DNA of 40,642 bases. Origin: Erysipelotrichaceae bacterium. Its GTDB lineage: Bacteria > Bacillota_I > Bacilli_A > RFN20 > CAG-826. This document shows, one piece after another, positions 1-40,642 of the stretch. The position numbers and the translations under genes were made by a program. The stretch covers positions 1 to 40,642 of the forward strand of contig JALFFX010000007.1 of the NCBI GenBank assembly GCA_022777645.1, read 5' to 3'. The notes beneath the pieces are model-generated. The model saw nothing but the letters and a program-made list of their open reading frames with translations, had not been told where the DNA came from and did not search any database. The first letter of the stretch is position 1, and each line of letters opens with the position of its first letter.

Positions 1-900
1 GAAGTATTTGGTTATGCCTGGACAGTTGAAAAACCAGTCGGCAACATCGTTTTAGTTACTGGCATGGAAGAATATGCTTTGCGTTATGATGATTTTGCAA
101 CATTTTTATGCAAAAACAATTACAACGTTTATTGCCTTGATCATTATGGCCAAGGTGAAACTGCTGGAAGTGAAGATAGATTAGGTATTGTGCCAACTTC
201 ATTCTTTTCAAAATCAGTAAAAAATATCGATGAAATTGTCACTAAATGTCGTGTCTCTCTTCTTCCAACTACAATTATTGCTCATAGCATGGGTAGTTTT
301 ATGCTCCAAGATTATATCCAACGTTTTACTCAACACGTCAATAAAGTTGTCTTTGTTGGCACAAGTGGACCAAATCAAAAATTCTTATTTAGATTTGGTA
401 GAGCATTTGCCCGCTTATTATTAAATAAAAAGAACCGTGATAAAAAAGCTCATTTCTTAAACAACATGCTTTTCCTTAAAGCATATGGCAACAAGATTAA
501 AGATCGTAAAACTCAATCCGATTGGATTTCACTAAGTCGTGAGAATGTTGATGCATATCTTAAAGATCCTTATTGTGGATATGTTTCAACATATGGTTTC
601 TTTTATGAATTCATGAAAGGTTTGTCTCGTATCTACAAAAAAGAATTCTTAAAGAAAATCAGAAAAGATATGCATGTTTTAATTATTGCTGGTGATAAAG
701 ACCCAGTCGGTCAAAACGGCAAAGGTCCAGCAGCATTAGCAAAACTTTATTCAAAGCTTGGTCTTGAAGATGTTAATTTATCACTCAAAAATAATTTACG
801 TCATGAAATATTAAATGAAGAAGAAAAACAAGAAATTTATGATGAGATTTTAGCATTCGTTAAAAAAGAAGTAGAACCTGCTGAAGAAATCTTAAAATAA
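1..900 (+). CDS. alpha/beta hydrolase (monoacylglycerol lipase / S33-like), 5' partial
   Basis: The reading frame is open from base 1, so the ATG at 64 is internal and the true start lies outside the window. The protein resembles cytosolic serine hydrolases of the monoacylglycerol lipase/lysophospholipase type. The nucleophile elbow is AHSMG, near base 280. The acid is probably the Asp in AGDKDPVG and the histidine is in NLRHEILNE. The early segment DHYGQGETAG matches the usual D.rG.G.S motif of this family. Its stop codon overlaps the ATG of the next gene by one base (TAATG), which implies translational coupling. The substrate cannot be told; carboxyl ester or lipid hydrolysis is the family expectation. 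Confidence 0.85.
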   Translation, partial: EVFGYAWTVEKPVGNIVLVTGMEEYALRYDDFATFLCKNNYNVYCLDHYGQGETAGSEDRLGIVPTSFFSKSVKNIDEIVTKCRVSLLPTTIIAHSMGSFMLQDYIQRFTQHVNKVVFVGTSGPNQKFLFRFGRAFARLLLNKKNRDKKAHFLNNMLFLKAYGNKIKDRKTQSDWISLSRENVDAYLKDPYCGYVSTYGFFYEFMKGLSRIYKKEFLKKIRKDMHVLIIAGDKDPVGQNGKGPAALAKLYSKLGLEDVNLSLKNNLRHEILNEEEKQEIYDEILAFVKKEVEPAEEILK

Positions 901-1736
901 TGGAAATAAAACATAAATCATATTCTGGTGAACGATCACTTTATTCTTTAAAAAACGCATCACTTTTTGATGTTACTTTTCTTGATGGCGAATCTCCATT
1001 AAAAGAGTGTTCATCACTTACTTTAGATAATTGTACGTTCAAATATAAATACCCTCTATGGTATTCCAAGGATATCATCGTTAAAAATTCATTATTTGAA
1101 GAAATGGCGAGAAGCGGTATTTGGTATAGTGAAAATCTTAGTTTTGAAGACGTCATTTTTAATAGTCCAAAAACTTTTCGAAAATCGAAAAATATCACTC
1201 TTAAAAACGTTGATTTTAACAAAGCAGACGAAACGCTTTATTTTTGTGACAGAGTCACAATAAATAATGCTTATATTAAAGGCGATTATTGTTTGCTTGG
1301 ATCAAGTGATATTGAAATTGTTGATTCGACGATTGAAGGAAATTATTGTTTTGATAATGCGAGTAATATCAAAGCAAAAAATTGTACATTTTTATCGCGC
1401 GATGCTTTTTGGAATGTAAAAGACGCTGTTATTGAAGATTCTGTTATTGATGGCGAATATTTAGCCTGGAATTCAAGTAACATTACTTTTATTCGCTGCA
1501 AGATTATTTCTCATCAAGGACTTTGTTATTCAAAAAATGTGAAATTAATCGATTGTCAAATAACTAACTCAGACCTCATTTTTGAATATTGTGAAAACAT
1601 TGATGCCGATATTGATGTTGAAAATGTTTCAATAAAAAATCCAAGAAGTGGATCAATATTCCTTTCAAAAGGTTGCAAGATTATTAAAAACGAAAAATAT
1701 ATTGACCCAAATAAAACAAAAATTGTCATTAAATAA
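900..1736 (+). CDS. DUF3737 family right-handed beta-helix protein
   Basis: This 278-residue protein has short repeats of the form ..ni.l.n..f/i.., for example SLTLDNCTF, NITLKNVDF and AVIEDSVID. That is the pattern of a right-handed parallel beta-helix. The opening (MEIKHKSYSGERSLYSLK) and full-length organisation match DUF3737, which is widespread in gut Bacillota and has no established biochemical role. There is no signal peptide, so it is predicted to be cytosolic. It starts on the stop codon of the upstream hydrolase (TAATG) and ends 2 bases before the next gene, so the three genes read as one transcript. The family assignment is by eye; the function is unknown. Confidence 0.8.
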   Translation: MEIKHKSYSGERSLYSLKNASLFDVTFLDGESPLKECSSLTLDNCTFKYKYPLWYSKDIIVKNSLFEEMARSGIWYSENLSFEDVIFNSPKTFRKSKNITLKNVDFNKADETLYFCDRVTINNAYIKGDYCLLGSSDIEIVDSTIEGNYCFDNASNIKAKNCTFLSRDAFWNVKDAVIEDSVIDGEYLAWNSSNITFIRCKIISHQGLCYSKNVKLIDCQITNSDLIFEYCENIDADIDVENVSIKNPRSGSIFLSKGCKIIKNEKYIDPNKTKIVIK

Positions 1737-1738
1737 AT

Positions 1739-2887
1739 ATGAAAAAATATAATTTTGATGAAATAAATGATCGCCATCATGTTAATTCGCTTAAATATGA
1801 TGGTGTTCCAGATGATGCACTTTCTTTTACAATCGCCGATATGGATTTTAAATGCATCAAAGAAATTAAAGATGCAATTAATCATGCCTCGTCTTTAGAT
1901 TCATTTGGTTATCGATATGTTGATGATAATTATTTTTTGTCTTATATAAGACATTTCGAAAAGAAAAATATCCATTTAAGTGTTTCTAATTTTGCTTTTT
2001 CATGTGGCGTTATTGCATCTTTAGATTCGCTTCTTAATTTATTAACAAATAAAGGTGATAAGATTGCTTTATTCTCACCTGCATATAATTGCTTTTTTAG
2101 CGTCGCCAAAAACCATTCTTTAGAATTAATCGAGATACCTTTTTTAGATAATTTCGATATTGATTTTTGCGCTTTAGAAGAAGCATTTAAGAATATAAAG
2201 ATATTTATTTTATGTAATCCAAATAATCCTAATGGCAAAATATTTTCTCTTTTTGAACTAGATAAAATAATTGATCTTACCAATAAATATAAAGTCACAA
2301 TCATCAGTGATGAAATTCATAGTGATATTGTCTCTCCTAATAAAAGAAGTCATTCGTTACTAGAACTTGATAAAGACAAATTGGATAATTGTTATATTTT
2401 ATATTCTCCATCAAAAGCATTTAATTTAGCAGGACTTCATTCATCGGTAGTTATCTCATTAAATAAAGAAAGATTAGCTTCTATTCAAGCTCAATTATAT
2501 AAAGACAATGTTGGTGAACCATCTTATTTTGCCATTGAACCTGTTATTGCCGCATTTAATAATGAAGATATTTATTTTGAAGAATTAAATCAATATATTT
2601 ATGAAAATAAAGTTTTATTAAAAGAAGGCTTAGAAAAAATATCTGATAAATTTAAAACATATATAAGTGATGCCACATATTTAATGTGGATAAATATAAA
2701 GCAATTTAATTTATCTAATGATGAATTCGTTTCTTTATGTAAAAAATATAAATTATATATTTCAGATGGTAGAAATTATGGGAAATATGGTGATGGTTTT
2801 ATTCGCATAAATGTTGCCACCAATAAAGATACAATTAAAAAATTGATATCAATATTTAATCAAATCATCAAAGAAAACGATTTATAA
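1739..2887 (+). CDS. MalY/PatB-type PLP-dependent aminotransferase (cystathionine beta-lyase-like)
   Basis: A 382-residue fold-type I PLP enzyme. Visible motifs in order are NPNNPNGK (about residues 160-167), DEIHSDI (PLP-binding Asp 191), SPSKAFNLAG with the Schiff-base lysine at about 226, and the late RINVA segment that normally supplies the carboxylate-binding Arg. The start (YNFDEINDRH) and the TIADMDF segment fit the PatB/MalY subgroup, many of which cleave C-S bonds in cystathionine or cysteine; some act as aminotransferases. It begins 2 bases after the DUF3737 stop with no clear ribosome site, so it probably depends on coupling. A terminator follows directly. Exact substrate unknown. 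Confidence 0.88.
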   Translation: MKKYNFDEINDRHHVNSLKYDGVPDDALSFTIADMDFKCIKEIKDAINHASSLDSFGYRYVDDNYFLSYIRHFEKKNIHLSVSNFAFSCGVIASLDSLLNLLTNKGDKIALFSPAYNCFFSVAKNHSLELIEIPFLDNFDIDFCALEEAFKNIKIFILCNPNNPNGKIFSLFELDKIIDLTNKYKVTIISDEIHSDIVSPNKRSHSLLELDKDKLDNCYILYSPSKAFNLAGLHSSVVISLNKERLASIQAQLYKDNVGEPSYFAIEPVIAAFNNEDIYFEELNQYIYENKVLLKEGLEKISDKFKTYISDATYLMWINIKQFNLSNDEFVSLCKKYKLYISDGRNYGKYGDGFIRINVATNKDTIKKLISIFNQIIKENDL

Positions 2888-2892
2888 AAAGA

Positions 2893-2926
2893 AGGACAGT
2901 CAATCAACTGTCCTTTAAATTTTTAA
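2893..2926 (+). terminator. rho-independent terminator of the hydrolase-DUF3737-MalY operon
   Basis: A perfect 8-bp stem, AGGACAGT (2893-2900) with ACTGTCCT (2907-2914), has a 6-nt loop and is followed by a T-rich tract. It lies 6 bases after the stop at 2887. Confidence 0.85.
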
Positions 2927-2950
2927 TAAGTCGTATTTAATATAAGATTA

Positions 2951-3367
2951 TTAAAATTCTTGGTTAATGGTTTCGTTATCTTTTTTTGCTTTTTTAGAAG
3001 CAGCGATAAGACCAAGAATACCGGCTGGAATTAAAAATGTTGAGCCAAATACACCTAATACAATGCTTGCGATATGAAGAGATTTAGAATCTGAAAATCT
3101 TGCTTTTTTAGCAACGATGATTCCGGCAATAACAGCTCCTAATCCAAGTGTTAATAATACACATCCAGAAATGATAAATGTTAAATACATTTGTGCTGTT
3201 ATTGTATAGGTCATACCTGTTGATGGGTCGGTTGCACTGATTGGGAGCTCCGGTTCAACGATTAGATATGATATTGGCATTATCACAATAGCAATAGCAA
3301 GCATTGCAATAGTGACGTAACCTAAGATAATTCCGACTTTGTAAAATATTTCTGATGTTCTTTTCAT
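2951..3367 (-). CDS. small multi-pass membrane protein of unknown function
   Basis: A 138-residue protein with about three hydrophobic segments: residues ~13-35, ~58-86 and ~100-123. It has a short basic start and a charged, lysine-rich tail (ASKKAKKDNE). A loop of about 20 polar residues separates the first two helices. The layout resembles DUF4190-like small membrane proteins, but I do not recognise a specific family. An AGGTT-type purine-rich ribosome site (complement of aacctcc at about 3375) precedes the start. It lies 29 bases after pgcA on the same strand and may be cotranscribed. No function is claimed. Confidence 0.65.
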   Translation of the reverse strand: MKRTSEIFYKVGIILGYVTIAMLAIAIVIMPISYLIVEPELPISATDPSTGMTYTITAQMYLTFIISGCVLLTLGLGAVIAGIIVAKKARFSDSKSLHIASIVLGVFGSTFLIPAGILGLIAASKKAKKDNETINQEF

Positions 3368-3396
3368 AAATTTTTAACCTCCAAAATTAATTAATT

Positions 3397-5085
3397 TTAT
3401 TCACCGATAAATTGTTTAACTAACTGAGTTAATTTATCTAAGCTTTCTTTTCCAAGAGCGAAAACATACGCTTTTAATTTAGGTTCTGTTCCGCTTGGGC
3501 GAATGGTAATTGTTTCGCCACCTTTAAGGAAGAATTTAACAACATTGCTCTTTGGAAGATTTGTATCTTCTTCATGATCTTTGTGATATATTTTTTGAGC
3601 AAGGTAGTCACCGACATAATCGACATTACCTAACAATTGTTTGATTTTTTCGCCACGGAAATCAACCATCAATTGTTTAATTTTTTCTTTACCTTCAAGA
3701 CCTTGGAATTCAAATGCTAAAGTAGCAGTTTTATAATCGCCAAATTGACTATAAAGTTCATTTAAGCGATCAAATAATGTTTTGCCAATATGTTTATAAT
3801 GGTTGGCCATTTCTGCTACTAACAAACAAGCATTAACCGCATCTTTATCACGGATATCAGTATTTGTTAAATAACCACATGATTCTTCAAAACCGAAGAT
3901 ATATCGATTTTCTTCATGTTTTCTTTCAAGGAAGAGAATTTGTTCACCGATATATTTAAAACCAGTTAATACTTCGGCGATTTCAACGCCGTATTGTTTA
4001 GCCATGACATTAACCATGTCAGAGCTAACAATTGTTTTAACTGCAAATGGTTTATTTGGAAGTGTATTTAATGCTTTTCTTGTTTGATAAATGAAATCGA
4101 ATAAAAGAATACCAACTTCGTTGCCGGTTAAGATTTTTGCAACGCCTTTTTGATTGACAACAACGCCTACACGATCACTATCAGGATCAGTGGCGAGAAG
4201 AATGTCATCATTATTTTTAAGAAGTAAATCAATACCAAGTTTTAAAGCTTCTTTCATTTCTGGGTTTGGATATGGTGCAGTTGGGAAATTGCCATCTGGC
4301 ATTTCTTGTTCTTTGACAACATGAACATTATTAAAGCCATCGCGAGCCAAAATTGTGGTAACACATCTTCTTCCCGCTCCATTAAGAGGAGTATAGGTAA
4401 GATTTAAGATTCTTTTTTCATCTTTGGCGATGATTGATTGTTTTAAGTTACTAGCGATAAATGCTTCGAAAACATCATCTTCCAAAATATTAATCATTTT
4501 GTTTTCGACAAGTTTATCAAAATTGCCATAGTGAACATCAAACATATCGATTGATTCAATTTCATGGAGAACAGCGTTCGCGTTATTATCAGTCATTTGG
4601 CAGCCATCAGGTCCATATGTTTTATAACCATTATATATTTTTGGGTTATGTGAGGCGGTGACAACAATTCCTCCATCGGTGTGAAGATGTCTAACTGCAA
4701 AAGATAAGGCTGGTGTTGGCATTAGTTCTTTATATAAATATACTTTGACACCAGAACTTGCTAATACATTAGCAGCTTCTTTCGCAAATACATTTGAATT
4801 GTTTCTAGAATCATATCCAATCGCGATGCTTGGATGTTCTTTTTGTTTTAATAAAAAGTTTGCAAATCCTTGTGATGCATGACGAATAACATATTTATTC
4901 ATTCTATTTGTCCCCATAGCCATCACGCCACGAAGACCGCCGGTGCCAAATTCTAGATCAGCGATAAAGCGTTCTGTTATTTCTTTTTCATCATCTTTGA
5001 TTTTGAGCAATTCTTCTTTATCAACTGGAGCTAAACTTTTTTCATTGACCCAGCGAAGATATCTTTCTAATACTTTTTGTTCCAT
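3397..5085 (-). CDS. pgcA: phosphoglucomutase / phosphomannomutase
   Basis: A 562-residue alpha-D-phosphohexomutase that interconverts glucose-1-P and glucose-6-P, and possibly the mannose pair. All four signature loops are present: phosphoserine loop TASHNPK (Ser 145), metal loop DPDSDR (Asp 300/302/304), sugar loop GFEES (398-402) and phosphate loop RPSGTEPK (from ~529). Length fits the Bacillus PgcA type. A strong GGAGG precedes the ATG at 5085. Glucose-1-P made here would feed UDP-glucose, the substrate of the ugd product encoded in the polysaccharide locus. That link is inference, because the genes are about 20 kb apart. Confidence 0.95.
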   Translation of the reverse strand: MEQKVLERYLRWVNEKSLAPVDKEELLKIKDDEKEITERFIADLEFGTGGLRGVMAMGTNRMNKYVIRHASQGFANFLLKQKEHPSIAIGYDSRNNSNVFAKEAANVLASSGVKVYLYKELMPTPALSFAVRHLHTDGGIVVTASHNPKIYNGYKTYGPDGCQMTDNNANAVLHEIESIDMFDVHYGNFDKLVENKMINILEDDVFEAFIASNLKQSIIAKDEKRILNLTYTPLNGAGRRCVTTILARDGFNNVHVVKEQEMPDGNFPTAPYPNPEMKEALKLGIDLLLKNNDDILLATDPDSDRVGVVVNQKGVAKILTGNEVGILLFDFIYQTRKALNTLPNKPFAVKTIVSSDMVNVMAKQYGVEIAEVLTGFKYIGEQILFLERKHEENRYIFGFEESCGYLTNTDIRDKDAVNACLLVAEMANHYKHIGKTLFDRLNELYSQFGDYKTATLAFEFQGLEGKEKIKQLMVDFRGEKIKQLLGNVDYVGDYLAQKIYHKDHEEDTNLPKSNVVKFFLKGGETITIRPSGTEPKLKAYVFALGKESLDKLTQLVKQFIGE

Positions 5086-5140
5086 ATAATTGGCCTCCGA
5101 ATTTATTTTAACATGTTAAATAAAACTTTGTTATTTTTGC

Positions 5141-5854
5141 TTATAAATTGATTGTTAATCTTTCATCGATTTTTGTATTATCTTCATTATATTTAAGAGC
5201 GTTTATCTCTTCGATATATAATTCTTTGATTTTTTCATCTGGAATATTGTTTAAAATTATTTTTATAAGTTTTGTTAATGTATCTTTTCCTAATGAAAAG
5301 AGAATATTATGGTGATAAACATAATTTCTTAATTTTCGTGTGTTATCTAAATCAGAAATAATATTGGGATTATCTGAAAATTTTTCAACAATCTTAGCAG
5401 GAAGATGAGACATGATTAAATTGATATCACCAAAATCTAATGTTTTTATCGCATCATAATAATCAACTGGCCCATATTCATATGAAAATGTTCTAATATC
5501 TAAAAATTCATTTTTGCCTACAGGGATTTTGAAATAATATTTTGTTTTTGTATAATTGCTTTCTCTTTCTTCGATTTGAACGCGATAATTATTAAAATAA
5601 TTGCTTAAAAATGCTTTGACATAATTTTCTTGATTTTTAAGCATCGAAAATAATATGCAAGATAATTTTTGATCATAAATCATGAATTGTTCAAATATTG
5701 AAAAATTGATTTGATCAAATTCAATTAATTCCGTTATATCTTCATACATCTCAATGCATTTATCAATGCCTAAAGAAAGAAGGTATTTTTGAAAGCGATT
5801 TTCTTCGTTTTCTTTCACTTCCAAACGGTTTCTTAAATATGAAATTTCATCCAT
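5141..5854 (-). CDS. Abi_2-like (AbiD/AbiF) HEPN-domain protein
   Basis: A 237-residue cytosolic protein. The segment LDFGDINLIMSHLP, then KLRNYVYHHNILFS near residue 180, matches the Abi_2 pattern of an FG..l..l stretch followed by lRN..aHHn.lf. RNYVYH is an RN-x3-H variant of the HEPN RNase motif. An N-terminal helical part with DQKLSCILFSML.N resembles the ..d..LR..l...i..iE. region of the family. Members of Abi_2 are phage abortive-infection proteins thought to be RNases. Here it sits alone upstream of pgcA rather than in the 27-32 kb defence cluster. Divergently transcribed from the next gene. Family assignment is by motif only. Confidence 0.6.
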   Translation of the reverse strand: MDEISYLRNRLEVKENEENRFQKYLLSLGIDKCIEMYEDITELIEFDQINFSIFEQFMIYDQKLSCILFSMLKNQENYVKAFLSNYFNNYRVQIEERESNYTKTKYYFKIPVGKNEFLDIRTFSYEYGPVDYYDAIKTLDFGDINLIMSHLPAKIVEKFSDNPNIISDLDNTRKLRNYVYHHNILFSLGKDTLTKLIKIILNNIPDEKIKELYIEEINALKYNEDNTKIDERLTINL

Positions 5855-5931
5855 AGTTATATATTTATAATATAATTATTATCTAAAACATTCAAACCTT
5901 ACGCTTTCAAATTATTGACTATTATCTTCCT

Positions 5932-5956
5932 TATAATATTATGAAAGTAGGAGGAA
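5932..5956 (+). promoter_or_regulatory. -10 box and start-deciding ribosome site of the choloylglycine hydrolase gene
   Basis: TATAAT lies at 5932-5937. TAGGAGGA at 5949-5956 is placed 5 bases before the ATG at 5962. The ribosome site falls inside the longer reading frame that begins at 5941, so that upstream ATG is not the real start. No good -35 is seen at standard spacing. Confidence 0.7.
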
Positions 5957-5961
5957 GTATT

Positions 5962-6939
5962 ATGTGTACTGCTATTGCAAAGACTTTGAATGACGGACGA
6001 TATTATTTTGGTCGTAATCTTGATTTCAATCATCCTTTTGGCGAATCTTTTATTATCGTGCCAAGAAATTATGAAATTAGATTAACTAATTTTGATAATA
6101 TTAAGCATCACCCCACAATTTATGGCGTTGGTCTAATCATGGATAATTTTCCAATGCTTTTTGATTGCGTTAATGAAAATGGGCTTTGCTTTGCAGGACT
6201 TAATTATCCTGGCAACGCCACATTTTTCGATAAAAAAGATGGTAAAAATAATATTGCCACTTTCGAATTAGCGCTTTACCTATTATCAACATTTAACAAA
6301 GTTAAAGACGTCAAAGCATTTTTAGAAAACGCGAATATAACTAATCAAATGTTTTCTCAAGATGTTGCCCCAGCAACACTTCATTATATTTTTAAAGATG
6401 AAGATGATTGCATTGTTGTTGAGCAAGATAAAGACGGCCTTCATATTCATGATAATCCTTATGGTGTTTTGACAAATAATCCATCATTTTCATGGCACGC
6501 CTTAAACATCTCAAATTATATGAATATATCGAATAAAGAAGGTGTTAATCGCATCTTGAAAGATATCGATGTTCCACGTTTTGGCAAAGCGATGGGGGCT
6601 TTATCACTGCCTGGTGATTCATCTCCTGTTTCGCGTTTTGTTAAAGCAACGTTTTTGCTTAACAATGTTGATTTCTTTGCTGATGATATTAAAAATATCA
6701 ATCAATGTTTCCACATCTTAAACAATGTATCGACTCTTATCGGTGAAAGTGTAATGGATGATGAGACACGAGAATACACAATTTATTCATCGATATATGA
6801 TCTAAAAAACAATAAATTATATTTAAAGACATATGAGAACCATCAATTGTCTTGCCTTGATATCAACAAATTCAATTTAGATGATACATCGCTTCTTACA
6901 TTTGCGATAAATCGACAAGAGAATATTGATAATATATAA
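5962..6939 (+). CDS. choloylglycine hydrolase family (bile salt hydrolase / penicillin V acylase-like)
   Basis: A 325-residue Ntn-hydrolase. I place the start at 5962, not at the in-frame ATG 21 bases upstream, because a GGAGG lies between them and because this start puts Cys at position 2. After Met removal that Cys is the catalytic N-terminal nucleophile. The other expected residues are present: Arg 18 and Asp 21 (GRNLDF), Asn 81 (FAGLNYPG), Asn 172/173 (LTNNPSF) and Arg 225 (SPVSRF). There is no signal peptide, so it is cytosolic. Likely reaction is amide hydrolysis of conjugated bile salts, which fits a gut organism. Penicillin V or acyl-homoserine lactone acylase activity cannot be excluded by sequence alone. 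Confidence 0.9.
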   Translation: MCTAIAKTLNDGRYYFGRNLDFNHPFGESFIIVPRNYEIRLTNFDNIKHHPTIYGVGLIMDNFPMLFDCVNENGLCFAGLNYPGNATFFDKKDGKNNIATFELALYLLSTFNKVKDVKAFLENANITNQMFSQDVAPATLHYIFKDEDDCIVVEQDKDGLHIHDNPYGVLTNNPSFSWHALNISNYMNISNKEGVNRILKDIDVPRFGKAMGALSLPGDSSPVSRFVKATFLLNNVDFFADDIKNINQCFHILNNVSTLIGESVMDDETREYTIYSSIYDLKNNKLYLKTYENHQLSCLDINKFNLDDTSLLTFAINRQENIDNI

Positions 6940-6983
6940 TTAGATTACCAACAAAAGACGATTACATTTTGTTTATATATAGA

Positions 6984-9900
6984 ATGAAAAAGTTGTATTC
7001 ATTATTAGCCACACTTTCAATAAGTGCATTTTCATGTGCTTTATTATTCGCTAACAAAGATAGTGTTAAGACAAATGCAATAACGCTTCCAAATACGATT
7101 ACGCTTAACGATACAAGCGAAGAGGATATTAGATCTTATTATTCTTATCTAGACACTCTTCCTGAAAGCGAAAGAAGAGGGACAAATCTTTTAAAGAATC
7201 TTAAATATATTTTGGTCAATAATCCAAGTAATACTGCTAAACCAAGTCGATATTTTACATATAACCAAGTCCGCAGCATCTATAACATCACTGACCGTGA
7301 ATGGATTTCATCACCAAAAGAAAATATAAGTGGCTATGATGCTTCAACAAATACCATAACTAGCTATTCTTATAGCAGCGAAACTCCTAACTTATATTAT
7401 TATTATCGCGCGGATAATTTTACTAACCCTCATGCAACAAACGCGAAAGTGACAAGCTCTGATTCAAAAACACAAACATTGCTCAACCAAGAGCATCTTT
7501 GGTCAGTTTCTCATGGCTTTAAGCCCACATCATCATCAAGTGCAGTAGAGAATGCTGGAACTGATTTACATCATCTTGTTGCTGGTGACGCCACTGTTAA
7601 TAAATGGGGTCATAGCAATTATACATACGGAAATGTTGATGTCGAAGACTCTGATTGGATAAGCACAAAAACTAGATGGGATAACGGGGATAACGCTATT
7701 TTGGGTAATAAAAGAGGGACTCCAAAATATGTTAATCCATTAAATAAATCACAAATTGTATTTGAACCACAAGATGCTGATAAAGGTGATATTGCAAGAG
7801 CACTTATGTATATGGCAGCAAGATATAACCATTATGATGGCACTGCCTCAAGCGCATCAATTGCTGAACCTGATCTTGAATTGGTTGATTATTCAACTGA
7901 TGAATCAGTAACCATTACATGTGATGGCAAAAACGGAACTGGTAAATATGGCATATTAAGCGATTTATTATCTTGGCATAATACAATCGATCCAATTGAT
8001 ATCTCCTCTAATAGTGGTTATTACGAAGTTCATCGCAATAATCTCATCTATGAGAATTATCAATATACAAGAAATCCATTCATTGATTTCCCTTCTTGGG
8101 CAGATTATGTTTGGGGCAGCAAAAAAGATAGTGGAGCAGTATCACCAAGTAGTGATTCTCTTTATTCATATGAAAGTGTTGCTAAGCCCACTTCATTTAC
8201 GCTTAACACTACTTCATTATCGCTTACAAGTGGTGAAACATTCCAAGCACAAATTGAATCAATCACTCCATCTGATGCATCAAAATCCTTGATTTGGTCA
8301 ACAAGTGACGAAAATGTTGCAACTGTTTCAGAATCAGGTTCAATTAAAGCCGTTGGTGTTGGCAGTTGTATTATTAACGCAAAATCATCACTCGACAACA
8401 ATGTATCAGCATCTATTTCAATTTCAATAAGCGGAATAAGCGTAACTGGAATTAGTTTAAATAAAACATCAACAAATCTTAATATAGGCGCAGAAGAGCA
8501 ATTAACTGCAACAATATCACCAAGTGATGCCACTAATAAAAATATTGTGTGGAGCAGTAGTGATTCTTCAATTGTAAGTGTTGATAATGGACTAATAAAA
8601 GCACTTCAAGCTGGACAAGCAACTATTAGTGCAACAAGTGAAGATGGTGATTTTTCTGCCACTTGCCTTGTCAATGTATCATCTTCTACAAATACAAAAT
8701 ATTATGAAAAGATTGAGTCCACATCATCTTTAACAGATGGCAATTATATTATTGCGTGTGAATATGCATCAATCGCCTTTAATGGTGGGCTTTCTCAAGC
8801 CGACCTTGTCGCTTCAAATAATAATGTATCTATTTCAACATATCTTAATATAGCAACAAATAGAATTGAAAGCAACGCCACAACTGATGGATTGATATTT
8901 ACATATAATGCCACTGAAAAGACACTTAAATCTGCAAGTGGATATTATATTGGTACGAATTCCTCATCTGCTAGTATAAACGCGAGCGATACAACTAAAT
9001 ATCAGGTTAATATTACTTTCTCAGCTGATGGTGATGCATTAATTGCATCAAAGACTCAATCAGCGATGGTTTTGCAAGTATATCAATCAAAGAACTTTAA
9101 ATTTTATTCTTCAAGTCAAAAACCAGTTCAATTATATAAATTGATGGACAGTGGTTCATCAAGCGGAAGTGTTGTTACTTCCTCTTATAAACTAGTCAAT
9201 ACCTTAGAAGATGTCACAAGTGGACAATATGTCATCGCTGCCTTACACAATAATACATATTTTGGTTTAAGCAATACATTTCCTGCTACTGCTGGTTATG
9301 TTTCTGCTACAGCATTAACTGTTAGCAATGATTCTTTAGTTGGTGATGTTTCAAGCTTTGCAGTCAGCATTGTTAGAACAAATAATTCAATAACAATAAG
9401 CAATGGAACAACTTATCTTTCATATTCTGGTAGTAGCACGAATATGATCGAAAGTTCAAATGCCTATTCTTTTACAATTTCTCTTGCAAACAATATTGGA
9501 ACATTTAACCTAGCTGAAGCAACTTCTGGTCGTTCATTATCATATTCGACAAGTGGCAATTATTTTAAAGCATATGCATCGATTAAAGCAGGCACATACT
9601 TAAATATTGAACTATTTAAATATGAGGAAGTTACAGTTACATATACTGCTTTAGATTTTGCAAATGACTTTATGAATAGTGTGATTTGTGATGCAAATGG
9701 AGTTAATAAACCAACATTTAAAAGTGGTTATTCATGGGATAAATTAAAATCTTTATATACAAGTCTTTCATCATCTGATCAAAGTCTTCTTCAAACTGCT
9801 ACCGCTATTGAATATAGTGATGATATTATCGCTAAAGCGATGTATCGATATGATTATATTGTCAGCAAATATTATCAAAGTGGAATCGATAAAAGTTTTG

Positions 9901-10058
9901 TTGATTTTATTACCCGTAATCCTATTTTGATGATTAGCAATAATTTTGATTATAGAATAATTCAAGATAATAACCTGGTTATTATTTTAAGTGCTATATT
10001 TATAACCATGAGTGTCGGTGGTATTCTAATAATAAGAAGAAGAAAAGCCGAACAATAA
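6984..10058 (+). CDS. large secreted endonuclease-I family protein with Big2 domains and C-terminal membrane anchor
   Basis: A 1024-residue surface protein starting at ATG 6984; an in-frame TTG at 6969 would only add five residues before a clear signal peptide (MKKLYSLLATLSISAFSC). Residues ~60-380 resemble endonuclease I/extracellular nuclease, with NQEHLWS (Glu 170, His 171) and GTDLHHLVAGDATVN (194-206). Two Big2 Ig-like domains follow (~402-483 and ~487-565). Next come two related beta-rich modules (~573-722 and ~734-883), both with a dGnYiIa / sGqYVIA-like opening. The end holds a ~90-residue helical module (889-980), a TM helix (~998-1017) and the tail RRRKAEQ. No LPXTG. Likely cell-wall-displayed nucleic acid scavenging. 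The C-terminal module recurs in the protein at 32789-34567. Confidence 0.85.
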   Translation: MKKLYSLLATLSISAFSCALLFANKDSVKTNAITLPNTITLNDTSEEDIRSYYSYLDTLPESERRGTNLLKNLKYILVNNPSNTAKPSRYFTYNQVRSIYNITDREWISSPKENISGYDASTNTITSYSYSSETPNLYYYYRADNFTNPHATNAKVTSSDSKTQTLLNQEHLWSVSHGFKPTSSSSAVENAGTDLHHLVAGDATVNKWGHSNYTYGNVDVEDSDWISTKTRWDNGDNAILGNKRGTPKYVNPLNKSQIVFEPQDADKGDIARALMYMAARYNHYDGTASSASIAEPDLELVDYSTDESVTITCDGKNGTGKYGILSDLLSWHNTIDPIDISSNSGYYEVHRNNLIYENYQYTRNPFIDFPSWADYVWGSKKDSGAVSPSSDSLYSYESVAKPTSFTLNTTSLSLTSGETFQAQIESITPSDASKSLIWSTSDENVATVSESGSIKAVGVGSCIINAKSSLDNNVSASISISISGISVTGISLNKTSTNLNIGAEEQLTATISPSDATNKNIVWSSSDSSIVSVDNGLIKALQAGQATISATSEDGDFSATCLVNVSSSTNTKYYEKIESTSSLTDGNYIIACEYASIAFNGGLSQADLVASNNNVSISTYLNIATNRIESNATTDGLIFTYNATEKTLKSASGYYIGTNSSSASINASDTTKYQVNITFSADGDALIASKTQSAMVLQVYQSKNFKFYSSSQKPVQLYKLMDSGSSSGSVVTSSYKLVNTLEDVTSGQYVIAALHNNTYFGLSNTFPATAGYVSATALTVSNDSLVGDVSSFAVSIVRTNNSITISNGTTYLSYSGSSTNMIESSNAYSFTISLANNIGTFNLAEATSGRSLSYSTSGNYFKAYASIKAGTYLNIELFKYEEVTVTYTALDFANDFMNSVICDANGVNKPTFKSGYSWDKLKSLYTSLSSSDQSLLQTATAIEYSDDIIAKAMYRYDYIVSKYYQSGIDKSFVDFITRNPILMISNNFDYRIIQDNNLVIILSAIFITMSVGGILIIRRRKAEQ

Positions 10059-10888
10059 TGTCTTTAATTAATATTTCTAATAAATCGAAAAACATTGATA
10101 TTTTTCTAAATAAAAATGTCGTATCTATTTTATGCGCGACAAAGAAAGAATGCGACGATGTTTTTGATATGTTTTATAACATTGATAAGCAAGATGGATA
10201 TATCATTATCGATGATGAGATTGTGTTTAGCAAAGAAAAGAAAATCAATAAATTTGATGACTATTTTTCTTTTGATTACAAAAACATAAATAATATTGAT
10301 AAAAAAGTATTTGTCATCAATCTTTGTGATGACCATTTTATCGATATTGATATTGAAAAATATTTAATCGATATTAATCAACTAGCGAAAAGAATAGATG
10401 GATATATATTGCTTATTAGCAATAATTTTAAAAACATTTTTTTAGTCTCAGATTATATATGTGCTTATATTGATAATCATATTGTTCTTCAAAAAGATAA
10501 AACACATTTTTATGATTATCCCGAAACAATTAAGGTTGCAAAACTTATTGGATATCAAAACATCTTTCCAATATCAAAAATAGAAAACAATAAAATATAT
10601 ATCGATGAATTAAATATCGTTTTTGAAAAAGATAATGGTGAACTTAAAGACGCAAAATACGTGGCAATTAAAAGAGAAGATTTTTTGATTAAAGGAAAAG
10701 AAAATCGATATGCGATTGATATTGTGGACTATTATCAAAAAGAAAACGAAATATTGATTTTGTTTCGTTATTCAAAGCAAAGAAATGTTGGACCAATATT
10801 GCAATTTGTATCAACGCCAATAACTAGGAAAATCAAAAACATTACTCACCTTGGAGTTAATAAGGAAGACATTGTCTTGCTCAAGTAA
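10058..10888 (+). CDS. degenerate ABC-transporter ATPase-like protein with TOBE-like end, no Walker A
   Basis: 276 residues, not recognisable by a catalytic motif. The order matches an ABC importer ATPase of the PotA/MalK type. VVSILCATKKECDDV sits where the P-loop should be, followed by QDGYIIIDDEIVF (normal: p.sG.I.idg). Then comes YILLISNNFKNIFLVSDYIC (normal: ..vTHd..Ea...aDri) and HFYDYPETIKVAKLIGYQN, which mirrors the P.....vA.f.G..N start of the C-terminal TOBE region. YVAIKREDFLI mirrors v.iRPEd. The P-loop Gly/Lys, Walker B acid and H-loop His are all missing, so ATP hydrolysis is unlikely. The ATG overlaps the nuclease stop by one base (TAATG). The reading is inference; role unknown. 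Confidence 0.6.
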   Translation: MSLINISNKSKNIDIFLNKNVVSILCATKKECDDVFDMFYNIDKQDGYIIIDDEIVFSKEKKINKFDDYFSFDYKNINNIDKKVFVINLCDDHFIDIDIEKYLIDINQLAKRIDGYILLISNNFKNIFLVSDYICAYIDNHIVLQKDKTHFYDYPETIKVAKLIGYQNIFPISKIENNKIYIDELNIVFEKDNGELKDAKYVAIKREDFLIKGKENRYAIDIVDYYQKENEILILFRYSKQRNVGPILQFVSTPITRKIKNITHLGVNKEDIVLLK

Positions 10889-10899
10889 AAATAATATTC

Positions 10900-10922
10900 G
10901 GCATACTTTGTATGCCTTTTTT
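10900..10922 (+). terminator. rho-independent terminator after the degenerate ATPase
   Basis: A perfect 7-bp stem GGCATAC/GTATGCC with a TTT loop is followed by six T residues. Confidence 0.92.
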
Positions 10923-10962
10923 AAAAAATAAGATAAAAATAAGCAAATATTTTAAATATCAT

Positions 10963-10991
10963 TTGACTATTTATTATATAAAATATAAAAT
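10963..10991 (+). promoter_or_regulatory. promoter of rplM-rpsI
   Basis: A -35 TTGACT (10963-10968), a 17-bp spacer and a -10 TAAAAT (10986-10991). Transcription would start near 10998, giving a leader of about 60 nt. Confidence 0.8.
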
Positions 10992-10994
10992 CTA

Positions 10995-11050
10995 ACTCGG
11001 CACCTAGAAAATCAATAGTCCCGGTAAGATTATTGTTTATCAAAAGGAGA
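10995..11050 (+). promoter_or_regulatory. probable L13 ribosomal-protein leader
   Basis: The short leader between the promoter and rplM contains GGCACCTAG, TCAATAGTCCCGGTAAGA and TTATTGTTTATC before AAAGGAG (about 11044-11050). CAATA and TATTG can pair around the GUCCCGGUAAG segment. Bacillota rplM operons are known to carry an autoregulatory L13 leader of this size and position. Identification rests on position and impression, not on a covariance model. Confidence 0.5.
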
Positions 11051-11058
11051 AAAGAAAA

Positions 11059-11502
11059 ATGCAACGTCAAACAACGATCGCAAAAAAAGAAACTATTACT
11101 CGCAAATGGTATGTCATCGATGCTACAGATTTACCACTTGGAAGATTAGCTTCATTAGTCGCCGTTAAGTTAATGGGAAAGGACAAACCAACCTATACTC
11201 CTAACGTCGATTGTGGTGATTTTATCATCATCATTAACGCTGAGAAAGTAGCTCTTTCTGGCGCGAACAAACTCAAAAACAAAAAGTATTACAACGTCTC
11301 TGGTTATAACGGTGGTCTTCGTACAAGAACTGCTGGAGAAATGCTTGAAAAATATCCAGAAGAAATGGTCGAAAGATCAGTATGGGGTATGCTTCCAAAG
11401 GGTCGCTTAGGCCGTCAAATCGCCAAAAAACTCTTTGTTTATAAAGGAGCAAACCACAAGCATGAAGCACAAAAACCAGAAGTGCTTGAATACAAGAAAT
11501 AG
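11059..11502 (+). CDS. rplM: 50S ribosomal protein L13
   Basis: 147 residues, the normal length for bacterial L13, a component of the large subunit that acts early in 50S assembly. Family stretches are visible: [16 protein letters not shown] near the start, [20 protein letters not shown], and the late [12 protein letters not shown]. An AAAGGAG ribosome site precedes the ATG. It is the first gene of the classic rplM-rpsI pair and is preceded by a strong promoter and a probable autoregulatory leader. Confidence 0.98.
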
Positions 11503-11513
11503 GAGAAGCGAAT

Positions 11514-11912
11514 ATGGCAAAGAAAGAAACTGTTAAATATTACGGAACCGGCCGCAGAAAATCTTCTGTCGCTAGAGTATACGTTAGTGCAGGTACTGGC
11601 AAAATTGTCGTCAACGGACAAGATGTTAATTCCTATATGCCTTACGCTACTCTTGTTATGGATTTAAGCCAACCATTGGCACTTACAGGCAACGCTGACA
11701 AATTCGATGTCGAAGCCCATGTCACTGGTGGTGGATTTACCGGACAAGCAGGCGCTATTCGTTTAGGCCTTGCACGTGCTTTATTACTTGCAGGTGTAGA
11801 TCGTTCCACACTCAAAGTTGCTGGAATGCTCACCCGTGATAGCAGAGCTAAGGAACGTAAGAAATACGGTCTTAAAGCAGCTCGTCGTGCTCCACAATTC
11901 TCCAAACGTTAA
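11514..11912 (+). CDS. rpsI: 30S ribosomal protein S9
   Basis: 132 residues, full length for S9 of the small subunit head. Typical motifs are [14 protein letters not shown] at the start, [19 protein letters not shown] in the middle and the basic C-terminal end RRAPQFSKR, whose last residues reach the P-site tRNA in known ribosomes. It follows rplM by 11 bases with a GGAG ribosome site and is closed by a strong terminator. Confidence 0.98.
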
Positions 11913-11930
11913 TTTGTTGTTTGCACTTAT

Positions 11931-11960
11931 GGATCTCACAATATGTGGGATCCTTTTTTT
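11931..11960 (+). terminator. rho-independent terminator of rplM-rpsI
   Basis: A 10-bp stem GGATCTCACA/TGTGGGATCC (one G-U pair) with an ATA loop is followed by seven T residues. Confidence 0.95.
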
Positions 11961-11985
11961 AATCAAAAAAAGTGATAATTAGTTG

Positions 11986-12016
11986 TTGCAATTTTAAAAG
12001 TATCATTGTATATTAT
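11986..12016 (+). promoter_or_regulatory. promoter of the tRNA cluster
   Basis: TTGCAA at 11986-11991 lies 17 bp before TATATT (12009-12014); the overlapping TATTAT is at 12011-12016. The first tRNA begins about 20 bases downstream. Confidence 0.65.
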
Positions 12017-12035
12017 ATAAGCGCATTAGCGTTTT

Positions 12036-12112
<77 letters not shown>

Positions 12113-12186
12113 TTTTGATTAATTAGCCCTTTGGGCTTCTTATAAGGGAAAGAGCGTGAGGGAATCCTCAGTTCCTCTCTTCTCTA

Positions 12187-12262
12187 GGGCACTTAGCTCA
12201 GTCGGGAGAGCGTTTCCTTCACACGGAAGAGGTCATTGGTTCGATCCCAATAGCGCCCACCA
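12187..12262 (+). tRNA. tRNA-Val (CAC)
   Basis: A 76-nt cloverleaf with encoded CCA. The anticodon loop TTCACAC is closed by TTTCC/GGAAG, giving anticodon CAC after the conserved U33. The T loop is TTCGATC. The acceptor GGGCACT/AGCGCCC has one A-C mismatch at pair 5-68. The 74-nt spacer after tRNA-Ile holds a small AGCCC/GGGCT hairpin (12125-12137) without a U-tract. Confidence 0.9.
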
Positions 12263-12268
12263 CTTCCT

Positions 12269-12344
12269 GCCTTCTTAGCTCAACTGGCAGAGCAACCGCC
12301 TTGTAAGCGGTAGGTTATTGGTTCAAGTCCGATAGAAGGCACCA
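12269..12344 (+). tRNA. tRNA-Thr (TGT)
   Basis: A 76-nt cloverleaf with encoded CCA. Acceptor GCCTTCT pairs perfectly with AGAAGGC. The anticodon loop CTTGTAA is closed by ACCGC/GCGGT. Only 6 bases separate it from tRNA-Val. Confidence 0.96.
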
Positions 12345-12356
12345 TTTAGCAATATT

Positions 12357-12386
12357 GTGTTGATGTATGTTATCAACACTTTTTTA
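12357..12386 (+). terminator. terminator of the Ile-Val-Thr tRNA operon
   Basis: An 8-bp stem GTGTTGAT/ATCAACAC with a 7-nt loop is followed by a run of T residues. Confidence 0.93.
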
Positions 12387-12425
12387 TTTTTCAAATTAAA
12401 AAAGTGATTTTTTATTTATTATTGA

Positions 12426-12431
12426 TATAAT
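12426..12431 (+). promoter_or_regulatory. -10 element of the tRNA-Leu gene
   Basis: A consensus TATAAT lies 11 bases before the tRNA. The matching -35 is weak (AGTGAT-like at about 12403). Confidence 0.55.
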
Positions 12432-12441
12432 AATATTCACT

Positions 12442-12526
12442 GGAGATATGGCGGAACTGGCAGACGCACTAGACTTAGGATCTAGCGGGGCGACCCGTGC
12501 AAGTTCGATTCTTGTTATCTCCACCA
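12442..12526 (+). tRNA. tRNA-Leu (TAG)
   Basis: An 85-nt class II tRNA with a long variable arm and encoded CCA. Acceptor GGAGATA pairs with TATCTCC. The anticodon loop CTTAGGA is closed by CTAGA/TCTAG. Confidence 0.96.
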
Positions 12527-12540
12527 AAAAACGAATAATG

Positions 12541-12570
12541 TAGATAATACTAATGTATTATCTATTTTTT
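12541..12570 (+). terminator. terminator of tRNA-Leu
   Basis: A perfect 10-bp stem TAGATAATAC/GTATTATCTA with a TAAT loop is followed by six T residues. Confidence 0.96.
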
Positions 12571-12887
12571 GTTGGTGGGCATTCAAATGCATAGATTTAA
12601 TAGCATTAGAGCCATATAGAACCATTGTTTTTATCAATCCAATAGATAATCACAAATATTTCGATGTTGATATCAAAACAAAACAAGAAAAGTATGTTTG
12701 TGAAAGTAAAAACGACAAATATCAAAAAATAAACAAGAAAACGGAATTAAAAAAGAACCTTTGATTTATCTATTCATACCATATCTATAGTCTTTTTTAT
12801 TGTATAAAATAAAAAAAGTTTGTAATATAATGATATTACTTAATCAGTAATTTATTTGGAACTGATTAATCACCTTTATTATCTTGT
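12571..12887 (+). other. gene-free stretch before the polysaccharide locus
   Basis: About 320 bases without a credible gene. One forward frame is open from about 12561 to a TGA at 12762-12764. It would read ...LEPYRTIVFINPIDNHKYF..., but has no ATG and begins in the terminator, so it may be a decayed gene fragment. The last 90 bases hold a promoter-like element and a hairpin listed separately. Confidence 0.4.
12826..12869 (+). promoter_or_regulatory. putative promoter and leader hairpin of the polysaccharide locus
   Basis: TATAAT at 12826-12831 is followed by a perfect 9-bp inverted repeat: TTAATCAGT (12840-12848) and ACTGATTAA (12861-12869), with a 12-nt loop. No T-tract follows, so it is not an ordinary terminator. 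It could be an operator or an RNA structure in the leader of the first gene at 12888, which lacks a visible ribosome site. No good -35 at standard spacing. Confidence 0.45.
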
Positions 12888-13484
12888 ATGAAAACTAGTC
12901 AAAAGATTTATTTACCATTTAAAAGACTTATCGGCATCGTTGGTTCTTTTGTAGGAATCATTGTTTGTTTTGCCTTGTTGTGGTGGTGGGTAATTCCTGT
13001 TAACGCAATAGTGACTAAAGGACATCCGTTTTTTGCTAGACATAGAATTGGCAAGGATGGTAAGCCATTTAGATGTTTTAAGTTTAGAAGCATGAGAAAC
13101 GATGCTAATCCGCATATGACCAGCCGCGATAGTAATATGGAAAGTCAAATTACTGGATTTGGAAAATTCTTAAGAAAAACTTCTATTGATGAAACTCCAC
13201 AACTTTTAAATATATTAGCTGGACATATGGCGTTTATAGGACCTAGGCCGTTGATTGATGTTAACGAAGACGCCGTTACAATTGAACTTAGAAAAGAGAA
13301 CGGAGCATCAAGGTTGAGACCTGGATTAAGTGGATATGCTCAGATACACAAAAGAGGAGATTTAGATCCTAAAACAAAAGCGATGTTTGATGGTATTTAT
13401 TTCAAACACTTTTCTTTGTGGTGGGATATTAAGATTTTTGTATACACAATTTTATGTGTTTTCGGAGCTGTGAAAGGAAGATAA
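12888..13484 (+). CDS. initiating polyprenyl-phosphate phosphoglycosyl transferase (PglC/WcaJ-type, monotopic)
   Basis: A 198-residue enzyme that moves a sugar-1-phosphate from a UDP-sugar to undecaprenyl phosphate, the first membrane step of surface polysaccharide synthesis. It has a single N-terminal re-entrant hydrophobic segment (residues ~14-40), then HRIGKDGKPF, CFKFRSM and the catalytic Asp-Glu pair of SIDETPQLLN (Asp 101, Glu 102). GPRPL follows at ~118. The length equals the minimal PglC type rather than long WcaJ forms. It is the first gene of the locus and ends directly at the start of wecB. No purine-rich ribosome site is visible, so initiation may depend on the leader structure. 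Confidence 0.93.
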   Translation: MKTSQKIYLPFKRLIGIVGSFVGIIVCFALLWWWVIPVNAIVTKGHPFFARHRIGKDGKPFRCFKFRSMRNDANPHMTSRDSNMESQITGFGKFLRKTSIDETPQLLNILAGHMAFIGPRPLIDVNEDAVTIELRKENGASRLRPGLSGYAQIHKRGDLDPKTKAMFDGIYFKHFSLWWDIKIFVYTILCVFGAVKGR

Positions 13485-14585
13485 ATGAAAAAAGTACTTT
13501 TTGTTTTTGGTACTCGCCCAGAAGCTATCAAGATGTGCCCAGTTGTTAACGAATTGAAAAAGCATCCTGAATCTTTTGATGTAAAAGTGTGCGTCACTGG
13601 ACAACATAGAAAAATGTTAGACCAAGTTCTTGAAGTTTTTAATGTGGTTCCAGAATACGATTTGTCAATTATGAAAGATCAACAAACTTTGTTTGATATC
13701 ACTACAAACATCTTAAATCGCATTAAAAAAGTGCTAGAAAAAGAAAAACCAGATGTCGTTTTAGTACATGGAGATACTTCTACAACCTTTGTGGCCGCTT
13801 TGGCATGTTTCTATCTGCAAATTCCTGTAGGTCATATCGAAGCTGGTTTAAGAACCTATAACATTTATTCCCCTTATCCAGAGGAATTTAATAGAGAAGC
13901 GGTTAGTATTATCTCTAGATATAATTTTGCTCCTACAGAGCTCTCTAAACAAAATCTCTTAAACGAAGGAAAGAAGCCAGAAACAATTTATGTCACTGGT
14001 AACACCGCCATTGATGCCTTAAAAACCACTGTTAGAGATGATTATTATAACGAGCACTTAAAATGGGCCGAAGGTTCTAGATTAATTCTATTAACAGCCC
14101 ATAGAAGAGAAAACTTAGGTGAACCAATGCATCATATGTTTAGAGCTATTCGTAGAATTGTTGATGAACATCCTGATGTTAAAGTTATTTACCCAATTCA
14201 TATGAATCCAGTAGTTAGAAAAGTAGCCGAAGAAGAATTAGATAATGATGAAAGAATTAGAATTATCGACCCCCTAGATGTTTTAGATTTTCATAACTTT
14301 ATGGCAAGATGTTATTTGGTTCTTACTGATAGTGGTGGAATTCAAGAAGAAGCCCCTTCGTTAGGAAAGCCTGTTTTAGTGATGAGAGACACTACCGAAA
14401 GACCAGAGGGTATTGAAGCCGGAACTCTTAAATTAGTGGGTACCTCAGAAGAAGCTATCTATAAAGAATTCAAAGTCCTTCTAGAAAATAAAGAAGAATA
14501 CAAGAAAATGTCGCACGCTTCTAATCCTTATGGCGATGGAAATGCTTCTTTAAAAATAGCAAACATTTTATTAGAAAAATTATGA
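13485..14585 (+). CDS. wecB: UDP-N-acetylglucosamine 2-epimerase (non-hydrolysing)
   Basis: 366 residues, full length for the enzyme that interconverts UDP-GlcNAc and UDP-ManNAc. Signatures are FGTRPEAIKM at the start, CVTGQHRKML, HGDTSTT, GHIEAGLRT, PYPEEFNR, TAHRREN and the UDP-binding DSGGIQEEAPSLGKPVLV. Its ATG is the first base after the stop of the phosphoglycosyl transferase. Its 3' end overlaps the next gene by 4 bases. It implies ManNAc or a derivative in the repeat unit. Confidence 0.96.
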   Translation: MKKVLFVFGTRPEAIKMCPVVNELKKHPESFDVKVCVTGQHRKMLDQVLEVFNVVPEYDLSIMKDQQTLFDITTNILNRIKKVLEKEKPDVVLVHGDTSTTFVAALACFYLQIPVGHIEAGLRTYNIYSPYPEEFNREAVSIISRYNFAPTELSKQNLLNEGKKPETIYVTGNTAIDALKTTVRDDYYNEHLKWAEGSRLILLTAHRRENLGEPMHHMFRAIRRIVDEHPDVKVIYPIHMNPVVRKVAEEELDNDERIRIIDPLDVLDFHNFMARCYLVLTDSGGIQEEAPSLGKPVLVMRDTTERPEGIEAGTLKLVGTSEEAIYKEFKVLLENKEEYKKMSHASNPYGDGNASLKIANILLEKL

Positions 14586-15712
14586 AAAAAAAGTCAATAA
14601 TTATTTGTACTTGGCATTATTTTCAAAATATAGGTTCGCAGTTACAAGCTGTTGCCCTTTTTAATTGTATTAAAAATTTGGGTTTAAATGTCAAAGTTTT
14701 AAATTACAGAAACAAAAAGTATTGTAAATCTCATTTTGATGAAACAATCAAAGTCATACATCCTGTTTTTTCTTTGTTATGCTTTTTACTTAAAAAAAGA
14801 AGAGCCGGGCTGTTTAATCGATTCTGCTATACGAATTTAGATTTGACCCGTCTATTCTATGGGAAAGAGTCTATTTCTTTTAAAACAAAGCCGGACATCT
14901 TAGTGTTTGGAAGCGATCAGATATGGGCGCAAAATGTATTCGATGAAGTTTATTTTGGTAGTATTTCTTGTCTTTCAAATGATATAAAGAGATTTTCTTA
15001 TGCGCCTAGTGTTGTTACTAATCAGGTGTACACAAAAGAACAAGCCTTCATTATAAAGGAACATCTCTCACTATTTTCTTCAGTTTCATTTCGAGAGCCA
15101 ATTTCATCCGATATTTCTACATGCTTTGGCCTAAAAAAGTATGAAGTGGTGTGCGATCCATCTTTGTTGATGAGTAAGACTTTCTATGAGGGTCTAAGTA
15201 ATAAAAAAATTGTAAAAAAAATAAAAAACAAAAATTATTGTCTATCTTATTTTTTGACGCAAACCGAAAAAACTGATCACGCTTGTTCTTCGCTGAAAGA
15301 AAAATATGGATATAGAATCGTTAATATTTCAAAGCAGTCAATTGAATGTGCCGATTTGAATTTATATTCAAAAACGGGGCCTGCAGAGTTTTTGGCATTA
15401 GTAAGTGATTCCGATTTTATATTGACGGATTCTTTTCACGGGGTTTGCTTTTCTTTGATTTATAGGAAAAATTTCTTTGTTATAGAACGTTTTCATTCTA
15501 ATGATGACTTAAATCAAAACAGACGCATTTCGTTTCTTTTGGATATTTTTGGTCTATCCGATAGAATTTTGCCGTTTGGACTTGAAAACTTTAATGATAT
15601 TGAAAATGTAAATATTGATTTCGATAGGGCATGGAAAAGAGCTAATTGGTTTATTAATAAATCAAAAAAGTTTTTAGAAAAAGAGATTGGTTATGACGAA
15701 AAGTGTAGTTGA
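14582..15712 (+). CDS. polysaccharide pyruvyl transferase family protein
   Basis: 376 residues. Family marks include the N-terminal WHYFQNIGSQLQAVAL, VFGSDQIW around residue 113 and SDFILTDSFHGVCFSLIY near residue 275. The family transfers pyruvate from phosphoenolpyruvate to sugar hydroxyls as a ketal, giving an acidic polymer; some members have other roles. Cytosolic. It overlaps wecB by 4 bases and the following iron-sulfur gene by 20 bases. This pairing with an FrhB-like protein is common in Bacillota and Bacteroidota polysaccharide loci. Confidence 0.88.
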   Translation: MKKKSIIICTWHYFQNIGSQLQAVALFNCIKNLGLNVKVLNYRNKKYCKSHFDETIKVIHPVFSLLCFLLKKRRAGLFNRFCYTNLDLTRLFYGKESISFKTKPDILVFGSDQIWAQNVFDEVYFGSISCLSNDIKRFSYAPSVVTNQVYTKEQAFIIKEHLSLFSSVSFREPISSDISTCFGLKKYEVVCDPSLLMSKTFYEGLSNKKIVKKIKNKNYCLSYFLTQTEKTDHACSSLKEKYGYRIVNISKQSIECADLNLYSKTGPAEFLALVSDSDFILTDSFHGVCFSLIYRKNFFVIERFHSNDDLNQNRRISFLLDIFGLSDRILPFGLENFNDIENVNIDFDRAWKRANWFINKSKKFLEKEIGYDEKCS

Positions 15713-16877
15713 TATTGCTCTAAATAAAGAAAAATGTTGCGGTTGTTCTTCTTGCAAAATAATTTGCCCTGTTTCGGCAATCTCAATGTTCTCAGATGAA
15801 GATGGTTTTTTATACCCGACAATTGACGGCAATAAATGTATAAATTGTGGAAAATGCCGAATTGTATGTCCTGTTTGTGAGAGCAAAATCCTTTGTTCAT
15901 CAAAGCCAAATAAATTATATTGCTTTTCTCATAGTGACACAGATATTTGGACAAATTCGACTTCCGGAGGAGCTTTTACTGCAATAATTCAAGAATTACT
16001 GATAAAACAACATGATAAAGATGTTTATGTTTGCGGAGCAATCTTTGATGGTGATAGAGTTGTTCATAAAACAAAAATTATTAAATCGACTTACGATTTA
16101 GAGGGTTTTCACAAATCCAAGTACATTCAAAGCGACTTGGGAGAAGCCTTTAAAGAAATTAGTTCTATTCTTCGCCAAAACAATTCTTTTTTAGTCTTTG
16201 CTGGCACTCCTTGTCAGGTTAATTCGATTCACAATGTTTTTCTTTCACAACGTGATAAAATGTTTTTGATTGATTTTGTTTGTCATGGAGTTGGTAGTCC
16301 TTTAGTATTCCAGAAGTACTGTTCAGAATTCTATAAAAAGCCAATCTCAAACTACACTTTTAGGGTCAAAAGAGTTATTCGCCATTCCCTTTTTGAATAT
16401 TTTTCGAAATTCACACTTTCCAATAGGGTTGTGTTAAGAAACAGAGATCCTTACAATCGCCTATTTCTTGAACAATTAATTAATAGAAAGATTTGTAATG
16501 GGCATTGCCCGTTTAGAACAAAAAAACGAATATCCGATGTCACTTTGGGTGATTATAGAAATGCTGATCGCTACGTTTCGTGTTCCGATAAGCCTCTTTT
16601 TACAGACCAAAAAAACTATTCAATGGTTATTCCAAATTCTTCTTTTGGAGAATCTATTATTTCAAATATAGGACAATTTGGAAACCTTTTAGGTACACTT
16701 ACAGATGGCATAGATGAAAATCCTTTATATTATAAAAATCTTCCAGGAAATGATGCAAGAGACTCATTTTTCGAATACTTTAGGAATAACGGAATAAAAA
16801 AAGCAATTAAAAAATATGTTCCGCATTATAATTTGAAGAAATACTCTTATTTGATTCATACTTTAAGAAGAAAGTGA
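15693..16877 (+). CDS. coenzyme F420 hydrogenase/dehydrogenase beta-subunit (FrhB)-like protein
   Basis: 394 residues from ATG 15693; an in-frame TTG 6 bases upstream is less likely. Two ferredoxin-type 4Fe-4S motifs open the protein (CCGCSSCKIICP and CINCGKCRIVCP). The FrhB N- and C-terminal domains follow, with FAGTPCQVNSI, FVCHGVGSP and LGDYRNAD. In polysaccharide loci such proteins sit next to pyruvyl transferases and are assumed to be oxidoreductases acting on the polymer or its precursors. The exact reaction is not known. Stop codon TGA. It overlaps the upstream gene by 20 bases. Confidence 0.85.
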   Translation: MTKSVVDIALNKEKCCGCSSCKIICPVSAISMFSDEDGFLYPTIDGNKCINCGKCRIVCPVCESKILCSSKPNKLYCFSHSDTDIWTNSTSGGAFTAIIQELLIKQHDKDVYVCGAIFDGDRVVHKTKIIKSTYDLEGFHKSKYIQSDLGEAFKEISSILRQNNSFLVFAGTPCQVNSIHNVFLSQRDKMFLIDFVCHGVGSPLVFQKYCSEFYKKPISNYTFRVKRVIRHSLFEYFSKFTLSNRVVLRNRDPYNRLFLEQLINRKICNGHCPFRTKKRISDVTLGDYRNADRYVSCSDKPLFTDQKNYSMVIPNSSFGESIISNIGQFGNLLGTLTDGIDENPLYYKNLPGNDARDSFFEYFRNNGIKKAIKKYVPHYNLKKYSYLIHTLRRK

Positions 16878-16890
16878 TTTTTAATAATCT

Positions 16891-18414
16891 ATGAACAAAA
16901 AAATTGCAACGCTTATCTCATATGCAAATTTAATCGTCTCTCTTATAGTGACTATTTTTTATACTAGAATTTTGCTCAGATATGTCGGTGATGATTATGG
17001 TGTTTTTTCATATTCCCAATCGCTAATAAGCTATTTAAATTTATTTCAGTCTACAATGGTTGCTTGTTTTGTGAGATTTGCGACTATAGAAACCGCTCAA
17101 ACAAAAAAAGAACCAAAAATAACAAACAGCATTTTCTTAATTATTTTAATTTTTTTATCTTTTTTTGCCTTGATTGTTGGTTTTTCTTTTTACGCTCTTT
17201 TGAAGACTAATGTATTATCAGTATCTGGGTTTACATCCAATCAATCTTCTTTATTACATACTATTTTAATTATCTCGATTATTCATACTGGTATAGAAAT
17301 GATTCTGTCGTTTTTCTATGTTTATTCGACATTTAGAAAACAATTTATTTTTGTAAGGCTTATCGCTCTTTTAAATACTATTTTATATCCGATTTTTGCA
17401 TTAATTAGCTTGAAATTGGGCGGTGGTATGTTAATTGTGTGCATTGTTATGTTTACTGTCAAAACAATTCTCAGCTTTGTTGTATTTATTTATTGCTTTG
17501 TAAAACTAAAAATCAAGTTCGTCCCTATAAGTGTTAAAGAGTTCTTTTATAAATCTCGCGACATTTTTGTTTTTGCTGGTTTCATTCTCATAAATACTAT
17601 TGTCGACACTTTCAATTCAAGCATTGATAAAATTTTACTTGGTTCATTCGGAACGGCCTCTTTGATTACCACCTATCAACTTGGGATGACATTTTCAATA
17701 AATATTAATAGTGTTTCTTTGGCCTTGACAAATAATTATATACCACTTATTCATGAACTTACTCAAAAAGGTGAAAAGGACAAGATTAATAAGCTTTTTT
17801 TGAAAATAGGTATGTCCCAAACCATTATTCTCCTTATGATTGTTGGTGGTTTTATTGCTTGCGGAATGCCGTTTGTAAAATTATGGGTAGGCATCGAAAG
17901 AATTGATGCATTTTACGTTGCATCATCGCTGATGTTTTCTTTATCCTTTGTCTGCTCCTATAATATTTCGATTGAATACCAAAGAAGTTTAAACAAACAT
18001 AAAGCTAGGGCTTTAATATATGTTTTAGCTGCATCAGTCAACTTAGTTATAACACTATGTCTTTTGTTGTTTGCTAAAACTCTTAATCCTATTGTTTCGT
18101 GTTTAATAGGAACAATTTTCTCCGACTTTATTTTTAAATGGGTTATTATGCCAGTTTACAATCAAAAAGTAATTGGGCTGCCGATGGCAAAACATGCCCT
18201 TCATTATTTTGAAATAGTAGTGGTTGCTTTCATTGCGTTCGCTTTTTCTTTTGGAATTCAAAAAATATTTCCTATAGATAATGATACTGGGCTATTTCTA
18301 ATTGGCGGTTTTTCGTTTGTTTTGTGCTATATGTTGTTGATTTTTGTCTTTATAAAAACTAATGCCGATTGGTCAGAATTAAAAAAATTTATTAGGATTA
18401 AAGATACTGACTAA
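16891..18414 (+). CDS. Wzx-type polysaccharide flippase (MOP superfamily)
   Basis: 507 residues with about 12-14 hydrophobic helices spread over the full length. The N-terminal YANLIVSLIVTIFYTRILL and DDYGVFSYSQSLISYLNL match the Polysacc_synt/MATE-like start. It is predicted to flip undecaprenyl-linked repeat units to the outer face of the membrane. It follows the FrhB-like gene by 13 bases. Its stop overlaps the stop of a convergent glycosyltransferase gene, leaving no room for a terminator between them. Confidence 0.92.
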   Translation: MNKKIATLISYANLIVSLIVTIFYTRILLRYVGDDYGVFSYSQSLISYLNLFQSTMVACFVRFATIETAQTKKEPKITNSIFLIILIFLSFFALIVGFSFYALLKTNVLSVSGFTSNQSSLLHTILIISIIHTGIEMILSFFYVYSTFRKQFIFVRLIALLNTILYPIFALISLKLGGGMLIVCIVMFTVKTILSFVVFIYCFVKLKIKFVPISVKEFFYKSRDIFVFAGFILINTIVDTFNSSIDKILLGSFGTASLITTYQLGMTFSININSVSLALTNNYIPLIHELTQKGEKDKINKLFLKIGMSQTIILLMIVGGFIACGMPFVKLWVGIERIDAFYVASSLMFSLSFVCSYNISIEYQRSLNKHKARALIYVLAASVNLVITLCLLLFAKTLNPIVSCLIGTIFSDFIFKWVIMPVYNQKVIGLPMAKHALHYFEIVVVAFIAFAFSFGIQKIFPIDNDTGLFLIGGFSFVLCYMLLIFVFIKTNADWSELKKFIRIKDTD

Positions 18415-19538
18415 TAGTTTAACCATATTTTGATGTAATCAATCCATTGTTGTTCCCATTTTTGTTTCGAAAATGATTTTTTAACTTCTAAAAATCCGGT
18501 GCTAGCAATTTCGTTTGCTAGTGATTTATCAGAAACCAATCTCAAAATAGCATTAGATAATTCTAAATGACTTGGTTGAATAATTAATCCTGAGTACCCA
18601 TCAATGATAATGTTTGATAATCCGCCGGTTGCTGTTGCAATTACAGCACACTTGGCTCCCATGGCTTCTAGCGCTGATAGCGAAGTTCCTTCTGAACCTA
18701 TGGTTGGAATTACTGCTATATGCATTTTGCTATGAAAATATAGTGAATCATTTGGATTGTAGTTTGTGATTATAACATTATCATATTTCGCTAACTCTTC
18801 CTGAATGTAACTCTTTCTTGGGCCGTCACCCGCAAAATAGAAAAATAGATTTTTGAAGATTTCTTTTGAAGACAAATCTTTGATTGCATCAACCATCAAA
18901 TCAGATCCTCTATAATCTTCAAATCTTCTCGAGAAGCAAATATTAATAGTATCGTCCGGCTTTGATAAAATCATTTGATCATCAACAGCAACATAATTTG
19001 GTATAATTCTTATTTTATTAATTAATGAAGAATCGCTATAGTTTGCTTTAATCCAATTCCAATAGTTATAATCAACACAAATCATGCCTTTAATTTTAGA
19101 AAGAATTTTAATTTTTTGTTTTGTTAATAATAATAATCTTGTATACCTTTTCAAAGGTGTCATTTTTTTTGGAACATCCCACGCTATTCCGTGTTGTATG
19201 GTAATTGCGTTTTGAAAGTGATTGTATAGAGCCATATAATCAGTAGCCCAAATAACCAAATCATCATTTTTAAAATGAGCAAAATTTTTAACTATTTTTT
19301 CAAGTTTTAAGCAGCGCTTTCTAAATGCACCTTTAATTGAATACCCTATAATTGTCAGTGAGTTTGTAGGCTCAAACAAAAAGTCTTTTCCATCTATGCT
19401 TGTCTCATGAATATAAACTTTATAACCATTATTGCTAAGCGTTCTTGCGAGGGTATCAACATAATTATGTAAACCACCTATTCTTAATTCGCCACTAGAT
19501 GTGTAGTGCTCTTCAGTAATGATATGTATATTTTTCAT
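18411..19538 (-). CDS. GT4-family glycosyltransferase
   Basis: 375 residues, GT-B fold. The N-terminal RIGGLHNYVDTLARTLSNNGY has the Gly-rich acceptor-side loop. The donor domain carries NICFSRRFEDYRGSDLMVDA, FYFAGDGP and the EX7E-type EGTSLSALEAMGAKCAVIAT followed by TGGL. It likely uses a nucleotide-activated sugar, identity unknown. It is the second of two minus-strand genes embedded in an otherwise plus-strand locus, starting 3 bases after the other. It converges on the flippase, sharing stop-codon bases. Confidence 0.88.
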   Translation of the reverse strand: MKNIHIITEEHYTSSGELRIGGLHNYVDTLARTLSNNGYKVYIHETSIDGKDFLFEPTNSLTIIGYSIKGAFRKRCLKLEKIVKNFAHFKNDDLVIWATDYMALYNHFQNAITIQHGIAWDVPKKMTPLKRYTRLLLLTKQKIKILSKIKGMICVDYNYWNWIKANYSDSSLINKIRIIPNYVAVDDQMILSKPDDTINICFSRRFEDYRGSDLMVDAIKDLSSKEIFKNLFFYFAGDGPRKSYIQEELAKYDNVIITNYNPNDSLYFHSKMHIAVIPTIGSEGTSLSALEAMGAKCAVIATATGGLSNIIIDGYSGLIIQPSHLELSNAILRLVSDKSLANEIASTGFLEVKKSFSKQKWEQQWIDYIKIWLNY

Positions 19539-19541
19539 GTT

Positions 19542-20693
19542 CTATTCCTCGATACTTTTTCTTGCTAAATTAGAATATAAAAACTCGTCTTTTTTAGGAG
19601 AGGAGGCAGCGTTTTTCATTTTTTCATACTCCTTGCAGTCAACAATGATTGATAGCTGTTCCTTTATTTCTTTTTCTGAGTCTGTGTAAAGATATCGAAC
19701 GTTCCCCCCTAAGTTAATGTGCTGTATTCCATCCCAATGTTTAACTAATAATGGGATGCCTTGAGCAACAACTTGCTCCCAAAAAACAGAATGCCTTCCC
19801 GGGAAACAAGCCAAATTACAGCATGCAAAAACTGGATAGGAATCTTCAGAATTTAACCAACCCAAGTATTTAATTCGGTCACATTTACTCAGCTTGTAAA
19901 ATTCCTCTTTTAACTCTTTCTCAACAGATCCAAAAATAATAAGTTTAATATTTTCATTTAAGTTTTTTACAACCCTCATCAAATTAAGAACTTGTTTTTT
20001 AGAGTTATCAATTTTACCACCAAAAGCAATCACAAAATCGTTATCTGAGTAGCCATATTTTGTTCTTACTTCGCTGATTGTTTTTGCTTTTGAATATTTT
20101 TTAACCAGTTCATCGTCGGCGCCCATTGGCAAAAGTTTGATTTTGTTCGAGGATAGTCCGTATCTCTCTTTTAAAAAGTCAACTCTTGCAGGCAAGACGC
20201 CATAAAATATTTTGCATTGTTTTGCAGCTTTTTTAGCGAGACGTTTCCATATCAATCCATGCAAAATATGTTTTGAAATCCATGTTGTTGCACTGTTTGA
20301 ATAATCTGCGTGTGAATCGAAGTATAACACAACCTCTGGATGTTTTTTTTGATATTTAAGAACTTGGTATGCATCAAGAAACTGAAAAAGATGACAAAAA
20401 ATGATGTCTGGTTTTATTGTTTCGATCTCATGATAAAAATTTGCAAATTTTTTAAGTCTGTATGATATATCATGGTTGTCTTTGATCTTTAGTCTTTTTA
20501 CTATAACCCCATTATTATCAACATATTCATTTTTGTCGCATTTTTTTGGAAGCCCATTTTCATCAAAAAAGAATTCAGACGCAAGAACAAAAACATCGTG
20601 TCCGTTCTTCTTATGATATTTTGGTAGTAAATTTTCATGGTAAGACATGTAGTCTGTATATATACCATTAACGCAAATATTTAATATTCTCAT
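19542..20693 (-). CDS. glycosyltransferase (GT-B, GT4-like)
   Basis: 383 residues. The start RILNICVNGIYTDYMSYHENLLPKY is typical of an acceptor-binding Rossmann domain; YGVLPARVDFLKERYGL and LLPMGADDE mark the interdomain region. The donor part has FGGKIDNSKKQVLNLMRVVK and CLACFPGRHSVFWEQVVAQG, with Glu in the expected EX7E region. Acceptor and donor are unknown. It is divergent from the lipoprotein gene at 20742, with only 48 very AT-rich bases between them, so any promoters must overlap there. Confidence 0.82.
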   Translation of the reverse strand: MRILNICVNGIYTDYMSYHENLLPKYHKKNGHDVFVLASEFFFDENGLPKKCDKNEYVDNNGVIVKRLKIKDNHDISYRLKKFANFYHEIETIKPDIIFCHLFQFLDAYQVLKYQKKHPEVVLYFDSHADYSNSATTWISKHILHGLIWKRLAKKAAKQCKIFYGVLPARVDFLKERYGLSSNKIKLLPMGADDELVKKYSKAKTISEVRTKYGYSDNDFVIAFGGKIDNSKKQVLNLMRVVKNLNENIKLIIFGSVEKELKEEFYKLSKCDRIKYLGWLNSEDSYPVFACCNLACFPGRHSVFWEQVVAQGIPLLVKHWDGIQHINLGGNVRYLYTDSEKEIKEQLSIIVDCKEYEKMKNAASSPKKDEFLYSNLARKSIEE

Positions 20694-20741
20694 CCTAATT
20701 TCAACTTTAAATTAATATAAATATATATTATTATTTATTAT

Positions 20742-21569
20742 ATGATAAATAAATCAATTTTTAAAACATTATTGATGATTATGTTTTCTTTATCTCTTGT
20801 TGCTTGCAAAGAAAGCGAAACGCCACAAACATCAAGAAGAACATATATTTATTTTTCAAACACATTGACGCCAGAGCAAAAGAACGGCTTTTCTATTTCT
20901 ATTACTTTTTCATCGAGAGACAACAAAACAGAAACGGTTGAATGCACCGAAATATTGAAAAGTGGCGTTGTGTCCTCTGATTATCAAAAAGAAACAATTT
21001 GGTATTGTGACGCTCCTAAATTCGCAGAAATGTCAACAATGAAGTTGAAATATAATAATGCCGTATATTCAACTGTTGGCCCTTACAAGCTGAATAGTGT
21101 ATTTTTCAACTGGTCTGCAACTGGCTATTCTGAACACTCTATTGATAATTCGACAGGATGGATTTTATCAACATTATCTGCTGTTAATTTTTGTGAATTT
21201 GTTTTGTCAAGAATAGATCCTTTTTCTGATTCAACATTTTGTGGTTTTAATTCGTACCCCTATCTTCTTGATACATTCTATAATTCGTTCTCGAATGAAG
21301 AGATTGAATCAATGGCATTCATTACTTGGAACGATCAATTTTATGGAAGAGAAATATCTGCCGAAGAAAAGTGGTCAGATATAAAAAAGCAATATCAGCA
21401 AAATCTAGGAAAGCAAGACAAAACAACAAGTGTTGTCATTTATGTTCTTGGCTCGATTGTTTTAATGATTATCACATTCATTTCAATTGTTATATTAGTG
21501 CCTAAATTCAGGAGTAATATTTGTTGCTGGATAAAGCACGTAATTCGAAAGAAAAAATGGAAAAAGTAA
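20742..21569 (+). CDS. lipoprotein with C-terminal membrane helix, unknown function
   Basis: 275 residues. The N-terminal FKTLLMIMFSLSLVACKESE has a lipobox (LVAC) with Cys at ~22. Extracellular residues ~25-225 show no domain I recognise. A second hydrophobic helix at ~230-253 is followed by a strongly basic tail (HVIRKKKWKK). A lipid anchor at one end and a transmembrane anchor at the other would tie both ends to the membrane. The last base of its stop is the first base of a candidate ATG for the polymerase gene (TAATG), which suggests a function linked to polymerisation or chain handling. That link is inference. Confidence 0.7.
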   Translation: MINKSIFKTLLMIMFSLSLVACKESETPQTSRRTYIYFSNTLTPEQKNGFSISITFSSRDNKTETVECTEILKSGVVSSDYQKETIWYCDAPKFAEMSTMKLKYNNAVYSTVGPYKLNSVFFNWSATGYSEHSIDNSTGWILSTLSAVNFCEFVLSRIDPFSDSTFCGFNSYPYLLDTFYNSFSNEEIESMAFITWNDQFYGREISAEEKWSDIKKQYQQNLGKQDKTTSVVIYVLGSIVLMIITFISIVILVPKFRSNICCWIKHVIRKKKWKK

Positions 21570-22996
21570 TGTCAAATCCTAATGTTAAAAAAACGATATT
21601 ATTCTTTAATATTATATTTTTTATTGCCTTCCTTTCTTTTTCGTTTACTGAAACAGTCAGTATAATTCCTTACTTAGGGGATAGGTTTTCGATATCATTT
21701 TTCATTAGTTTAATAGGAATTCCTTTGTTTTGTGTTTCCTATTTCTTTTGTTTTCAAAGCAAATTAAATAATAAACTCATAATGATGTGCTTACTATTGT
21801 TTTTAGGACTGTCAATATCGTCATTTGGCATGGCATTAATGTTGACCCCATCTTATAGCGGTTATTTTGATACAAATCCAGTTAAAGTCTGGTTGGAAAT
21901 AACGGCTAAGTATCTTTATGATTTCATTTGCCTATTTTATGTTTTTTGTATGTTCAAATACATTACTATAAACAAATTTATAAAGGGACTTAGAATTTAT
22001 ATTCTAATTATGCTTGGTTTTACTTTTTTCCAATTTATTGTGTTCTTCGCTAACAATGCTGCGTTATATAAATTTTATGACGTGATTAATTTTCTCGGTC
22101 TTTTTCAAAAATCATCTCTTATTCAAAGACTTGTAAATGCTCATCAAAGTTACAGAGCTTATGGTTTTAGCGGAGAACCCGGACATAATTGTATCTTTGT
22201 CTCATGTATAGCAATACCAATTCTTTCGACTGAAATTGCAAAAAAAATAAGGCAAAGCGAGCAGCAAGACTTTCTTACAATAGTCGCTCTTATTGGCGTT
22301 GTTGTGTTTGGCTTATTGACGCGTAGTCCTGCTGTTTATATCGGCATGTTGATAAATTTTTTGGCATTTTTTGGATTATTTTTAAAATCTCATTCAATAA
22401 AAAGAATATTAAAAGTCATATTGTCACTTTTTATTACTTTTGCGATTGCTTTAGTTTTTATTATTCCTTCCATTAGAGAACAAACCTTGTCGTACTTTGC
22501 AAAAATTATTGACCTAAATAATCAAAGCACAGTGTCTCACTATAGCAGTGTATATAATGATTTTATAGTATTTACAAAATTTCCTCTTTTCGGGTCTGGA
22601 GACGGCATGCAGGGTTATTTCTACATGGATAATGTTATTGGGACTTTTTTCTCAAGAAACGTTGAGGTTCAATCTCTGATGAGCGGAGAAAGGGGCCTTA
22701 TTGAAGGTGGCGCAGGCGTCCCATCTATCGTTTCTGGGTTTGGCGTTTATGGAATTGTTGTTATCTCTATCTTTGTCTACAAAGTATATAGCAATCACTT
22801 TTCATTCAAAAGCCAAGAACCATTAACTAAATTATTCATCGTGATTACATCAATTGTCTTGTTAATAATGCTTTTAGTTAGAAGTGGAATTCACAGAAAT
22901 TATGGAATACTATTATTGTTCGCTTTACACGCTTATTCGTGTAATATCCAAGGCAAAAAACCATTAACATCATATTATGAAACTATTACAATATAA
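21569..22996 (+). CDS. Wzy-like polysaccharide polymerase / O-antigen ligase family membrane protein
   Basis: About 475 residues with 10 or more hydrophobic helices. A large extracellular loop opens with SYRAYGFSGEPGHNCIF, the R..GF.gEP pattern common in Wzy/WaaL-type proteins. A second loop near residue 340 has FPLFGSGDGM. I choose ATG 21569 because it overlaps the lipoprotein stop (TAATG), as elsewhere in this window; in-frame starts at 21521 (TTG) and 21557 (ATG) remain possible. It would polymerise flipped repeat units at the outer face of the membrane. Confidence 0.85.
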   Translation: MSNPNVKKTILFFNIIFFIAFLSFSFTETVSIIPYLGDRFSISFFISLIGIPLFCVSYFFCFQSKLNNKLIMMCLLLFLGLSISSFGMALMLTPSYSGYFDTNPVKVWLEITAKYLYDFICLFYVFCMFKYITINKFIKGLRIYILIMLGFTFFQFIVFFANNAALYKFYDVINFLGLFQKSSLIQRLVNAHQSYRAYGFSGEPGHNCIFVSCIAIPILSTEIAKKIRQSEQQDFLTIVALIGVVVFGLLTRSPAVYIGMLINFLAFFGLFLKSHSIKRILKVILSLFITFAIALVFIIPSIREQTLSYFAKIIDLNNQSTVSHYSSVYNDFIVFTKFPLFGSGDGMQGYFYMDNVIGTFFSRNVEVQSLMSGERGLIEGGAGVPSIVSGFGVYGIVVISIFVYKVYSNHFSFKSQEPLTKLFIVITSIVLLIMLLVRSGIHRNYGILLLFALHAYSCNIQGKKPLTSYYETITI

Positions 22997-23008
22997 AGTG
23001 AGGAAAAA

Positions 23009-23956
23009 ATGGAACCTTTATTTTCAATTATTATCCCCTTTTACAATCCTGGTGACACAATTAATAATGCTATCAGGTGTTTAGAATCAATCGATTGTTC
23101 AAATGAAAATATTGAAATTATTTTTGTTGACGACGGGACAAATCCCGATGATCCTTCGCTGAAAATCGTAAATGATTATTTGTTAAAGAATTATTTTTGT
23201 AGGTGTGTGCACAAAGAGAATGGTGGGCTTGGCGATGCTCGTAATTATGGTGCAATTCACGCTAAAGGAAAATGGCTTATTTTTTTGGATTGTGATGATT
23301 ATCTTCAACCCGAAACAATTGATGTTTTTAAACACATTATGAATCTTGAGAGTTTTGATGTTCTTATGTTTGGATTTAGAGAAGTTGATTTAAATAGTCT
23401 TAGCGTTAAAAGCGAACTCAATTACAAATATCATGTTCTCAGCAATAGTCAAATCAACAATGCCTTCCTAAAAAGATCGATTGTTTCTTTATTGCCTGGT
23501 ACTATTTTTAAAAAGGAATTTTTGATTAATAATGATATTTGGGAACCAAAAATAAAATGGTCAGAAGATCAATATTTCATGTGGGAAGTATTTAACAAAG
23601 CAGAAAGAGTTGTTGTCTCGTCCTATGTTAATTATAACTATCTACAAAATGTTGCTGGATCGATAATGAATTCAACCAGTGTTGAAGAAATGCTAAAATC
23701 ATATATCGAGTTTGAAAGTCTTTCCTCTAAAATGAATAATATAAAAATTGCGGACTTGCTTGTTCCTCGTTGGGCTTTGGGATGTTGTCATGTTTTATCT
23801 GCTCGCTCAGATTATGAATCTTTTGTGCTTTTCCTTAATAAAACGCACTATAAAATTTGGATTAAAAAGCTATTGAAGTTCCCTTCGCTTAAGGTTAGGG
23901 TGCTTGCTTTTATTGGGTTAATATCAAAAAGAATATTCTTTAAAATAATGGGATAG
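23009..23956 (+). CDS. GT2-family glycosyltransferase
   Basis: 315 residues, GT-A fold. It opens PLFSIIIPFYNPGDTI, then EIIFVDDGTNPDD with the nucleotide-binding acids. NGGLGDARNYGAIHAKG leads to the metal-binding DxD equivalent FLDCDDYL. KWSEDQYFMWEVF contains the catalytic-base-type ED motif. No clear transmembrane helix. A GAGG ribosome site precedes the start. Sugar specificity unknown. Confidence 0.92.
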   Translation: MEPLFSIIIPFYNPGDTINNAIRCLESIDCSNENIEIIFVDDGTNPDDPSLKIVNDYLLKNYFCRCVHKENGGLGDARNYGAIHAKGKWLIFLDCDDYLQPETIDVFKHIMNLESFDVLMFGFREVDLNSLSVKSELNYKYHVLSNSQINNAFLKRSIVSLLPGTIFKKEFLINNDIWEPKIKWSEDQYFMWEVFNKAERVVVSSYVNYNYLQNVAGSIMNSTSVEEMLKSYIEFESLSSKMNNIKIADLLVPRWALGCCHVLSARSDYESFVLFLNKTHYKIWIKKLLKFPSLKVRVLAFIGLISKRIFFKIMG

Positions 23957-23959
23957 GCT

Positions 23960-24679
23960 ATGGCACTAAGTAGATTAATATATGGTTTTTTTCAAAAGAT
24001 AAATTCAGCTATATTTAATGCAAAAAAATGTGAAATTGTTGTGGTTGTGTTTCATGAGATATGTTCGCTAGAAGAGGCAGACGACAAGGATCATTTTACA
24101 AGTCTAGAATCTTTTAAAAAGTTTATTGAAGAAAAAAGAGAAAGCATTATTCCAATAAGCGAAAATTTTAAAAATTTGAAATCAAAATCAAATTTGCCTA
24201 AATATATTTTGACTTTTGATGACATTTATGAAAGTGCATATCTGAACGGCATCTCACTTTTAAAAGAACGCGATATACCTTTTACTATTTTTATTTGCCC
24301 TGATTTAATAGGCAAACCTGGCTTCATTAAAAAGGAGCAACTAAATGAATTATGTGCCATGGACAATTGTGAGGTAGCGTTCCATCTTAACCATCATGTA
24401 TTTACCCGCAAAATGAAAAAAGACGCTTTTATAAAAGAAATAGATTGTTCTCTTTTTGAAAAAAAGTTTAATGTTAAATGCTCATATTTCGCCTTTCCTT
24501 ATGGTTCTATGTATGCTTCGAGAAGCTTTTTTTCAAAAAATGTTCTTCTCTCAAAATTTAAAAAAGTATTTAGTACAAGTTTTGCGCACATGTCTATATC
24601 TACTTTCACAAAAAAAAGATATTTTTTGCCGAGAATGACTTACTCTGAAAAGACAAAACATCTATTTAAAAAAGCATAG
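23960..24679 (+). CDS. polysaccharide deacetylase (CE4/NodB-like)
   Basis: 239 residues. The NodB motif YILTFDDIYESAY gives the catalytic Asp and metal Asp. CEVAFHLNHHVFTR supplies the His-rich metal motif, in place of the usual H-S/T-x3-H. FAFPYGS matches the later catalytic RxxfPyG segment. No signal peptide is seen, although residues ~5-20 are mildly hydrophobic. It would remove N-acetyl groups from the repeat unit or its precursor. It starts 3 bases after the GT2 stop. Confidence 0.83.
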   Translation: MALSRLIYGFFQKINSAIFNAKKCEIVVVVFHEICSLEEADDKDHFTSLESFKKFIEEKRESIIPISENFKNLKSKSNLPKYILTFDDIYESAYLNGISLLKERDIPFTIFICPDLIGKPGFIKKEQLNELCAMDNCEVAFHLNHHVFTRKMKKDAFIKEIDCSLFEKKFNVKCSYFAFPYGSMYASRSFFSKNVLLSKFKKVFSTSFAHMSISTFTKKRYFLPRMTYSEKTKHLFKKA

Positions 24680-24697
24680 ATTAAAGGAGACGTATTT

Positions 24698-25906
24698 ATG
24701 AAAATATCAGTAGCGGGAACAGGCTATGTCGGATTGAGCAATGCGGTGATTTTGGCACAATACAACAAAGTATATGCAGTTGATCTTGTTAAAACTAAAA
24801 TCGATCTTATTAATTCAAAAAAATCCCCTATAATTGACAAAGAAATTGAAGAGTATTTAGCAACAAAGAAGTTGAATTTAACTGCCACTCTTAACGGAGA
24901 TGCTGCTTATCGTGATTCTAATCTAATAATTATTGCTACTCCAACAAACTATGATTCAAAAACTAACAAATTTGATACTTCATCGGTTGATTCAGTTATA
25001 GAACAAGTTAAAAGAGTTAATCCTAATGCTTGGATTATTGTTAAATCTACAGTAGGTGTTGGCTTTACTTTAAATGCTAGAAAAGAACATAAATATGATA
25101 AAATACTTTTTTCCCCTGAATTTTTAAGAGAAGGAAAAGCTCTATATGACAACCTTTTTCCTTCTAGAATAGTGGTGGGTGTTCCAGAGAAAAAAGAGCC
25201 TTATTTATCCAAAGCTAAGGAATTTGCTGAATTGTTACAGCAAGGCGCGATTAAAAAGAATGTTGAAACACATATTTTGGGATGTACAGAAGCCGAAGCC
25301 GTTAAGTTATTCGCCAATACATACTTAGCGCTTAGGGTAGCTTATTTCAATGAACTTGATACATTTGCTCAAACCAAAGGCTTGGACACCTTAGATATTA
25401 TTAAAGGTGTGTGCGCCGATCCTAGAATAGGAGATTATTATAATAACCCATCATTTGGCTATGGCGGATATTGCTTGCCGAAAGACACAAAGGAGTTAAG
25501 GGCAAACTTTGAAGATGTGCCAGAAAATTTAATATCTGCAATTGTTGAATCTAATCGAACAAGAAAGCAATTTATTTGCGATCAAGTACTAAAATTAGCA
25601 GGATATAAAAACGATGGAAAAGATGATGTGACAGTAGGCATTTATAGATTGACCATGAAATCCGGTAGTGATAACTTTAGGCAATCTTCTATACAGGGTG
25701 TCATGAAGAGACTAAATGCCAAAGGTGTAAAAATTGTCATATACGAGCCAACATTAAAAGACAAAGAATTCTTTAAATGTAAAATCATTAATGATTTTGA
25801 TGAATTTAAGAGATTATCAAAAGTAATAATTGCTAATAGGTATGATGCATCGCTTGAAGATGTTAAATGGAAGGTTTACACAAGAGATTTATTAAGAAGA
25901 GATTAA
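24698..25906 (+). CDS. ugd: UDP-glucose 6-dehydrogenase
   Basis: 402 residues, close to the E. coli-type Ugd. It oxidises UDP-glucose to UDP-glucuronate with two NAD+. Motifs are the NAD-binding [48 protein letters not shown] and the catalytic-Cys segment [34 protein letters not shown] is a strong match to the Ugd C-terminal domain. An AAAGGAG ribosome site sits 8 bases before the ATG. It starts the well-conserved 3' end of the locus and supplies an acidic sugar. Confidence 0.95.
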
Positions 25907-25909
25907 TAC

Positions 25910-27097
25910 ATGAAAATTTTAATTGTGTGTCAACATTATTGGCCGGAACCTTTTCGAATAACAGACATAGCAGAAAACTTGGTCCGTATTGGACACGACG
26001 TTACTGTTTTGTGTGGGCTTCCTAATTATCCTGGTGGTTATATTTTAAACGAATATAAAAAAAGGAAAAATCGTTTTCAAGAGCATAACGGAGTAAAAAT
26101 TGTTAGAGTAAAAGAAATCGGAAGAAGAAACAATATTTTATTTAGATTCCTTAACTATTGGTCATTTCCACATTATGCGAGCAAAAAAATCAAATCTTTA
26201 AATGATGATTATGATGTTGTTTATTCACAAATGTCATCTCCTATTATGATGACATCTCCTGCTTTGAAATATGCAAAGATAAGCAAGAAAAAGGTTTTGA
26301 TGTATGAAATGGATTTATGGCCTGAGTCTTTGCTTGCAGGAGGCATAAAAAGCAAATCATTGATTTATAAACACTATAAAAAAGTATCATCAAACATTTA
26401 TTCTCGTTGCGATAGTATTCTTGTAAGTACAAAAGAGCATATAGATTACATAAAAGCTCTTCCTGGTTGTGGTAAATGCGATATTACCTATCTTCCTCAA
26501 TATGCAGATTCAATTTTTGAAGAGACACATTTTGAAACAATCGAGAATGGGGTAATTGATTTGATGTTTGCAGGCAACATCGGGAAAGCACAATCTGTAC
26601 AAACGATAATTAAGGCTGCAAGTCTTCTTAAAAATGACTCTCGTTTTATGTTTCACATCGTAGGAAGCGGAAGTGATTTCGAAAATGTTAAAGGCTTGGC
26701 CAAAGATCTAGAATTAAATAACGTTATTTTTTATGGGCAGAAACCAGTTGAAGAGATGCCTAATATTTATCGCATAGCCGATGTAATGTTAGTGACTTTA
26801 GAGAATAAATCTTATGCAAGCATGACCATTCCTGGAAAAATGCAAACATATATGGCGGTTGGAAAACCAGTTATTGGTGCTATTAGCGGAAGTTGCAACG
26901 CTTTCATAAAAGATAACGAGATCGGTTTTGCTTGTGAAGCCGAAGATTATCAAGGCCTTGCTGATTTGATTTTAATGTTGAAGGAAACAGAATTGAGGAA
27001 AATAGGTCTTCGTTCAAAAGAGATCTATTATGAAAAATATTCAAAAAATATTTTTATGAAAAAAATAATTGAATCATTAAAAAAGCTTTCTGATTAA
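25910..27097 (+). CDS. GT4 glycosyltransferase, WbuB-like
   Basis: 395 residues. The opening ILIVCQHYWPEPFRITDIAE and LPNYPGG belong to the WbuB subgroup, which moves N-acetylhexosamines such as L-FucNAc onto polyprenyl carriers. MDLWPESL and LPQYAD follow. The donor domain shows FAGNIGKAQSVQTII, VGSGSD, FYGQKPVEEMPNIY and KMQTYMAVGKPVIGAISG. It is the last plus-strand gene of the locus, 3 bases after ugd. A hairpin lies 12 bases downstream, but without a T-tract. Confidence 0.9.
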   Translation: MKILIVCQHYWPEPFRITDIAENLVRIGHDVTVLCGLPNYPGGYILNEYKKRKNRFQEHNGVKIVRVKEIGRRNNILFRFLNYWSFPHYASKKIKSLNDDYDVVYSQMSSPIMMTSPALKYAKISKKKVLMYEMDLWPESLLAGGIKSKSLIYKHYKKVSSNIYSRCDSILVSTKEHIDYIKALPGCGKCDITYLPQYADSIFEETHFETIENGVIDLMFAGNIGKAQSVQTIIKAASLLKNDSRFMFHIVGSGSDFENVKGLAKDLELNNVIFYGQKPVEEMPNIYRIADVMLVTLENKSYASMTIPGKMQTYMAVGKPVIGAISGSCNAFIKDNEIGFACEAEDYQGLADLILMLKETELRKIGLRSKEIYYEKYSKNIFMKKIIESLKKLSD

Positions 27098-27108
27098 GTT
27101 TAACAACA

Positions 27109-27129
27109 CACGCTGTTTTTCATAGCGTG
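27109..27129 (+). repeat. hairpin after the polysaccharide locus
   Basis: An 8-bp stem CACGCTGT/ATAGCGTG (one G-U) with a 5-nt loop. The following bases are AATAAGAA, so it is not a classical terminator, but it may mark the 3' end of the locus transcript. Confidence 0.45.
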
Positions 27130-27140
27130 AATAAGAAGTA

Positions 27141-27197
27141 GGGGTGCCTTTGCATTCGCTAGTCTAAAAGTAGGACACCCATAGGCATCCTCTTTTT
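27141..27197 (+). terminator. terminator-like hairpin with 35-nt loop carrying a repeated segment
   Basis: GGGGTGCC (27141-27148) pairs with GGCATCCT (27184-27191), two G-U pairs, followed by CTTTTT. The loop includes TTTGCATTCGCTAGTCTAAA, which begins a 25-base segment repeated at 27861-27885 with four mismatches. It may terminate the polysaccharide transcript or act as an attenuator for the small frame that follows. Confidence 0.45.
27149..27173 (+). repeat. left copy of a 25-bp imperfect direct repeat
   Basis: It matches 27861-27885 at 21 of 25 positions (core CGCTA-R-TCTAAAAGT). The two copies bracket the IS66 remnant in the same orientation. Confidence 0.55.
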
Positions 27198-27215
27198 AAA
27201 GGAGGAACCAGAAAG

Positions 27216-27341
27216 GTGTTAGTACAAGTGGCATGTCTAAAAGATATCCATCTTGACAATGTGCGAATATTTGGACAAGGTGTTCAAAAATTTGCACAGC
27301 TTAATTTATTTACGCTTACTTTTAAAAAGGCGACTGATTAG
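27216..27341 (+). CDS. possible 41-residue small protein, GTG start
   Basis: A strong AGGAGG at 27200-27205 lies 10 bases before GTG 27216. The frame runs LVQVACLKDIHLDNVRIFGQ... to TAG at 27339-27341. No family is recognised. It lies directly after the terminator-like hairpin and ends inside the minus-strand terminator of the IS66 fragment. It could equally be the stub of a lost gene whose ribosome site survives. Confidence 0.3.
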   Translation: MLVQVACLKDIHLDNVRIFGQGVQKFAQLNLFTLTFKKATD

Positions 27342-27355
27342 TCTTCATAGTCGCC
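27324..27355 (-). terminator. terminator of the IS66 transposase remnant
   Basis: On the minus strand GGCGACT and AGTCGCC (plus coordinates 27349-27355 and 27329-27335) form a 7-bp stem with a 13-nt loop, followed by TTTTT. It sits just beyond the stop of the transposase fragment. Confidence 0.8.
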
Positions 27356-27391
27356 AAATTCATCAAATATATCGTTATTCCAAGGTAAGAA

Positions 27392-27919
27392 TTAATCTAG
27401 CTGAGATATTGGGGTTTCAGGTAATTTAATGAATAATCTTTGTAAATAATTGAATATGTTAATACCATTCGCTCTAGCAGTTTGAATGATAGAGAAAATA
27501 ATCGCGGATGCTTTTGCTCCTTGAATGGTATTAGAAAATAAGAAATTTTTTCGACAAATAACAAATGGTTTTATTCCTCTTTCGGCAAGATTATTGCTCA
27601 AAGGGATATGACCATCTTCTAAGAATCTGGAGAGCTTTTCTTTTTGTTCTAATGAATAATTTATCGCTTTACGTAATGCCCCATCAGATGAATTTAACGA
27701 TGATGATGCTAGAGTAAAATATTCATCTAATATTGCTTTAGATTCTTTTAATCTTCTTTGTTTTATTTCATCAACAGTTTGACACTGATTATGATATTCT
27801 TCTTCTAAATTCAATAACTTATCGATTAATTTTATAAATTTTGATGATAAGGATGATTCTTTTGCGATCGCTAATCTAAAAGTGGCTCTTTCCAATAAAT
27901 ATTGATTTTTATGTAATTG
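27392..27919 (-). pseudogene. IS66-family transposase (TnpC) remnant, C-terminal part only
   Basis: The open frame begins after an in-frame stop near 27920 and has no convincing start; a TTG at 27895 is the first candidate. The last ~110 residues match the C-terminal end of the IS66 DDE transposase: LEDGHIPLSNNLAERGIKPF, then ICRKNFLFSNTIQGAKASA, IQTARANGI and NYLQRLF. That region carries the final catalytic Glu of the triad (NNLAER). The N-terminal zipper, zinc-binding region and first catalytic acids are missing, as are tnpA and tnpB. A functional IS66 TnpC is about 500 residues, so this is dead. The first residues (ERATFRLAIAKES) come from the right copy of the 25-bp direct repeat. Confidence 0.85.
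27861..27885 (+). repeat. right copy of the 25-bp imperfect direct repeat
   Basis: TTTGCGATCGCTAATCTAAA, the first 20 bases, shows the match to the left copy at 27149-27173 (four mismatches over 25 bases). It lies near the 5' break of the IS66 remnant. From 27920 to 28121 I see no gene, only a 17-codon frame at about 27991 (MRAFPFLQNYS...) after GAAGGA. Confidence 0.55.
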
Positions 27920-28121
27920 TTAATGTCAATTTAATTTTTACCAATTGGGGATGCGGACATAATCTTGAACTAAAATATATATTGGAAGGACAATTGATTA
28001 TGCGCGCATTCCCTTTCCTACAAAACTATTCCGCCAAATACAACCAAAATTAAAAATGTAAAAAATAGTATCCTTAACTAGCATTTAAAGGCAAAAAAGT
28101 AGTGGCAAAAGCACCATTTAA

Positions 28122-28370
28122 ATGATTGGTGCTTTTGGTGCAAGTTTTGGTGCAAAAAAATTATCTTTAAGGGATAAAATCATTAATGCATTAAATGCAT
28201 CGCCGATGACAAAAACTGAACTATGCCGCTATTTGGGCTATGCAAGAGTGGTTAATTCTGTATCACATCAATTAACAAAACTTATTATTGATAATAAAGT
28301 TATTGAAATTAACAAAAAATACCATCTAAGATAGTTGGTGCATTTTGGTGCAAATTTTGGTGCATTTTGA
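28122..28370 (+). pseudogene. tail of an AlbA_2/RecG-like regulator with winged helix and GA-rich repeats, broken
   Basis: Residues GAFGASFGAKK precede a winged-helix segment (DKIINALNASPMTKTELCRY...LTKLIIDNKVIEI). This then hits TAG at 28332, but the same frame continues with LVHFGANFGAF to a TGA at 28368. Gly-Ala-rich FGANFGA repeats around a winged helix are typical of the C-terminus of divergent AAA_4/AlbA_2 (RecG-like) regulators. A stop codon also lies immediately before the ATG. The preserved frame on both sides of the TAG suggests a recent nonsense mutation in a gene that has already lost its N-terminal domain. Confidence 0.6.
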
Positions 28371-28747
28371 AAATTAATGATGAAGATAAAATAATTTCAA
28401 AACTCAAAGAAGAGAATGATTGTCTTAAAAGTCTTTTGTGAATCCACAATATCTCATTTGAAAAACCAAAGGAAATAAAACAATTACAGCATCAAAAACT
28501 ACATGCATAATAGTTCGTATTATTTGATGTCGATATAGCAAGCATAAAGAAAGACAACTCAGTTCTAATCGTTATTTGTTGGCAAAAATTACATTCTTTT
28601 ATTAGATATTCATACAGTCCATCTAATCCATAAAAAAGGCCTAAAAAAATAGAAAAATAGAAATATAAACAAAAATTTTGTCTATAAAGTTAAAAATTTC
28701 TTGAATTTAGTCATCGAACTAGTAAAATATAACCGAGGTAAAACGAA
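28371..28747 (+). other. decayed gene-free stretch before the AAA ATPase
   Basis: About 375 bases without an intact gene. Short open pieces such as DEDKIISKLKEENDCLKSLL (ending about 28440) look like a coiled-coil start of a lost protein. The end holds the promoter of the AAA gene: TTGAAT (28701-28706), 16 bp, TAAAAT (28723-28728), then GAGGT (28735-28739). Confidence 0.5.
28701..28739 (+). promoter_or_regulatory. promoter and ribosome site of the AAA/TOPRIM-like pair
   Basis: TTGAAT-16-TAAAAT, then CGAGGT 8 bases before ATG 28748. Confidence 0.65.
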
Positions 28748-29884
28748 ATGAAGTTATTGAAATTTAAAGTTCCAAACGGCTATAAAATGTTAGAAAAAGG
28801 GTTTGAAGTTAGTTTTTTAACAAAAACCCGTGTAAATAAAAGCATTGAAAACGACGACTTAATAGAACTCGAGCCGGGTTTATTTTATCCGCTTGAAACA
28901 ACTTTTATCGGTAAGAACTCTTCCGGTAAAACATCGGTTCTTCTTTTAATTCACCTAATTATTAGTTTTATTAGAAGTGGAAGAATACCTGTCTCATTTA
29001 TGGCTGATCAAAACAGTTTTTCTTTAGAATTTTTATTTTACGATAATGGCTATATCTACCTGTATAACGGTAGTTTTGTTAGGTCTAGCCTCAACAACAC
29101 CGCTTTTATGATCATAGAAACCGAATCATTAAGAAGGACTACTTTTAAGAATAATTATAAAAAAGATTTAAGTAATATTTCTTTCTTAAAAGAAAATATA
29201 ATTATTCCAAACATCGGAAGTGACACTTCAGGAATTGCTAAATATAGATTCAATGACACTTCTATTCTTGTTGATATAATTTCTCAAGATTCCTCAAATC
29301 TTGCAACAATTATTGATGCCATTAAAAACATTTATGGAAAGGATTCGTTCAATGTACTCGTGAAATTATTTGATGATAGCATTGAATTAATTGATGCAAT
29401 AAGATTAGATGATAGTTCTGTAGCCTTTAAATTCAAACGCGTTAACCAACCAGAAATGACTGTTAGTATCGATTATTTGAAGGCTGTTCTTTCTTCTGGT
29501 ACATATCGTGGTATTTATCTATTTGCAGCTTCTCTTTTATCCTTTAGACTAGGCGGAGATATTTTAATCGATGAAATCGAAAAGAGTTTCAACAAAAATT
29601 TAATTGAAAACCTCCTGATTTTATTTAACGATAAAAGAATTAATAAAAAAGGTGCATCATTGATATATTCAACCCATTATTCTGAATTACTTGATCATAG
29701 CAATAGATGTGACAATATCAATGTTTTGCATAGAAACGGAGATGTTATAACTGTTAACAACATGTGCACGTCATATGAAATAAGAACCGATTTATCAAAA
29801 TCTAATCAGTTTGAGCAAAATGCATTTGATAACTTAACCAATTACGACAGATTAATGGATTTAAGGAGATTGTTACTTAAATGA
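28748..29884 (+). CDS. AAA family ATPase (AAA_15/21, OLD/RloA-like)
   Basis: 378 residues. Walker A is GKNSSGKTS (55-63), after an N-terminal strand pair. SSGTYRGIYLFAASLL (~247-262) takes the place of the ABC-like signature. Walker B is DILIDEIE (271-278) with catalytic Glu 276, and YSTH (307-310) matches the switch-His motif. This is the ATPase architecture shared by OLD nucleases, RloA, AbiLi, GajA and PtuA, but here no nuclease domain is fused; the C-terminal ~70 residues are short. The stop overlaps the start of the next gene (ATGA), so the two proteins are probably made in a fixed ratio and act together. An anti-phage role is inferred from the partner and the neighbourhood. Confidence 0.85.
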   Translation: MKLLKFKVPNGYKMLEKGFEVSFLTKTRVNKSIENDDLIELEPGLFYPLETTFIGKNSSGKTSVLLLIHLIISFIRSGRIPVSFMADQNSFSLEFLFYDNGYIYLYNGSFVRSSLNNTAFMIIETESLRRTTFKNNYKKDLSNISFLKENIIIPNIGSDTSGIAKYRFNDTSILVDIISQDSSNLATIIDAIKNIYGKDSFNVLVKLFDDSIELIDAIRLDDSSVAFKFKRVNQPEMTVSIDYLKAVLSSGTYRGIYLFAASLLSFRLGGDILIDEIEKSFNKNLIENLLILFNDKRINKKGASLIYSTHYSELLDHSNRCDNINVLHRNGDVITVNNMCTSYEIRTDLSKSNQFEQNAFDNLTNYDRLMDLRRLLLK

Positions 29885-30381
29885 AAATTTTGTTAGCGTG
29901 TGAGGGTAAAAGCGAGGTCTACTTATTAAATGGATTAATGGAAAGAGGCCACCTTTCTTTTGATTGTCCATTGCTGTTAGATGAGCCGATTCATTTAAGA
30001 CAATTAACCAAAATAGCGCAAATCATTAACTCGCTCCCTATCAACGAAGAAATAATAGTTTATCGCATTGGCGATACTTTAAAAGACGCACTTTCATTAT
30101 CTAATCTCGAAATGCGCAGCAAATATATTAAATCGTATAAATATTGTACTAAGCCAGAGGTTGAAATTTTGGTAATTATTAATGAAGGATTATATGATAA
30201 ATATATTAAAGTATCCAAAACTACAAAACCTAAAACATTCATCAATAAATATATGCCATCTTTTGATCCATCTAAATATTTTCATGAACACGATATGGTG
30301 TATGCACTTAGAGAGTATAAAAGAATCAAGAAGCATAAAGGAAATGAACTGTATTTAATTGATTTATTAAATATTAAGTAA
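29881..30381 (+). CDS. small TOPRIM/RloB-like partner protein of the AAA ATPase
   Basis: 166 residues. It opens ILLACEGKSEVYLLNGLM, the strand-turn-helix with EG.sE typical of TOPRIM/OLD-type nuclease subunits. IIVYRIGDTLKDAL lies where the D.D motif should be, with one acid seemingly lost. YCTKPEVEILVIINEGLYDKY is reminiscent of the RloB c.pefE.wll.h. region. So the order of features parallels RloB/AbiLii or a minimal TOPRIM protein, but the match is weak. It overlaps the ATPase gene by 4 bases. Best description: putative nuclease partner of a two-gene defence cassette. Confidence 0.5.
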   Translation: MKILLACEGKSEVYLLNGLMERGHLSFDCPLLLDEPIHLRQLTKIAQIINSLPINEEIIVYRIGDTLKDALSLSNLEMRSKYIKSYKYCTKPEVEILVIINEGLYDKYIKVSKTTKPKTFINKYMPSFDPSKYFHEHDMVYALREYKRIKKHKGNELYLIDLLNIK

Positions 30382-30779
30382 AAATATAGATAAAACAACT
30401 ACATTAGACGTCGCAACTATAAAATGATAGTTAGATTTATTGTTTGTTTGATAAAAGCAATAGGAATCTATTATAGGAGCAATACTAAGTACTAAATAGA
30501 CGTGGTTTAATTCTACAAAAAAATTACAAAAGTGTAATAATTTTGTTTGTTTTCTTTCTAATATTTTATCAAGCACCAAGATGATGTTCGAACTCTTGTT
30601 TGAGGTTAGCGCGGATGAATTATCCAAATTATTTAATGTTGGAAGAATCTTCAGATAATTCTCAAGATATTTGTTTGCTTCTTTTGTTTTTTGTTTATTA
30701 CTGATGATAAAAGCAATATAATTTTTATCAATTGGGTCTCCGGGCGAAAAGTTGGACCATCCGAAATTGAAACACTATG
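30367..30779 (-). pseudogene. N-terminally truncated unknown protein, minus strand
   Basis: A long minus-strand frame is open from about 30779 to a stop at 30367 (about 135 codons) and has no ATG. It reads ...FSPGDPIDKNYIAFIISNKQ..., then KILERKQTKLLHFCNFFVEL and two hydrophobic stretches (LVLSIAPIIDSYCF and FIVATSNVVVLSIFLL). The composition looks coding, but no family is recognised. Probably the remains of a membrane protein. It overlaps the 3' end of the plus-strand TOPRIM-like gene by 15 bases. Confidence 0.35.
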
Positions 30780-30872
30780 TGTATAACGGCGATCAAAAAC
30801 TTTAGGCTGTGCAGATGTATTTCGGACCTAGGAACTATCCAGCAACGCGAGAAATAATGGGCTATCAATAAA
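30733..30872 (+). pseudogene. fragment resembling a transposase helix-turn-helix subunit
   Basis: The plus frame GEKLDHPKLKHYVYNGDQKL, stop, AVQMYFGPRNYPATREIMGY ends at TAA near 30870. The order YNGD.KL.AV..YFG..NY.AT..E.GY resembles the N-terminal HTH part of IS3/IS150-type OrfA or helix-turn-helix transposases. An internal TAG and no continuation show it is dead. The remaining bases to 31003 hold nothing I recognise. Confidence 0.4.
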
Positions 30873-30995
30873 CAGTAAAAATTGAGCAGAAAAGGAATTT
30901 TTAAGAAATAATAAATTAACGACTGTGAGTGTTGATAATTTTACTAAAAACAAAGTCGAACTTTATTGAAGTAATATTTTGATTGTTTATCTATG

Positions 30996-31045
30996 AAATA
31001 CACTTGATATCTCCACTAAATCCAATATAATTGTATTTGGAGGAG
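30996..31045 (+). promoter_or_regulatory. promoter, candidate operator and ribosome site of the AbiE pair
   Basis: TTGATA (31004-31009), 16 bp and TATAAT (31026-31031) form a near-consensus promoter. AAATACA (30996-31002) and TGTATTT (31032-31038) are a 7-bp inverted repeat that brackets it. AbiEi antitoxins are known to bind promoter inverted repeats, so this is a candidate autoregulatory operator. GGAGGAG at 31039-31045 precedes ATG 31051. Confidence 0.6.
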
Positions 31046-31050
31046 CAAAT

Positions 31051-31644
31051 ATGATAATTACAACATCAATGCTTAGAAATAGATATAGTGATTATTCTAA
31101 TCCACTAGACAAGATTAAAAGAGATACAGATAGTGGAATGCTTTTTAGACTTACTAGAGGAATATATGAAACTGATGGTGGAGTTGAACCATGTTTTTTA
31201 GCCTCCTCTATATTATCTCCATCGTATCTTAGCTTTGATTGGGCTTTGTCTTATTATGGATTAATACCAGAGAAAGTTTTTTCAATTACTTCAGCATCAT
31301 TAAATATTAGAAAGAACAAGTCGTTTATAAATAAGTTTGGAAGATTTGAATATAGTGATGTTCCATCTTTAGCTTTTTCAGAAGGATTAACTTATTTAGA
31401 AAAAGATGAATACGCTGTAAAGATTGCTACTAAGGAGAAAGCAATTTGCGATTCCTTAAGTAAGTGGCGAGTGGTTAATAGCGTTAAATCTCTTAAAGAA
31501 TTACTATTCGTCGACAAAAGAATTGATGAAAAAGAATTCTCAACTTGTGATTTTAATTTGATGATGAGACTAGCATCTTTATATAAGAAAACGAATTTAG
31601 ATATTTTAATTAAACTAATTAGAAAGGAATATTACCATGAATAG
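31051..31644 (+). CDS. AbiEi-type antitoxin (type IV toxin-antitoxin, winged helix)
   Basis: 197 residues. The N-terminal winged helix has the wing GMLFRLTRGIYETDGG, where AbiEi proteins show ..gl..l.rGvY. The core then has PCFLASSILSPSYLSFDWAL and YYGLIPE, the classic AbiEi ..SYiSfesALsyYGLip pattern. YAVKIATKEKAICDSLSKW matches the later A.pEKALcD. region. The protein would repress its own promoter and neutralise the toxin without stable contact. It overlaps the toxin gene by 8 bases, the normal arrangement. Confidence 0.88.
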   Translation: MIITTSMLRNRYSDYSNPLDKIKRDTDSGMLFRLTRGIYETDGGVEPCFLASSILSPSYLSFDWALSYYGLIPEKVFSITSASLNIRKNKSFINKFGRFEYSDVPSLAFSEGLTYLEKDEYAVKIATKEKAICDSLSKWRVVNSVKSLKELLFVDKRIDEKEFSTCDFNLMMRLASLYKKTNLDILIKLIRKEYYHE

Positions 31645-32527
31645 TGTTATTGAAGCGATGCTTGCAAAGTATAATCCTAAAAATAATGAAGAAAGAGAAA
31701 ATGCAATTAAAGAAGTAATTCAAGAAATCGTTTTAGCGGGATTATCGCGTGGCGGTTTCTTTAAAAAAGCAGCTTTTTATGGTGGAACGTGCTTAAGAAT
31801 ATTCCATGGCTTAAATCGCTTTAGTGAGGATCTTGATTTTGCTTTATTAGAAAAAGATTCTAATTTTAATATAGAAGATTACTTTTCTGCTCTTAAAAAA
31901 GAATTCGAATCATATGGCATAGATATGATTATTGAGTCTAAAAATAAAAATGATAATAACGATGTTCAAAGCGTATTTCTAAAAGGGAATACATTAATGC
32001 TAATGATGTCTTTCTTCCCAAAAAGCGAAGATGCAAAAAGGGTAGTGTCTAACCAAAAGATAAAAATTAAGTTTGAAGTAGATACTGATAATCCTATTGG
32101 TGGAGTAACTGAATATAAATACAAAATGTTGCCCGCTCCATATGAGGTGCAAATATTTGATGAAGCAACTTTATTTTCAGGGAAGATACATGCTATTTTG
32201 TGTAGAAGTTATAAAAACCATGTCAAAGGAAGAGATTATTATGATTATCTTTTCTATATTGGCAAGGGAAGCAAATTCAATCTTAAATATCTTGAAAATA
32301 AGTTGAAAAATACTGGTGGAATTATAGATAATGATGAAACCTTAACATTGGATAAAGTCAAAGAATTTCTTAAAGCAAAATTTGAATCTATTGATTATGA
32401 ATCCGCTAAAGCAGATGTTTCCAACTTCATTAAGGACAAGGAAAGTTTAAAATTTTGGAAAAAAGAACTTTTTATTTCAACTCTTAATGAATTATCTCCA
32501 GTAAATTTAGTTGATATCATTAAATAA
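31637..32527 (+). CDS. AbiEii/AbiGii-type nucleotidyltransferase toxin
   Basis: 296 residues, MNT-fold nucleotidyltransferase. The key motif is YGGTCLRIFHGLNRFSEDLD (48-67), with Gly-Gly, Ser 63, Asp 65 and Asp 67. The C-terminal GKIHAILCRSYKNHVKGRDY, followed by YDYLFY, supplies the conserved K...R and RD.yDl elements. Members of this family block growth during phage infection by transferring nucleotides, in known cases to tRNA. Overlaps its antitoxin gene by 8 bases. All catalytic residues look intact. Confidence 0.92.
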   Translation: MNSVIEAMLAKYNPKNNEERENAIKEVIQEIVLAGLSRGGFFKKAAFYGGTCLRIFHGLNRFSEDLDFALLEKDSNFNIEDYFSALKKEFESYGIDMIIESKNKNDNNDVQSVFLKGNTLMLMMSFFPKSEDAKRVVSNQKIKIKFEVDTDNPIGGVTEYKYKMLPAPYEVQIFDEATLFSGKIHAILCRSYKNHVKGRDYYDYLFYIGKGSKFNLKYLENKLKNTGGIIDNDETLTLDKVKEFLKAKFESIDYESAKADVSNFIKDKESLKFWKKELFISTLNELSPVNLVDIIK

Positions 32528-32746
32528 CGCTTCTCGCTATCGTTTCCAGAAAGCATAAAACGAATCATAGATACCAAGCATATAGCAAATATGAAATTAA
32601 TGCAGTTCTTCTAGATTGTTTTGACGGAGATTAAGCTTCTCTTGGAATTGTAAAAAATACCTTGTTGTTTTTTCTCGGTGATAAATGTAGGTATTTGTCG
32701 ATTTTTCACATAACTATTCTGAGGTTTGCATTAATATGCCCAACAT
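32528..32746. other. gene-free stretch after the AbiE pair
   Basis: About 220 bases with no intact gene. A short plus frame (RYQAYSKYEINAVLLDCFDG...) ending near 32633 looks like a protein fragment but is not recognised. Confidence 0.4.
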
Positions 32747-32778
32747 ATAAAAAAGCGTAGCTATTTTTAACTACGCTT
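32747..32778 (-). terminator. terminator of the sensor-GH3-CBM operon
   Basis: An 8-bp stem AAGCGTAG/CTACGCTT (32753-32760 and 32771-32778) is followed on the minus strand by six T residues. It lies 11 bases beyond the stop of the last gene. Confidence 0.92.
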
Positions 32779-32788
32779 ATAAATATAA

Positions 32789-34567
32789 TTAGATATGTTT
32801 CTTACGAAGGACAATATAACCAATTGCAGTTATGGAAAGAAGTCCGATAACGCATATCACAGTGACAAATGCGTTATTCTTAATATTGAAATTACCTGCA
32901 AATGGTGAAACTAAACTAATAACACTTCTATTCATGAAGTTAACATATTTTGATGTGCCATATTTAGCAATAATATAGTCATATGTTGCAACCATTACTT
33001 CAAGATCGTCGCCATCTGCTCTGCCAGTAGCTGATGAAATTTTTGTTTTTACTTCATCTTCAAGATTGTTATAGATTTCCGCAACTTCGTTCCATTTACC
33101 AACACTTGGAGCTGTATTGCCTGTAGGATCACATGTTACTGTTGTGGAGAAATTACCAGCAAATTCAAAGGCCTTTTTATTAACAGTATCAATAGTTGTT
33201 GGTGTTAATGCAATTTTATCCCAGTGTCCGCTTTCTGAACCACTATTAGCGACAAGTTTAATTGTATTAATGCCTTGAATGATTTCAATGTTATTTAATG
33301 TAACGCTATCCCAAAGAAGATATAAGTATCTTCCGTTAAGAGAATCGCCATTTGATTGGGCGTTGTAATTACGGTTTTGTGGATCAGCTTCACCTGCTGC
33401 TTTTCCAGCAAATTTTAATGATGAATCAATGCTAACTAATTTATCATTAACATATAATTTGATAGCGGTTGCCAAATATAAATCAGATGCAGAATAATTC
33501 GATGTATTGATGCCTTTATTTGTGGCACCTGTTAATACCAAATCGGCTTTATAAAATTCATCACTAACAAAACTCCATTCCATATATTTGCCTTCATCAA
33601 ACATATGTATAAAACCATCGTTGCTTGCTTTATATGGTGCTTCGTATCCTAAATACGCTTCTTTGTGAAATGCTCCATATTGACATGCATCATATTGATT
33701 ACCATTCTCATCTGTTCCAATTTTTACAGCATCTGTAGCCATATTTTCACATTCAATTGTTGTAGTGTTATTTAATGTAACAGTGTCTTCTTTTCCGATA
33801 AGTTCAATATAATCATATTGACCACTTGCAGCCTTAACTTTTGTTGTAAACGTAATAGTGTTAGTTCCTTTATTAAGGACAACAGTTCCTAATGATACTG
33901 TTTTAAAGATTTGGGTCATATATCGACCATCAAGATTGCCTTCTGCTTTTACTTGGCTCTCTTTTGTTAGGCCATATTTTGCTGCCCCAGTTACATTTTG
34001 TTGTGGATCGGCAGTTGCGTCATTTCTTCCTTCAACAATCGCTGTTTCAGGAATTGCAATTGAATTGCCATTAACGCTAGCTGATAATACGGTAGTTAAA
34101 TTTAAAGTACCAATTGAATAATTTGTTTTATTAACATTTGATGAAACACGTACACGTAATTCCGCTCTTGTACTATATGGAGCCTCAAAAGTAAATGTTG
34201 ATTTACCATTTTCGTCAGAGGTGATATATCCTCCTGTTAAATTAACTGTTCTTTCAACTGCTTTATCGTTGATGTAGACAGTTCTTGTTTCTTCATTATA
34301 TGGTGAGCATGCATATTCGCCAGTGTAATAATGAGCAACGAAATTTCTGATGCTTTTAAAATTGTTGTCGTAGCGGGCAGCACTTCCTGATAATTTTACG
34401 GTGTAATCTTGTCCAACTTGCTCATAACCTTTGATGTTTTCACATTCCATCTTTTTATAAAAACTTTCAGTGGCGGCTTCGGTTCTTACTGTTTGATGGC
34501 TTTTTAATAAGGCTGGAGCAAGAAGAGATGATGCAATAGCGAGAGTGAATATAATTTCTCGTTTCAT
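32789..34567 (-). CDS. secreted, membrane-anchored protein with two CBM35/CBM6-like modules
   Basis: 592 residues. The signal peptide (residues ~4-22) is followed by a divergent carbohydrate-binding-like module (38-256, starting KMECENI, ending ASGQYDYIEL). A second module (268-456) starts IECENM and contains YGAFHKEAYLGYEAPYKA, AAGEADPQNRNYNAQSNG, LNGRYLYLLWD and SGHWDKI. That second module is closely related to both modules of the sensor protein at 37532-40087. Residues 465-556 form the helical anchor module shared with the nuclease at 6984-10058. A TM helix (~566-586) and the tail LRKKHI end it. No catalytic domain is visible. Third gene of the operon, 3 bases after the GH3 gene. Confidence 0.8.
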   Translation of the reverse strand: MKREIIFTLAIASSLLAPALLKSHQTVRTEAATESFYKKMECENIKGYEQVGQDYTVKLSGSAARYDNNFKSIRNFVAHYYTGEYACSPYNEETRTVYINDKAVERTVNLTGGYITSDENGKSTFTFEAPYSTRAELRVRVSSNVNKTNYSIGTLNLTTVLSASVNGNSIAIPETAIVEGRNDATADPQQNVTGAAKYGLTKESQVKAEGNLDGRYMTQIFKTVSLGTVVLNKGTNTITFTTKVKAASGQYDYIELIGKEDTVTLNNTTTIECENMATDAVKIGTDENGNQYDACQYGAFHKEAYLGYEAPYKASNDGFIHMFDEGKYMEWSFVSDEFYKADLVLTGATNKGINTSNYSASDLYLATAIKLYVNDKLVSIDSSLKFAGKAAGEADPQNRNYNAQSNGDSLNGRYLYLLWDSVTLNNIEIIQGINTIKLVANSGSESGHWDKIALTPTTIDTVNKKAFEFAGNFSTTVTCDPTGNTAPSVGKWNEVAEIYNNLEDEVKTKISSATGRADGDDLEVMVATYDYIIAKYGTSKYVNFMNRSVISLVSPFAGNFNIKNNAFVTVICVIGLLSITAIGYIVLRKKHI

Positions 34568-34570
34568 GGA

Positions 34571-37519
34571 TTAGTCCTCCTTGTTTTTCTTTGTAAACAA
34601 ATCGTCATTGCTCTTTGAGAAATATGCAAAATATAGCATTACCACAATGGCGTCGATGAAGATGAAATTGACTCCAACAACTGCAATTTCAAAATATGGA
34701 TATCCTCTTGTTACAGTTGTGACAGTTTCAGTTTCATTAAGTGAATAATATTCAGTTGAGCAAACGGTGAATAAGATATTCTTAACAGATTTTCTAACAT
34801 TGTTAGCAACTGTCATATCGCTTGCCCAAGAAGAACCTAGGTTGTGGGAGAAGGATTGTGCACCATTAAGCCATAAATCATTGCCGGCTGCAATGCCTTG
34901 TTTGGCATCGCCTGCGTTTCCCATCCAGTCAGTGACGACTGAGCCATTAAAGCCCCATTCATCACGAAGTATTTCTGTTAATAATGGATAACATTGTCTA
35001 GCAGTAACGCCACCAACGCGATTGAAGGCGCTCATCATTGCGTTAGCTTTTCCAACTTTAACTGCGATTTCAAATGGACGTAAATAATTTTCACGTAAAG
35101 CTTGTTCGGTTGTCCAAGTATAGACATTTCCTCTATTTGTTTCTTGGTCGTTTAAAGCAAAGTGTTTTATATATGCATATAAATGACCTTTTAATGCGCC
35201 TTTAACTGTATAAGCAGCGCTATAACCACTTAAGATTGGATCTTCAGAATAATATTCATTGTTTCTGCCACCAAATGGTGAACGACGAATATTCGCGCCA
35301 GGAGCATACCAACCACTTACACCAGTTGATACGCCTTCATTGGCAACAACATTTCCGTATTCTTCTGCTAATGCTTTATTAAATGAATTAGCGATTAATC
35401 CAGCCATTGGGAACCAAGTCCATTGACTTGTTTCAGTAACAGAAGCGTTACTTCTTGTTAAACCCATTGGTCCATCGTTATCTCTTAACCAGATTTTGCC
35501 AACGCTTAATGCTTCACAAGTGGAATATCCACCCATAGCAATTAAATGTTCAGCATCTTCAATCGTGACTTGATTAAGGAGCAAGTCCCATTTTTCATTG
35601 TTATAGTCTGCTCCTAATTCTTTCATCAGTTCACTATTGGCTTTGATTTTTGTACCATCTGGTTCTTTTAATAAACCGACATCAGTGATTTTGCTTCCGT
35701 CAAGATTTGTATATAAATATAAGCCATTATCTTGACCAAATGTTGGAAGCGTATCATAACTATTTTTTGAATTTACTGTCCCATTAGCGGTGCTATGTGC
35801 GACAGTGACATTTTTGAATGTATTTTTAAAATCTGCTCTTGATAAATATAAACTTGTATCATTTCTATCTAATGGAGTTACGTTTGTGGCATCTGCTCCT
35901 GTAAAACGATTTTTAACATCATTATTAGTAACAGGATCTTTTGCAAATTGATAATTAGCAGCAAGATTTAATGAGAATTTTGTTGATTCGTTTTTAATCT
36001 CGTGAGCGTTAACCATCAATTTAAAGATATATTCGCCAGCATCAAGCTCAAAGCCTTTAAAACCATTATTGTTTTTGTCATAGCAATCATAACTTGCCAT
36101 ATAATATGGGTCGATTGATAACTTGACTGTTTCACTTTCTCCAGGTTCTAATAATTTTGTTTTGGCGTAGTCAATTAAATTAATTGATGATTTTTCAATT
36201 TCTCCTGATTTATAAGGAGGTTCATAAAATAATTCAACGACTTCCTTACCTGCTTTATCTCCGGTATTGGTGACTTTGACATTTACTTCATATTGATCTG
36301 TGGCAAGTAATTCACCAACTGGTTTATCGACTATTTCCCAGTCAAAGGTGGTGTAGCTCAATCCACTTCCAAATGGATATTGGACAATTCCATCATAACC
36401 AGTTTTGACATTGCTTTTGTATGCTTCTTTTGCAGTATATCCATCCCAATAGCCCATTTTGTCGGCAGTTTCATACCATTTATAGCCAACATATATATCT
36501 TCAACATATGTAACACTTGAACTTGCTAAACGTCCAATATTATAAAATGATGGATTTTCTTTATGATCAGTGACAAGTGTTTCAGTGATTCTTCCGCTTG
36601 GGTTGATATCGCCAGTTAAAATCATTGGTATTGTGCTTGCGCCGCTTTGACCAGTGACACCGATATAATAGACGTTATCGATTTTGTCATCTTCAAACGC
36701 CCCACATTCAATCATGTTTGTGCAATTGAGCAAGACAGTGACATTATCAAAATTATTTTTAACCATATCAATCATGTCGATTTCATCATCGCTTAATGAT
36801 AGGTAACCTCTTGTCTCATCTTTGACTATTGATCCACCTTTGGTGGAATAATTGTATGTATATGTTTGAGGACAATCTTGAGCTTCTCCACTTTGACGGG
36901 ATAAAACAATTATTGCTGAGTCTGAAAACTCTTTAGCGTCTTCCAATAAAGTTTTGCCATTAACATTATTAGATGCATTGGTGTACTCGCTTACTTTTGG
37001 ATTGTAATTTGTATATAATTTGTCGTTTCCGCCGAGTGATTCGCTTACTTGTCGTGCTGAGCAAAAGTCTTCATAGAAGCTTTTCAAATTGGTGTTATAT
37101 TCAATTTTCTTGTTTGGGTATTTTTGGTTATAAGTATCAAAACCTTTGTAGAGCAATACTCTTTTGTTTTCTGGGATACGAGATATTCCTGAACCATAAC
37201 CTGAAATTAAAAATCCAGCATCAATACTTGACCATCCAAAGATATTGACTTTCCTATTTTTTGTTGGATTTTCAGGATCATAGGCAAAAGGAGCTTTGTG
37301 TGATGTATTTTTAAGCATTGTCACACCTTCTTTTACAATGGTGGACACAAATTCATTGCCTTTTTCTAATACTTTTTCATCATATGTAACTTTGGTAGGA
37401 TTTAAGCCATCGTTAATGAAGTCGTAATATTTGTTATAAAGAACATTTGCCGCGACGGTAACCCCTGTTAATAAAGTGGCGGCACTTGTAAGGATAATTC
37501 GTTTAATTTTCTTGTTCAT
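34571..37519 (-). CDS. GH3 family glycosidase (beta-glucosidase-like), domain-permuted, membrane-anchored at both ends
   Basis: 982 residues. An N-terminal TM helix (~6-27) acts as uncleaved anchor. The usual GH3 C-terminal parts come first: the sandwich-like domain (VKEGVTMLKNTS, VNIFGWSSIDAGFLISGYGS) and an FnIII-like domain (VKVTNTGDKAGKEVVELFYE near ~440). The TIM-barrel domain then follows: WLRDNDGPMGLTR, KHFALNDQETNR and SVVTDWMG, whose Asp (~864) is the expected nucleophile. This reversed order is known from Ruminococcus albus-type beta-glucosidases. A second TM helix lies at ~943-967 with a charged tail. It would cleave oligosaccharides at the outer surface. It starts 12 bases after the sensor gene, so it is cotranscribed. 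Confidence 0.9.
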   Translation of the reverse strand: MNKKIKRIILTSAATLLTGVTVAANVLYNKYYDFINDGLNPTKVTYDEKVLEKGNEFVSTIVKEGVTMLKNTSHKAPFAYDPENPTKNRKVNIFGWSSIDAGFLISGYGSGISRIPENKRVLLYKGFDTYNQKYPNKKIEYNTNLKSFYEDFCSARQVSESLGGNDKLYTNYNPKVSEYTNASNNVNGKTLLEDAKEFSDSAIIVLSRQSGEAQDCPQTYTYNYSTKGGSIVKDETRGYLSLSDDEIDMIDMVKNNFDNVTVLLNCTNMIECGAFEDDKIDNVYYIGVTGQSGASTIPMILTGDINPSGRITETLVTDHKENPSFYNIGRLASSSVTYVEDIYVGYKWYETADKMGYWDGYTAKEAYKSNVKTGYDGIVQYPFGSGLSYTTFDWEIVDKPVGELLATDQYEVNVKVTNTGDKAGKEVVELFYEPPYKSGEIEKSSINLIDYAKTKLLEPGESETVKLSIDPYYMASYDCYDKNNNGFKGFELDAGEYIFKLMVNAHEIKNESTKFSLNLAANYQFAKDPVTNNDVKNRFTGADATNVTPLDRNDTSLYLSRADFKNTFKNVTVAHSTANGTVNSKNSYDTLPTFGQDNGLYLYTNLDGSKITDVGLLKEPDGTKIKANSELMKELGADYNNEKWDLLLNQVTIEDAEHLIAMGGYSTCEALSVGKIWLRDNDGPMGLTRSNASVTETSQWTWFPMAGLIANSFNKALAEEYGNVVANEGVSTGVSGWYAPGANIRRSPFGGRNNEYYSEDPILSGYSAAYTVKGALKGHLYAYIKHFALNDQETNRGNVYTWTTEQALRENYLRPFEIAVKVGKANAMMSAFNRVGGVTARQCYPLLTEILRDEWGFNGSVVTDWMGNAGDAKQGIAAGNDLWLNGAQSFSHNLGSSWASDMTVANNVRKSVKNILFTVCSTEYYSLNETETVTTVTRGYPYFEIAVVGVNFIFIDAIVVMLYFAYFSKSNDDLFTKKNKED

Positions 37520-37531
37520 CTTTTTGCCCCC

Positions 37532-40087
37532 TTAGTTATAGAATTGAAAACTCATCTTGTCGAAATGGCCAGAACCGGTTTCGCCATCTCTAAGTGGAAC
37601 GAGTTTAATTTTATTTTCACCTTTATTTAATTTAACAAGATCGATATAGTCTTCATCCCAAAGAAGATATAAATATCTTCCATTGAGAGAAGCACCATTG
37701 GATGTCGCGTTGTAGTTACGATTTTGAGAATCGGCTGCGCCTGCTGCTTTTCCTTCGAACTTGTTAGTATCGCTTATAAGAGATGAGACATCTTCATTAT
37801 TAACATATATTTTGAAAGCATCCTTCCAAATCAAATCACCTGCTGAGTAATTTGTTTTATCAATGAGATAATTTGTTGCACCCGTGATTGAAAGACGACC
37901 ATAACCTTCTTTTTCAGTTGTTATTGTCCATTCCATAGAAGCACTTTCAGGGGTGGTACGATAATCAAAATTATGAACAAAACCTCTTCCGCTTGCTTCA
38001 TATGGAGCAGTGTAACCTAAATATGCTTCGGCGTGGAAACTTCCATAGCTACATTTTGAATCGATAAAATCAGTTTTATAATTATCGCCAGTTTGTTTTA
38101 GATATGAACAATAGTTAAGAGTCATATCTTCACATTCTTTATTGTATATAGTGCCAGTTAATGTTTCAGGAACTGTTGGAGTTTCGCTTCCTCCGCTTCC
38201 TCCGCCTTCTTCTGAACCAGAACCGCCATTTTTATATGGTGTGATATCAAATTTGATACTATCCCAATGTCCACTTGATGAATTATTTGCGGCAGTTATC
38301 GTTATTGTGTTTTTACCAACTTTTAAATCAACACCCTTGATTGTGACATCTGTCCAGAGAAGATATAAATATCTTCCGTTTAAGGAGAAGCCAGTTTCTT
38401 CATGAGTTGTGTTTCTATTTTGTGGATCAGCTGCACCTGCTGCTTTGCCAACAAAATTATCAGTTGTTTTGATCTTAGAGTTAATTGAAACCCCATTTAA
38501 TTCAATGTTTGCGGCTGTTCCAACATTTAATGCGGTAGCAGAATAGTTACTTGTATTAACAATATTTGTCGCGCCTCTTAAAATTAAGTCAGCCTTGCCG
38601 CCACCTAAAGCGTTGAATGAATATGTCATGCTGGCACCTCTGCTCACATCAAAGTTATGAACAAAGCCTTTGCCGTTTGCTTCATATGGAGCGTTATAGC
38701 CAAGATAAGCTGCTGCATGGAAACTACCATATGCACATTCATCGATATAATTTGTTAAATAATTATCCCCAGTTTGTTTAAGTACTGATGCGCCTTCAAT
38801 TTCCATGTCTTCGCATTCAGTGTAATAATAATCTTCATTTAAATCGGAGTTATTTCCACCTGCTTCGATTCCTCCAGTGATAACAAGATCAAATGAAGCG
38901 CTGAAATTCACACCAAAATTTTCTGCGAAAATTGTATGAGTTCCATTTGTGGAAAATTTAGCAGGGAATGTAACATCACCAGAAATGTTATCAACCCAAC
39001 TATATTTACTTGGATCAATAGTTATTTCTTCGCCTGTGCTTTTAGTTCCTTTTATAGATATATCAGCAATATTTAATTCTTCAGTAGCACTTAATGTTGA
39101 ATATTTACATGTTGTAGTAACTCTAGAAACAACATCGACAGGAATTGAACTTGATTTTCCTTGTGAATAGTAAATATCAACACTTCTTGTTTCGCTTGTT
39201 AAAACTTGATTTGGACTAACTAATTTAATTTGATCATATGAATTATTTGTCGAATTTTGACCAATGGTGAATTTCTTTGATGTATCAGTGATGATTTCGC
39301 CATTGACATCATATTTGACATATAGCGATAATCCAGTTTTATCAAAAGTTGTATTTTCTTTTTGAACAGCAGGTCCTGAGGCAGCTTCTAAGCCAACAGG
39401 AGTAAAGACACCACTATAAGATCTATATACTGATATACCCTCAAGAAGAGTGGTAAAGGTATTTTCACTTGCCTCATCATAATAAGAAATTAAACAAGTT
39501 TGCTTTTTATTCGCGACGGTAAATGGATCTTTTAATTCGATATCATATCCAGTAATGACTTCTTCACTTCCTGAATCATATACACCTTTTACTTCAAGAC
39601 CATCACTATTGAATGTTTGGCCAACGACATAAGTCATATACGTCGGATTTTGTGATACATAAATTGATTGAAGATTGCCGAGGTTAACTTCACTTGTGGA
39701 ACTATCCTCAGGTTTTTCAAATGTTTTTAATAATCCACCAGTAATTAAGCCTGCGCCAGCGACGCCTGTTAATGCAAATAAGACAATCATGCATGTATCA
39801 ATGATTTTTCTAACAGGAGGTTTCTTCCCATTTGGTGGTGTTACTTCATCATTTTCTTTTGCTTTTGTTTGTTGCTCTGCTCTTTTCATCTCTTCTTCAG
39901 ACAAAAGCTCATCAATGCTAACACCAAAAATAGCAGCTAATTTTTTAACTGTTTCAATGTTCGGTAGTCTGGAATTATTTTCCCATCTTGTAATGGCGGT
40001 GCGATCGACAAACAACTTCTTCGCTAGTTCATCTTGCGTTAGTTTTGCTTGCAATCGATAACCTTTTAATTTTTCGCCAAAAGTCAT
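37532..40087 (-). CDS. transmembrane XRE-family regulator with extracellular Ig-like and two CBM35-like domains
   Basis: 851 residues in one uninterrupted frame. Residues 5-60 are a complete XRE/HTH_3 domain (LTQDELAKKLFVDRTAITRW, then LPNIETVKKLAAIFGVSIDE). A charged linker, a single TM helix (~97-119) and an extracellular part follow. That part has at least two Ig-like domains (~137-220 and ~225-405). Two related carbohydrate-binding-like modules close it (~423-616 and ~647-850), joined by GGSGSEEGGGSGGSE. Both modules begin ECEDM and share YGSFH..AYLGY.APYEA, LNGRYLYLLW and SGH.D. The layout predicts direct sensing of a glycan outside and DNA binding inside. An AAGGGGGG ribosome site precedes ATG 40087. 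First gene of the operon; probably controls it. Confidence 0.85.
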   Translation of the reverse strand: MTFGEKLKGYRLQAKLTQDELAKKLFVDRTAITRWENNSRLPNIETVKKLAAIFGVSIDELLSEEEMKRAEQQTKAKENDEVTPPNGKKPPVRKIIDTCMIVLFALTGVAGAGLITGGLLKTFEKPEDSSTSEVNLGNLQSIYVSQNPTYMTYVVGQTFNSDGLEVKGVYDSGSEEVITGYDIELKDPFTVANKKQTCLISYYDEASENTFTTLLEGISVYRSYSGVFTPVGLEAASGPAVQKENTTFDKTGLSLYVKYDVNGEIITDTSKKFTIGQNSTNNSYDQIKLVSPNQVLTSETRSVDIYYSQGKSSSIPVDVVSRVTTTCKYSTLSATEELNIADISIKGTKSTGEEITIDPSKYSWVDNISGDVTFPAKFSTNGTHTIFAENFGVNFSASFDLVITGGIEAGGNNSDLNEDYYYTECEDMEIEGASVLKQTGDNYLTNYIDECAYGSFHAAAYLGYNAPYEANGKGFVHNFDVSRGASMTYSFNALGGGKADLILRGATNIVNTSNYSATALNVGTAANIELNGVSINSKIKTTDNFVGKAAGAADPQNRNTTHEETGFSLNGRYLYLLWTDVTIKGVDLKVGKNTITITAANNSSSGHWDSIKFDITPYKNGGSGSEEGGGSGGSETPTVPETLTGTIYNKECEDMTLNYCSYLKQTGDNYKTDFIDSKCSYGSFHAEAYLGYTAPYEASGRGFVHNFDYRTTPESASMEWTITTEKEGYGRLSITGATNYLIDKTNYSAGDLIWKDAFKIYVNNEDVSSLISDTNKFEGKAAGAADSQNRNYNATSNGASLNGRYLYLLWDEDYIDLVKLNKGENKIKLVPLRDGETGSGHFDKMSFQFYN

Positions 40088-40319
40088 AGAGTGCCCCCCT
40101 TTTGAAAAATATTATTTGTTAACTATATTTTGTTTGGAATTGTCACATTTTGAAAGTGCTAAAATGACACTTATTTTAATTTTTTAAAAATATCGAAACT
40201 ATTATTAATATATTATATTAATAAGTATTTAATGTGACAGTAAAAATATTATAATATTTTTCTCTAAAATACTTGACAAAAAATTTAAAGGTCTGACTGA
40301 ATTGAGCATATTCTAAGCA
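40088..40319 (-). promoter_or_regulatory. upstream region of the sensor operon with candidate operator repeats
   Basis: A very AT-rich region. TGTCACATT (40142-40150) and AATGTGACA (40232-40240) are a perfect 9-bp inverted pair about 80 bases apart. A related AATGACAC lies at 40163-40170. Minus-strand TATAAT sequences occur at 40218-40213 and 40254-40249, the first just downstream of the AATGTGACA copy. These are plausible binding sites for the XRE domain of the first gene. The promoter position is not certain. Confidence 0.4.
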
Positions 40320-40320
40320 T

Positions 40321-40359
40321 AAAAAAACATCAAAACCGATTTTATATGGAATTGATGTT
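40321..40359 (-). terminator. terminator of glf
   Basis: On the minus strand AACATCAA-type and TTGATGTT-type arms (8 bp, 18-nt loop) are followed by a run of T residues (plus strand: AAAAAAA at 40321-40327). Confidence 0.8.
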
Positions 40360-40372
40360 ATTTTAGATGATT

Positions 40373-40642
40373 TTAGATTAATTTTTCAATTTGATTTAAG
40401 GCGAGTTCGATTACATCATCCATATCAAGATATTTATATAAGCCAAGTCGACCACCTAGATAAATATTTGGATATTTTTCTTTTTCTTCTAAATATTTTT
40501 TAACAAGATTCATATTTCTATCATCATTGATTGGATAATATGGTTCACTTGTTTCACTGGCAGGAAGTGGATATTCTTTGGAAATAATTGTTTTTTCTGA
40601 TTTATTGAATTTATTGAAGTGTTTATGTTCAATAATTCTTGT
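40373..40642 (-). CDS. glf: UDP-galactopyranose mutase, C-terminal part (cut by window edge)
   Basis: The last 89 codons, running off the right edge. Visible family segments are TRIIEHKHFN at the cut, TIISKEYPLP, SEPYYPINDDRNM and the FAD-binding end LGGRLGLYKYLDMDDVIELA. Glf converts UDP-galactopyranose to UDP-galactofuranose, a precursor for surface polysaccharides. It may belong to further polysaccharide genes beyond the window. It is separated from the sensor operon by a terminator. Confidence 0.93.
   Translation of the reverse strand, partial: TRIIEHKHFNKFNKSEKTIISKEYPLPASETSEPYYPINDDRNMNLVKKYLEEKEKYPNIYLGGRLGLYKYLDMDDVIELALNQIEKLI

Follow-up and report, generated by a model that had tools for sequence, protein, structure and literature searches.

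A putative membrane-tethered XRE regulator with predicted carbohydrate-binding modules heads a GH3 operon in an Erysipelotrichaceae bacterium

The window analysed here is the whole stretch of 40,642 nucleotides of contig JALFFX010000007.1 (assembly GCA_022777645.1) from an Erysipelotrichaceae bacterium. Towards one end of it lies an operon of three genes, which code in order for a fusion regulator, a membrane-anchored GH3 glycosidase and a membrane-anchored protein of 592 residues. The features of the operon and of its upstream region are as follows.

32753..32778, minus strand: intrinsic terminator at the operon end, 11-bp stem and T-rich tail
32789..34567, minus strand: 592-aa protein with two module copies and a C-terminal hydrophobic anchor; Shine-Dalgarno (SD) sequence AAGGAGG
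34571..37519, minus strand: GH3 glycosidase, 982 aa, GH3_C ahead of GH3_N (Pfam), hydrophobic segment at each end
37532..40087, minus strand: 851-aa fusion gene (HTH_3/XRE, linker, one transmembrane (TM) helix, Ig-like region, two predicted CBM-fold modules), intact 851-codon frame
37535..38179, minus strand: predicted CBM-fold module 2, residues 637-851, 49% identical to module 1
38222..38839, minus strand: predicted CBM-fold module 1, residues 417-622 (homology among copies; fold search of a model)
39506..39637, minus strand: Big_3 Ig-like domain, residues 151-194 (Pfam PF07523, E 4.7e-5)
39725..39802, minus strand: single TM helix, residues about 96-121 (hydropathy)
39905..40069, minus strand: HTH_3 (XRE) DNA-binding domain, residues 7-61 (Pfam PF01381, E 1.4e-15)
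40141..40278, no strand assigned: candidate operator, four TGTCA half-sites (post hoc)
40212..40279, minus strand: two overlapping sigma-70-like promoters (pattern scan)
40320..40365, minus strand: terminator-like hairpin after the stop of the glf-like gene

The preliminary description of this DNA had reported a single 851-codon frame at 37532-40087, and this is correct; the strand, which it left unstated, is the minus strand, and the plus strand has stops throughout the same interval. An SD-like AAGGGGGG precedes the ATG. The full XRE helix-turn-helix and the single membrane helix described earlier were also borne out. The HTH_3 match scores 57.5 bits against a cut-off of 23, and the domain is canonical with its recognition-helix consensus retained. 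The sole hydrophobic stretch of the protein spans residues ~92-121, and since the basic linker KKPPVRK stands just before it, the positive-inside rule places the N-terminus presumably in the cytoplasm. The protein thus carries in one chain a DNA-binding domain (HTH_3) and a TM region, the combination by which transmembrane transcription regulators (TTRs) are defined. Outside the helix the picture is less rich than first described: Ig-like domains in the plural had been claimed and only one, the Big_3 domain, could be shown. The remainder of residues 126-416 has no domain assigned, and a model of the whole Ig region built without an alignment gave an unusable fold with a pLDDT of only 31.7.

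The C-terminal half of the fusion protein consists of modules 1 and 2, which are homologous and of ~210 residues each. The 592-aa protein, product of the second gene downstream, holds copies three and four of the same module. Each of the four copies has an E-C-E motif in its N-terminal part and S-G-x-x-D towards its C-terminal end, which we take to be the structural calcium site usual in CBM35/36/6. The modules matched no CBM family in Pfam, neither CBM_35 nor CBM_6, a result that a divergent member could also give, and a profile of the module found nothing when solved structures were searched by sequence. A model built from the four-copy alignment was of modest confidence (mean pLDDT 57, pTM 0.65). 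When it was compared with known structures by Foldseek, the top match was 2w1w, a CBM35 of Clostridium thermocellum (E 3.6e-7), and the best-ranked matches were all CBM35/36/6-type modules or enzymes bearing CBM35, CBM36 or CBM6. A VIA alignment gave Z 13.5 over 135 residues at 2.5 A, above the warning level of the tool. The modules are therefore predicted to adopt the CBM35/36/6 beta-sandwich fold, an assignment of low confidence because it rests on a model of pLDDT 57. Of the two CBM35-like modules described earlier, the two homologous modules and their predicted fold stand, as does the expectation that the predicted structure would contain a CBM-like fold.

The GH3 gene begins 12 nt past the stop of the fusion gene with the SD sequence AAGGGGG, and each of the three genes has a good ribosome-binding site. 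Upstream of the fusion gene lies a gene that is glf-like by inspection, only the 89-aa end of which falls within the contig, and the terminator-like hairpin after its stop parts it from the operon (40312-40372 folds at -12.8 kcal/mol, z -4.1). With the glf-like fragment and the GH3 gene as its immediate neighbours, the fusion gene has no adjoining sigI. The two overlapping promoters read TTGTCA-17-TATTAT and CTGTCA-17-TATAAT, and such sigma-70-like matches are no more frequent in the scanned upstream region than in shuffles. Four TGTCA sites occur at 40141, 40165, 40235 and 40274; four within 285 nt are found in 0.9% of such windows on the contig, the pattern having been chosen post hoc. Two of them form a perfect inverted pair, TGTCACATT (40141-40149) and AATGTGACA (40231-40239), present once upstream of the fusion; a pair of this kind, likewise chosen post hoc, appears in 2.4% of shuffles. 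These sites are weak candidates for operator half-sites. No Rfam element was found in 32500-40642.

Beside the operon, at 31051-32527, is an AbiEi/AbiEii type IV toxin-antitoxin pair (PADLOC E 2.1e-58 and 2.8e-102). At 28748-30381 an AbiL-like AAA ATPase (PADLOC E 7.6e-25) is followed by an overlapping 166-aa protein without a family match, the two being a probable two-gene defence system. A truncated IS66 transposase remnant is present at 27392-27895. The IS66 remnant and the two defence-type pairs nearby suggest an accessory region as the setting of the operon. Farther away, 6969-10058 codes for a secreted endonuclease I of 1029 aa, which contains Big_2 domains and ends in a hydrophobic anchor.

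It was expected earlier that the fusion would be conserved in relatives. It is not, as searches of the genus, family, order, class and phylum recovered it nowhere else. Among 24 genomes of the genus neither the fusion nor its modules occur outside its own genome, and the many matches are to the HTH domain; among 224 genomes of the family (E <= 1e-11) the matches elsewhere are again to the HTH. The sole non-HTH matches elsewhere in the genus and family searches are short Ig-region matches in separate ORFs. A profile of the module, run against overlapping samples of the order (279), the class (395) and the phylum (392), found the genome itself and one weak match (G093). Viral contigs and genome contigs searched by the module motifs yielded none that could be confirmed, a DNA pattern for AAGxADxQNRN gave six matches in unrelated taxa, about the chance expectation, and plasmid and phage records contained HTH-TM parts only, with no fusion. 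In none of 18 CBM_6 regions from the class sample was the CBM_6 gene joined to an HTH. One locus (L160 of genome G249, 2182-8001) has an open frame of at least 1940 aa that matches CBM_6 and whose N-terminal part resembles membrane-anchored GH3 proteins.

The GH3 clusters sampled in relatives carry other sensing systems. Of four neighbourhoods, L130 holds a histidine kinase with a response regulator of AraC type, L131 and L132 have GHKL kinases together with LytTR response regulators, and in L133 a sigma factor precedes a one-TM protein. In the genome of the fusion itself, the second and third clusters with GH3 (contigs C7 and C60) have Big_3 or CBM-like surface proteins and no membrane HTH protein. 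Because the sampled clusters, from four relatives, hold differing systems, the sensor beside GH3 seems exchangeable, with the XRE-CBM fusion as one local solution. The fusion occurs in no other genome searched and the sampled related GH3 clusters carry two-component or sigma systems, for which reasons it looks like a recent, lineage-specific assembly.

The N-terminal part, on the other hand, has company. The closest HTH relatives in the family are mostly on membrane proteins, and 86 non-redundant HTH proteins in the fetched loci, a sample biased towards the HTH of the fusion and scored for topology by simple hydropathy, comprised 51 multi-pass, 13 single-pass and 22 soluble proteins. The earlier generalization that XRE regulators are usually soluble needs qualifying in this lineage, where XRE domains with membrane helices are common. 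Seven other single-pass HTH proteins, from the same family and class, have at least 190 residues past the helix (L037, L038, L074, L083, L135, L136 and L138); they share the XRE domain or domains and the one helix with the fusion and differ in their exodomains, which are of 190-340 residues, carry none of its modules and, beyond the M23 of L074, have no convincing Pfam match. L083 is single-pass with two HTH_3 domains. L074 (494-1654) codes for 387 aa in which one TM helix joins two HTH_3 domains to an M23 peptidase domain outside the cell, the same chassis with a cell-wall-related exodomain. L135 (5603-6898) and L136 (5756-7138), from two different families of the class, both other than that of the fusion, are HTH_3-one-TM proteins whose exodomains look alike by eye and have no Pfam match; this exodomain is possibly an undescribed sensor domain, part of which L037 may share. 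The preliminary description had asked whether such regulators always sit next to glycosidases. They do not, as no ORF in the fully listed neighbourhoods of L135 and L136 was recognised as a glycosidase by inspection; the neighbourhood of L037 has PfkB-like and RarA-like proteins. In L035 (1501-3135) and L050 (73-1707) HTH_3 is fused directly to phosphoglucomutase/phosphomannomutase in proteins of ~545-570 aa, and Pfam finds all four domains of the enzyme behind the HTH_3 of L050. ORFs of similar size with an HTH match occur across the genus and family (G017, G013, G012, G019, G070 and others). Such a fusion could possibly be a sugar-phosphate enzyme doubling as a regulator.

Proteins with a comparable layout are known. 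The characterised ToxR and CadC types have a winged-helix DNA-binding domain. The fusion differs from them in its XRE/HTH_3 domain, with no Pfam match to the winged-helix Trans_reg_C, and in its exodomain of predicted CBM fold. Its predicted topology is that of TTRs such as ToxR, CadC and TcpP, with a cytoplasmic DNA-binding domain, at least one TM region and an exodomain (PMC10269533). The survey of Demey (2023) counted 50,302 TTRs, in which HTH was the commonest DNA-binding domain, 56% were single-pass and ~57% were without a recognised domain beyond the DNA-binding one (PMC10269533). The RsgI anti-sigma-I factors of Clostridium thermocellum carry C-terminal extracellular sugar-binding sensors (CBM3, CBM42, PA14, GH10), and they control polysaccharide-degrading genes (PMC12203970). 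The fusion resembles them in its one TM helix and, by the predicted fold of its modules, in such a sensor, and it may likewise control genes of this kind. In place of the sigma-binding N-terminus of RsgI, to which no Pfam or NCBIfam match was found at E <= 1, the fusion has its XRE DNA-binding domain. The genome paper of Saccharophagus degradans (2008) put forward AraC and LytTR factors in the membrane, encoded next to cellulases, as detectors of polysaccharide outside the cell, which is the same idea of membrane one-component control of adjacent degradation genes (PMC2386152). Those factors are of AraC or LytTR type with 2-7 TM regions, and a CBM exodomain is not described in the sections of that paper considered here (PMC2386152), whereas the fusion is XRE with one TM helix.

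Taken together, an intact XRE domain, one TM helix, an exodomain of predicted CBM fold and a place at the head of a GH3 operon that has an upstream region to itself make glycan sensing at the membrane the best reading of the protein. In its favour also count the upstream TGTCA sites, the sensing systems that the sampled GH3 clusters of relatives each carry, and the commonness of tethered HTH regulators, most of them single-pass (PMC10269533). We consider it somewhat probable, slightly beyond even, that the fusion, tethered to the membrane, is a one-component regulator which detects a glycan outside the cell and directly switches its own GH3 operon. In such a system the cytoplasmic XRE domain would bind the upstream region of the operon, the single helix would anchor the regulator, and the Ig-like stalk would display the two CBM35/36-like modules outside. 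Glycan bound there could alter the oligomeric state or the clustering of the tethered XRE domains, and this change would switch the three genes. The regulator would most likely turn local glycan use on and off and regulate its own gene as well. The sensed glycan is probably the very material handled by the GH3 enzyme and the 592-aa protein, because the 592-aa protein has this module too and one operon unites all three; by the common module the regulator and the 592-aa surface protein may bind the same ligand.

Other readings have to be weighed against this, of which a surface protein merely anchored by its HTH-TM part and release by proteolysis deserve the most attention. It is rather unlikely that the protein is first of all a surface glycan-binding protein helping GH3 to hold its substrate, and a regulator second or never, with the HTH-TM part captured as an anchor. 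The exodomain is indeed far larger than the HTH, the fusion is not conserved, and the other GH3 clusters of the same genome (L128 and L129) have secreted proteins with Big_3 and CBM-like parts and no HTH; however, those secreted proteins carry ordinary signal or anchor segments, the gene heads its operon as a regulator gene does, and an unused HTH would be expected to be lost, whereas this one has strong family scores and is intact without sign of decay. Regulated proteolysis, in which glycan would cause first the stalk and then the helix to be cut, and the freed XRE domain would act on the operon and possibly elsewhere, is an unlikely route, modelled on RsgI signalling, where RseP cuts within the TM helix once glycan has been sensed (PMC12203970). 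The genome has a gene for an M50 site-2 protease, but its presence is no evidence for proteolysis because such proteases are near-universal (14 of 14 control genomes), and a self-cleaving periplasmic domain was not recognised in the fusion protein.

A role in cell shape or the cell wall, with the HTH binding a protein partner instead of DNA and the exodomain binding cell-wall glycan, would agree with the topology of RodZ, which likewise has an HTH, one TM helix and an exodomain. It is nevertheless very unlikely, as the HTH is HTH_3 with its recognition-helix consensus kept, neither the HTH_25 nor the DUF4115 of RodZ was matched by Pfam, and the context is a GH3 operon and not the cell-wall genes of the RodZ context. 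Finally, an assembly or frameshift artefact could have united a regulator gene with a binding-protein gene, and the fusion does come from one genome only, in a 73-contig assembly, with its start near a contig end. The contig ends at 40642, 555 nt past the start codon, so the gene is not at the broken edge. The codon score of the single long frame is above zero in 17 of 17 blocks of 50 codons (0.11-0.43) and negative all along in the other two forward frames, GC and GC3 are alike in the HTH, TM, Ig and module parts and in adjacent genes, the linker and TM helix are naturally placed, and relatives show the HTH-linker-TM design too. A joining artefact is unlikely because the coding signal is uniform through the junction, and we regard its probability as minimal.

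The glycan-sensing regulator proposed here is made of known components. In the literature searched, which covered few subscription papers, no described example of a membrane-bound XRE regulator with CBMs was found, and to this extent the novelty claimed in the preliminary description stands; it does not extend to the tethering itself, as tethered HTH regulators are widespread (PMC10269533), nor to the idea of membrane regulators beside polysaccharide enzymes, which had been proposed earlier (PMC2386152). The novelty seems to lie in joining XRE to modules of predicted CBM fold, a combination that would serve an RsgI-like purpose with no sigma factor involved. That an XRE regulator uses CBM modules of its own to read extracellular glycan directly, in an RsgI-like strategy that needs neither sigma factor nor histidine kinase nor uptake, and arose by an exodomain swapped onto a common HTH_3-TM chassis, is a tentative proposal that falls somewhat short of an even chance. 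Selection of the fusion as a unit lacks the support of conservation, since it is present in one genome only.

If the proposal is true, it would offer a genetically simple glycan biosensor. For the bacterium it would mean compact, single-gene sensing of an insoluble or large glycan without import. It would suggest that HTH_3-TM proteins, which are common in these small-genome bacteria, serve as a chassis for varied outside sensors, and it would give one testable answer to what role is played by the large number of single-pass regulators that have no known input domain.
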